From Armatimonadia bacterium (GTDB lineage: Bacteria; Armatimonadota; Zipacnadia; Zipacnadales; JABUFB01), in the NCBI GenBank assembly GCA_039679385.1, contig JBDKVB010000173.1:1-45662 (forward strand): 45,662 bases of DNA. The letters are read 5' to 3'. The translations under genes and the position numbers were made by a program. The number at the start of each line of letters is the position of its first letter. Positions within the stretch are counted from its first letter, which is position 1. The notes beneath the pieces are model-generated. The model was not told the origin of the DNA, did no database searches, and saw nothing but the letters and a program-made list of their open reading frames with translations. This document shows, in pieces, positions 1 to 45,662 of the stretch.

Positions 1-2
1 CC

Positions 3-668
3 AAGATCGTCAAGACGATCGACGAGATCGCCTTCCAGACAAACCTCCTGGCTCTCAACGCAGCCGTCGAAGCCGCTCGCGCCGGAGACGCAGGCAAGGG
101 CTTCGCCGTTGTCGCCGAGGAGGTGCGCAACCTCGCGATGCGCAGTGCCGAGGCGGCCAAGAACACCGCGAACCTCATCGAGGAGTCCGTCGCGCATGCC
201 GAGAGCGGCGTTGCGATGAACCGCGAGGTCTTCAGCCAGCTCCAGGAGATCAACGAGCAGATCCGCAAGGTCGGCGAGGTCATGGCCGAGATCACTGCGG
301 CCTCCGAGCAGCAGAGCCAGGGCGTGGAGCAGATCAACGTGGCTGTCGAGCAGATGGATCAGGTCACCCAGCAGAACGCTGCCAACTCGGAGGAGTCAGC
401 GAGCGCCGCCGAGGAGCTCTCGAGTCAGGCGGAAGAGCTGCGCAGCATGGTCGGCCGCTTCCAGATGACGGACAGCCAGGGCGGTGCCGCCAGGCCGCAG
501 GCACGTCCTGCCGCTGCCGCACCCGCAAGCAGCAGAAAGACCGAGCCTGGTGCGGCCTCCCGCACGCGCCCGGCCCCCGCGAGGTCTGGACGCGAAGCCA
601 CAGCACAGATCCCGTTGCCCGACGACGCCGCCGGTCGACGCGACGGACTGACGCTGCAGGACTTCTAG
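3..668 (+). CDS. Methyl-accepting chemotaxis protein, C-terminal part (5' truncated)
   Basis: This is the cytoplasmic signalling end of a chemoreceptor, which controls CheA kinase activity and is methylated by CheR and demethylated by CheB. The reading frame is open from the first bases of the window, so the sensory, transmembrane and HAMP parts lie upstream. About 221 residues remain. They begin at the hairpin tip ([20 protein letters not shown]), the most conserved MCP segment, and continue through [19 protein letters not shown] and a long heptad-rich return helix with Gln/Glu methylation-type sites. The tail from about residue 155 is rich in Ala, Pro, Arg and Ser, looks disordered, and ends in LTLQDF. 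No classical CheR-tethering pentapeptide (NWETF-like) is evident. It lies 108 bases upstream of cheR on the same strand, which fits one chemosensory operon. Its ligand cannot be judged from this fragment. Confidence 0.95.
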
Positions 669-776
669 AGCCTCTCAGGCATGGGGCTCGGAAGGGTACC
701 GGGTCCCATGCCGATACAGCAAACCCGAACGGGTGAGAAGGCCGCACCAGTCTGAGCGCAAGGATGTAGACTCCCT

Positions 777-1604
777 GTGACCATAGTGCAGTCACCCAAA
801 GGACTAACCCGGGAGCAGTTCGGTGCCATCTGCCGCCTCACTCACGAGGTCTGCGGCATCAATCTGCATGAGGGCAAGGAGAGACTCGTCGAGGCTCGAC
901 TGGCACGGCGTCTTCGCGCTCTGGAGCTCGTCGACGTTGACCAGTACCTGGACTACCTGCGCGGCCCCTCCGGAGACACCGAGATCCTCCATATGGTCGA
1001 TGCCCTCACGACCAACAAGACCAGCTTCTTCCGCGAGCCGCAGCACTTCGATTTCCTGGCTGAGAGGGTGATCCCCGAAGCGACTGCTCGCGGCTCGCAG
1101 TTACGCCTCTGGAGCGCCGGCTGCTCCTCCGGAGAGGAACCCTTCACCATCGCCATGGTGGCGCTGGAGACTCTCGGAACCAACCGGGCAGCCTCCGTGC
1201 GCATCCTGGCAACGGACATCTCCGCCGAGATGCTCGACAAGGCCTCTGAGGGCGTCTACACCGAGGCCGCACTCGCCGAGGTGCCGCGCCCGCTCCTGAC
1301 CCGCTACTTCGAGCCGATCAAGGGTTCGGCGCCCCGCTCCTGGCGGGTTGGTTCGCTCTTGCGCCGGACGGTGACCTTCGCCCAGCTCAACCTCATGGAG
1401 AAGTGGCCGATGAGGGGACCCTTCGACGCGATCTTCTGTCGCAACGTCATGATCTACTTCGACCGCGAGACGCGAGATCACCTGGTCGAACGCTTCCGTC
1501 GGTTGCTGCACCCGGAGGGTTACCTGCTCGTAGGCCATTCGGAGAGCCTTACGGGAGCCGAGACCGGCCTGAGCTACGTCCAGCCCGCGGTCTATGCGCG
1601 ATGA
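777..1604 (+). CDS. cheR: CheR, chemoreceptor glutamate methyltransferase
   Basis: The protein (275 aa, the usual CheR length) transfers methyl groups from S-adenosylmethionine to glutamates of chemoreceptors. The N-terminal helical CheR domain (about 10-75) is followed by a Rossmann methyltransferase domain. Its SAM-binding signature LWSAGCSSGEEPF lies near residues 111-123, the acidic strand ATDISAEML near 142-150, and the typical CheR motif FCRNVMIYFD near 219-228. The start is GTG at 777, with an AGGA element at 761-764 about 12 nt upstream. That spacing is long, so the exact start is less certain than the identity. It is followed by cheD, whose ribosome-binding site overlaps the end of the gene. 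No TPR or other C-terminal extension is present, so it is a plain CheR rather than a fusion. Confidence 0.96.
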   Translation: MTIVQSPKGLTREQFGAICRLTHEVCGINLHEGKERLVEARLARRLRALELVDVDQYLDYLRGPSGDTEILHMVDALTTNKTSFFREPQHFDFLAERVIPEATARGSQLRLWSAGCSSGEEPFTIAMVALETLGTNRAASVRILATDISAEMLDKASEGVYTEAALAEVPRPLLTRYFEPIKGSAPRSWRVGSLLRRTVTFAQLNLMEKWPMRGPFDAIFCRNVMIYFDRETRDHLVERFRRLLHPEGYLLVGHSESLTGAETGLSYVQPAVYAR

Positions 1605-1629
1605 GACCGACCGCCGCAGAGGTGCGCAA

Positions 1630-2115
1630 GTGAAACACATCGTCGGCGTGGCAGATATGTGTGTGTCCTCAACCTCCGGGGATGTCATCGTCACCTATGC
1701 CCTGGGTAGTTGCCTCGGCCTGACGGTCCACGACCCTGTGGCGGGTGTCGGTGGGATGCTGCATGTCATGCTCCCGCTCTCGACAATCGACGCGGACCGC
1801 GCCCGCGAAAACCCCTGCATGTTCGTCGATACAGGAGTTCCACGCCTGTTCCTCGAGTGCTACAAGGCCGGCGCCGAGAAGCGTCGACTCCGGGTGAAGG
1901 TCGCAGGCGGAGCCTGGGTCCACCAGGGCGATGAGAGCGGAGACTTCTTCCAGATCGGCAAGCGCAATGTGCTCGTGCTGCGCAAGCTGCTGTGGCGTAA
2001 TGGAGTGCTTCTGGAGGCGGAAGACGTGGAGGGAACGTGCTCACGGACGATGTCGCTGGAGATCGGCTCCGGCCAGGTGCTGATACGGTCGGAGGGGCAG
2101 CAGCGGGACCTGTAA
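1630..2115 (+). CDS. cheD: CheD, chemoreceptor glutamine deamidase
   Basis: CheD converts specific receptor glutamines to methylatable glutamates and in many species is paired with CheC or CheX phosphatases. The product is about 161 aa. The catalytic Cys is C28 in GSCLG and the catalytic His is H45 in GGMLHVMLP, as in characterised CheD proteins. The frame is open back to an ATG at 1594 that overlaps cheR. I prefer GTG at 1630 because the protein then starts at the family-typical KHIVGVADM and an AGAGGTG element (1617-1623) sits six bases upstream. It lies between cheR and a cheY-like gene, so receptor adaptation enzymes and signal carriers are co-transcribed. A CheX-like gene two positions downstream is a plausible partner. 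Confidence 0.93.
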   Translation: MKHIVGVADMCVSSTSGDVIVTYALGSCLGLTVHDPVAGVGGMLHVMLPLSTIDADRARENPCMFVDTGVPRLFLECYKAGAEKRRLRVKVAGGAWVHQGDESGDFFQIGKRNVLVLRKLLWRNGVLLEAEDVEGTCSRTMSLEIGSGQVLIRSEGQQRDL

Positions 2116-2193
2116 GGGTCGCATCAAGCGGTCTGCGTACTCGCAGGTTCAGTCTCGGCTGGCCCTGCGTCCCCGGGTGAGGCGATAGGCACG

Positions 2194-2622
2194 ATGCAAC
2201 TGAATGTGATGATCGTCGACGACAGCATGGTGATGCGCAGCATGATCCGGCGCACCTTGCAGCTCAGTGGGCTGCCACTGGGCGACCTTCACGAGGCGGC
2301 TAACGGGGCCGAGGGGCTCGAGACGCTCGAAAACCACCCCATCGACCTGATCCTTGCCGACCTGAATATGCCGGTTATGGACGGCGAGACCATGATCGAG
2401 CACATCCGCGCCGATGCCGCCTTCTCGCACCTGCCGATCCTCATCGTATCCACCGAAGGCAGCTTCCGGCGCATCAGTCTTCTTCGCAGCAAGGGTGCCG
2501 AGTTCGTGCACAAGCCCTTCACGCCCGAGGCGATCCGCGAGGCCGTCTCGGACCTCACAGGAGTCGACTATGACCAACTCACTGGACCTGAGGCTGTATC
2601 GGGCAGCGGCCCAGACTTTTGA
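2194..2622 (+). CDS. CheY-like single-domain response regulator
   Basis: This is a stand-alone receiver domain, likely phosphorylated by CheA and acting on a motility output. The acidic pocket is in MIVDDS near residue 8-11, the phosphoacceptor is D56 in LADLNMPVMDG, the switch Thr/Ser region is LIVSTEGS, and the conserved Lys is in HKPF near residue 109. It is 142 aa, about 20 residues longer than a normal CheY. The extra tail (after about residue 125) is encoded entirely in the 53 bases that overlap the next gene, so it may be a by-product of stop placement. Because pilT genes rather than flagellar genes are in the window, the output could be type IV pili; that is inference. Confidence 0.92.
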   Translation: MQLNVMIVDDSMVMRSMIRRTLQLSGLPLGDLHEAANGAEGLETLENHPIDLILADLNMPVMDGETMIEHIRADAAFSHLPILIVSTEGSFRRISLLRSKGAEFVHKPFTPEAIREAVSDLTGVDYDQLTGPEAVSGSGPDF

Positions 2623-3043
2623 GGAGCTCGCCTTCCTCTTTGCCTATCCCCAGCAGGCGGAGGCTCAGAGCGCTGCGCCCACCGACGTCATAGCAAGCGC
2701 TTCCTTCCGCGGCCCGCTGCAGGGCCGTGTTACAGTGGCCTGCCCGCGCTCGATGCTGCCGGCGATCGCCCGCAACATGCTCGGAGAGGCAGAGGACCCG
2801 CCAGAGCTGCAGCAACTCGATGCCCTCAGCGAGATGGCCAACGTCGTGTGTGGCAATCTGCTGCCGACGCTTGCCCCTGAGGGGTCGGTCTTCCACATGG
2901 AGGCCCCGCAGGTCTTCGAGGGCGACCTCCTCCGCGCCGAGGACACCCCGGCCGCTCGCACCCGCCTAGAGTTCGACGAGGGCTGGGCAGAAGTGGGGTT
3001 GCACTTGCAGGACACCCGTACCGCCGACGGAGGGTGCCGATGA
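2570..3043 (+). CDS. CheX/CheC-family phosphatase-like protein
   Basis: The product (157 aa) resembles the CheC/CheX/FliY fold that dephosphorylates CheY-P. The key sign is the motif SEMANVVCGNLLP, giving E88 and N91 in the E-x-x-N arrangement used for CheY-P hydrolysis. Only one such motif is clear, as in CheX. The start is ATG 2570 with an AGGAG ribosome-binding site at 2559-2563 and a six-base gap, so the gene really does begin 53 bases inside the preceding cheY. It ends in an ATGA overlap with cheB at 3040-3043, showing tight translational coupling. CheX identity rather than CheC is an inference from length and the single motif; a phosphatase-dead relative is possible. Confidence 0.8.
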   Translation: MTNSLDLRLYRAAAQTFEELAFLFAYPQQAEAQSAAPTDVIASASFRGPLQGRVTVACPRSMLPAIARNMLGEAEDPPELQQLDALSEMANVVCGNLLPTLAPEGSVFHMEAPQVFEGDLLRAEDTPAARTRLEFDEGWAEVGLHLQDTRTADGGCR

Positions 3044-4089
3044 TCAGGGTTCTGGTGGTCGATGACTCCGCTATCGTGCGGCGGGTCCTCAGCGAGCAAC
3101 TGAACGCCCTCGACGACGTAGAGGTCGTCGGGACAGCCGTGGATCCCTACGTGGCCCGCGACCGGATCATGCAGCTCAAGCCTGATGTGATGACCCTTGA
3201 CGTTGAGATGCCACGCCTGGACGGCCTGTCCTTTCTGGCGACGCTGATGCGACACCACCCGATCCCGGTCGTGATCGTCAGCTCGCTGACGCCGCGCAAC
3301 AGCGACACGGCCTTACGTGCCCTGGCGCTGGGGGCGGTGGAGGTCGTGCCTAAGCCTGGGTCCTCCTACTCAGTGCCCGACGTCGGTCGCGAGTTGGCTC
3401 GGGCGGTTCGGGTCGCGGCTCGAGCCAAGCTGCGTCCACAAGCAGAAACGGAAGCAGGCCCAGAGCTCCTCCCGAGCACGGGCCTGCTCACTACCCACAA
3501 GGTCATCGCCATAGGCGCATCAACTGGTGGGACTACAGCCATCGAGGACGTGCTGAGGCGGCTTCCTCGCACAACCCCGGGCATCGTCATCGTCCAGCAC
3601 ATGCCCGAGTACTTCACAGGCCCCTTCGCAAAGCGTCTCAACCAGTTCTGCGAGATGGAGATCCGCGAAGGCGAAGACGGCGACCCGGTTGTTCCCGGGG
3701 TGGCAATCGTCGCCCGCGGAGCCCGGCACATGGTTCTGCAGCGCAGCGGGGCCAAGTACGTCGTGCGCATCAAGGACGGCCCGCCGGTGCATCACCAGAA
3801 GCCGGCCGTCGATCCGCTCTTCGAGTCCGTGGCCCAGGCCTGTGGCCCCAACGCTGTCGGAGCGCTTCTCACCGGCATGGGAGCCGACGGTGCACGAGGT
3901 CTACTGAGTATGCGCGAGGCCGGAGCGCAGACGATTGCCCAGGATGAGGCTACCTGTGTCGTCTTCGGGATGCCCAGGGAAGCGATCAAGCTCGGGGCGG
4001 CCCAGGAGGTCGTGCCACTGCCCAATATTGCCCAGCGCATCCTGACCTCTCTGGGCAGCGAGGCCGGCAAGCCCGCAGCAAAACACTGA
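3040..4089 (+). CDS. cheB: CheB, chemoreceptor methylesterase/deamidase response regulator
   Basis: CheB removes methyl groups from receptor glutamates when its receiver domain is phosphorylated by CheA. The protein is 349 aa. The receiver domain (1-120) has phosphoacceptor D54 in MTLDVEMPRLDG, and the C-terminal esterase domain (about 155-340) carries the catalytic triad S161 (GASTGG), H187 (VQHMPE) and D283 (GMGADGARG). The start is ATG 3040, overlapping the TGA of the upstream gene, with GGAGG at 3029-3033. A GTG at 3034 would add two residues but overlaps that ribosome-binding site. The stop is only 14 bases from the stop of a convergent TPR gene, with no obvious terminator between them. 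Confidence 0.97.
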   Translation: MIRVLVVDDSAIVRRVLSEQLNALDDVEVVGTAVDPYVARDRIMQLKPDVMTLDVEMPRLDGLSFLATLMRHHPIPVVIVSSLTPRNSDTALRALALGAVEVVPKPGSSYSVPDVGRELARAVRVAARAKLRPQAETEAGPELLPSTGLLTTHKVIAIGASTGGTTAIEDVLRRLPRTTPGIVIVQHMPEYFTGPFAKRLNQFCEMEIREGEDGDPVVPGVAIVARGARHMVLQRSGAKYVVRIKDGPPVHHQKPAVDPLFESVAQACGPNAVGALLTGMGADGARGLLSMREAGAQTIAQDEATCVVFGMPREAIKLGAAQEVVPLPNIAQRILTSLGSEAGKPAAKH

Positions 4090-4103
4090 ACTCCCAGCGC
4101 CCC

Positions 4104-5489
4104 TCAGGGCTGCTTCTTCAGCTCCGCGATGCGGTCCCGAGCCTGCTGGATCACCGCTGCGTAGCTGCCCGGGGCGTTGTCCACGAAGCCCTGGTAGGCC
4201 TCGATGGCCTCCGGAAAGCGCTTGAGTTCCTCGCACACGAGGGCCTTGTTGTAGTACGCCTCTGCGAAGCTGGGCTTAAGCTGCAGAGCGCGATCATAGT
4301 CGACGAGAGCCGCCGGGTACTGCTTGAGGCCCTGGTGCGCAGCCCCGCGAGCATTGTAGTAGCGGGCGTCGTTGGCCTTCAGTGCCAGGGCGCGGTTGAA
4401 GTCCGCGAGAGCCTGCTCGTTGTGGCCATCGGCACTGTAGGCGCTTCCGCGGCCGTAGAGGGCCTCCGCATGGGACGGGTTCAGCAGCAGCGCCTTGTCG
4501 AAGTCCTTGATTGCTCCCGCGTAGTCTTGCTTCCCCTCTGAACGAGCGATGCCGCGATCTGCGTACAGGTCTGGGGCCGACGGGTACAGCTCGATCGCCT
4601 TGTCATAGTCGGCGATGGCGCGGTCGAAGTCCTGGGCGCTCTCAACATACGCCAGGCCCCGGTGATGGTAGGCCTGGTAGTTCGACGGGTCGCGGCTGAT
4701 CGCCTCGGTGAAGTCGGCGATGGCGCCGGTGAGGTTCTGCGTCGCCATACGGGCATTGCCGCGACAGTGGTACGCGTAGGCAAGTCCGGGGTTGAGTGCG
4801 AGGGCACGGTCGTAGTCGGCCAGCGCTTCACCATAGCTGCCCAGCGCATAGTGAGTGTTGCCGCGGCTGACAAGCGTCCAGGCACTGTCCGGCTGCAACT
4901 GGATCGCACGATCGTAGTCAGCCAGGCACCCCTGGTACTCGCCGCGGGCATACCGGGCAGTGGCTCTCGCTGTATAGGTCGTCGGGTCCTTCGGGTCAGC
5001 AGTGATCGAGGCGTCGTAGTCCGCGATGGCGCGCATGTAGTCGGCCTTCGCGTAGTAGGCGTTCCCCCGGTTGCGCAGAACTCGCGGTGACTTCGGGTCG
5101 ATCGCAAGGGCCCTCGTGTAGTCGATCAGGGCGGCGTCCATCTTGCCCTGCCGGTAGTACAAGTCACCACGGCGTGCCACAGCCCCCGACTTGGGGTCAA
5201 GCTCGATCGCCCGGTTGTAGTCGGCCAGGGCTTGCGGGAGCTGGTTCATCGCGGCATACACGTTCCCGCGTGCCAGGTAGATGGCCGCCAGGGACGGGTC
5301 CAGCCCTGCTGCCCTGTCGAGGTCGCCCATGGCCTTCTCATAGTCCCCTGCATCGTAGAAGGCGACCGCTCGATTGGTGTATTCCTGGGCCGTCTGGGGA
5401 GCCTGCTGGGTCTGGGCAAAGCCTGGACCCAGACACAGGGCCAGGCCTGCCGCAACCAGGATCGAGCACAAAGCCTTCGTCTTCAGCAT
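4104..5489 (-). CDS. Secreted tetratricopeptide-repeat protein
   Basis: The protein (461 aa) is a nearly uninterrupted TPR solenoid that probably acts as a binding scaffold in the periplasm or cell envelope. The N-terminus (MLKTKALCSILVAAGLAL, then GPGFAQ) is a typical Sec signal peptide with a cleavage site near residue 26. About twelve 34-residue TPR units follow, each with patterns such as A.A..DYDRAI.LDP, where aspartate and tyrosine are unusually regular. In DNA this appears as an imperfect tandem repeat of about 102 bases. ATG 5489 is preferred over a TTG one codon upstream, since an AGGTGA element lies six bases before the ATG. It is divergent from the beta-helix gene at 5643 and convergent with cheB. 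No partner can be named from sequence. Confidence 0.85.
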   Translation of the reverse strand: MLKTKALCSILVAAGLALCLGPGFAQTQQAPQTAQEYTNRAVAFYDAGDYEKAMGDLDRAAGLDPSLAAIYLARGNVYAAMNQLPQALADYNRAIELDPKSGAVARRGDLYYRQGKMDAALIDYTRALAIDPKSPRVLRNRGNAYYAKADYMRAIADYDASITADPKDPTTYTARATARYARGEYQGCLADYDRAIQLQPDSAWTLVSRGNTHYALGSYGEALADYDRALALNPGLAYAYHCRGNARMATQNLTGAIADFTEAISRDPSNYQAYHHRGLAYVESAQDFDRAIADYDKAIELYPSAPDLYADRGIARSEGKQDYAGAIKDFDKALLLNPSHAEALYGRGSAYSADGHNEQALADFNRALALKANDARYYNARGAAHQGLKQYPAALVDYDRALQLKPSFAEAYYNKALVCEELKRFPEAIEAYQGFVDNAPGSYAAVIQQARDRIAELKKQP

Positions 5490-5492
5490 CAA

Positions 5493-5642
5493 CTATCACC
5501 TGCACAGTAGTGAACCGGGTCCTGCCCGTTTCTCCCCCGCCTCCGCAGAGACCTGCGGGCTGAAGGTAACGGCTGTCCCTCGGGCGAAGGACACCCCAGC
5601 CGTCTACTGCCCGGGTATCCCACGAAGGGTTAGGTGGTCAAG
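5493..5642 (+). promoter_or_regulatory. Divergent leader region with stacked hairpins upstream of the beta-helix gene
   Basis: This 150-base region separates the divergent TPR and beta-helix genes. On the + strand it contains a perfect 6-bp hairpin with a four-base loop (CCGCAG 5543-5548 / CTGCGG 5553-5558). A second, longer hairpin follows (ACGGCTG 5569-5575 with TCC, pairing with GGA and CAGCCGT 5597-5603). The purine-rich ribosome-binding site AGGTGG (5632-5637) lies downstream. No known riboswitch class could be matched by eye. It may be a structured 5' leader, or only GC-rich spacer. Confidence 0.35.
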
Positions 5643-8372
5643 ATGCTCTCTCGAGCCGTCCTCGCCACACTTCTCCTGCTGTCGATTGGAGGTGCTGCGA
5701 TGGCCGCCGACGCGCAGTCCATGGCGCTGTATGTCTCCCCCACGGGTAACGACGCCTGGTCCGGCAGGTACCCAACGCCTCGCGATGGAGACGGGCCACT
5801 GGCGACCCTCACCGGTGCCCGTGACGCCCTTCGCCGCCTCAAGGCAGCCTCAGCCTTCCCGGTAGGCGGCATCAGCGTCGCAGTCCAGCCCGGTACCTAC
5901 GAGCTATCGTCCCCTCTGGAGCTCACCGATGCCGACTCGGGCCTTGCGCAGGGCGACGTCATCTACCGCGCCTGGCCGGAGCGCCAGGTTCACCTCGTCG
6001 GCGGGAAGGTCGTCCGCAACTGGACGCCGGTTACCGATCCGACTGTGCTTTCAAGACTCGACCCATCGGCACGCGGCAAGGTCATGCAGGCCGACCTGCG
6101 GGCTGCCGGCGTCACCGACCTCGGTGAAGTCGTCTCCGAGGGCAGGCGACTTGAGTTCTTCTTCAAGGACGAGCCCATGACCCTCTCCCGCTGGCCGAAC
6201 GAGGGCTTCGTCAAGATCGTCGACGTGCTCAACCTGAACCCGGTGGATGTGCGAGGCACCAAGGGCGACCGCGGCGGCAAGTTCGTCTACGACGGCGACC
6301 GCCCCAAGCGCTGGACCACAGAGAGCGACCCCTGGCTGCACGGCTACTGGTTCTGGGACTGGGCGGACCAGCGCATGAAGGTCGAGTCCATCGACACCGA
6401 CAAGCGCATCATCTCTCTTGCGCCGCCGCAGCACAGCTACGGGTACCGCAAGGGCCAGTGGTACTACGCCCTGAATCTGCTGTGCGAACTGGACAGCCCG
6501 GGCGAGTGGTACCTCGATCGCCAGACCGGGATACTCTACTTCTGGCCACCTTCACCGATCACCGACGGCTCCGCCGTGGTCTCAGTGCTCGGCGACATGG
6601 TCAAGCTGAGCAACGCCTCCAACGTGATCTTCGAGGGCTTCACCTTCGAGGGCTCACGCGGGTCTGGAATCGTGATGAGCGGCGGCGAGCACAACCAGGT
6701 GCTCGGCTGCACCTTCCGCAACCTCGGCTCCTGGGCTGTGAAGGTCTCCGGCGGCGCTGCCAACTCGGTGATCGGCTGCGACGTCTACAACGTCGGTAAC
6801 GGCGGCATCTCCCTCAGCGGGGGCGACCGCAACACCATCACTCCGGCAGGGCATCTGGCTGAGAACAACCACATCCACCACTACGGCCGCTGGAACCGCA
6901 TGTACCAACCGGCCATCTCCCTGTCCGGCGTCGGGAATCGCGCTGCTCACAACCTGATCCACAACGCTCCACACGAGGCGATCGCCTTTAGCGGCAATGA
7001 GCACGTGATCGAGTACAACGAGATCCATAGTGTGTGCTACGAGTCCAATGATGCCGGCGCCATCTACGCGGGCCGCAACTGGACCATGCGCGGGACGACC
7101 ATCCGCTACAACTACCTGCACGACATCAGCGGCTTCGAGGGACGAGGCTGCGTCGGCGTGTACCTTGATGACATGTACTGCGGCACCGCCATCAACAACA
7201 ACCTGTTCTATCGCGTGACCCGGGCTGCCTTCATCGGCGGCGGACGGGACAACTCCATCGAGAACAACGTCTTCGTGGACTGCCGTCCGGCGGTGCATGT
7301 TGATGCTCGGGCCATGGGCTGGGCCAAACCCGGGGCCGAGAGCTGGGTCAAGGAATCCAGCGAGAAGGGCACGCACCTGGGTCTGCCCTACCTCAAGCCG
7401 CCCTACAGCGAGCGGTACCCGCAGTTGCTGAACATCGTCTCCACCGACCCCTTCGCGCCCATGGGGAACCGCATCGACCGCAACATATGTGTGGGTGGTC
7501 GTTGGGACGAGATCGAGGGTAAGGGGCGGCCCTTCCTCACAATCGGGGACAACCTCCTCGACCAGGATCCGCTCTTTGTGGACGCCGAGCACCTCAACTT
7601 CCAGCTCAAGCCGCAGTCCCCGGCGTACCAGATCGGCTTCGAGCGTCTGCCCATCGAGAAGATGGGACTGTACAAGGACCCGCGACGGGCTTCCTGGCCG
7701 GTCACCCACAGCGTTCGACCTGCCCAGATTCCGCCGGCACCGGCTCCGCGGGCCGCACGCACCAACCCCGTGGTCTTTCGCGTTCCTGCTCGAACTCAGG
7801 CAGTGAAGGTGGATGGGACGCTGAACGCCGAGGAGTGGTTCGGCCTGGACACCACTCGTGGGATCACGGTGGAGCAGGGCATCAACGGCGAGAAGCTCGC
7901 CCGCAAGAGTCAGGCATGGCTGGCCTATGATGCGCAATACCTGTACCTTGCGATTGACAACGCTGTGGACCCGCTCCAGGCTCTTCGTCCCGGTGATACC
8001 TGGGGCCAGGACGATGCGGTCGAGGTCTCGCTCCAGAACTCCGCAGCCGGCAAGACCGCACCGATCCTCGTGCTCCGAGGCTTCCCTTCCGGTCACTTCG
8101 TGGGTTCGGACGAACCCGGGACACCGAAGGCCGTCGTCGATACGGCTGCACAGGGCGTGCTCTATGCTGCCCGTGCGGTCAACGCTGCCCGCTGGACTGC
8201 GGAGTGGCGGATTCCCTGGGCATCCCTCGGGATCGACCCGTCAACCCAGACACGCTTCGCCTTCAACCTCTGTGTGCGTAAGTCGGCTGAGCCCCTGTGG
8301 GTCGAGTGGCAGGGAACCGGCACCTACACCTGGGAAGTGAGCCAGGCTGGCGTGATCGAACTGGTCAGATAG
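5643..8372 (+). CDS. Secreted right-handed parallel beta-helix protein with CBM9-like C-terminal domain
   Basis: The protein (909 aa) is predicted to be exported and to bind or cleave an acidic or complex polysaccharide. A signal peptide (about 1-22, ending GGAAMAA) precedes the segment ALYVSPTGNDAWSG, a hallmark of this family of secreted beta-helix proteins. A region of right-handed beta-helix repeats follows (about 310-560), with runs such as NVIFEGFTFEGS and NHIHHYGRW. Residues from about 718 (VKVDGTLNAEEW) to the end look like a family 9 carbohydrate-binding or DOMON-type beta-sandwich. I chose ATG 5643, which has AGGTGG five bases upstream; a GTG at 5634 would add three residues. No catalytic set can be assigned, so lyase, epimerase or pure binding roles all remain possible. 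A strong terminator follows at 8382. Confidence 0.85.
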   Translation: MLSRAVLATLLLLSIGGAAMAADAQSMALYVSPTGNDAWSGRYPTPRDGDGPLATLTGARDALRRLKAASAFPVGGISVAVQPGTYELSSPLELTDADSGLAQGDVIYRAWPERQVHLVGGKVVRNWTPVTDPTVLSRLDPSARGKVMQADLRAAGVTDLGEVVSEGRRLEFFFKDEPMTLSRWPNEGFVKIVDVLNLNPVDVRGTKGDRGGKFVYDGDRPKRWTTESDPWLHGYWFWDWADQRMKVESIDTDKRIISLAPPQHSYGYRKGQWYYALNLLCELDSPGEWYLDRQTGILYFWPPSPITDGSAVVSVLGDMVKLSNASNVIFEGFTFEGSRGSGIVMSGGEHNQVLGCTFRNLGSWAVKVSGGAANSVIGCDVYNVGNGGISLSGGDRNTITPAGHLAENNHIHHYGRWNRMYQPAISLSGVGNRAAHNLIHNAPHEAIAFSGNEHVIEYNEIHSVCYESNDAGAIYAGRNWTMRGTTIRYNYLHDISGFEGRGCVGVYLDDMYCGTAINNNLFYRVTRAAFIGGGRDNSIENNVFVDCRPAVHVDARAMGWAKPGAESWVKESSEKGTHLGLPYLKPPYSERYPQLLNIVSTDPFAPMGNRIDRNICVGGRWDEIEGKGRPFLTIGDNLLDQDPLFVDAEHLNFQLKPQSPAYQIGFERLPIEKMGLYKDPRRASWPVTHSVRPAQIPPAPAPRAARTNPVVFRVPARTQAVKVDGTLNAEEWFGLDTTRGITVEQGINGEKLARKSQAWLAYDAQYLYLAIDNAVDPLQALRPGDTWGQDDAVEVSLQNSAAGKTAPILVLRGFPSGHFVGSDEPGTPKAVVDTAAQGVLYAARAVNAARWTAEWRIPWASLGIDPSTQTRFAFNLCVRKSAEPLWVEWQGTGTYTWEVSQAGVIELVR

Positions 8373-8381
8373 CCTTCGTGT

Positions 8382-8418
8382 AGAGGGCCCCGGACACAGC
8401 CGTGCCGGGGCCCTCTTT
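8382..8418. terminator. Bidirectional intrinsic terminator
   Basis: A perfect 12-bp inverted repeat (AGAGGGCCCCGG 8382-8393 / CCGGGGCCCTCT 8405-8416) with an 11-base loop is followed by TTT. It sits between two convergent genes, ten bases after the beta-helix stop and 30 bases before the stop of the minus-strand propeller gene. It can serve both strands, although the U-tract is short. Confidence 0.85.
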
Positions 8419-8448
8419 CCCTGTGCGACCAAGCGTCTCATACCGACC

Positions 8449-9927
8449 TCAGACCTCCACCGAGTACACGGTCCCGTCCTCCACCTCCAGCCGCAGCGCG
8501 AGGGTGTCGTAGCGGAACTCCTCGCCCGTCTTGCCACCTTCCCAGGTCAGCACGTGACACGAGCTGTCACCGTGAACCGGCACGGCACTGTTGAGCTCAT
8601 ACCCCGGTAGTGGACGCCCAAAGGGATCACGCAGCTCAGCCCGCAGCACTCCTCGCACCTCGGCGTTCACAACGAAGTGCTCGCCGACGTGATTGAAGGG
8701 CTTCAGCAGCAGACGGCCTATCATGCGCTCCGTGCTCTTCAGTCCTGCGAACCGCCCCTTCGGGACCTGTGCCGTCATGATCTCGCTGTGGGCCGCTGCG
8801 ACGCCTTCCGGCAGCTTCCCGTTGTGCATCGAGTTCACGCCCTGGTACAGGACGATCCAGTTGTCCCCGCCGTCGATCAGGCGGTTTGTGGCGTAGGCCC
8901 CCATGCAGTCAGGCTCCGGTACCGGACCCCTTGGTATCCACCCGCCGCGCAAGGGGCGGAGCCAGTGATGGGTGTCGCGGCTGAAGCACAGCTCGATGTC
9001 CATTGTCTGCTCCCAGCAGCGGTAGTGGCCCAGGAACCCCAGATTCCACTCACCCTCCGGCTGGACGGCCAGGTAGTAGAACTGCTGGTGGAGCGGGTCG
9101 TTCTCATCAGCGAGGATCAGCATCTCGGGATCCGACCACTCGATCCCGTCGCGGCTTTCGCGCCGGTGGATGGTTCGCAGAACCCGGGGTGCGTTGTCAT
9201 GGGGTGTCATGCGTCGGGTCTCGGCGTCGATCGGCAGCAGCCACACCGAGTACATCTCCAGCATCCGGGTGCGCTCGTTGTAGTACACATAGGTCGCATC
9301 GTTGCTGCGCAGTCTCTTCGCTGCCCACCAGTCCATGGTTCTCTCGGCGGCGAATCGGTTCTTCGGGTCGGCGGCCGTCAGCCCGGCGACGAGTGCATTC
9401 TGCCCGAGCTCCAGGTCCGCCGGGTGCATGATGTGGGGCATCTTGAGGTCGATGATCCGCCAGCGGATCCCGTCCTCGCTCTCGGCCACGAGGTAGCGCA
9501 TCCGGCCGATGTGGTGGCCGTGCCACCAGAACCACATCAGCCAGCGCCCATCGGGGCACTGAACCACCTGCGGCTGCACGATGCTCTCACCGGCCGGCAT
9601 CCCCTCCGGCCAGATCCAGTTGGTCTCGAGGCCCTCGTGCTGCACCTGTCCCAGGTCGGGCTTCTCCCAGCGCAGGCCGTCCCGGGACTCGGCCAGAGCC
9701 AGGTTGTACGAACGGGGCTCGGCTCTCCGCGTGGCCGAGTAGTACAGCCGGTACGTGCCGTCCGGCATCGGCACGACACTCCCGGCGAAGCACAGGGCCC
9801 GCTCCAGATCGCTGGGACGCAGATCCATGTCGGCGACCCCACACTTCTCCACCGGTCCAGGGGTCAAGTGTAGGTTCCAGCGTGCGGCAACGTCGCGGTC
9901 ATCGAAGAAGTAGAGCCTGCGAGACAT
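8449..9927 (-). CDS. Five-bladed beta-propeller glycosidase-like protein
   Basis: The product is 492 aa with no signal peptide, so it is probably cytoplasmic. Repeated blade signatures of the GH32/43/130-type five-bladed propeller are visible: VPMPDGTYRLYYSA, LALAESRDGLRWEKP, CPDGRWLMWFWWH, LVAESEDGIRWR and HRRESRDGIEWSDP. The C-terminal 110 residues (from about LLLKPFNHVGEHFVVNAEV) form a beta-sandwich module that, from memory, accompanies GH32-like proteins in planctomycetal and armatimonadal genomes. A catalytic acidic triad cannot be assigned confidently, so substrate and even hydrolase activity are open. Together with its neighbours it suggests intracellular processing of sugars released by secreted enzymes. 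The gene is monocistronic, with convergent termination at 8382-8418. Confidence 0.75.
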   Translation of the reverse strand: MSRRLYFFDDRDVAARWNLHLTPGPVEKCGVADMDLRPSDLERALCFAGSVVPMPDGTYRLYYSATRRAEPRSYNLALAESRDGLRWEKPDLGQVQHEGLETNWIWPEGMPAGESIVQPQVVQCPDGRWLMWFWWHGHHIGRMRYLVAESEDGIRWRIIDLKMPHIMHPADLELGQNALVAGLTAADPKNRFAAERTMDWWAAKRLRSNDATYVYYNERTRMLEMYSVWLLPIDAETRRMTPHDNAPRVLRTIHRRESRDGIEWSDPEMLILADENDPLHQQFYYLAVQPEGEWNLGFLGHYRCWEQTMDIELCFSRDTHHWLRPLRGGWIPRGPVPEPDCMGAYATNRLIDGGDNWIVLYQGVNSMHNGKLPEGVAAAHSEIMTAQVPKGRFAGLKSTERMIGRLLLKPFNHVGEHFVVNAEVRGVLRAELRDPFGRPLPGYELNSAVPVHGDSSCHVLTWEGGKTGEEFRYDTLALRLEVEDGTVYSVEV

Positions 9928-10031
9928 CCTGACACCTCACTGCGTGGATTGTGTGAAGCGACCAGCCACTCGCCCTATACTACACTTTTCCCGACGCCCC
10001 TGGGCCCCCGAAAAAGGTCACCCTCAGAGGG

Positions 10032-10060
10032 TTGACGGGTGCCGATTCGTCTGCTATACT
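10032..10060 (+). promoter_or_regulatory. Sigma-70-type promoter of tRNA-Ala
   Basis: A -35 box TTGACG (10032-10037) and a -10 box TATACT (10055-10060) are separated by exactly 17 bases, each one mismatch from consensus. Transcription would start near 10067, eight bases before the mature tRNA 5' end. Confidence 0.85.
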
Positions 10061-10074
10061 CGCACCCGTTCTGT

Positions 10075-10149
10075 GGGGCAGTGGCGCAGGGGGAGCGCGT
10101 CTCCTTGGCATGGAGAAGGTCGGGGGTTCGAATCCCCCCTGCTCCACCA
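10075..10149 (+). tRNA. tRNA-Ala (anticodon GGC)
   Basis: All cloverleaf parts are readable. The acceptor stem is GGGGCAG (10075-10081) pairing with CTGCTCC (10139-10145), with one G-U pair. The D arm is GCGC/GCGC, and the anticodon stem TCTCC/GGAGA holds loop TTGGCAT with anticodon GGC for the Ala codon GCC. The T arm is GGGGG-TTCGAAT-CCCCC, the discriminator is A, and CCA is encoded (10147-10149). The gene is solitary and has its own promoter. No integrase gene or attachment duplication is evident next to it. Confidence 0.98.
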
Positions 10150-10168
10150 CATGAGTCTTTCAAAAGGT

Positions 10169-10201
10169 TAGCGCAGGCATCTCCCAGCTTGCGCTACTTT
10201 T
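10169..10201. terminator. Hairpin terminator after tRNA-Ala
   Basis: TAGCGCA (10169-10175) and TGCGCTA (10190-10196) form a 7-bp stem with a 14-base loop. The flanks add an AAAAG / CTTTT arm, so a T-run follows the stem on the + strand. It lies 20 bases after the tRNA CCA end and fits a terminator of the tRNA transcript. Confidence 0.7.
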
Positions 10202-10227
10202 GTATGTGCTGAAGGTTTGCTGGTAAC

Positions 10228-10971
10228 ATGAAGGTAATTCCCCGGGCATGTCGAATAGTCCTCGCGCTATGCTGGATGCCGGCACTCGCAGTCCCCGTGT
10301 GGGCAGCGCCGGCAAAGGACGCTTCTGCCGACGCGCGAGACGATGTGGTCGTCGTGGTCTTCTCCGACGCCGGTGGCCACCGGGGCACGGTGACCCTCTC
10401 GTACCCTGAGGGCGTCTCGCAGTCGCAGGTGCAGCAGGATCTGGTCGCGATGCAGACCGTTTCGGACTGGCGCTTCTCCCCTGCCGGCGTGAAGAGCGGG
10501 GCGCAGGAGAGCCAGGCAACGGCCGTCATGCGGCCCGCCGCCCATATCGGAGCCTACGGAGAGCCGGTCTGGCCTGCAGTCTGGGCTCTGCGTCGCTTCA
10601 ACCGCGTCACCGTGGTGGTCATGGGAAGCAACTACCAGGGGCGGACCGGCAACCTGGAGAACAAGTATGTGCGGCTGGTGCGGAGTGGCGGCGGGATGCT
10701 GTGGTCGTACGACGCAACGGTCCTGGACCGCACCTTCGCAACCATGGCCGACCTTTGCACCGCGAGACCGGAGGCCACCACTCCTGAACCGGCAGCGCCG
10801 ACCGCACCGCAGCCCAGACGGAACCTGTGGCCGCTGGCGCTGATAGCGCTCGCCGTCGGTGGTGTGGCCTACTTTGTGACAGCGCGTGCCGGCCGTGGCA
10901 AGGGTATTACCCAGTCCGAAGCGAAGCACCGGGCGACTCTGCGGTCACGTCGGGCACGGAATATGCGTTAA
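10228..10971 (+). CDS. Hypothetical secreted protein with C-terminal membrane anchor
   Basis: I do not recognise this 247-residue protein. It has a Sec signal peptide (about 1-26, ending LAVPVWA) and a mixed alpha/beta extracytoplasmic domain (about 30-180) containing DDVVVVVFSDAGGHRG and RRFNRVTVVVMGSNYQG. A Thr/Pro/Ala-rich linker (about 181-196) and one hydrophobic helix (about 197-218, WPLALIALAVGGVAYFV) follow. A basic tail (RSRRARNMR) should face the cytoplasm. The ribosome-binding site is weak (GAAGG about 12 bases before ATG 10228). It stands between tRNA-Ala and the pilT cluster on the same strand, 163 bases before the first pilT-like gene. Co-function with the pilT genes is possible but unproven. 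Confidence 0.7.
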   Translation: MKVIPRACRIVLALCWMPALAVPVWAAPAKDASADARDDVVVVVFSDAGGHRGTVTLSYPEGVSQSQVQQDLVAMQTVSDWRFSPAGVKSGAQESQATAVMRPAAHIGAYGEPVWPAVWALRRFNRVTVVVMGSNYQGRTGNLENKYVRLVRSGGGMLWSYDATVLDRTFATMADLCTARPEATTPEPAAPTAPQPRRNLWPLALIALAVGGVAYFVTARAGRGKGITQSEAKHRATLRSRRARNMR

Positions 10972-11119
10972 CAAATGAGGGTACCTAACCCCACCGGGGT
11001 GGGTGCTGCGGTGGAAGAGCGGAGACGAGAGGGCGGTCCAGCCCTTGACGGGAGTCTGGGGCCTTGCCCCGAGGACTTCCCAACCCAGGCCAAGCAACTG
11101 TGCCCTAGCAGGTGTGAGT

Positions 11120-11126
11120 AAGGAGG
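11120..11126 (+). promoter_or_regulatory. Ribosome-binding site fixing a TTG start
   Basis: A perfect AAGGAGG lies eight bases upstream of TTG 11135. The open frame extends back to 11003, but only here does a strong site meet a start codon where family-like sequence begins. Confidence 0.8.
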
Positions 11127-11134
11127 CCCTTGCG

Positions 11135-12409
11135 TTGAGTGAATGGAAGCTCGAGATGTGGCAGGACGTGATCCGGGCGGCTGCGGCGGTCAAGGCTTCG
11201 GACGTCTTCTGGAAGCCCGGCACCCCTCCCCACGCGAAGATGAAAGGCGTCGTTGAGATGGCGCCCGAGGGCGACAGTGGCCCCTGGCCCGTGATGAGGC
11301 AGGAGGACACTGAGGCTATCGCCCGCAGCCTCATGAGTGATCGCGCCTGGGAGCGTTTCCTCGAGTTCCCCGAGAAGGACATAGGTCTCAGCATCGAGGG
11401 CGTCTGCCGCCTTCGTATCAACATCTACCGCGAGCGGGGCAACGTCTGCGGGGTCATGCGTATCATCCCCCTGGACATCCTCACGATTGACGATCTGGAC
11501 ATGCCGCCGGTCCTCAAAGACATCTCCATGAGCCCGCAGGGGCTTGTCCTCGTTACCGGGCCCACCGGCTGCGGGAAGTCCACCACCCTGGCGGCGATGA
11601 TCGACCACGTCAACCGCAACCGCAAGGCCAACATCATCACCGTCGAAGACCCAATCGAGTACGTTCACAGGGACCGGAACTCGATTGTCAGCCAGCGCGA
11701 GGTCGGCATCGACACCGAGGACTTCCAGCCTGCCCTGAAGTACGCCATGCGCCAGGCTCCCGACGTGATCCTCATCGGCGAGATGCGCGACACGATCACC
11801 ATGAGCGTCGCCATGCAGGCAGCCGAAACCGGCCACCTGGTCTTCTCAACAGTTCACACCACGAGTGCTGCCGAGACCCTCGAGCGTATCGTCAACATGT
11901 TCCCGCCCCACGAGAAGCAGCAGATCTGCATGCGCTTGAGCCGCACACTGCGCGCCGTCATCTCCCAGTCACTGGTTGCCCGCAAGGAGAGCCAGGGACG
12001 GGTAGCTGCCATGGAGATCATGGTGGTCACGCCGACGATCCAGAAGTTCATCGAAGATGGCAAGCCTTCCGAAATGTACGAGGCCATTGTGGAAGGCGGC
12101 CACTGGGGTATGATGACCAAGAACCAGTCGCTGTTGTATCTGTACCGCGACGGGTTCATCAGCGCCGACCAGGCCCTGTTCTGGGCCGGCAACCGCACCG
12201 AGATGCGCCAGATGATCCGGCGCCTCGATGGGGAACGCTCCGATGCCGCCAGGAAGGCTGCCGAGGCTGCTGAGGCCGAGGAGCGGCTGCGACGGACACG
12301 GCAACGGGCTGCGCAGCAGCAGGCCGCTGCCCAGGCCGCCCAGGCCGCTCAGGAAGCCCAGGGCAACGGTTCCGCTCCTCCTCCGCCCCCCGCGGGCGAG
12401 AACGGGTAG
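11135..12409 (+). CDS. PilT/PilU-family type IV pilus ATPase, divergent paralogue 1
   Basis: This is a hexameric secretion-type ATPase of the PilT family, which power pilus retraction at the inner membrane (424 aa). The N-terminal PAS-like domain (about 1-105) precedes the ATPase core. Walker A is GPTGCGKST (142-150), with Cys where the other two copies have Ser. The Asp box is TVEDPIEYVH, Walker B is VILIGEMRD with E216, and the His box is TGHLVFSTVHTT. The C-terminal PilT motif is degraded: GKPSEMYEAI replaces the usual GKTHQ-type segment, which is reminiscent of PilU-like accessory motors. The last 55 residues are Ala/Gln-rich coiled coil ending in a polyproline stretch. It starts with TTG and is the first gene of a triple pilT array. 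Confidence 0.9.
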   Translation: MSEWKLEMWQDVIRAAAAVKASDVFWKPGTPPHAKMKGVVEMAPEGDSGPWPVMRQEDTEAIARSLMSDRAWERFLEFPEKDIGLSIEGVCRLRINIYRERGNVCGVMRIIPLDILTIDDLDMPPVLKDISMSPQGLVLVTGPTGCGKSTTLAAMIDHVNRNRKANIITVEDPIEYVHRDRNSIVSQREVGIDTEDFQPALKYAMRQAPDVILIGEMRDTITMSVAMQAAETGHLVFSTVHTTSAAETLERIVNMFPPHEKQQICMRLSRTLRAVISQSLVARKESQGRVAAMEIMVVTPTIQKFIEDGKPSEMYEAIVEGGHWGMMTKNQSLLYLYRDGFISADQALFWAGNRTEMRQMIRRLDGERSDAARKAAEAAEAEERLRRTRQRAAQQQAAAQAAQAAQEAQGNGSAPPPPPAGENG

Positions 12410-12526
12410 CAGACCTGTTGTGACCTGGCGCACGGGCTTCAGAGACATGCGCCGAGCCCGCAGCGCGGACGACACAGTGCCTGGTCGACCAAGCTAACAG
12501 TGGCGCCCAATCAGGAGGTAGCTAAG

Positions 12527-13708
12527 ATGGCGAGTTTTGCCTTGCCGGACCTGCTGAGGCTCATGCCGGACATGAATGCGTCCGACCTCCATATCCGCGC
12601 TGAGGAGCCTCCGGTCATGCGCGTGAATGGCAAGCTTGGACGGCTCACGGACTTCCCGGTCATGACCGCTGACGACACCCGTGAGCTCATGACGGCGATC
12701 ATGACGCCAAGCCAGGAAGAGCGCTTCGAAGAGACGCGGGTCCTTGACATGGCCTACGAGATGGAGGGCGTCGCCCGCTTCCGGGTCAACGTCTTCCACC
12801 AGCAGCACGCCGTCGGCGCCGTCATGCGAATGATCCCCATCAAGATCAAGAGCGTCGAAGAGCTCGGCCTGCCGCCCATCCTCAAGGAGTTCGCCATGCT
12901 CCCCCGTGGTCTCGTTCTCGTTACCGGGCCGACCGGTTCCGGCAAATCGACCACGCTGGCTGCCATGATCCACCATATCAACGCCACTCGAGCGGCTCAC
13001 ATCATCACCATTGAGGACCCGATCGAGTTCGTGCACGAAGACGTCAAGTGCGTTATTGAGCAGCGCGAGGTCGGCCAGGATACCCACACCTTCAATGACG
13101 CCCTGCGCCACGTTATGCGCCAGACGCCTGATGTCATCCTCGTCGGCGAAATGCGTGACCTTGAGACGATCCAGCTTGCGATCACTGCAGCTGAAACCGG
13201 CCACCTTGTTTTCGGAACCCTGCACACTACCGACGCGATGCAGACTGTCGACCGCGCCGTCGACGTCTTCCCACCGGCGCAGCAGCAGCAGATCCGCATG
13301 CAGTTGTCGGTTACCCTTGCAGCCGTAGTCTGCCAGGCCCTCCTGCCTATCAAGGACCGTGCCGGGCGCGTACCTTCCTTCGAGATCATGAAGGGCTCTC
13401 CAGCCATCCGCGCCGTCATCCGCGAGGGCAAGACCCACATGCTCTACAACCTGATCCAGTCCGGCGCCGAAGAGGGTATGATCGTTCTGGACCAGTACCT
13501 CGCAGAGATGGTGCGTCGCGAGGAGATCGCCTACGAGGCAGCGCTGTCCAAGTCTTCCTATCCCGGGGAATTCGCCAAGCGCTGCGGCGAGTTCGCCGTC
13601 CTGCCCGAGGATGAAGAGGCACCACTAGTCCTTGGCCATGCAGACGCGCCTCCACAGGAAGCGCCTGGCGGCTATGTCCATGGTCAGGCCCAGAGCGGCC
13701 AGCAGTAG
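12527..13708 (+). CDS. pilT: PilT-type twitching motility ATPase, paralogue 2
   Basis: This 393-residue protein is a canonical PilT retraction motor by motif: N-terminal ASDLHIRAEEPPVMRVNG, Walker A GPTGSGKST (134-142), Asp box TIEDPIEFVHED, Walker B VILVGEMRDLETI, His box TGHLVFGTLHTTDA, and the retraction motif AIRAVIREGKTHM. The start is ATG 12527, with AGGAGG at 12513-12518 eight bases upstream. A GTG at 12500 in frame would place that site inside the gene and is less likely. The acidic, Pro-rich C-terminus (from about 365) is outside the conserved fold. It lies 117 bases after paralogue 1 and 67 bases before paralogue 3, in the same orientation, so it is probably in one operon. Confidence 0.95.
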   Translation: MASFALPDLLRLMPDMNASDLHIRAEEPPVMRVNGKLGRLTDFPVMTADDTRELMTAIMTPSQEERFEETRVLDMAYEMEGVARFRVNVFHQQHAVGAVMRMIPIKIKSVEELGLPPILKEFAMLPRGLVLVTGPTGSGKSTTLAAMIHHINATRAAHIITIEDPIEFVHEDVKCVIEQREVGQDTHTFNDALRHVMRQTPDVILVGEMRDLETIQLAITAAETGHLVFGTLHTTDAMQTVDRAVDVFPPAQQQQIRMQLSVTLAAVVCQALLPIKDRAGRVPSFEIMKGSPAIRAVIREGKTHMLYNLIQSGAEEGMIVLDQYLAEMVRREEIAYEAALSKSSYPGEFAKRCGEFAVLPEDEEAPLVLGHADAPPQEAPGGYVHGQAQSGQQ

Positions 13709-13729
13709 CCCCGCAGGGCAAGGAGCGAG

Positions 13730-13746
13730 GTCGGCGCGTCGCCGAC
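13730..13746 (+). repeat. Intercistronic hairpin between pilT paralogues 2 and 3
   Basis: GTCGGCG (13730-13736) and CGCCGAC (13740-13746) form a perfect 7-bp stem with a three-base loop. No T-run follows, so it is more likely an mRNA processing or stability element, or chance in GC-rich DNA, than a terminator. Confidence 0.45.
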
Positions 13747-13775
13747 TATCCGTTGCGTACTAAGGGGGATCCCCC

Positions 13776-15029
13776 ATGGCGAAGATGGACATCAACAAGC
13801 TCCTTGAGTTCGGCGTGAAGCAGGAGGCCTCGGACCTTATTCTCAAGGCCGGGCAGCCCCCGATCTTCCGCATCCACGGTGACCTCGTCCGGATGAAGAC
13901 CGAGGTCGTGACCAACGCCGAAGCTCGCGAGACTGCCTTCCCGATCCTCAACAAAGGGCAGATCGAGAAGTTCGAGGAGGACCTCGAGCTCGACTGGGCC
14001 CACGAAATCCCCGGTCTGGCTCGCTTCCGCGGTAACATGATGATCCAGCGTGGGCGCCTGACGTGCACCTACCGGACCATTCCCATCACCATCAAGACGA
14101 TGGCCGACCTGGGACTTCCGGAGATCTGCCGCAGACTCTCCGACTACCCGCGTGGCCTCGTCCTGGTCACCGGGCCCACGGGATCGGGCAAGACTACCAC
14201 CCTGGCCGCGATGATCGACTACATCAATGAGTCGCGCCCAGAGCACATCCTCACCGTCGAAGACCCAATCGAGTATGTGCACCCATGCAAGAAAGCCCTC
14301 ATCAACCAGCGTGAAGTCGGAGTGGACACGCCCGACTTCGCCGCTGCGCTTAAGTATGCTCTGCGACAGGACCCCGACGTCATCCTCATCGGGGAAATGC
14401 GCGACCTTGAGACTATCAGTCTTGCGATCACCGCAGCGGAAACCGGTCACTTGGTCTTCGGCACCCTGCACACCACCGACGCCGTCCAGACTGTCGACCG
14501 CGTCATTGACGTGTTCCCTCCCCACCAGCAGCAACAGGTGCGTATGCAGATGTCCGTTAACCTTGTCGGAGTGCTTTCGCAGGCTCTGGTGAAGACGCGT
14601 GACGGCCACGGACGTGTCGCCGCCTTCGAAAGCATGGAGGCCGTCCCGGCTGTCCGCAACCTCATCCGTGAGGGCAAGACCCACCAGATCGGTTCGCAGA
14701 TTCAGACCGGCTCCAAGCGCGGGATGTACACCCTCGACCAGTCCCTTGCGACGCTCGTCAAGCGTGGTATCGCCGATGAGGACAGCGCCAGGTCCAAGTG
14801 CATGAGTATCGAGGAGTTCGACGAGTTGCTCGAGCAGGACATCGTCATGGAGGGTGCGACTACCGTCCAGGACGGCGGACCGCGCACGGCAACGGCCGAG
14901 GCTCGCGAGACGGCACACCGCCAGGAGTTCCAGCGGCGCCTGCAACAGCGTCGCGCAGGTGGCGGACACGGTGGACACGGTGGTGGCGCAGGCGCCGGCG
15001 GCGGAGCGGGAGATGGTGGCGGGCAGTAG
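13776..15029 (+). CDS. pilT: PilT-type twitching motility ATPase, paralogue 3
   Basis: The third tandem PilT-family ATPase is 417 aa. It carries ASDLILKAGQPPIFRIHG at the N-terminus, Walker A GPTGSGKTT (133-141), Asp box TVEDPIEYVH, Walker B VILIGEMRDLETI, His box TGHLVFGTLHTTDA, and the best match to the PilT retraction motif (AVRNLIREGKTHQ). The C-terminal 50 residues become Gln/Arg-rich and end in a Gly/His/Ala low-complexity tail that is not part of the fold. The start ATG 13776 follows AAGGGGG. The three copies are clearly homologous but differ in Walker A, C-terminal motif and tail, so they look like old duplications with separate roles rather than a recent amplification. Confidence 0.95.
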   Translation: MAKMDINKLLEFGVKQEASDLILKAGQPPIFRIHGDLVRMKTEVVTNAEARETAFPILNKGQIEKFEEDLELDWAHEIPGLARFRGNMMIQRGRLTCTYRTIPITIKTMADLGLPEICRRLSDYPRGLVLVTGPTGSGKTTTLAAMIDYINESRPEHILTVEDPIEYVHPCKKALINQREVGVDTPDFAAALKYALRQDPDVILIGEMRDLETISLAITAAETGHLVFGTLHTTDAVQTVDRVIDVFPPHQQQQVRMQMSVNLVGVLSQALVKTRDGHGRVAAFESMEAVPAVRNLIREGKTHQIGSQIQTGSKRGMYTLDQSLATLVKRGIADEDSARSKCMSIEEFDELLEQDIVMEGATTVQDGGPRTATAEARETAHRQEFQRRLQQRRAGGGHGGHGGGAGAGGGAGDGGGQ

Positions 15030-15251
15030 TCTCCACCGCCCACCGCGGTGGCCACAATAGACAGCTCCGCGCGCGATACCGGCTCAGGGGGTATCGTCCA
15101 GGGTCAGGTCGTCAAGGAGCCTCGCCGCGCGCAGCAAGAAGACGGCAGCAGGCAGCGCAGGGGCTCGTGTCCTGGGAACTACTTGCTGCCGTTGCTGCTA
15201 GTTCAGACAGTATCCGCCGGCACACATTCTCTGTTCCGGGTAAGGGACACG

Positions 15252-16397
15252 ATGAGGACCCAATCGCGGCCACACCCACCAAGGCACGAGGCAGCATCCA
15301 TCGACGTTGGCGACCTCCTGACGCGGTACGGGGCTGTCCTGGTTAGGCTCGGCGGCCTCGGCTTCCTCGTCTGCGTCGGCTACTTCATCTACGCGATCTA
15401 TGGGGGCGTCCTGCAGGGCGCGGACCCGCAACGGGCCCATTTCCTCATCAGTAGCTTTGGGAAGGGCCTGGTAGTCTCCTCCATCGTCCTCGCCCTTGGC
15501 ATGGTCACCGTCACCATCGATGAGGTCGCCTATTCGGTGCTGGTTGGCCTCGGTGGCGTGGCGCTTATGCTCGGTGTCCCCTATCTCGTTGCCAGCAACC
15601 TGTCCTCGCAACTCACCGCTGAGTACCAGAACGTCACACGCACCCTGTCGAGCTCGGGCACCAATGCCGGCCTTGGAGTACTCGTCGTCGTCGCTCTGCG
15701 CATCCTCTACGAGCTGTACATACAGATCCTCGAGGCGCCCGAGCGACGTCGCGTCAAGCTCGAGAAGGAAACCACGGAGGGTGTCGTCAAGAAGGGCAGC
15801 AAGTCCTTCGTCGGTGGCAACATCACCAGTCGGTGCTGGCAGATGCCCTTCTGCCACGAGCGCATCAAGGAGATCTGCCCGGCCTTCAAGGCGCGCAAGA
15901 CCTGCTGGCGCTACGGCATCGGCTGCAACTGCGACCCCAAGCTCATCGAGACCCTCATCCGCATGGGGGCACCGGGTAGCGGGAAGCAATCGAACGAGAT
16001 GCGCGTGCGCCAGGGCGACTACATACGGTCCGACCTCCAGGCCGACGCCAAGCTGACGGACAGGCAGGACCGCACCATCGCCTGCTCCAAGTGCCCGATC
16101 TACAACGAACACCAGCGCCTCAAGTTCAAGTTCGTTAACCCGGTCATGATCCTCGGGACCGTCGTCGCCCTCGGGGCGCTGTACCAGCCCATCACGGGCG
16201 CCTGGGCCGCCGTCGCGGGGGGTATCGTGCGCGTCGCCCACAACATCACCCTGAGGTCCGAGTTCGATGCCGGTGAGTGGTTCAGCTACCTGCAGGACGA
16301 CGTGATCCGGGTCTTCTTCTTCCTGATCGTCAGCCTCATCGTCCTGGCCTATGTGCTCAAGTTCACTGAGTGGCTGATCCTCCAGAAGAAGTGGTAG
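15252..16397 (+). CDS. Six-helix membrane protein with eight-cysteine cytoplasmic domain
   Basis: I do not recognise the full-length family. The 381-residue protein has four predicted transmembrane helices (about 29-51, 68-88, 92-115, 139-160), a soluble charged segment with a cysteine cluster, then two more helices (about 295-320 and 350-375). The cysteines are C195, C201, C209, C218, C225, C227, C278 and C281. Their context (CWQMPFC, ICPAF, TCWRYGIGCNC, CSKCPIY) resembles the two-CW type motif that I recall from some bacterial sensory proteins, and metal or Fe-S binding is plausible. ATG 15252 follows AAGGGA; the frame is open upstream to 15048, but that segment lacks protein-like character. 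It is the last gene after three pilT paralogues, before a strong hairpin, so a role in pilus motor control is suggested by context only. Confidence 0.75.
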   Translation: MRTQSRPHPPRHEAASIDVGDLLTRYGAVLVRLGGLGFLVCVGYFIYAIYGGVLQGADPQRAHFLISSFGKGLVVSSIVLALGMVTVTIDEVAYSVLVGLGGVALMLGVPYLVASNLSSQLTAEYQNVTRTLSSSGTNAGLGVLVVVALRILYELYIQILEAPERRRVKLEKETTEGVVKKGSKSFVGGNITSRCWQMPFCHERIKEICPAFKARKTCWRYGIGCNCDPKLIETLIRMGAPGSGKQSNEMRVRQGDYIRSDLQADAKLTDRQDRTIACSKCPIYNEHQRLKFKFVNPVMILGTVVALGALYQPITGAWAAVAGGIVRVAHNITLRSEFDAGEWFSYLQDDVIRVFFFLIVSLIVLAYVLKFTEWLILQKKW

Positions 16398-16429
16398 GCG
16401 CAGCTCCGCGCCACTGTCCGCGAACAGGC

Positions 16430-16460
16430 AACGAGGCACCACACTCTGTGGTGCCTCGTT
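16430..16460. terminator. Long perfect hairpin after the pilT cluster
   Basis: AACGAGGCACCACA (16430-16443) and TGTGGTGCCTCGTT (16447-16460) form a perfect 14-bp stem with a three-base loop, 33 bases after the stop at 16397. The stem itself ends in TT but is followed by CCGCG, so the U-tract is poor. It most likely ends the pilT-membrane protein transcript. Confidence 0.75.
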
Positions 16461-16556
16461 CCGCGTCCCATGGTGGTCGGTCCCTTCCCGAAAGGAAGTG
16501 GCCTGCCTTCCCGCGAAAGGACGGTCACTCGCCTCTGAACTGAGCGGAGGGCCACC

Positions 16557-19500
16557 ATGCACGCTCTGAGCAGCCTACTTCTGACCGTCTCCCTTGCCGT
16601 CGCCGCCGCAGCCGACGTGCCGACTCCCAGCTTCTACCTGCCGCTCGATGGGGATGCCGAAGCCCGGGTGGCGGTCGGGTCACCTACGCCGCAGACCCGC
16701 GGGGCAGCCGACGACATCCTCGCGTACCTGAGTCTGCAGCGTTCCCTCTATGGCCCCGGCAAGGTTGGTCTGGCTTACGACGCCAAGGACACGCCGCTGG
16801 TGTACCAGTGCGCCGGGAACTTCCGCGCCGAGGAGGGCAGCGCGAGCTTCTGGCTGAGCCCGCACTTTGAGGGCTCCGACCACGGGATCTACTGCACCTT
16901 CTTCGGCGCCGCCAACTGGGGGATGGTCTACAAGTATCTGGACCAGTCCACCGTCACCTTCGCCACGGCCCGCCCAGACAAGGACCTCTACTATGACTGC
17001 GGCTCCCACGACATCAGCTCCTGGAAGCCCGGCCAGTGGCACCATGTCGGCCTCACGTGGTCGCGCGCCGGCAACTTCCGGCGGCTCTACCTCGACGGCA
17101 AGCTCCAGGGCAGCGGCGCCTTCCCCTTCTCTCGCGAGGTCAAGGAAGGGCCGCTCTTCGTCGGAGCGGGCTGCACGCTCTACCCGACCCCGGTTGCGCA
17201 CGCCCAGTTCGACGAGGTCGCACTGTGGGATCGGCCGCTAAGCGACGAGCAGATGGCCGAAGTCTACGATCGCGGTCGCCAGTCGCTTCCCCTGGTGGCT
17301 GCGGCAGAGCTTCCGGTTCGTCCTGCACCCTCCTCCGCAGGGGCCGTGCAGCCGGTTACTCCTCGTGCGGTCGAGCAGCCGCCTGCCCCGGTCAACAGCA
17401 CGCCCTCACGTCGCTCTGTGTCGCTGGAGGGTTGGTGGGCGTTCCTTCCGGTCCAGGCACCCGTCTCGCAGCTCCCCACGCAGGGCTGGGGTCTCGCTCG
17501 CGTGCCCGGCTACTGGACGGCACCGGGTGAGGCACTGGATGCTGCGGGGAAGTCACTGGGGAACCGTTGGCTCGGCAGGCCCCTCACCGACTACCGCCTG
17601 GCCTACCACCAACGCACCTTCACCCCGCCGGCTGACTGGAAGGGCAAGCCGGTCTTCCTTGCCTTCGAGGGTGTCGACGGCCTGGCGCAGATACTGCTGA
17701 ACGGTCAGCCTCTCGCCTGGCTCCTGGGATGGGAGTACGAGTCCTACAACGTGTCCGACCGCCTCAAGTGGGGCGAGACAAACACCCTCACCCTGGTCCT
17801 GCACACCCGGGGAGACAGCCCGAACGCGGGTATCTACGGCAGCGTAAGCCTGCAGGCCATGCCCGACAGCTTCACCGACCACCTCACCGTGCAGTCGGTG
17901 GTGGATAGCCGCCAGATCCGCTTCTCCTGTGACCTCTGGCACCGAGGTACCGCCGAACCGGCGAAGCTGCAGTTCACTGTTACTCCGCACAGGGGCGATG
18001 GCGGCGAGAAGCGCTTCCTTCAGGACCTCCGACTGGATCCCGTCGACCGCTCGCAGCCGGCCTTCTCCCAACAGTGTCGCCGCGTCGAGGCCACCTTCGA
18101 CTGGCCCGAGGCGCATCTGTGGAACGTGGACGACCCTTACTTGTATGACGTCCGCGTGCAGCTCTTGCAGGGCGATAGGCTGGTGGACGAAGCACCACCG
18201 GTTCGCTTCGGCTACCGCGAGTTCACCCGGCGAGGCTCCGACTTCTACCTCAATGGCAAGCCGGTCCACCTGCGTGGGCACCAGATCGATCTGGCCTGGG
18301 CCTCACAGATGGGGCACGTCAAGGAACTCAAAGCGGCCGGCATGAACGCCTTCGAGCTTTCCGGACCGATCAGCCATAGCTGGTATGCCGGCACGAAGTA
18401 CCAGCGCGACCTCTTCGAGCAGGTGCTGGACTACGCCGACGAGACCGGCCTCCTGGCGATCCCGATCCTGCCCGACGCCATGGTGCTGCGCGACCGCCTC
18501 TTCGACCCTGAGGTCTCGCCCCTTTACCGCCACCGCGTCGAGAACCACCTCCGCCAGTACGGCAACCACGCCTCCATCGGCTTGTGGTTCATGCACTTCA
18601 ACCTGGCCGGCTACCAGTGGTACGTTGCGCCCAGCAAGATCGACGGCAGCCACAAGCCGGCCGACGCAGGCTTCCAGGCGAAGGAGCGTTTCGCGCTCGA
18701 GGCCGAGAGGATTGCCGAGAGCCTCGACCCACGTCCTCTGTACCACCATGCCTGCGGCAACTTCGGCGACATCTTCACAGCGAACGTCTACCTCGGGCCG
18801 AACCAGCCTCTGCAGGAGCGCGAGGAATGGCCGCTGCGCTGGGCCGAGAAGCGGCCCTTCCCGCTGGTCGCCTGCGAGCACTGCTGCTACCTGATCCCCT
18901 ACTGGTTCCGTCCGCGGCAGTTCCCTCTGTCCGTCGTCTACGCGGGCGAGCCGATCTTCGACGAGATCTCGGCGCAGGTCCTCGGCCCACGTGCCTACCG
19001 CATGGTCACGCCTGAGCTCTTCGACCTGTACGATATCGGGCGCACTCCCCGGGGGACGAGGCTCCAGGACCTGATCCGCAACCATCCGGGCTACCAGGAG
19101 GTCAAGTCCCTGGTTGCCCGGCGCTCGCTGCGTTCCTGGCGCGCCTTCGGCATCTCCGGCATCATCTTCAACGCCATCAACTGGGACTTCAAGGACGCGC
19201 AGGGCAAGGACCTGCCCGTCATGAAGGCACTTGCGCGGTACTTCGGCGACACCGATCTGTTCATCGCCGGGCCGCCGGGGGACTGGCCCTCCAAGGACCA
19301 CGCCTTCATGTCGGGAGAGACCGTCCGCAAGCAGTTCGTGCTGCTGAACGACCTCAACCACGACATCCCTGTGACGCTCAACTGGCGGCTTGCTGATGCT
19401 GCCGGGGCCGGCTCTCGCCAGGGCACTGTCACTGCGCTTGCCAGGGCCGGGGAGACCACCTTCTGCCCCATCGAGTTCGAGGCTCCCCGCGTGGCTGAGC

Positions 19501-20855
19501 GGACCGAGTACCGCCTGCGAGTGGAGCCCGCTGCTCAGCCTGCGACGCCCTTCCTTGCCGAGAGCATGACGCTGCAGGTCTTCCCGGAGCCACAGCCGCC
19601 CAGGCTGACCGGCCAGGTTGCCCTCTACGACGAATCCGGAAAGACCCGGGAGGCTCTGGCGCGTCTGGGGGTGACCGCCAGACCCCTCGACGAGTCCACA
19701 GACCTCAGTGGTGTCTCGCTGCTGGTGGTTGGACGCGAGTCCTGGAGCGACCGCTTCCTGACCCTCGCGCGGAAGGTCGGCGTCGAACAGGCCGTCCAGC
19801 GTGGCATGAACCTGCTGGTCCTTGAGCAGTCCGGTGGCAGTCCCTGCGGGCTGCCGCTGGAGGAGACCTCGACCCGCGACGCCTTTGTCACGGTTCCCGG
19901 CCATCCCTTCCTCAGCGGGCTGACGGAGCAGGACCTTGCCGACCTGCGGGGCGAATCCGACCTGATTGCTCCCTATCCTGACGCTCGCCCTGAGACCGAG
20001 CGGTCCTGGCCAGAGCGCTTCCACAAGTGGGGAAACCGCGGCGTCCTGGCCACCTTCGTCTACCCGCGACCGCACTACGCACCCTTTGTGCCGGTGCTCT
20101 CCTGCGGGTTCGACCTGGCCCAGTCACCGCTGCTGGAGGGGCGCTTTGGTGCCGGTCGCGTCACCCTGAGCCAGATTGACGTGACCGTTCGCGCCGGAGT
20201 GGATCCCGTCTCGACCAGACTGCTGTCCAACCTCCTGCAGTCCCTGAGCACTCGCGGGACCGTGCCGGACCGAAGCTGCTGGTACGTCGGCGAGTCGGCC
20301 CGCACGCTGCTCAAGTCCTTCGGGATCGCGGCGCAGCCTGGCACAGCGGCCTCGCGTGGAGTGGTCGTTCTCGGTACCGAGCCCTGTCCGCCCGAGGTGT
20401 TGGGAGGCCTTCAGCAGGCCTTGCGCGAAGGCACCCAGGTCGTGATGATGCCGGGGTCGCCGGCCGCTGCGTCCCTTGGGCCACAGGTCCATGTGGAGCG
20501 GGTCTTCGCAGCCCGCAGCACGGGCAGCTTGCCTCCCGGCCTTCAGGACGGCGACCTGTTCCTCAAGACCTGGGTGAGCCTGGACACCTGTCGCCCACAG
20601 ACGGACTGGACGCCGCTGACTGAGCCGGGTATCCTTGCTGAGCGCAAGGTCGGAGCGGGACGTCTGCTCACCTGCAGCCTCGACCCTTCGCGCCTCGGGG
20701 CCACTCGCGAGCGCATCAAGGCCCTGCGGATCTGGAACCTGCTGCTGGCCGACCTCGGCGCTCACCGCACGGGCTTCGAGGGCTTCCTGAGCCCGCAGGT
20801 GCCGACCTGGGAGCCCAACACCTGGGAGACGATTCCGCCCTACATGAACTGGTAA
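16557..20855 (+). CDS. Giant secreted LamG plus GH2-like multidomain protein
   Basis: This 1432-residue exported protein is built for polysaccharide binding and possibly cleavage. A signal peptide (1-20) is followed by a LamG/concanavalin-like domain (about 25-245) and a Pro-rich linker. A GH2 sugar-binding jelly roll (about 285-440, LEGWWAFLP and DWKGKPVFLAFEGVDG), an Ig-like domain (about 440-550) and a GH2-type TIM barrel (about 551-890, starting FYLNGKPVHLRGHQID) come next. Two C-terminal glutamine-amidotransferase-like or ThuA-like domains (about 1010-1200 and 1245-1410) end it. A nucleophile-like glutamate is E774 (VACEHCC). In the strand that normally ends in Asn-Glu (acid/base), the sequence reads WFMHFNLAGY, so the glutamate is replaced by L683. 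It may be inactive or use another residue. ATG 16557 follows GGAGGG. Confidence 0.85.
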   Translation: MHALSSLLLTVSLAVAAAADVPTPSFYLPLDGDAEARVAVGSPTPQTRGAADDILAYLSLQRSLYGPGKVGLAYDAKDTPLVYQCAGNFRAEEGSASFWLSPHFEGSDHGIYCTFFGAANWGMVYKYLDQSTVTFATARPDKDLYYDCGSHDISSWKPGQWHHVGLTWSRAGNFRRLYLDGKLQGSGAFPFSREVKEGPLFVGAGCTLYPTPVAHAQFDEVALWDRPLSDEQMAEVYDRGRQSLPLVAAAELPVRPAPSSAGAVQPVTPRAVEQPPAPVNSTPSRRSVSLEGWWAFLPVQAPVSQLPTQGWGLARVPGYWTAPGEALDAAGKSLGNRWLGRPLTDYRLAYHQRTFTPPADWKGKPVFLAFEGVDGLAQILLNGQPLAWLLGWEYESYNVSDRLKWGETNTLTLVLHTRGDSPNAGIYGSVSLQAMPDSFTDHLTVQSVVDSRQIRFSCDLWHRGTAEPAKLQFTVTPHRGDGGEKRFLQDLRLDPVDRSQPAFSQQCRRVEATFDWPEAHLWNVDDPYLYDVRVQLLQGDRLVDEAPPVRFGYREFTRRGSDFYLNGKPVHLRGHQIDLAWASQMGHVKELKAAGMNAFELSGPISHSWYAGTKYQRDLFEQVLDYADETGLLAIPILPDAMVLRDRLFDPEVSPLYRHRVENHLRQYGNHASIGLWFMHFNLAGYQWYVAPSKIDGSHKPADAGFQAKERFALEAERIAESLDPRPLYHHACGNFGDIFTANVYLGPNQPLQEREEWPLRWAEKRPFPLVACEHCCYLIPYWFRPRQFPLSVVYAGEPIFDEISAQVLGPRAYRMVTPELFDLYDIGRTPRGTRLQDLIRNHPGYQEVKSLVARRSLRSWRAFGISGIIFNAINWDFKDAQGKDLPVMKALARYFGDTDLFIAGPPGDWPSKDHAFMSGETVRKQFVLLNDLNHDIPVTLNWRLADAAGAGSRQGTVTALARAGETTFCPIEFEAPRVAERTEYRLRVEPAAQPATPFLAESMTLQVFPEPQPPRLTGQVALYDESGKTREALARLGVTARPLDESTDLSGVSLLVVGRESWSDRFLTLARKVGVEQAVQRGMNLLVLEQSGGSPCGLPLEETSTRDAFVTVPGHPFLSGLTEQDLADLRGESDLIAPYPDARPETERSWPERFHKWGNRGVLATFVYPRPHYAPFVPVLSCGFDLAQSPLLEGRFGAGRVTLSQIDVTVRAGVDPVSTRLLSNLLQSLSTRGTVPDRSCWYVGESARTLLKSFGIAAQPGTAASRGVVVLGTEPCPPEVLGGLQQALREGTQVVMMPGSPAAASLGPQVHVERVFAARSTGSLPPGLQDGDLFLKTWVSLDTCRPQTDWTPLTEPGILAERKVGAGRLLTCSLDPSRLGATRERIKALRIWNLLLADLGAHRTGFEGFLSPQVPTWEPNTWETIPPYMNW

Positions 20856-20901
20856 CCTGCGTCTGGAGCCCTCTTCCGCATCACTTAGGGGAGCCTGAGC
20901 C

Positions 20902-21963
20902 ATGACCTCCAAAGAACGTGTCCTGACTGCCTGCCAACACCGTGAGCCAGACCGCGTGCCGATCCAGGTCTACCTCACGCCGGAGATCCACGCAGGGCTT
21001 GTCGCCCACTTCCGCGAGCGCAACCTGCTGGAGGCTCTGGGCGTGGACTTCCGACACGTCGGTGCGCCGTACCGGGGTCAGTGCAAGCCCGGGACCGGCA
21101 TGCCCGGACGAGCCGACCGCTACGACGAATGGGGTGTAGGCTACTCGCGCATCGAGTATGCGACCGGCGCCTACTACGAGGCCTCCGAGTTGGCTCTCGG
21201 CGCCCTCCAGACGATGAAAGAGGTCGAGGCTTACCCCTGGCCCTCCCCGGACGACTACGACTACAGCAACCTGGAAGCCCACTGCGACGCTTTGCACGAC
21301 TACGCAGTGTGCTTCGGCAGCGCAGGGATGCCGGATGTCCTTAATGGCGTATCACGAGGTCGAGGCATGGAGCAGGTGATGATCGATATCGTCACCGAGG
21401 ATCCCGTGGGGATGGCGATCATCGACCACCGCGTCGACCACTACTACGAGGTCTGCCGCCGGGCACTGGAGGCTGGGAAGGGTAAGATCGACATCCTCTG
21501 CCTCGGTGAGGACTGCGGTAACCAGAACGGCAGGATGTTCTCGCCGGCGACCTTCGAGCGCATCTTCCTCCCGCGCCTGCGCAAGTTCTACGACCTTGCC
21601 CACGAGTACGGGGCGCTGGCGATGATGCACTCCTGCGGCGACACTCACGACATCATGCCCACTTTCATCGAGATGGGGCTCGATATCCTCGATGCCATGC
21701 AGCCCGAACCCGTCGGCATGAACCCGGAGCAGATCAAGCACCTCTACGGAGACAAGCTCACCTTCTGCGGGCTTGTCAGCACCCAGCAGACGCTGCCCCA
21801 CGGGACGCCCGAGCAGGTCCGCGCTGAGGTCAGGCATCGGATCGCGGTCGTCGGCAAGGGTGGCGGGTACATCCTCAGCCCGGCTCACTGCATCCAGCCC
21901 GACACGCCGCTGGAGAACGTGCTGGCGCTCTACTCCGAGGCACTGAGCGTGGCAGAACTCTGA
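20902..21963 (+). CDS. Uroporphyrinogen decarboxylase-family (MtaA/UroD-like) protein
   Basis: This is a 353-residue TIM-barrel protein of the URO-D superfamily. It begins with the family-typical MTSKERVLTACQHREPDRVP. The zinc-ligand pattern of the methylcobamide methyltransferase branch is present: H243 and C245 (HSCGD) and C330 (SPAHC), with the C-terminal PLENVLALYSEA. These ligands argue for a corrinoid-dependent methyltransferase-like enzyme rather than haem biosynthesis, and no haem genes are nearby. In carbohydrate-rich environmental genomes such genes are multi-copy with unknown substrates. It follows the GH2-like gene by 46 bases and precedes the exonuclease gene by 30 bases, all on the + strand, so read-through is possible. 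The start ATG 20902 has a GGGGAG element upstream. Confidence 0.85.
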   Translation: MTSKERVLTACQHREPDRVPIQVYLTPEIHAGLVAHFRERNLLEALGVDFRHVGAPYRGQCKPGTGMPGRADRYDEWGVGYSRIEYATGAYYEASELALGALQTMKEVEAYPWPSPDDYDYSNLEAHCDALHDYAVCFGSAGMPDVLNGVSRGRGMEQVMIDIVTEDPVGMAIIDHRVDHYYEVCRRALEAGKGKIDILCLGEDCGNQNGRMFSPATFERIFLPRLRKFYDLAHEYGALAMMHSCGDTHDIMPTFIEMGLDILDAMQPEPVGMNPEQIKHLYGDKLTFCGLVSTQQTLPHGTPEQVRAEVRHRIAVVGKGGGYILSPAHCIQPDTPLENVLALYSEALSVAEL

Positions 21964-21993
21964 TCTTCGCGAGAGTATACGTCAGGAGCACCG

Positions 21994-22986
21994 ATGCGAG
22001 GTAAGGACCAGTCCCGGCTTTCCAAGGACCTTCCGGAGATCCGCAAACAGCTCTCCAGCCTGAGTCGTGACTCCGGCAAGCCGAAGCCGCAAGAGCCCAG
22101 GACTCCAGAGGCCGGGGCACAGCCTTCCACACCCGGGCCGGAGGCGACTGACCAGAAGCCTACAGAATCGGCGCCGGCGCCGAGCGGTGCCCTGGGACGC
22201 CTCCGCCGACGCGTGCTGTCCACTCCCAGAGACGCCGGTTCTGTTGCGCCGTCGTCGGCAGAGCAGCCGGTTCGCCTTGAGGACGCTCTGCCGGGCCTCA
22301 CGGAATCCACGGTAGACGGCCGCTGCGCCTACCATATCCACCGAACCGTGCGCCAGGCCTGTCCCGAGGTCGCCTCGACGGAGACCGACTTCGCTCACCT
22401 CGTGAGGCAGACGCGGTTGGAGCGGTTCCTAGGCTCCAAGACCCCCGAGGTCCTGTCGCCCGAGCAGATCCTCTTCCTCGACCTGGAGACCACCGGCCTC
22501 GACGTCACTCCCCTCTTCCTCATCGGGACCATGGCCTGGGAAGGCGACGGTCTCGTGGTCCGCCAGTTCTTCGCCCGCGACTATGATGAGGAGCCCGCTG
22601 TACTCTCGCTGTTCCTGGAGCGCTACGAGAAGCAGCCCGTCCTGGTCACCTTCAATGGCCGCAGCTACGACCTGCCCTATGTGCGGATGCGAGCGCGAGC
22701 CACAAAGGTGCCCTTCCACTTCAGCCCCGCACACCTCGACCTGCTGATCGAGGCCCGCAAGGTGTGGCGTGGCGTTCTCCCCGACTGTCGTCTGCAGACT
22801 CTCGAGCGCCTGGTGCTGGGGCGCGACCGTAAGGACGACATCCCCGGCAGCGCGATCCCGCGGGCCTACCACGACTTCGTCCAGAGCGGCGATGCCCGAC
22901 AGATGGTCTCGGTTCTCGAGCACAACCTCCTGGACCTTGTCACGATGGCCCAACTCCTGGTGCACTTGTCCCGCCGACGGGACTAA
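21994..22986 (+). CDS. RNase H-like 3'-5' exonuclease-fold protein (YprB type)
   Basis: The protein (330 aa) carries a DEDD-type nuclease domain in its C-terminal half. It has D163 and E165 in FLDLETTGLD, F220-N221 and D226 in FNGRSYDLPYV, and the final metal-binding D314 in EHNLLDLVTM. The first roughly 90 residues are Pro/Ser/Glu-rich and likely disordered, followed by an uncharacterised adaptor with an invariant-looking GRCAYHIHRTV. The layout matches YprB-like proteins, whose physiological substrate is not well established; RNA or DNA processing is likely. An AGGAG element precedes ATG 21994. The transcript probably ends at the hairpin at 23032. Confidence 0.85.
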   Translation: MRGKDQSRLSKDLPEIRKQLSSLSRDSGKPKPQEPRTPEAGAQPSTPGPEATDQKPTESAPAPSGALGRLRRRVLSTPRDAGSVAPSSAEQPVRLEDALPGLTESTVDGRCAYHIHRTVRQACPEVASTETDFAHLVRQTRLERFLGSKTPEVLSPEQILFLDLETTGLDVTPLFLIGTMAWEGDGLVVRQFFARDYDEEPAVLSLFLERYEKQPVLVTFNGRSYDLPYVRMRARATKVPFHFSPAHLDLLIEARKVWRGVLPDCRLQTLERLVLGRDRKDDIPGSAIPRAYHDFVQSGDARQMVSVLEHNLLDLVTMAQLLVHLSRRRD

Positions 22987-23031
22987 CTGACCTCTCGACC
23001 AGTCTCTCACGACGCAGGTACGAAGCGTGTC

Positions 23032-23050
23032 CGCGCGGAAGTTCCGCGCG
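23032..23050 (+). terminator. Weak terminator-like hairpin
   Basis: CGCGCGG (23032-23038) and CCGCGCG (23044-23050) form a 7-bp stem with a five-base loop, 46 bases after the exonuclease stop. A moderately T-rich stretch follows (CGTAGTTGTGTTG), so termination may be partial. Confidence 0.45.
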
Positions 23051-23118
23051 CGTAGTTGTGTTGTGAGGCGTGCCGTGTGGCAGAGACGCTCCTGGGATCC
23101 CCGGACGAGGTGAGGCCC

Positions 23119-23823
23119 GTGTTCTGCAACCAGTGCGGTGCAAAGAACGACGACGTGGCTCGCTTCTGCAGCTCCTGTGGTGCTCCACTTTCCGGCCAGA
23201 CACCCTCGACCGAGCCGACCAGCCCTCAGCCCAGAGCGACGAACCCGGCTCTGCCCTGGATCATCGCCAGCGCTGTCTTGGCCGCACTCGTCCTCGGCGG
23301 TCTGATATGGGTGCTGGCGTGGTTCGTCCCCGCGCAGGTTCATCAGCCGATCGCGCCGGCGGGAGTCTCCTCGCCGGGTGGAACCTCTGCTGCCGAGTCC
23401 GAGACGCCGGGTGGTGGCCCCGCAGGCACGACCACACAACCCGCGGAGGACCTGAAGCCAGAGCCTTCACCACAGCCTGAGGTCCCGCCTGAGCCTTCGG
23501 AGGACCCGGTGGCTCAGGCTACCGTGGTGCTGGAGAGGTACCTTGCGGCTGACCTGGGGAACGACGGCGAGGAGATGGCCAAGTACCTCGGCGGCAGTGC
23601 CGCTGCGCAGTTCCGGCCGGAGGTAGTGGGCCAGGAGGACCTCACGGTACACAGCAAGATCGTCACCGGCCATACTGTCGTCGGCCCCAACCAGATCAAC
23701 TTCGAGGTGACCGTCAAGTGGTCACCGAGCGACAGCGACGAGGTGAAGACCGACCTTGAGGACTACGTCCTCAAGCGCACCGATAGGGGCTGGAAGATCA
23801 CCTCAACGCCTGCGTACCACTAG
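23119..23823 (+). CDS. Zinc-ribbon single-pass membrane protein
   Basis: This 234-residue protein starts with a zinc ribbon (C3, C6, C17, C20 in FCNQCG and FCSSCG), then a short linker and one transmembrane helix (about 46-70, PWIIASAVLAALVLGGLIWV). A long Pro/Glu/Thr linker leads to a C-terminal domain (about 135-234) that reads like an NTF2- or DUF4878-type small alpha+beta fold (VVLERYLAADLGNDGEEMAKYLGG). The ribbon should be cytoplasmic and the C-terminal domain outside. I chose GTG 23119 since zinc-ribbon proteins of this class begin at MFCNQCG, and an AGGTGA element sits five bases upstream. The frame is open back to a TTG at 23056. Function is unknown. Confidence 0.78.
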   Translation: MFCNQCGAKNDDVARFCSSCGAPLSGQTPSTEPTSPQPRATNPALPWIIASAVLAALVLGGLIWVLAWFVPAQVHQPIAPAGVSSPGGTSAAESETPGGGPAGTTTQPAEDLKPEPSPQPEVPPEPSEDPVAQATVVLERYLAADLGNDGEEMAKYLGGSAAAQFRPEVVGQEDLTVHSKIVTGHTVVGPNQINFEVTVKWSPSDSDEVKTDLEDYVLKRTDRGWKITSTPAYH

Positions 23824-23849
23824 GAGAGGCCGTTCCCCGGGAGAGAGCA

Positions 23850-25406
23850 ATGGACCGCAGGAAGATGCTTCAGACCGTGGCCCTGGCCACTGGCGGCGCC
23901 ACCTTGGGTGGTGTTGCCTTCCCTGCCGACAATCACTCTCTCCCGACTGCCGCTAACAGACAGGAGCGAACCATGCCCGAGATTCTGACCATCACGGAAC
24001 CCGCACGAGACCTTCCCGTCCGCGCAAAAGTTGATGTCCTGGTGTGCGGAGGGGGTCTGGGTGGCGTATCAGCAGCCGTTGCGGCTGCCCGCGCCGGCGG
24101 CAAAACCATGCTGGTAGAGCGCAATGGCTTCCCCGGAGGTGTAGCCACCGCCGGGATGTGCTGCTCGGTTTTCAACTACCTGTACACCCCGAAGCACGAG
24201 CCCCTCGTGAAGGGCAACAGCCTCGAGTTCATCGACCGCCTCGCGGCTGCTGAGGGTTACGGCGCCAAGTGGCGCGACCACAAGGGCCACATCATCTTCG
24301 ACGTTGAGCGCGGCAAGCTCGTACTGACCGAGCTGCTCGAAGAGGCGGGGGTGCAGTACCTGTGGGACACGACCGTCTGTGGCGCCCTCATGGGCACGGA
24401 CGGCACGACGCTCCAGGGGGTGGCAGTTGAGAGCAAGTCGGGCCGCGAGGCGATCCTGGCGAACGTCGTCGTTGATGCGACGGGTGACGCCGATGTCGCT
24501 GCCCTGGCCGGTGCGCCGGTGCACACCCTCCGGGACATTCCCGGCGCCAAGCACAGCTTCGTCTTCCGCATCGGCAACGTCGATGTCGATGCCTTCGTGC
24601 AGTACTTCATCGACCACCGCGACCAGTACCCCGAACACATGGACGTCGACTGGTCGCTGGGAGAGGCAGTCGAGCAGTACCGACAGGTCGGGACCTTCCT
24701 GTTCCCGCACGGCGGCGGGATGCAGATGGACATCATCAAGCAGGGCGTGGAGCGCGGCGAGTACCCCACCAAGATCGGCGTCCATGACACGCTGGATGCA
24801 CTTCAGATGCACGCGATCCGCGACCTCGGTGTGGTTCATGTCATCACCGGGTTCCTGAAGCTCGCCGACCTCGACATCGCCGCGATCACCCGAGGGATGG
24901 CCGATGGGAGGCGCATGGCCTTTCAGGTCACGGACTTCTTCCGGCGGTACATGCCCGGCTTCTCGCGGGCGGCGGTGATGAACACTGCCGACGATCTGGG
25001 CATTCGCGCCTCGCGGTGGCTCGACGGCGACTTCGTCTTCACCAAGGAGATGCGGGGCACACCCGTGCGCTTCCCCGATGCCATTGGCCGCGGCGTGGTT
25101 GAGGAGTTCCGCGTCAAGCATCCGGGACCGCGCGCCTGGGCCACCGAGGTGCTCGCAGGCGAGTGCTTCGACATTCCCTACCGCTGCCTCCTCCCGCGCA
25201 AGGTCGATGGGCTGGTGATGGGCGCCGGACGTAGCGTCAGCGCCCAGGACCCGCACCTGCTTCGGATCATGGCCGTCACCATGATCGTCGGCCAGGGCGC
25301 GGGCGTCGCAGCGGCTATGAGTGCCCGTGCCGGATGCGCGCCGCGCGAGGTCCAGATCGGGGCCGTGCAGGAGGAGCTTCGCCGCCAGGGGGTCGCCCTT
25401 GGGTAG
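23850..25406 (+). CDS. FAD-dependent oxidoreductase with Tat-like leader and internal alternative start
   Basis: This 518-residue flavoprotein belongs to the FAD_oxidored group. The dinucleotide-binding motif VLVCGGGLGGVSAAVA (glycines 67-72) ends in E90 (MLVERNGFPGG), and a second FAD segment (VVDATGDADVAALAG) is near residue 215. The first 41 residues resemble a twin-arginine signal (DRRKMLQTVALATGGATLGG). However, a second in-frame ATG at 23973 (residue 42) has a better ribosome-binding site (AGGAG 23962-23966, six bases away), and the product from there starts directly before the enzyme domain. Export and cytoplasmic forms are thus both possible. No substrate is evident; genomes of this type pair such enzymes with sugar catabolism. 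The gene slightly precedes or overlaps the HAD phosphatase gene. Confidence 0.85.
   Translation: MDRRKMLQTVALATGGATLGGVAFPADNHSLPTAANRQERTMPEILTITEPARDLPVRAKVDVLVCGGGLGGVSAAVAAARAGGKTMLVERNGFPGGVATAGMCCSVFNYLYTPKHEPLVKGNSLEFIDRLAAAEGYGAKWRDHKGHIIFDVERGKLVLTELLEEAGVQYLWDTTVCGALMGTDGTTLQGVAVESKSGREAILANVVVDATGDADVAALAGAPVHTLRDIPGAKHSFVFRIGNVDVDAFVQYFIDHRDQYPEHMDVDWSLGEAVEQYRQVGTFLFPHGGGMQMDIIKQGVERGEYPTKIGVHDTLDALQMHAIRDLGVVHVITGFLKLADLDIAAITRGMADGRRMAFQVTDFFRRYMPGFSRAAVMNTADDLGIRASRWLDGDFVFTKEMRGTPVRFPDAIGRGVVEEFRVKHPGPRAWATEVLAGECFDIPYRCLLPRKVDGLVMGAGRSVSAQDPHLLRIMAVTMIVGQGAGVAAAMSARAGCAPREVQIGAVQEELRRQGVALG
23962..23966 (+). promoter_or_regulatory. Internal ribosome-binding site of the FAD oxidoreductase
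   Basis: AGGAG at 23962-23966 is spaced six bases from the in-frame ATG at 23973, after the Tat-like leader. It is stronger than the GGGAGAGAG element serving ATG 23850 and may drive synthesis of a leaderless form. Confidence 0.55.
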
Positions 25407-25446
25407 TTCCGAGCACCACGGCGACCAACCTCACCGGGAAGCACAG

Positions 25447-26172
25447 GTGCAGGCCCAGACCCAGCCCTCGCGAGCCCTGGTGGCTTTCGATCTTGACGGT
25501 ACTCTCATGCCGGTCGACGAGACTGCTGCTCCCGAGACGCGCGAGGCCCTGCAGGCGCTGCGGCATGCTGGTGCGCATCTTGTCCTGGCCTCCGGGAAGC
25601 CTTGCGCCTACCTCTCGGGTGTGGCGCGGGCTCTCGGAATCCTGGATTCCTCGCTGATCGGTGAGAATGGCGCTGAGGTCTGGATCCGCAGTACGATGCC
25701 GACTCCTCGCTGGCGGGTCACGCCCTCCAGCGAGGAGAAGCTGGCCCTCGATCGGCTGCGCGAGGAGCTTCGCATCCGCTATGGTGACGAGGTCTTCCTC
25801 CAGCCGAACACCGTCGGCGTGACCGCCTTTCCTGCCGCAGAGCACCTTACCTCCGCTCGCCTTGCCGCCGAAGTGATCCCAGAGCTCCCCGCTGGAATCA
25901 CCCGCTACGTGCACAGCGATAGCGTCGACTGGACCCTTGGGCGCTGCAGCAAGGGTGCGGCACTCATGCAACTGGCGCACGACCTGGGGTTCGGACGGGA
26001 GCGCCTTGTGGCCGTCGGGGACGGGCCGAATGACCTGGCGATGCTGACAGAGGCACACCTTGGGCTGTGGCTGGGGAGCCCGGAGCAGGTGAAGGGAACG
26101 GGGATCACGGCGGTTCCAGGTCTTGCCGAAACGATGGGGATTGTCTTGCGCTTCGTCCGGTCGGTTCGCTGA
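25447..26172 (+). CDS. HAD-superfamily (Cof-type IIB) phosphatase
   Basis: This 241-residue protein is a haloacid dehalogenase-type phosphohydrolase, probably acting on a sugar phosphate. Motif I is FDLDGT (nucleophile D15, acid D17), motif II is the LASGK segment, motif III Lys is in GRCSKGAALM, and motif IV is GDGPNDLAM (D192, D196). The cap between motifs II and III (about 80-160) fits the IIB type. GTG 25447 is my choice because the catalytic domain starts soon after and a GGGA element lies upstream. A TTG at 25399 would add 16 residues and overlap the upstream stop, and the frame stays open further into the FAD gene. Phosphomannosyl-glycerate or sucrose-phosphate-type substrates are possible. 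Confidence 0.85.
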   Translation: MQAQTQPSRALVAFDLDGTLMPVDETAAPETREALQALRHAGAHLVLASGKPCAYLSGVARALGILDSSLIGENGAEVWIRSTMPTPRWRVTPSSEEKLALDRLREELRIRYGDEVFLQPNTVGVTAFPAAEHLTSARLAAEVIPELPAGITRYVHSDSVDWTLGRCSKGAALMQLAHDLGFGRERLVAVGDGPNDLAMLTEAHLGLWLGSPEQVKGTGITAVPGLAETMGIVLRFVRSVR

Positions 26173-26183
26173 GCGCAGCCAGG

Positions 26184-27587
26184 CTACCCTCGGCCGAAGG
26201 CTCGGACCAGCAGGGCTTGGCCCCGGCTACGCCGCACACAGTCAAACAGCCGCAACTCGCCCTGCGACTGCAACCTCAGGACGCCCTGCTTCTGGAGTGT
26301 ATCGAGGGCCGCCCTCGTGCCGCTGCCCACGGTGAAGGCCTCTGCGGTGCAGGTCAGCGGGATGCCGCTTCCAGACCTCCGGCTGACGCCCGGTAGGCTG
26401 ACAGCTCGTGACAGGGCGATCGCGAACTCGTAGGCGAGAATCGCCTCCTCCGCCCCATCCTCGCCCCCGGCAAAACCCTTGACGACCTGGTGCGCCTGCA
26501 GCCAGGACAGGGCGCTCGCAGTGTCCTGCGCCCCTGTGCTGTGGCCAGTCACCGAGGCCGGCAGAGCCTGGTACAAGAGCGTGAGCGCTTCCTTGCGCAG
26601 CAAGATCGGGTCATCGTTAGCATCGGCGGCCCGGGCCTGAAGCAGGCTGCCCTGGGGCCTTCCACCGTCCTGGTTCAGTGGCGTGAACTTCCCACTGTGA
26701 GCAGCCCAGCGCATCGCGGTGAAGGCCTCGGAACCCGGAAGCAGGCCGTAGGAGAAGGGCTTCGGCGCGTGGGCACGCTGGTCGGCGTCGAGGCTGAAGT
26801 AGTTCACGAAGCGCAGAGCCGGGTAGGTGTCGAGCTTCCACTGCAAGAAGGAGAGCAGGCGAGTGCCCGTTCCCTCCTGCCGACGATTGCAGCCGACCTC
26901 GGTGATCCCCAGCGGCTTCCCCGGCCAGCGCCCAGAGGCCCAGTCCAGACACGTCTGCAGGTCTCCCCACGCCGACGAGTTCCCGTTGTCGTAGCTGGTG
27001 AAGGCGACCCAGTCGACCCAGGCATCACCCGGGTAGTACAAGGCAGAGCACATGGGCTCGCGCACGACCCCCGGCACTGCCAGCGAGAACACCATCTCCA
27101 CGCGCGGGGCCAGACGTCGCATGACTGTCGCGACGGTCCGGTACCGGGCGCGGTACTCGGAGTAGCCGACGGGGTAGCCGTCCTGGTTCATGTTGGGTTC
27201 AGAGCCGAAGACCAGCAAGACCGGCGTGGGTACCCGGGAGAGGGTGCCTGCCCAGCGGCGGAGGTACTCGTCCTCAGACACCTGTGACAGAGGCTTGCCG
27301 TACTCCCAGGGCTCCCAGAACAGCAGCAGGCCACGCCCACGGGAGACCATCTTGTCTGCCCAGGTGCTTGGGAAGGGTTTGCCGTAGGCGCGGTAGGTGG
27401 CGTAGAGGGAGAGCGGGGCTCCGAGGGCCTGTTCGAAGGCACCCACGTCGCCCTTGAAGTGGCTATCGGACTGGATGAAGGCACTGAGGTACCGCGTCGG
27501 CGCCGCCCAGACACCCAGGGCGCTGATCGTTAGCAGCAGCCCGATTGCGGAAGAACGCGTCACGCGGGCAGGCAAGCCGCTCGGCAC
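26184..27587 (-). CDS. Secreted GH26-like glycoside hydrolase with SLH-like C-terminus
   Basis: The protein (467 aa) starts with a signal peptide (about 1-29) and a TIM-barrel resembling GH26 beta-mannanases (about 32-300). Catalytic candidates are E130 in VFGSEPN (acid/base) and E230 in GITEVGC (nucleophile). Flanking GH26-like strands are LLLFWEPWEYG and DWVAFTSYDNG. The C-terminal part (about 330-440; WLQAHQVVKGFAGG, then EEAILAYEFAIALSRAV) resembles S-layer homology repeats and could attach the enzyme to the envelope. The GTG start at 27587 directly abuts the TAG of the upstream HD gene, so translation is probably coupled. Substrate is uncertain, and family membership rests on a few motifs. 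Confidence 0.75.
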   Translation of the reverse strand: MPSGLPARVTRSSAIGLLLTISALGVWAAPTRYLSAFIQSDSHFKGDVGAFEQALGAPLSLYATYRAYGKPFPSTWADKMVSRGRGLLLFWEPWEYGKPLSQVSEDEYLRRWAGTLSRVPTPVLLVFGSEPNMNQDGYPVGYSEYRARYRTVATVMRRLAPRVEMVFSLAVPGVVREPMCSALYYPGDAWVDWVAFTSYDNGNSSAWGDLQTCLDWASGRWPGKPLGITEVGCNRRQEGTGTRLLSFLQWKLDTYPALRFVNYFSLDADQRAHAPKPFSYGLLPGSEAFTAMRWAAHSGKFTPLNQDGGRPQGSLLQARAADANDDPILLRKEALTLLYQALPASVTGHSTGAQDTASALSWLQAHQVVKGFAGGEDGAEEAILAYEFAIALSRAVSLPGVSRRSGSGIPLTCTAEAFTVGSGTRAALDTLQKQGVLRLQSQGELRLFDCVRRSRGQALLVRAFGRG

Positions 27588-28376
27588 CTAATGGAGACCT
27601 CGGATCTCGTCACGCAGGGATCGGCACACCGTAGGCAGCAGGCTCGGAGCCTGGTGTTCCTCGCAGAGCTCCTCGAGCCCGGCAATCTGCTCGCGCAGCA
27701 GGTGCTGCCCACAGTCCTCATGGATGAACCCGGCGACGGTTACCAGACCGTCGGCGCTGTTCGGCCTGGCGATCTCTTCCATGAGCTCCTCGCAGAAGAC
27801 CCGCATGCGTGCCGACCGCTGCCGGGCGACCTCCTTGCCCGACCGGGTCAGCAGCAGTGCGAGGAGCTGGTCCTTCTTCGGGAGCCACTCCCTCATGGCC
27901 GCCACGGTCTCAGGCAGCGAGGCTTTGTGACCTGAGCGGATCGTGATGAAGCGCCAGGTTGCCACGAGCCCAAAGTTTGAGTCGATGAGATCGGCATCAC
28001 CCAGGCAGCGATTCTCAACCGGGCCGTCAGGGGTGTTTTTGCCGGAATGGGTGGCGATAGCGTTGCAGACACGCTCGCGAAGCTCACCCGTTACCCCCAG
28101 GGAGGCCAGAATCCCGGCGGCCTCCTGGGCGCCCGTCTCAGCATGGCCCCTGCCGGAATCCTTGCGGATGTCATGCAGCAAAGCGGCCAGGTGAACGACG
28201 TCCGTGTCGGCGCTCTCGCGACGCGCGATCTCCAGGGCAAGATCGCATACACGCAAGCTGTGCTCGTAGGTGTACCCGGGCCAATGGTAACCCTCCCAGG
28301 AGGAGGGCCATGAGCCCAGCCGCTCACGAAGCAGCACTTCCAAAGTTGACACAACAGAGGTTATCTCTTGCGGCAT
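27588..28376 (-). CDS. HD-domain phosphohydrolase
   Basis: This 262-residue protein has the metal-dependent HD phosphohydrolase signature: H39 (YEHSLRV), H68-D69 (LLHDIRKD), H110 (ATHSGK) and D127 (GDADLID). It is a stand-alone HD domain with a helical C-terminal half (about 150-262) and no GAF, RelA or GYP features, so the substrate (nucleotide, cyclic nucleotide or other phosphate ester) cannot be told. Upstream lies a near-consensus promoter overlapped by a perfect palindrome (28449-28461), so regulation by a DNA-binding repressor is likely. It is the first gene of a two-gene unit with the GH26-like protein. Confidence 0.85.
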   Translation of the reverse strand: MPQEITSVVSTLEVLLRERLGSWPSSWEGYHWPGYTYEHSLRVCDLALEIARRESADTDVVHLAALLHDIRKDSGRGHAETGAQEAAGILASLGVTGELRERVCNAIATHSGKNTPDGPVENRCLGDADLIDSNFGLVATWRFITIRSGHKASLPETVAAMREWLPKKDQLLALLLTRSGKEVARQRSARMRVFCEELMEEIARPNSADGLVTVAGFIHEDCGQHLLREQIAGLEELCEEHQAPSLLPTVCRSLRDEIRGLH

Positions 28377-28448
28377 GAGGGGGCTTCCTGTCGATGACTT
28401 CCGGTTCCCGATTGTGGCCGGCTCCCCCCGACCCTACGGAGACCAGAT

Positions 28449-28461
28449 ATGTAGTCTACAT
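28449..28461. promoter_or_regulatory. Palindromic operator candidate
   Basis: ATGTAG-T-CTACAT is a perfect 6+1+6 inverted repeat. It covers the -10 element of the minus-strand promoter for the HD gene, a classic repressor position. The binding protein is unknown. Confidence 0.5.
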
Positions 28462-28480
28462 CACGTTTTCCTCATGTCAA
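28453..28480 (-). promoter_or_regulatory. Promoter of the HD/GH26-like unit
   Basis: Read on the minus strand, a perfect -35 TTGACA (28475-28480) and a -10 TAGACT (28453-28458) are separated by 16 bases. The predicted start is near 28446, giving a leader of about 70 bases before the HD gene. The local sequence is less GC-rich than its surroundings. Confidence 0.65.
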
Positions 28481-28541
28481 GGCTTGGCGGCTCCCTGACT
28501 TTGCCGGGTCCTTGGGTCTGGGCTCAGTCCTGACGTCTCGG

Positions 28542-29564
28542 TCAAGGCCTGTAGTTGGGAACCCTCAACACCTTGCCGGCGGCGATCGCCTCGGCTGCCA
28601 TGATGGTGGCGGCCGCACTGTTCGCGCCGCTGAAGGCATCGCTCCTTGTGGGCTTGTCCTCGAGGATACTCTCGACGAAGCTGTGCAGTTGTGGATCGTA
28701 GGGGTGCCCCTGCATCTCGAGGTGACCCAGATCAGTCACCGCCACGTCGTGTCCCTCTCCCAGCATCAGCTTACCTGCCCGGAAGGTGCCCTTCGTCCCG
28801 TATATGGCCAGGTTCCCATGAGGCGGCCGATCGCCCACCGGGCCATACAGCGCGCTCACTTTGCCGACCGCGCCCGAGGCGAACTGAAACAGCGCCGCCA
28901 TACAGTCAGGGTTCCGCATGGCTGGGAAGGCGATCGAGTTGCCGAAGCCGCACACAGACTCCACGTCGCTGTCGGCAAACCAGCGCAGCAGATCAAGCTG
29001 ATGGGCGCCGCCTCCCACGATGGGGATCTCCTTCTCCAGGTACCAGTTCATGTTCCCCAACTGCGGGTTGGTCCGTGCCGGGCCGGCCTGGACCAGCAGG
29101 TTGTGAATGTAGTCGGCCTCCAGGTAGAACAGCTCACCGAGGGCGCCCTGCGCGCACTGTTGCTTGACTTCTGCGAAGAGCGGGTTGAACCGCAGTATGT
29201 GCCCGACTTGCGTCTTGCGGTCGCTGCTGCGAGCCGCCTCGGTCATACGGTCCAGGTCCTCGATGGTGTTCCCCATCGGTTTCTCCACCAAGACGTGACA
29301 GCCGGCCTCCAGTCCCTTGACGAAAGGGTCAGCGTGGAGGTGGTCCGGCGTGTGCACCGAGAGCACCTCCGGTCGCTCGCGGTCAAGAAGCTCGTCCAGA
29401 TTGGAGAACCCTCTGGCCTGCGGGGCAAGAGCCAAGGCTGCTTCTAGACGGTCCGGACACAGGTCACAGAGGGCGACCACCTGCGTCTGCTCGCAGCTCT
29501 CGTAGGCCCGCACCCAGGCATCTCCGTTGTGGCCCAACCCGACGACGGCGACCCGAAGTGGCAT
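28542..29564 (-). CDS. Gfo/Idh/MocA-family NAD(P)-dependent sugar oxidoreductase
   Basis: This 340-residue oxidoreductase most likely oxidises a sugar, inositol or sugar acid with NAD(P). The N-terminal Rossmann domain has G9, G11 and G14 in VVGLGHNG, and the family EKP motif gives K95 (VEKPMG). The catalytic GGGAHQLDLLRWF supplies H188 and D191. The C-terminal alpha/beta domain is complete. I chose ATG 29564: it gives the family-typical start MPLRVAVVGLG and has GGAGG eight bases upstream. The open frame continues 186 bases further upstream with no protein-like sequence. No transporter or kinase accompanies it, so the substrate is not inferable. Confidence 0.93.
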   Translation of the reverse strand: MPLRVAVVGLGHNGDAWVRAYESCEQTQVVALCDLCPDRLEAALALAPQARGFSNLDELLDRERPEVLSVHTPDHLHADPFVKGLEAGCHVLVEKPMGNTIEDLDRMTEAARSSDRKTQVGHILRFNPLFAEVKQQCAQGALGELFYLEADYIHNLLVQAGPARTNPQLGNMNWYLEKEIPIVGGGAHQLDLLRWFADSDVESVCGFGNSIAFPAMRNPDCMAALFQFASGAVGKVSALYGPVGDRPPHGNLAIYGTKGTFRAGKLMLGEGHDVAVTDLGHLEMQGHPYDPQLHSFVESILEDKPTRSDAFSGANSAAATIMAAEAIAAGKVLRVPNYRP

Positions 29565-29925
29565 ATCCTGCGCCTCCCTGGCGACGTATATCAAGTCCAA
29601 ATTCGTCGCGACAGGAGGTTTGGCCTCCTGCTCGCGCCGTGCCCTCTTGCACGCCCTCAAGCAGTCAACGGGCGACGTCTGACACAGACGCTCTCGGTAC
29701 ACAGATGTGATGAGCCTATCCTTACTGGTCGGAACCAGAAGGAATATCATCGGAAGATATTGGCGGATAACTTAGCCCCCAAGGCTGTTTTCGGTCCGTA
29801 CATCCTTTCTATGTGGCGGCCAGACTTGAGAAGGCCATAGTATTCCAAAACCAACAGCTTGACGGATACCACGCAATGCCATAGATTAAAGTGGATCGCC
29901 AGTCAATGCAAGAGGTTGCAAGCCA
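29565..29925. other. Intergenic region of 361 bases between divergent genes
   Basis: This is the only gene-free stretch above 300 bases. It is visibly less GC-rich than its surroundings from about 29700 on. It holds a perfect hairpin (CAGGAGG 29612-29618, loop TTTGG, CCTCCTG 29624-29630) in the leader of the Gfo/Idh gene and a good + strand promoter at 29859-29887. I see no supported small gene, tRNA or repeat array in it. It separates a minus-strand and a plus-strand gene, so both are probably controlled here. Confidence 0.6.
29859..29887 (+). promoter_or_regulatory. Promoter of the HTH gene
   Basis: TTGACG (29859-29864) and TAGATT (29882-29887) are spaced by 17 bases, pointing at a start near 29894, about 32 bases before ATG 29926. 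Confidence 0.65.
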
Positions 29926-30132
29926 ATGTCTGATGAGATACTCACCGCAAAAGAAGCAGCGGACTACCTCAAGATGCATGCGGAGACCCTCAAGGTCAAG
30001 GCAAGGCGGGGTGAGGTACCGGCTGCCAAGGTCGGGCGTGCCTGGCGATTCCGCAAGCCGGAGCTGGATGCTTGGCTTGCCGACGGCGGTACCCTCGGAC
30101 ATCCTACAAACGGAGCGTCGGACGGCCAATAG
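29926..30132 (+). CDS. Small excisionase-family (HTH_17) DNA-binding protein
   Basis: This 68-residue protein is a minimal winged-helix domain of the excisionase/MerR type: ILTAKEAADYLKMHAETLK (helix-turn-helix, residues 5-23), then KARRGEVPAAKVGRAWRFRKPELDAWLA (wing and last helix). Such proteins can be phage or transposon excisionases, but stand-alone chromosomal copies are common regulators. No integrase, recombinase or other mobile gene is nearby, so a local regulatory role is favoured. The ribosome-binding site AGAGGT lies nine bases before ATG 29926. It is followed after 108 bases by the outer-membrane protein gene on the same strand. Confidence 0.9.
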   Translation: MSDEILTAKEAADYLKMHAETLKVKARRGEVPAAKVGRAWRFRKPELDAWLADGGTLGHPTNGASDGQ

Positions 30133-30240
30133 CACCCTCAGGAGACGCACACAAACGGCCTCTGGGCCCTGGACGGAATGCCCAAGGCACTCGGGGCGCA
30201 GTACGCAACACAGATCGCCCTACGGAACGGAGAACTCACA

Positions 30241-31260
30241 ATGCAGCAGCGGACGATGCACAGTTTGCGTGCCCTTGCCGTATCTGCCGTCCTGTCGGTA
30301 TGCAGCCTGCTCCCAGCCTGGAGTCAAGGTGTTGGCCCCAATGTGTACAGCTTCGTTCACCCCTTTGGCCTTTGCACCTCGACGACCACCCGCGCCTTCG
30401 GAATGGGCGGCCCGGTCTCTTGTATGAACGACCCGGGCTTTGCCAACCCAGCCTATGCCGCAGACCAGCCCACCTCCGATGCTGGTATCCGCTACTCGGC
30501 CACCAGCTTTGACGCAGGCCTTGACCTCACCTCCGTGCAGATGCACTACGGCCAGCCTCTGCGCCCGGGGATCAGCGGTTTCCAGGTTACCGCTTTCTCG
30601 CTCGATACGGGGACTGCGACCCTGGCTCTACCGGGCCTCGGCGCCGCGACCGTCGATATGTCCGAGCGCGACGTATCGATCCACTACGGTCACCGGCTCA
30701 GCCCGCGGCTTCTCGCGGGAGTCGGTGTGTCGCCCTACATGCGGGTCCAGTTCAACGTCGGAGTTCCCGGTGGTCCCGCACTCATGAATCTCACGAGCAA
30801 GGCCGATATTGGTGCTCGTCTCGGTCTGGCTTACGAGTGGGCTCCGGATGACTACCTGGGGATCGTGTACGACTACTACCAGGAGACGGTGACCGCAGCC
30901 GGCCTGGCCGTCGGAGCGCGCAGCGAATTCGTTTTCCACACTGACTACCTGGCTCTTGGTGCCTCACGACACCTGAGGCCGGACCTGGTGGTGGCGGCGG
31001 AATTCCAGCGCGGCACTTCCTCCAGGGGCGACCTTGAGGACGCGACCAACGGCTGGCACTTCGGCACGGAGTGGCGGCCGGCAATGCTGTGGGCCCTCCG
31101 CGCCGGTCTCAACGACAGCCATCCCACCTATGGTGTCGGGTATGAGAGAGAGGGCTGGCGTTTCGACTATGCCTACGCAAGCGACTGGAACGATGACCTG
31201 GCGCGACCCTTCTTCGGGGGATCCAGCACTCACCAGCTAATGGCTACCTATCGCTGGTAA
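30241..31260 (+). CDS. Outer-membrane beta-barrel protein (OMPP1/FadL-like or related)
   Basis: This 339-residue protein has a signal peptide (about 1-30, ending LLPAWSQG), a run of amphipathic beta-strands, and a C-terminal Tyr-Arg-Trp, the terminal aromatic signal read by the BAM machinery. The N-terminal mature part (STTTRAFGMGGPVSCMNDPGFANPAY) resembles OMPP1/FadL or UPF0164-type barrels, which begin with gene-order typical GMGGA and NPA segments. It implies a diderm envelope. ATG 30241 has GGAGA eight bases upstream. The frame is open to 30178, but that would bury the signal peptide. A ketosynthase gene follows 18 bases later, so the barrel and the ketosynthase are likely co-transcribed. 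Confidence 0.82.
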   Translation: MQQRTMHSLRALAVSAVLSVCSLLPAWSQGVGPNVYSFVHPFGLCTSTTTRAFGMGGPVSCMNDPGFANPAYAADQPTSDAGIRYSATSFDAGLDLTSVQMHYGQPLRPGISGFQVTAFSLDTGTATLALPGLGAATVDMSERDVSIHYGHRLSPRLLAGVGVSPYMRVQFNVGVPGGPALMNLTSKADIGARLGLAYEWAPDDYLGIVYDYYQETVTAAGLAVGARSEFVFHTDYLALGASRHLRPDLVVAAEFQRGTSSRGDLEDATNGWHFGTEWRPAMLWALRAGLNDSHPTYGVGYEREGWRFDYAYASDWNDDLARPFFGGSSTHQLMATYRW

Positions 31261-31278
31261 GAAGGCATGTGAGCGAAG

Positions 31279-32544
31279 TTGCGCATCGACGACCTGGCAA
31301 GACGCGTGGTGATCACCGGCCTGGGAGCGGTCTCCTGCTGCGGAATCGGCAAGGAGGCCTTCTGGGCGTCGGTCCGCGACGGCGTGTCGGGCATCTCGCG
31401 ACTCGACCTGTTCGACACGACCGGACTGTCCTGCAAGATCGGCGGCCAGATCCGCGGCTTCGATCCCCTGGACCACATTGAGGCCAAGGAAGCCAGACAC
31501 CAGGGACGGTTCGTCCACTACGCCATCGCCGCTGCGCGAGAGGCCTATGAGGACTCCGGGCTGGCGAGCTCCAAGACCGACCCTTACGACACCGGCGTGG
31601 CCTTCGGCAGCAGTGGTGCAGGCTACGGGAACCTTGGCGACGACGTGAATCGCCAGTTCGTCGAAGACGGGCTCAGGGCCGTGGATCCCTACGCGATCGT
31701 AGAGGTCCCGGCGCATGCAACAACCAGTCACATCGCTATCGACCTGGGGCTCAAGGGTCCGAACATGACCTCCTCCACAGGCTGCGCAACGGCCATCATC
31801 ACGATGTCGCAGGGCGTCGCAGCCCTGCAGAGCGGCCGTGCGCAGGCGATGATTGTGGGGGCAAGTGAGGCGAGCCTTGGGCCCCTGGTCTTCGGGCTTC
31901 TCACCCGTTTGCGGGTCATGTCCACCCGCAACGACGATCCGACCCATGCTTTCCGTCCCTATGACAAGAACCGCGATGGGCTCGTACTGAGCGACGGGTC
32001 GGGGGCCGTGGTGCTCGAGACAGCGGCGCACGCAATGAACCGGGGAGCCCACATCTACGCCGAGGTGCGCGGCTACGGGATCACCTCGGAGGCCTACCAT
32101 ATGGTCATTGCTCTGCCGACCGGCGAGGAGCTGGCACGAGCTATCGGTACCGCCCTGGCGACCGGCCGCATGGGTCCCAGTGAGATCGACTACGCCTGCG
32201 CCCATGGCGTTGCCAGCAAGCAGTACGACATGGCGGACACGCTCGGGCTCAAGAAGGCACTTGGGGACCATGCGTACCACATACCGGTCAGCTCCATCAA
32301 GCCTGTGATGGGGCAGCCCTTCTCTGCGTCCGCAGCGCTGCAGACGGTTGCAACCTGCATGGCGATGGCGACGGACACGATCCCACCCACCGTCAACCTC
32401 GAGGCGCCCGATGAGGAGTGCGACCTCGACTTTGTACCCGGAACCGCCCGTCGTGGCCGGATCGATGCCGCCGTCCTGAACGCGCACAGCTTCGGTGGGA
32501 CGCACGGTGCGGTGGTTCTGCGCCGCTTCGATGAGCGTTTTTAG
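31279..32544 (+). CDS. Beta-ketoacyl synthase (FabF-like) with altered active site
   Basis: This 421-residue thiolase-fold protein catalyses or once catalysed decarboxylative Claisen condensation of acyl-ACP. C169 (SSTGCATA) is the acyl-binding nucleophile and H309 (CAHGVAS) the first active-site His. The second His, normally in a GH-x-x-GA motif, is replaced by Gln (Q346 in VMGQPFSASAA), and the usual NSFGFGGTN is NAHSFGGTHG. The triad is therefore Cys-His-Gln, which suggests altered chemistry or substrate rather than standard fatty-acid elongation. No ACP, malonyl transferase or ketoreductase is nearby. The start is TTG 31279, since an in-frame stop lies just upstream. It sits between an outer-membrane protein and a kinase operon. 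Confidence 0.88.
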   Translation: MRIDDLARRVVITGLGAVSCCGIGKEAFWASVRDGVSGISRLDLFDTTGLSCKIGGQIRGFDPLDHIEAKEARHQGRFVHYAIAAAREAYEDSGLASSKTDPYDTGVAFGSSGAGYGNLGDDVNRQFVEDGLRAVDPYAIVEVPAHATTSHIAIDLGLKGPNMTSSTGCATAIITMSQGVAALQSGRAQAMIVGASEASLGPLVFGLLTRLRVMSTRNDDPTHAFRPYDKNRDGLVLSDGSGAVVLETAAHAMNRGAHIYAEVRGYGITSEAYHMVIALPTGEELARAIGTALATGRMGPSEIDYACAHGVASKQYDMADTLGLKKALGDHAYHIPVSSIKPVMGQPFSASAALQTVATCMAMATDTIPPTVNLEAPDEECDLDFVPGTARRGRIDAAVLNAHSFGGTHGAVVLRRFDERF

Positions 32545-32633
32545 GTGCCTTGGATGCGAGACTTGCTCCCCGGGGGACCGCGCGGTAGCGCCATCGACGC
32601 CATACGACACGCGCTAGTGCCGAGGAGACGCTG

Positions 32634-35204
32634 ATGGACATCAACATAGTCTCTCTCCTTGGAACGGCCTGCATCACGCTATGCCTGGGCCTTGTCGCCT
32701 ATCTGCGGGCCCCCGACCGGCCCTCGAACCGGCTGTTCGGGGTCCACGCCGCCGTCGTCGCTGCCTGGGTGTTGCTCACCTGCGGAGTCATGGTAGCGGA
32801 GCTCGAGGCGCTCTCCGCCCTGATGCGTGCGCTCCACATCGCTTCCCTCTTCGTCGTGGCCACCTTCGTCGACTTCGTCTGGGTCTTTCCTGACAGGCTG
32901 CGGATGTTCCCCTGGAAGCGGCGGGCGCCCCTGTACATCCTCGCCCTGCTCTTCAGCCTGGTTGCTGCGCTGCCCTCTCTGGTTCGCTCGGTGAAGCTGA
33001 CTTCCTTTGGCCCGTGTGTCGAGTTTGGCTGGCCCCTGGCGGTCTTCGCAATCTACCCGCTGACCTTGGTCATCCACGCGAACCTGGTTCTCCTCCACAA
33101 GCTCAGGACACTCAGGGGCGTCGCCCGCGTCCAGACGGTCTATGTCTTCTTTGGCACCCTCGTCTGCGAGCTCATCATCCTCACGACCAACGTCTTGCTG
33201 CCGATGGTCACCGGGATGACGGCGTACAGCCGGTGGGGCGCCGTCGGCTACCTGATCGTCATCGCTGCGATGGCTATCTCGATTGCCAAGTACCGGCTCT
33301 GGGACCTGGACGGCCTCACCCGAAAAGCGGCGGCTGGGATGCTCGCGCTGGCCGGCCTGGTTCCGGTCGCGGGAAGCGTTATCTGGACGCTGGGCAACCA
33401 GACGCATCTCTGGGAAGGAAACCCTTCGCAGGTTGCGGTTCTGTGGATGTCCATCGGAGCGATACTCGGGCTGTTTCTGATCCCGACCTACCACACCTTC
33501 CACGGTCTTGTGGTGCGTCCTCTGCGTGCCGAGCGTGACCGGATTGGGCACCTCATCAGCGCCCTGGGTGCGGCAGTGGTGCGCGCACCGGCCGATGGAT
33601 CCGCCTTGCTACCGATCCTGGCCGAGACCCAACGGTTCTTCAATTGCACCCTGGTATCCGCCTACCTGCGCGGTCTCGATGGGGCCCTGCGATGCGCCGC
33701 GTCAGTGCTGCCTGACGAGCAGCCCACAGCGCCCTCCTACGCGGTCGTCGGCCGTCGACTCCCGCTCAATGTTGTGCGCGCGCTCAACGCAGATCAGCTC
33801 ACCAGAACTCTGGACGCAGGGGAGATCGCTCGCTTTGGCGCCCTTGAGGAGAGCGCCCGGACCCTCGCCGCGATGTCCGATATCGGCGCGAGCGTCGTCA
33901 CTCCGCTGCGCTGGGAAGGCCAGACCATCGGCCTCCTGGCCCTCGGCGAGAAGGTGTCGAGGGACATGTACTATGGGACTGACCTCGACGTGCTCGAGAG
34001 CGTGGCCAACCACGCAACCATCGCCGTCAAGAGCTCTGAGCTGAAGGGCCAGATACTCTCCGAGAAAGAGCGCACAGAGAAGGTGCTCGCGCAGATGGAG
34101 AGCGGCGTGGTGGCCGTCGACTCGCGCAAGACCATCCTCTTGGTGAATGCGGCGGCCTGCAATCTGCTCGGGCGTCAGGAGTCGGAACTGCTAGGGCAAA
34201 GCGTTCGTGTCCTGCCTCGCCCCTTGCGCGATGCCCTGCACCGCGCCCTCGATGCCGGTGTCACGAGCTCGGGTGAGAAGGCAAACCTGGCCCAACCCGC
34301 GGGCAGTGCGGAGCGAGTGCGACGGCTGCGGGTGAGCTGTAGCACCTTCCTGCTCCGTGGTCCGAATGGCGCCACAGAGGGTGGCGGCGTCGTCTTCCGC
34401 GACCTCAGCACTGAGGACGCCCTACGCCGCACTGAGCAGGAAGCCGAGAGGCTGCGCTTCATCCGGGCCGTCTCCGCCGGTATGGCGCATGAGATTCGCA
34501 ACCCCCTGGTCGCGATCCGCACCTTCGCCGAACTCCTGCCGACACGGTTGGATGACCCCGAGTTCCGCGAGTCCTTCCTGCAGGTCGCGCGGTCCGAGAT
34601 CAACCGGCTGGAGGAGCTCGTGGTGCAGTTCATGACCCTGGCGAAGCCGACGCGCCTTGTGCGTCAGCCCGTGGATCTGCCCGCCTTCGCACAGGGCGTC
34701 GTGACGGTCCTGACGGCGAGCTTCGAGGCTCGCAAGGTTCGGCTGACGACGAATGTGGCACCCTCCCTACCTGTCTTCCGGGCCGACGAGAACCGGCTGC
34801 ATCAGGCGGTACTCAATCTCCTGATGAATGCTCTGGACGCGACTCCGGAGGGTGGAGAGATAGAGCTCACGGTGGCCTTCGCCCCCGGACCAGGGGGCGA
34901 TGAGCCCGGTGATGAGCAGGAGACGGCCGACAGGTCCGGCGAGGTTGTGCTGCGTGTGTGGAACTCCGACAGTTACATCGCGCCCGAAGACCGCGAGCAC
35001 GTCTTCGAGCCCTTCTGGACCAGGAAGGCAACGGGTACAGGCCTTGGCCTTGCCATCTGCCAGACGATTGCCGATGAACACGGGGGAACGATCGCGGTGG
35101 AATCCAACAGCGAGACAGGAACTGCCTTCACTCTGCGTCTGCCACTGGTAGTCCGGGCAGGCGCGGACTCCACCGAGGCTTTCGAAATGGCGGTATCATC
35201 ATGA
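32634..35204 (+). CDS. Membrane sensor histidine kinase (7TM-GAF-PAS-HisKA-HATPase)
   Basis: This 856-residue kinase has an N-terminal membrane region of about seven to eight helices (1-290, resembling the 7TM sensor module of histidine kinases). A GAF-like domain (about 300-470), a PAS-like domain (about 480-600), and a dimerisation helix with phosphoacceptor H619 (MAHEIRNPLVAI) follow. The ATPase domain has N-box N732 (NLLMNALDA), an unusual G1 region (NSDSYIAPED), F-box (HVFEPFW) and G2 box (GTGLGLA). It should be active. ATG 32634 follows GAGGAG. Its stop overlaps the start of the next kinase gene (35201-35204), and the HisKA regions of the two are near-identical in pattern, so they are duplicated partners. 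Confidence 0.9.
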   Translation: MDINIVSLLGTACITLCLGLVAYLRAPDRPSNRLFGVHAAVVAAWVLLTCGVMVAELEALSALMRALHIASLFVVATFVDFVWVFPDRLRMFPWKRRAPLYILALLFSLVAALPSLVRSVKLTSFGPCVEFGWPLAVFAIYPLTLVIHANLVLLHKLRTLRGVARVQTVYVFFGTLVCELIILTTNVLLPMVTGMTAYSRWGAVGYLIVIAAMAISIAKYRLWDLDGLTRKAAAGMLALAGLVPVAGSVIWTLGNQTHLWEGNPSQVAVLWMSIGAILGLFLIPTYHTFHGLVVRPLRAERDRIGHLISALGAAVVRAPADGSALLPILAETQRFFNCTLVSAYLRGLDGALRCAASVLPDEQPTAPSYAVVGRRLPLNVVRALNADQLTRTLDAGEIARFGALEESARTLAAMSDIGASVVTPLRWEGQTIGLLALGEKVSRDMYYGTDLDVLESVANHATIAVKSSELKGQILSEKERTEKVLAQMESGVVAVDSRKTILLVNAAACNLLGRQESELLGQSVRVLPRPLRDALHRALDAGVTSSGEKANLAQPAGSAERVRRLRVSCSTFLLRGPNGATEGGGVVFRDLSTEDALRRTEQEAERLRFIRAVSAGMAHEIRNPLVAIRTFAELLPTRLDDPEFRESFLQVARSEINRLEELVVQFMTLAKPTRLVRQPVDLPAFAQGVVTVLTASFEARKVRLTTNVAPSLPVFRADENRLHQAVLNLLMNALDATPEGGEIELTVAFAPGPGGDEPGDEQETADRSGEVVLRVWNSDSYIAPEDREHVFEPFWTRKATGTGLGLAICQTIADEHGGTIAVESNSETGTAFTLRLPLVVRAGADSTEAFEMAVSS

Positions 35205-37255
35205 TCACAGCGGTGCTTATCACCGGGCGTGCGACCGCCTTGGGCCCCAAGGATGCGATTGACCGGCTGCGCGACATCCTGCGCAAGAGCGCAGCGGTTG
35301 TCGAGCTGGACAGCGAAGTGTTCCCGGGCACGACACTCGGGAGCATGGTTGTCGACATGATCGTGCTCGAGGCGCAGCACCTCACGCACCAGACAGTGGA
35401 GCTACTCGATCAGGTTCGCACCATGTACCCTGAGAGCACCACAGTCTGCGCGGCGTCCGAGGAGGTCGCTGAACGGGCACGTGTCGAGGGTGCTCTCTCC
35501 CCCGACTTCTGGGTCCTTCTCTCGGCCTCAGACCTCCAGATGCGCACGCAGGTTGAGGCCATCATGGCCTACCTCAACGCCAGCCCACGGCGCTGTGGAG
35601 CACCGTCTGCCAACCACCTGGCACCGTCGCTCAGCTCGCCCGCGGGCACGGCTCTTGCAGCTGTCGCGCAGGGCAGCGTCCACTCGATGCAGCGGACAGA
35701 GAGCGCTCTGTATCGCATGGTCGGTCGTGTGACCGGAAGCTGCGATACGGAAGACCTGCTGGGCGCCTACTGCGATGCCGTCCACGAGATGACCCAGTGC
35801 GTGAACTACTGCCTGCTGTGGCAGGATGCGAACGCACGCGAGTTCCGGATCGCACGCTCGGAGGGCATGCCGCCGGTCGTCGAGGAAATGTGCCACATGA
35901 GCCTCACCGATCCTCTGCCGACCTGGCTGCTGCGCAACCGCGGAGTCCTGACCCGTGACGCTCTGGCCCAGGCTCCCGAGGGCACGGCGATACAGCGTGA
36001 TCTCGACATGCTCGGCGGGGTCGTCGCAATCCCCTTGTTCTCCCAGAGCGTGTTGCGGGGGTTCTTGGCCGTCGGCCCCAAGGTCCTGGGCACTCCCTAC
36101 CAGCCATCCGAAGCCGAGGCGCTGTTCGTCCTTTCTGCGAACGCGGCGGCCGGAGCACGACAGACAGAGCTGCACCGGGAGCTCGAGGCCCGCAACAACT
36201 ACATCGACCAAGTGCTGTGGACGATGGAGAGCGGAATCGTCACAATAAACCTCGAAGCCAAGGTCTGCGTGTGCAATCCCAATGCGGCGCGGGTACTGCG
36301 GCTCAAACAGGAAGGTGCGATCGGGCGCGACCTGCGTGTTCTGCCTTCGCCTCTGGGGGACTACCTGTATTCGTGTCTGACCTACGGCGAAGAGCGCAAC
36401 CACGAGGAACTCGCCGTCCTCGGTGGTCAGGTGCTGATCCGTGTATCGACCCGTCGTCTCCTCGCGCCGCAGGGAGCCCTGATGGGAGCCATGCTCCTCG
36501 TCGAGGACACAGCCGCTGAGCGGGCGCTCGCCCGAGAGAGACGCAAGGCGGAGCGCAACGAGGTCATCGGCCAGATGGTAGCGCGCTTTGCACACGAGTT
36601 GAAGAACCCGCTGGCCACCATCCACACCTTCGCGGAACTGCTGCCGACCCGCATGGACGACCCGGAGTTCCAGCATTTCTGGTCGCAGCAGGTCATGCAC
36701 GACGTCCACCGGCTGGATGACTTGGTGGCCAAGCTCGTGTCCCTGTCCGAGCCACCTCCCTCCAGGCGCCAGACAGTCAACTTGGTTGACGTGGTGAGGA
36801 TGGCGGTAGACCGCGTCGTGCTGCTGGATCCCGAAGCCACGCAGCATATCATCACCAGCATCGACGGGGGCCTGCCCTCCGTCCAGGTCGACGCCGACGT
36901 CATGGCGACCGCGCTCTCACACCTTCTGCGTTACGGGCTCGGCCGAGAGCGACGAGCGGTCGTCGTCGATGCGCGGCTGCAGGATGGTCCGAAGGGTGAG
37001 CAGCCCGTCGCGATCTATGTGCGCGCTGATGGACGTGGTGCGCCGACCGGCGAGCCACTCCGGCTTCTCGACCCCTCCTATGTTCTGGATCACCCGGACA
37101 TCGACCTGGGCCCCTCGGCCAGTCAGCGCCTCATCGAGAGCCAGGGAGGGGCCCTCGAGGCCTACTGTGAAGCTGAGGACATCGTCTTTCGCGTCTCCCT
37201 TATCCCCGTTCACGAACTTGATGATGAGCGGGCTGAGGTAGACCGACGCCGTTGA
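35201..37255 (+). CDS. Cytoplasmic GAF-PAS histidine kinase with degenerate ATPase domain
   Basis: This 684-residue protein has an N-terminal receiver-like alpha/beta domain of about 125 residues without a clear phosphoacceptor motif. A GAF-like domain (about 165-330), a PAS-like domain (about 340-445) and a HisKA helix with H465 (FAHELKNPLATI) follow. Its HisKA segment closely parallels that of the upstream kinase (HTFAELLPTRMDD versus RTFAELLPTRLDD). The ATPase domain lacks the N-box Asn (SHLLRYGLG instead of NLLMNALDA), a G1 DxGxG and a glycine-rich G2 box. It is therefore probably a phosphate acceptor or pseudokinase working with the upstream kinase. The start codon overlaps the upstream stop, and the next gene begins 41 bases later. 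Confidence 0.85.
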   Translation: MITAVLITGRATALGPKDAIDRLRDILRKSAAVVELDSEVFPGTTLGSMVVDMIVLEAQHLTHQTVELLDQVRTMYPESTTVCAASEEVAERARVEGALSPDFWVLLSASDLQMRTQVEAIMAYLNASPRRCGAPSANHLAPSLSSPAGTALAAVAQGSVHSMQRTESALYRMVGRVTGSCDTEDLLGAYCDAVHEMTQCVNYCLLWQDANAREFRIARSEGMPPVVEEMCHMSLTDPLPTWLLRNRGVLTRDALAQAPEGTAIQRDLDMLGGVVAIPLFSQSVLRGFLAVGPKVLGTPYQPSEAEALFVLSANAAAGARQTELHRELEARNNYIDQVLWTMESGIVTINLEAKVCVCNPNAARVLRLKQEGAIGRDLRVLPSPLGDYLYSCLTYGEERNHEELAVLGGQVLIRVSTRRLLAPQGALMGAMLLVEDTAAERALARERRKAERNEVIGQMVARFAHELKNPLATIHTFAELLPTRMDDPEFQHFWSQQVMHDVHRLDDLVAKLVSLSEPPPSRRQTVNLVDVVRMAVDRVVLLDPEATQHIITSIDGGLPSVQVDADVMATALSHLLRYGLGRERRAVVVDARLQDGPKGEQPVAIYVRADGRGAPTGEPLRLLDPSYVLDHPDIDLGPSASQRLIESQGGALEAYCEAEDIVFRVSLIPVHELDDERAEVDRRR

Positions 37256-37296
37256 GGACTATGCGTTAGTTGCGCTGTCAGGGGGTCTTTTGGGTC

Positions 37297-38991
37297 ATGC
37301 GAGGCAACATACTGGTTGTTGACGACGAGGGAGGACCGCGCGAGTCGCTGCGGATGATCCTCAAGATGGATCATGACGTTCGCACGGCAGAGAGTGGCCC
37401 GATTGCCCTCGCGGAGATAGCACGGCAGAAGCCGGACCTTGTCTTCCTGGACATAAGCATGCCCGACATGCCCGGGACCGAGGTCCTGCGACAGGTCAAA
37501 GAGCAGTGGCCGGATGTTGAGGTCGCCATCATCACTGCTCACGCCGCGGTCGATTCCGCTCGGCTTGCCGTGCGCTTCGGCGCGCTGGACTACCTCACCA
37601 AACCCTACTCCATCGCCGACGTGACGCGCATCGTGGACCGCGCACTGAGCGCACGGCGACAGCAGCACGACTCTGACGTGCTGTCGGCGCAGCTTGCGAA
37701 GATGGCTGAGACCCTCGGGGGATGGGCTCGCTCCCTGGACGCCGACCGCTCGGACGGAATCGCCCATGCCGTGGACAGCCTTCGCTCCGTTCAGTCCTCC
37801 CTCCCCGAAGACCTCGAGTCAATGCGCAAGCTCAGTGAGTTGGGTGAGGTGACCGCCGAGGTCACCCACGACATCAACAACCTGCTCACCGTGATCCTGA
37901 CCAACTCACAATTCCTGCTCATGCAGTTGGAGGGCCAGGTAGAGGCAGAGGTCTCTCCTAAGGACCCGCCGGCTGTGGCATCGCGGGTGTCACGAATCGT
38001 CCGGGCCGCCGAGGACTGCTCCATGATCATCCGGCGCGTGAAGGACTTCGTGCGCGCTAACGTCAGTCATCCCGCGGTGACTCTCAATGTCAACGATCTC
38101 GTCTCCTCCGCGGTCGATCTGAAGCGTGACGTCAACGGCGAGAGCGACCGCCAGGTGGAATATGTCATGCGTCTGCGCCCCGTCCCGAAGATCCAGGGCG
38201 ACGAGATTGCCCTGCGGACGGTCATCGTCAACCTTATCGAGAACAGCCTCGACGCGGTTGGCAAGGAGGGGACCATCGAGCTCAGCACCGAGTTGAGGGA
38301 CGGGTTTGTGCGCATTCAGATCCGAGATGACGGATGCGGCATGAGCCCTGAGGTGCTTGAGAACGCCAAGGGCGCCTTCTTCTCGGCAAACAAGCCCCAG
38401 GGCACCGGCCTGGGGCTGAGCACTGCCGACCGAGTGGCAAGGGCCCACCAGGGACGTCTCGAGATTGACAGCGCCGAAGGCGTCGGCACAACCATCTGCC
38501 TCCTGATTCCACCGGTGAACGCCCAGCCCGAGGCCGCACCGACGATGGACACTGCAGAGACACGGCCCGAGGGATCGCAGGCAGTGACAGCTCCGGCCGC
38601 CACCCCAGAGAACCCCAAGGGAATCATCCTGCTGGTCGACGACGAAGAGGGCATCCGCGAGTTGATGGCAGCCGTGCTGGAGACGGACGGCTACCGCGTG
38701 CTTCAGGCACCCGACGGGAGGCAGGGCTGGGAGATGTTCCAGCGCGAGCACCATCGCGCCGATGACCTGCCCCTTGTGGTCGTTACGGACCACGAGATGC
38801 CACAACTCACCGGGCGCGAACTCTCGCTGCTCGTTAAGCGCCTGGACCCAACGGTACCCGTCTTGATCGTCAGCGGGTACATCACCGAGCACACCGGGCC
38901 GGAGGATGCCGTCTTGGGCAAGCCTTTTGACCTCCAGGAGTTCCTGGAGTGCGTTCGCGGTCTACGTGCCGCTGACACCGTCGACGACTGA
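37297..38991 (+). CDS. Hybrid REC-histidine kinase-REC signalling protein
   Basis: This 564-residue protein has a receiver domain (1-115, phosphoacceptor D52 in VFLDISMPD, Lys in YLTKPY) and a coiled linker. A HisKA domain with H191 (EVTHDINNLL) is followed by an ATPase domain with N-box NLIENSLDAVG, G1 DDGCGM and G2 GTGLGLS. A Pro/Ala-rich linker and a second receiver (about 445-560, D498 in VVTDHEMP, Lys in LGKPF) end it. It can receive phosphate at one end and relay it at the other. ATG 37297 gives the usual receiver start MRGNILVVDDE; a TTG at 37270 is a poorer choice. With the two preceding kinases it forms a three-gene relay whose final output is not visible here. A bidirectional terminator follows. 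Confidence 0.9.
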   Translation: MRGNILVVDDEGGPRESLRMILKMDHDVRTAESGPIALAEIARQKPDLVFLDISMPDMPGTEVLRQVKEQWPDVEVAIITAHAAVDSARLAVRFGALDYLTKPYSIADVTRIVDRALSARRQQHDSDVLSAQLAKMAETLGGWARSLDADRSDGIAHAVDSLRSVQSSLPEDLESMRKLSELGEVTAEVTHDINNLLTVILTNSQFLLMQLEGQVEAEVSPKDPPAVASRVSRIVRAAEDCSMIIRRVKDFVRANVSHPAVTLNVNDLVSSAVDLKRDVNGESDRQVEYVMRLRPVPKIQGDEIALRTVIVNLIENSLDAVGKEGTIELSTELRDGFVRIQIRDDGCGMSPEVLENAKGAFFSANKPQGTGLGLSTADRVARAHQGRLEIDSAEGVGTTICLLIPPVNAQPEAAPTMDTAETRPEGSQAVTAPAATPENPKGIILLVDDEEGIRELMAAVLETDGYRVLQAPDGRQGWEMFQREHHRADDLPLVVVTDHEMPQLTGRELSLLVKRLDPTVPVLIVSGYITEHTGPEDAVLGKPFDLQEFLECVRGLRAADTVDD

Positions 38992-39024
38992 CCGGCGGTC
39001 CGCATCCCATACCCCGCTATGCAA

Positions 39025-39055
39025 AGAGGGTCCCGTGAACTGCGCGGGACCCTCT
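39025..39055. terminator. Bidirectional intrinsic terminator
   Basis: AGAGGGTCCCG (39025-39035) and CGGGACCCTCT (39045-39055) make a perfect 11-bp stem with a nine-base loop, between the convergent kinase operon (+) and the radical SAM gene (-). The T-run is better on the minus strand (TTTGC) than on the plus strand. Confidence 0.8.
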
Positions 39056-39087
39056 CACTGTTTGGGCTCGAGCTCCTGGGCTACGCC

Positions 39088-40722
39088 TCAGACAGCGGTC
39101 GCCCCACGGTTGTGCGCCTGAACGAACTGCTCCATAGCCGTGACGTTGCCCGTCAGGCACCAGGCGCGGGCCAGGTCCCGGAACTGCCGTGGCTCTATGC
39201 CAGCCAGGCGCGCCATCAGGAGGTTGTCATCGGGGATGCCCGTCACCAGGCCGCTCTGCTCCACCATCGCCACAAACCGCGCGGTCAGCGCAGAGAACTC
39301 CTTGAAGGTGCGTCCATTCAGCTTATAGGGCAGCGCCTGCCAGAACGCGGGCGGGAACAGCAGCTTGATCTTGTAGTCGAGGTTCTCCAGCAGGTACTGC
39401 TCGCGGTCGACCTCGAAGCCATACTTCTCGGGCTCCAGGAACCAGGGCGTGCCGGGAAGCAGGCCGGGGAACTGCACCAGCACGGAGTCAGGTCGCAGCG
39501 ACTGCAGCACTCGCAGGCTCTCCTGCATCGTCTCTTCAGTCTCGAAGGGCATGGGGACGATGAGGCTGCAGGCGACGGCGATTCCGGCCTCCTGGGCCGC
39601 TCGCACCGTGCCGCCGATCTCCTCGATCTTGATTGGCTTCCCTGCGGACCGGCGCAGCAGTTCCGGTGAGCCGCTCTCGAGGCCGAAGAACATCGCTACG
39701 AGACCGGACTTGCGCATGAGCTCGAAATGGTCTGGCGAGGCGCTGGCGAAATGTGCGAAGCTGGCGTACTGGACCGAGAGATCCCGTCGCGTGATCTCCC
39801 CGGCGATCTCCGCCATCAGCGGTCCCGGCGTCGAGGACCCGGCGAACCGGAAGGCGTGGATCCCGAGGCTTTGCACAACCTGCTCCATGTCGTCCACGAT
39901 CAGCTTGGCCGATCGTGTCCGCAGTCGCGTGCCGCTCTCGACCGGGTGCGTGCAGAAGGCGCAGCAGTAGGGGCACCCGCGGCTCTCATCCAGGATGATG
40001 AGCTTCAGCTTCTGGTCGCCCTGCATCGACGGGTAGACATCCTCGGAGTACAGGGCGGAAGGGATGTCATCCAGGTTCACCGAGTTGGTGGGTGTGGCCG
40101 GGGCGTCCGCCGAGGTCGTCACCCCAGGCATCCCGGTGAAGCCGTTCCCCTTCAGTGCCCGGTCCATCAGCGGCAGGATCTTGTCCTCACCCTCTCCCAC
40201 GACGATGGCATCGAAGGCTTCTGTGCGCCGGTAGATGCGGTGCCCCATCCATGAGGCGTGTGGTCCACCCGCGAAGATACCAAGCTTACCCTTCGGGAAC
40301 CGTCGGCGCAGCGTTTCGGCGATGGTGACGGAGCCCGAGAAACCGTCGCCGTTCCACAGCTTCAGCCCGACGAGAGCAGGCTCCAGATCGGCGACCTCCT
40401 GCGTGATCTCCTCCGCCAGCGCCTGGGTCTCGCGAGCCTGGTGCTGCTCGAGGCGGTCATTCACCTCCGCCAGTTGCTGCAGGAGCGAGGCGCTAAGAGA
40501 CGGCCCGGCCTGCGCGAGTTCCTGGAGGATCGGTCCGGCCTTCCGGGCGATCTCTTCCGGGTATAGCCGTCGCATGTTGTCAACGGTGCCAAAGTCCAGG
40601 ATGCGCACCTTGTGGCCCGCGCCCTGGAGAACTGCGGCCAAGTTCGCCAGCCCGTTATCAGGACACAGACTGCTCGGCGTGAAGGGGTACCCCGCGAAAG
40701 TGATCAGCACAGCGTTTGCCAC
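39088..40722 (-). CDS. B12-binding-type radical SAM protein
   Basis: This 544-residue protein has an N-terminal cobalamin-binding-type Rossmann domain (about 1-185). It is followed by a radical SAM core whose cluster motif is C250-x3-C254-x2-C257 (GCPYCCAFCTH). The B12 half starts VLITFAGYPFTPSSL and shows no Asp-x-His-x-x-Gly motif, so cobalamin binding may be base-off or absent. A helical insert (about 55-115, Glu/Gln/Leu-rich) splits the domain and is not typical. The C-terminus (about 440-544) is an extra helical region. Substrate is unknown; such enzymes methylate or rearrange lipids, peptides or sugars. The start is GTG 40722, with AGGTGT upstream. No precursor peptide gene is seen beside it. 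Confidence 0.85.
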   Translation of the reverse strand: MANAVLITFAGYPFTPSSLCPDNGLANLAAVLQGAGHKVRILDFGTVDNMRRLYPEEIARKAGPILQELAQAGPSLSASLLQQLAEVNDRLEQHQARETQALAEEITQEVADLEPALVGLKLWNGDGFSGSVTIAETLRRRFPKGKLGIFAGGPHASWMGHRIYRRTEAFDAIVVGEGEDKILPLMDRALKGNGFTGMPGVTTSADAPATPTNSVNLDDIPSALYSEDVYPSMQGDQKLKLIILDESRGCPYCCAFCTHPVESGTRLRTRSAKLIVDDMEQVVQSLGIHAFRFAGSSTPGPLMAEIAGEITRRDLSVQYASFAHFASASPDHFELMRKSGLVAMFFGLESGSPELLRRSAGKPIKIEEIGGTVRAAQEAGIAVACSLIVPMPFETEETMQESLRVLQSLRPDSVLVQFPGLLPGTPWFLEPEKYGFEVDREQYLLENLDYKIKLLFPPAFWQALPYKLNGRTFKEFSALTARFVAMVEQSGLVTGIPDDNLLMARLAGIEPRQFRDLARAWCLTGNVTAMEQFVQAHNRGATAV

Positions 40723-40837
40723 GTAAACACCTGCATTTCTGCGTGCCTGGCATCCGGACAGGACGCTTCACGGCCGCACAGTAGGCACCGAGGCACCGCG
40801 CCTCGTTGGCCTCGACGCAATGCGCCGGTCACTTGTG

Positions 40838-43705
40838 TTAGGGCTTGGCGCCGGCAAGGCGCACTTCGCCGTCACCCACCGAGTACACCTGGAGAACCTT
40901 GCCGTCTGCACCGCGGCGCACCGCGGCCACAGCCGCCTGAGACACCAGATCGCCGGCTCGTATCTCGGCAGCCTCCGGCGACTTCCAGGCGATGAGGTCT
41001 TGGCCCACCTGAAGCGCGAGACCACCCTCGGCGCTCAGAAGCTTGCAGGCCGGTAGCGCAGCCTCGCCACCTTCGCGGTAAGGCGTCAGCACCGTCAGGA
41101 TCCGCACAGTGGACGCCGGGGCCGACGTCGTGGCCGTGAAGTGGTACTGGTTCGGGGAGTCTGCCTTGTCCGGCGCAACGGTGAACTTGTCGTCCTGGGT
41201 AAACGCCAGCCCTTCCGGGGTCAGGAACTGCACTCTCAGACGCGCCTGCCCCTGCGAGATGGTCACCTGTTGCTGGGCTTGGGCCAGAGCCATCGGACTC
41301 TTCGCGTGCAGCAGCCACTGGAAGGTCGAGGGCTTGGCGCTCTCGAGTTCATCCAGGATCACGAAGTAGTCGGGCCGACAGAACAGCACGTGCCGCTGAA
41401 ACTTGGTCAGGCGTCCACCATAGGCCGCCGTCGCATCCCCTGTCGCGTAGCAGAAGCCATCGTTGTTCTGGAACTCGGCGATGCGTCCCTTCGAGGCGAA
41501 ACTGCGCGGAACCTGTCCCTCGCCGTCCACCAGGATCGAGTTGTGAGCCTTGGTCTGCCAGGTCCACTCCATGTGGTGAGGGCTGCCGTAACGCTGGTAG
41601 TAGCCGCTGCTGATGGCGAGCGCCTCGCCGAAGGCCTCAATCACAAAGGCATTCTGATTGGCGTGGTTGTGGCTGGTCGATCCATAGGGGCTGCTGTGCA
41701 GCAGCAACAGGACGTCAGAGGAGGGATCGGCCATGTTGCTATGCATTGCCACCCAGCCGGCGCGCGGGAAGCTACGAGCCTGTGGAAGGTCGGAGGGAGC
41801 CTTTGCCTTGAGGTCCGGTCGGTAGAGGGTGAAGGCAAGGGGTCCGCCCGCCGAGGCGCCACGGGTCTTCTCAGCGTACCACCGGAAGTAGGGGTTGTCG
41901 TAGACACTCGACAGAGCATAGAGCAAGGCGCCCTGGCCGGAGCCGATAGCACCCTCCTGGCCGTCACCGAAGCCCATGCTCTTGCGTCCCGGCGAGGCGC
42001 AGTAGAGGCCGAAGTAGCCGGTGTTCTGCAGGAAGGGCTTGTCCTTCCAGGCGATCCCGAGGCGGTCGAGTTCCGCGATGACGTTGGTCATCATGCCCAG
42101 GTATGCCGTCCAGTAGCTGATGCCCTCGTGCCATCCTCCGTCGTCGCTACCCCAGGCCGGGTACACCGACCACAGCAGCCGCAGGTAGTAGTCGAGCCAG
42201 GTCGTCGCCTCCGGTGCTTCATGGGCGAAGACGATGGTGCCCTCGACCATGAACCCGATCATGCGGCCGGGATGGCTCGAGTAGGGACGACTGTCGAAGG
42301 GCATATCGCGATGGAGCCGGTTTACCTGCGCCAGACGCTTGCACAGGAAGTCGGTGCAGGTTTTGCGGTCAGCCTCCGAGAGCGTGTCGTAGATCCAGTC
42401 GAAGGTTCGCGGACCGCGCATGACGATGTCCATGGCGGCTTCATCGTCGTGACGCACGCCGCTGGGTCCCTCGATCTCCCAGGTGGAGAAGTGCATCAGC
42501 CGGCGTCTGGCTTCCTCGGCGAAGCGCCGGTCACCAGTGATGATGTAGGCCAGCGCACAGGTCTCCATCCCGGCCGTGAAGGGTCGCATCGTCTGGAAGG
42601 ACAGCAGGTATGCCTTGCTGCGCTCCTGAGGGTCCTTCGGCAACCACTTCGGCTCTGGGTACAGGGGCATGCCAATCTGCTTCTCGGCTGTGCGAACCAC
42701 CGGATCTGCAAGGGACTTGAGCGTCCCCTTGGCCTCGGCCCGAATCTGCGCGACCGACTCCGGCGTGAAGTAGATGCGCGGCCGAACAGCGGGGATCTTC
42801 GCCAGCACCGCTTCCATCGTCGGACGCGGGTAAGGCACGGCATCCGTCGGGACAAGGAAGCTGCGAGACTTGCTGGTTACCGCGGTGCCACCTGCATCGA
42901 AGCCGTAGCGCCAGTACCACTTCCCGGGTCGAATGAGCTCGGTCGGGGTGTAGACGGACAGCGCGAGATCGCGCACCGTGGTCGTTGCCTCGGCGGCGAA
43001 GGTCGGGTCCTGGGAGTACTGCACGAAGTACGTCTTCACACCCGGCGCCGGCACCCACGTGAAGGCCGGTGGGCTCACGGAAACCGTGTCACCCTCTTCC
43101 GGGCGATACGGAATCTCGTCGTCCGTAGGGGTCTGGTCAAGTCGGTCCGACATGGCCTGAATCACCTCGGCATCAGTTGCAGGGCGCACAAGCAGGTCGT
43201 CCCACCACACGGTCCCGGGTACGAAGAAGTTGAGCAGCTCGACGACGAGGCTCTTCGCCCCGGCTGGGGTCGGGAAGATTGCGTGGAAGGGTGTCCAGTT
43301 CTCTGCGGGCGGCAGGAAGTGCCGCAGGTCGCCCAGGAAGTCGTAGGTCTGCGTACTGCGCAGATAGGTCATCCGCAGACAGGCGCCTGCCCCGGAACGA
43401 GCGGCGAGACCCTCAGTGCGGTACCAGCCGGAGACGTACATCGAGCCACGGTCCGAGATGGTCAGGCGCTGGGACCATGCACCGCGCTGTTGGTCAGTGG
43501 CGACACGAACGCCGACGCTCGCAGTTCCGCTACGACCGGCCTTCTGGTCGTAGACCGAGGTGCCTCCGGTCTTGAAGTCCACATAGTACCACCCCTCGGG
43601 CGACTTGGTGCCCTTGTCGAATCCAGGGTTGGTGAGGAGGTTTGCCTCTTGCGCGAGACATTGGGAGACCGCGCAGATCGCGGCGAGAAGGGCGAGATGT
43701 CGCAT
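40838..43705 (-). CDS. Secreted heparinase II/III-like polysaccharide lyase
   Basis: This 955-residue protein is exported (signal peptide about 1-18) and contains an N-terminal CBM4-like beta-sandwich (about 20-180, NLLTNPGFDKG). A fibronectin-like segment (about 195-290), an (alpha/alpha) toroid of the DUF4962/heparinase type (about 300-640) and the heparinase II/III beta-sandwich (about 650-900) follow. Lyase-type residues are visible as the Tyr in GGWHEGISYWTAY (near 525) and the His in TSHNHANQNAF (near 678). It should cleave an acidic polysaccharide by beta-elimination, but substrate (heparin, alginate, ulvan-type) cannot be told. ATG 43705 has GAGAGG eight bases upstream. It is divergent from the TolB-like lipoprotein gene, with 131 bases between. 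Confidence 0.88.
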   Translation of the reverse strand: MRHLALLAAICAVSQCLAQEANLLTNPGFDKGTKSPEGWYYVDFKTGGTSVYDQKAGRSGTASVGVRVATDQQRGAWSQRLTISDRGSMYVSGWYRTEGLAARSGAGACLRMTYLRSTQTYDFLGDLRHFLPPAENWTPFHAIFPTPAGAKSLVVELLNFFVPGTVWWDDLLVRPATDAEVIQAMSDRLDQTPTDDEIPYRPEEGDTVSVSPPAFTWVPAPGVKTYFVQYSQDPTFAAEATTTVRDLALSVYTPTELIRPGKWYWRYGFDAGGTAVTSKSRSFLVPTDAVPYPRPTMEAVLAKIPAVRPRIYFTPESVAQIRAEAKGTLKSLADPVVRTAEKQIGMPLYPEPKWLPKDPQERSKAYLLSFQTMRPFTAGMETCALAYIITGDRRFAEEARRRLMHFSTWEIEGPSGVRHDDEAAMDIVMRGPRTFDWIYDTLSEADRKTCTDFLCKRLAQVNRLHRDMPFDSRPYSSHPGRMIGFMVEGTIVFAHEAPEATTWLDYYLRLLWSVYPAWGSDDGGWHEGISYWTAYLGMMTNVIAELDRLGIAWKDKPFLQNTGYFGLYCASPGRKSMGFGDGQEGAIGSGQGALLYALSSVYDNPYFRWYAEKTRGASAGGPLAFTLYRPDLKAKAPSDLPQARSFPRAGWVAMHSNMADPSSDVLLLLHSSPYGSTSHNHANQNAFVIEAFGEALAISSGYYQRYGSPHHMEWTWQTKAHNSILVDGEGQVPRSFASKGRIAEFQNNDGFCYATGDATAAYGGRLTKFQRHVLFCRPDYFVILDELESAKPSTFQWLLHAKSPMALAQAQQQVTISQGQARLRVQFLTPEGLAFTQDDKFTVAPDKADSPNQYHFTATTSAPASTVRILTVLTPYREGGEAALPACKLLSAEGGLALQVGQDLIAWKSPEAAEIRAGDLVSQAAVAAVRRGADGKVLQVYSVGDGEVRLAGAKP

Positions 43706-43836
43706 GTTGGCCTCTCGATCTCAGAACTGTGGTCGAAGCCTATTCCCCGGAGCGACCGGCGATCCCTCCCGGCAGGTCCTCGAGCGCAGGACGCCGAAAT
43801 CAGATTGGTCTCTTAGTCTACATGAGGGTGAGCAGA

Positions 43837-44973
43837 ATGCGTAGTTTCCTGGCCGTCGTCGCCCTCGGTGCGGCGTTGGTCCTTCTGGGTTGCCGAGGTC
43901 CCGGAGTTTCGGCGCTACGAGGAGAGGTTGCCAGCCCAGAAGTGCCGGCGAAGGACACAGAGCCACCCAGCGGCACATCGGCACTCGCCGGCGATGCCGC
44001 CACAGCGCCGGGCAAGGCCCGGGTACCGAGTCCCCTGGCCTTCATCCGCGGCGGCAACGTCTGTCTCCTGGTCCCTGACAACCCCGAGGCCATCCCCATC
44101 ACTACCCAGGGGAACTGCCGCACTCCCGCCTGGAGCCGAGATGGGCGGCGGCTCGCCTACCTCCATGACCTCGCGGCAACCGTTGAGGATGTGAGGGGCG
44201 AAGACAGGCCGGTGAGTGAGGTCTGGGTGACTGACGCGTCGGGTGAATCCAGGCGCAGAGTCCCGCTTGGCGAGCGAACGACGATAGTGCAGATGGTCTG
44301 GACGCCGCAGGGCGACTCCTTGATGGTCACGACCCCGCATGCGGCAACCTCGGACGGCGCCTGGCGGCTTGGTCTCGACGGCCAGTCCCACGGTGAGCCG
44401 GTCGGGTGCAACCGCCTCCAGGCTTGTGACAGGGCCGAATCGCCCTACATCCTCGAGGAGCACAACTACACCCGCGGCTGGGGTGCTGAGGAGGTCTTCC
44501 TCGTTGGCCCGGACCTGAAGCACACGGCCTACGCCACCGACATGACCGACCTGATGCCAACCATCTCTCCGCGTCTCGACTGGGCAGGCCTTGTGCAACC
44601 CGACGACCCCGACCGCCCGTGGAGCGACCAGAGCGATCGCCTGTATCTTGCCGCGACCCCCAGGTTCGAGGCCCCCGACTGGCTCAGCAAGAACGTCGGC
44701 AAGGGCCCCGAGGAGAGCCCGGCATCGATGAACGCGCAGGTGCCGTCGGGGTCGCTGCTGATGTTTGAGAGCGCAAGGTCGCTTCACAGCCTGGCCTTCT
44801 CCTGGGACGGGAAGTACCTGGCCTTTGTTGCCGAGGAGCGCTCGGCGAAGGGCGGCACGGTGCAGTGCAAGCTGTACGTGCTCTCGGTGCCTGACGGCGC
44901 AGTGAAGCTGATCGTGGAGGACGCACGCGACCCGGCCTGGAAGCCTACTCGGTCCGCGGGCGTTAGCGGTTAG
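43837..44973 (+). CDS. TolB/PD40-like beta-propeller lipoprotein
   Basis: This 378-residue protein starts with a lipoprotein signal (MRSFLAVVALGAALVLLGC, lipid-anchored C19 in the LLGC lipobox) and a disordered Ala/Pro/Thr linker. Six or so weak propeller strands of the WD40-like PD40 type follow (WSRDGRRLAYLHD and FSWDGKYLAFVAE are the best). It may sense or scaffold envelope components, as do TolB-like proteins. ATG 43837 is chosen over ATG 43822 because an AGGGTGA element lies just upstream of it and the signal peptide then begins with MRSF. The frame is open further back into the divergent region. Function is not otherwise known. Confidence 0.78.
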   Translation: MRSFLAVVALGAALVLLGCRGPGVSALRGEVASPEVPAKDTEPPSGTSALAGDAATAPGKARVPSPLAFIRGGNVCLLVPDNPEAIPITTQGNCRTPAWSRDGRRLAYLHDLAATVEDVRGEDRPVSEVWVTDASGESRRRVPLGERTTIVQMVWTPQGDSLMVTTPHAATSDGAWRLGLDGQSHGEPVGCNRLQACDRAESPYILEEHNYTRGWGAEEVFLVGPDLKHTAYATDMTDLMPTISPRLDWAGLVQPDDPDRPWSDQSDRLYLAATPRFEAPDWLSKNVGKGPEESPASMNAQVPSGSLLMFESARSLHSLAFSWDGKYLAFVAEERSAKGGTVQCKLYVLSVPDGAVKLIVEDARDPAWKPTRSAGVSG

Positions 44974-45093
44974 CCCCCGGTGGACCTATCAGGGGCGTCG
45001 ATCGGGCAACGCCACCGCTCCGCTGTCGAAGGTCGGCGAAGTCGAAACACTGTATTGCCGCAGAGGTTTGGAGTGCCCTCGGGAGGGACAAGC

Positions 45094-45662
45094 ATGCGCA
45101 CCGGCACCTTTGTCGTAGCCACACTCCTCGCACTGGCCACAGCGGCGAGCGCTGCCACTTTGCAGGTTGGCGATCTGCAGGTCGAGGTGATTGGACGGGA
45201 CTTCCGCCTGGTCCAGCAGTCCCTTGGGGTCTTTGTGGAGGGGTCACTCGGCGGAGCGCGCCCTGGGCGTCTGCCGCAGGTGACCATCGACCAGGCAGCC
45301 CGGAGGCTGACTGTAGGGAACGCGCAGGGAGGACGCTGGGTCTTCGCCGTCAGCGAGGACCTCGGCACCGTGACCCTCACGGGCGGCGGTCGTCAGGGCG
45401 CTGGTCTGAGGATCAGGACCGTGCGCTGGGGCAAGTCCCCTCTCCCCTGTCGTCTTGACCCGGGCGGCGAGGACTCAGTGGTCCACACCCAGGTCGGGGT
45501 TGCCGGCCATCCCGTCTGCGATAGCCTCTTCGATGCCGCGAGCGATAGCGCGCTGACCTTCACTCCCGGCGGGCCGCAGAGTGGCGTCCTGTTCACCGCC
45601 CGTATCCGCCGCGACTTCATGAAGAAGGAACGCGGCCTCAAGTACTACGAGCCCATCGACAA
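45094..45662 (+). CDS. Secreted protein of unknown function, 3' end outside window
   Basis: An open frame runs from ATG 45094 to the end of the window without a stop (189 codons seen). A GGAGGG ribosome-binding site lies about seven bases upstream. The N-terminus MRTGTFVVATLLALATAASA is a Sec signal peptide with an Ala-x-Ala-type cleavage site near residue 20. The visible part is beta-rich (LQVEVIGRDFRLVQQSLG; VFAVSEDLGTVTLTGGG; SGVLFTARIRRDFM), like the N-terminal beta-sandwich of large glycoside hydrolases, but no family is certain. It lies 120 bases after the TolB-like lipoprotein gene and may share its transcript. Confidence 0.75.
   Translation, partial: MRTGTFVVATLLALATAASAATLQVGDLQVEVIGRDFRLVQQSLGVFVEGSLGGARPGRLPQVTIDQAARRLTVGNAQGGRWVFAVSEDLGTVTLTGGGRQGAGLRIRTVRWGKSPLPCRLDPGGEDSVVHTQVGVAGHPVCDSLFDAASDSALTFTPGGPQSGVLFTARIRRDFMKKERGLKYYEPID

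Follow-up and report, generated by a model that had tools for sequence, protein, structure and literature searches.

A conserved array of three divergent pilT genes between two membrane protein genes in the Armatimonadota

Introduction

The retraction ATPases of type IVa pili, PilT and PilU (NCBIfam TIGR01420), are independent homohexamers that likely touch each other and PilC (PMC6821130), and the existence of PilT/PilU hetero-hexamers has been argued against (PMC6762196). The PilU proteins of Vibrio and Pseudomonas lack the AIRNLIRE motif and support pilus retraction only together with PilT (PMC6762196). Geobacter has four PilT proteins and Neisseria has PilT, PilU and PilT2; PilT3 of the former (PMC5065972) and PilT2 of the latter (PMC10790696) are encoded outside the pil locus and still serve pili. 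The still open question of why bacteria retain multiple PilT paralogues has been studied mainly in a few proteobacteria, with genes that lie scattered.

Here we describe an array of three pilT genes in a genome of the Armatimonadota (class Zipacnadia/WS1), a placement close to 'Candidatus Zipacnadia'/WS1 that follows from the named relatives of the membrane protein MP. No earlier description of this array was found in the literature, nor any paper dealing with pilT arrays in tandem or with Zipacnadia pili; the genome paper of Fimbriimonas merely counts six PilT (PMC4072686). A whole phylum retaining three distinct PilT in a fixed order offers a natural test of how retraction ATPases divide their labour, and the two proteins encoded at the ends of the array, UP and MP, are candidate partners of PilT-type motors.

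Results and discussion

The window, that is, the whole stretch of 45,662 nucleotides that was analysed, is the entire contig C173 of a 5.6 Mb assembly that is 96.6% complete. As the initial annotation had reported, it carries on the + strand three complete genes of PilT-family ATPases at 11135..12409 (position 1), 12527..13708 (position 2) and 13776..15029 (position 3, with a Gly-rich C-terminal tail), followed in the same direction by the last gene of the array, which encodes a Cys-rich membrane protein of 381 residues with six predicted membrane helices (MP, 15252..16397), and by a strong hairpin. The unit begins earlier than that annotation had it, with the gene of an exported protein (UP, 10228..10971, + strand) whose homologues lie directly 5' of position-1 genes. 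The gene calls rest on stop-to-stop frames (those of positions 1 and 2 are open from 11003 and 12500), so the start codons are approximate. The hairpin 3' of MP (16430..16460, + strand) consists of a 14-bp inverted repeat without mismatches around a loop of 3 nt, and the RNA fold of 16415-16480 gave a z of -3.7; because it has no T-run it was absent from the list of the terminator scan, and an intrinsic terminator after MP was rejected even though the hairpin is real. The chemotaxis genes at the left edge of the window were also discarded as part of the array, since none was found beside it in the four relatives checked.

The proteins of positions 1, 2 and 3 scored 424, 471 and 463 bits against TIGR01420, all above the curated cut-off of 319.1 bits, and the Walker A, Walker B, Asp box and His box were intact in the three of them. 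They differed in Walker A and in the C-terminal motif, as had been proposed. Positions 2 and 3 (Walker A GPTGSGKST and GPTGSGKTT) kept the AIRNLIRE motif of strict PilT with small changes (AIRAVIREGK and AVRNLIREGK, respectively), whereas position 1 (GPTGCGKST) had TIQKFIEDGK in its place and thus shared with PilU the absence of the motif. The same held for the homologues of each position: the motif was replaced by a T[IV]xKxIEEG-like sequence in the position-1 clade as a whole, was AIRxLIREGK in the position-2 clade, and was AVRNLIRExK in the position-3 clade, where Walker A was often GPAGSGK. The pairwise identity among the three proteins was 45-54%, and 41-53% to the pilB-linked PilT of the same genome.

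The proteobacterial pilT-pilU pair also consists of neighbouring retraction ATPases, one of them without AIRNLIRE (PMC6762196), but in the array the gene lacking the motif comes first and not 3' of pilT, and additional membrane partners are present. Position 1 was nearer to PilT than to PilU structures, both with the profile (445 bits to PilT 5zfq and 381 bits to PilU 9n32) and with the single protein (299 and 249), so we rejected it as a PilU orthologue; the lack of AIRNLIRE may therefore be convergent. The initial annotation had also suggested a single mixed motor. This was not borne out by what is known of PilT and PilU, which form separate homohexamers (PMC6821130) and for which hetero-hexamers have been argued against (PMC6762196); by analogy, a mixed hexamer of the array ATPases is unlikely.

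Each position formed its own clade in a tree built from 108 PilT proteins, with SH-aLRT support values only and no bootstrap. The clades of positions 1, 2 and 3 had 30, 27 and 26 rows and support of 100, 98 and 99, and each included 19/19 of the proteins that three-gene arrays encode at that position. The pilB-linked PilT fell outside the three clades. This topology and the 45-54% identity led us to reject a recent duplication, and the array is not made of near-identical copies. The gene order was the same across the phylum and, with one clade per position, must therefore be older than the radiation of the sampled families. Since the unit has been kept across the phylum, its arrangement is not due to chance, and the sequence comparisons indicate that the three pilT genes are an old, fixed-order set retained across the Armatimonadota. 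The divergence, the position clades, the fixed order and the conserved place of MP as last gene in the Zipacnadia and several other families together support the earlier proposal of a real and functionally differentiated array. Geobacter and Neisseria likewise have divergent PilT paralogues, some of them outside the pil cluster (PMC5065972, PMC10790696), but these have not been described as one colinear array.

The survey covered Armatimonadota genomes, and between two and nine PilT copies per genome were found in 61/61 of them. Position 1 was present in 258 of 291 genomes, with few exceptions as a single copy, and position 2 in 167 of 291; these counts are approximate because we drew the profile thresholds from the score gaps between clades. 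MP homologues were found in 269/291 genomes with a single-sequence search, usually in one copy, and a profile search added four more genomes. Among the 194 near-complete genomes, position 1 occurred in 185, MP in 186 and position 2 in 127, which makes position 1 and MP the two components with a nearly universal presence. In a wider contig scan, the best 80 of 158 hits all came from Armatimonadota or unnamed bins, except for one bin that is likely mislabelled. Positions 2 and 3 formed a separate pair at four loci (L220, L221, L223 and L226), and in some genomes of the Zipacnadia family f6 the array was reduced to position 1 and MP (L049-L051).

The matches of a PF00437 search of the whole contig were limited to the three array genes, and the Pfam scans of the other main open reading frames of the window gave no pil gene, in agreement with the earlier claim that pilB and pilC are absent from it. 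The array therefore does not have the pilB, pilC and prepilin peptidase genes that stand beside pilT in a type IVa locus. Such a locus, with canonical pilB-pilT-pilC-pilD and pilin-like genes, was found on contig C91 of the same genome. The array ATPases share with the type IVa retraction ATPases the family score and the nucleotide-binding boxes, but differ from typical members in being three divergent paralogues in a fixed order, apart from pilB and pilC and accompanied by UP and MP.

The lack of pilB, pilC or pilin genes alongside the array, and the fact that a pilB-linked pilT already supplies retraction, could mean that the array drives another envelope machine and not type IV pili. In that case PilT-type hexamers would act on MP as a rotor or platform replacing PilC, with UP as the periplasmic part, in a task such as transport or surface movement. 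We consider this improbable, because positions 2 and 3 retain an AIRNLIRE-like motif of PilT type, pilT genes outside the pil locus are known to serve pili (PMC5065972, PMC10790696), and the fold of MP showed no significant link to PilC or to rotor proteins.

UP has a signal peptide, a periplasmic alpha/beta domain (residues ~38-170), a single C-terminal membrane helix and a basic tail. In a profile search, most Zipacnadia with sufficient sequence, and many other families, had the UP gene directly 5' of the first pilT, and this gene stayed beside position 1 where positions 2 and 3 lie elsewhere (L244, L246, L248 and L250). The periplasmic domain of its fold model (pLDDT 76, from 11 sequences) superposed on the periplasmic zinc-binding proteins ZrgA/PA4063 with a borderline score (Z 8.0, rmsd 2.7 over 104 residues; Foldseek E 5e-4), the next group reaching Z 6.3. 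Unlike these proteins, to which it is 9-10% identical, UP is membrane-anchored and has no invariant His or Cys and, the match being borderline, we do not claim zinc binding for it. No structure match linked either UP or MP to pilus parts.

Searches with MP in Pfam and NCBIfam gave no family, only chance-level matches at E values up to 10. In its AF2 model (pLDDT 84), four helices at the N-terminus are followed by a Cys region of lower certainty and by more helices up to the C-terminus. Foldseek gave no match below E 0.6, and VIA-align reached Z values of up to 10 solely with unrelated helical bundles. The Cys domain (residues about 176-290) sits between helices 4 and 5, and it is predicted to be cytoplasmic because its loop has 26 Lys or Arg residues and the opposite loops have 0-1. 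Eight of the nine Cys of MP (195, 201, 209, 218, 225, 227, 278 and 281) were invariant in 79/79 homologous sequences, as were W196, P210, W219, G224, E286, H287, Q288, K291 and E373, suggesting that MP may bind a metal.

The order of these Cys (CW-C-CP-CW and a later CxxC) resembles that of the two-CW domain (NF045718), from which MP differs by one more Cys (CxC), by its insertion between membrane helices and by a sub-threshold score: with a cut-off of 35 bits, the window MP had no match and one of 41 relatives matched at E 1.6. Alignments with hhalign gave probabilities of 79 and 71% (P 1.6e-5 and 3.6e-5) over 29-36 columns, values that Cys-rich segments can inflate, and the membrane part of MP gave a P of 0.63 as a control. 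This partial similarity, the eight Cys and the invariant W196, W219 and H287, together with the description of the Armatimonadota classes Zipacnadia and Hebobacteria as obligate anaerobes (PMC10290634), could suit a switch of redox or iron-sulfur type by which the motors are gated. Such a switch seems very unlikely to us, given that the window MP does not match NF045718 and that the invariant Cys are equally well accounted for by a structural zinc site.

The initial annotation had tied MP to pilT, and the neighbourhood survey that it had proposed as a check upheld this in part. MP was the conserved last gene of the array in the Zipacnadia and in several other families, and pilT was directly upstream of it in 32 of the 34 informative named loci in the series L082-L116, the exceptions (L086 and L099) matching two genomes of one genus. 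The association was not exclusive: in 125 MP loci, which count some organisms in both collections, MP was beside pilT in 54, beside efp in 56, next to other genes in 11 and at a contig edge in four. About half of the phylum thus has MP as the end of the array, and the rest has it next to efp, apart from pilT. The gene order in this second half was efp-MP-rtcA or efp-MP-accB-x-accC-nusB, where we take the neighbours to be these genes from their sequences and from general family knowledge. The MP tree was divided into a pilT-side group (22/25) and an efp-side group (18/20), with a support of 99 each, so the location has changed about once.

The similar share of efp neighbourhoods, this stable bipartition with about one switch, and a near-universal presence like that of housekeeping genes would also be expected if MP were a housekeeping protein of the envelope with no relation to pilus motors and owed its location to inherited gene order. 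We regard this as rather unlikely, though with an appreciable chance of being right. The adjacency of pilT and MP spans families f1-f8, f10, f11, f13, f22 and f23, between most of which MP is 22-45% identical, and it persists after the loss of positions 2 and 3. In addition, two genomes of one genus (G133 and G134; 1.5 Mb, 97% complete) kept pilB-pilT and had neither the array PilT nor MP. This joint absence fits a link between MP and the array, yet no other was found among the near-complete genomes and it is one event in reduced genomes, and we rejected the co-occurrence as a proof of the link because it is weak. Position 1 occurred without a detected MP in five near-complete genomes (G175, G179, G222, G237 and G244), and MP without a position-1 match in seven; assembly gaps may explain some of these unpaired genomes. 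The idea that MP goes along with positions 2 and 3 failed, as many MP-bearing genomes have no position 2.

An old set in fixed order, flanked by two uncharacterised membrane proteins, would therefore probably be a dedicated and undescribed pilus-retraction module. We tentatively propose, at somewhat less than even confidence, that the array is a type IV pilus retraction module specific to the phylum, with UP, position 1 and MP as its core. UP and MP are proposed as the membrane partners of position 1 on the grounds that UP constantly accompanies it and that position 1 and MP remain together in the reduced arrays. Retraction as the task of the array, direct binding of MP and UP to the ATPase, and a function that MP shares with the motors are what we infer.

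In the proposed retraction module, position 1 would sit as an auxiliary homohexamer beneath the pilus apparatus, at its base, the apparatus being encoded by the separate pilB-pilT-pilC-pilD locus, and, by analogy with PilT and PilU, would be a PilU-like auxiliary ring next to PilT-like rings of positions 2 and 3. MP might dock or position the position-1 hexamer through its putatively metal-stabilised cytoplasmic domain, and an anchor for the motors is a possible role for it; UP, with its periplasmic part and single membrane helix, could couple the hexamer to the envelope. The proteins of positions 2 and 3 would supplement this core as true retraction motors of PilT type. Partly dispensable and lost in some lineages, they would act in rings of their own that serve different loads or pili. 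A bolder arrangement, to which we give a low probability, is a new dedicated envelope motor in which the position-1 hexamer without AIRNLIRE would work on UP and a metal-binding MP, replacing PilC or beside it, with the other two PilT as extra rings. Since most genomes have a single copy each of MP and of the position-1 clade, the two are simple targets in cultured members of the phylum such as Fimbriimonas ginsengisoli.

Variant arrays in relatives

A fourth, divergent PilT type, which carried the motif AIGNLIRERK and formed a long branch in the tree, was found in the two-gene arrays of many Zipacnadia (loci L045, L046, L047, L048, L054, L056, L058, L085, L089 and L114), where it lay after the position 1 gene and replaced those of positions 2 and 3. 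The array of another relative (locus L228, genome G196) had four genes, the additional copy grouping with position 2 in the tree.

Membrane protein next to efp

In that half of the phylum where it does not end the array, the gene of the six-helix membrane protein adjoined efp, and often accB-accC-nusB as well (L064, L070, L073, L077 and L079). The corresponding efp/accB-accC-nusB slot of Bacillus holds the spoIIIA genes, the first of which encodes a PilT/VirB11-like ATPase; no SpoIIIAE match was found for the membrane protein among the families listed. A membrane protein of the typical Armatimonadota kind was also present at L144, a locus whose record is titled 'Methanoregulaceae archaeon isolate SJ84', and this bin is probably mislabelled or mixed.

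Other genes of the window

The array was preceded, on the opposite strand, by a gene for a 492-aa protein without a Pfam family (8449-9927), and was followed by one for a 1432-aa protein with Pfam Laminin_G_3 and Glyco_hydro_2 domains (16557-20855). Close to the contig edge, consecutive genes encoded the end of an MCP, CheR, CheD, CheX and CheB (123-4089), which could provide an input to a pilus or to another output; chemosensory genes adjoining the array were not found in the four relatives checked. Finally, three consecutive signalling proteins (32634-38991) were encoded immediately after a ketoacyl synthase: a 7TM-GAF-PAS kinase, a GAF-HisKA protein and a hybrid protein with two receiver stretches.
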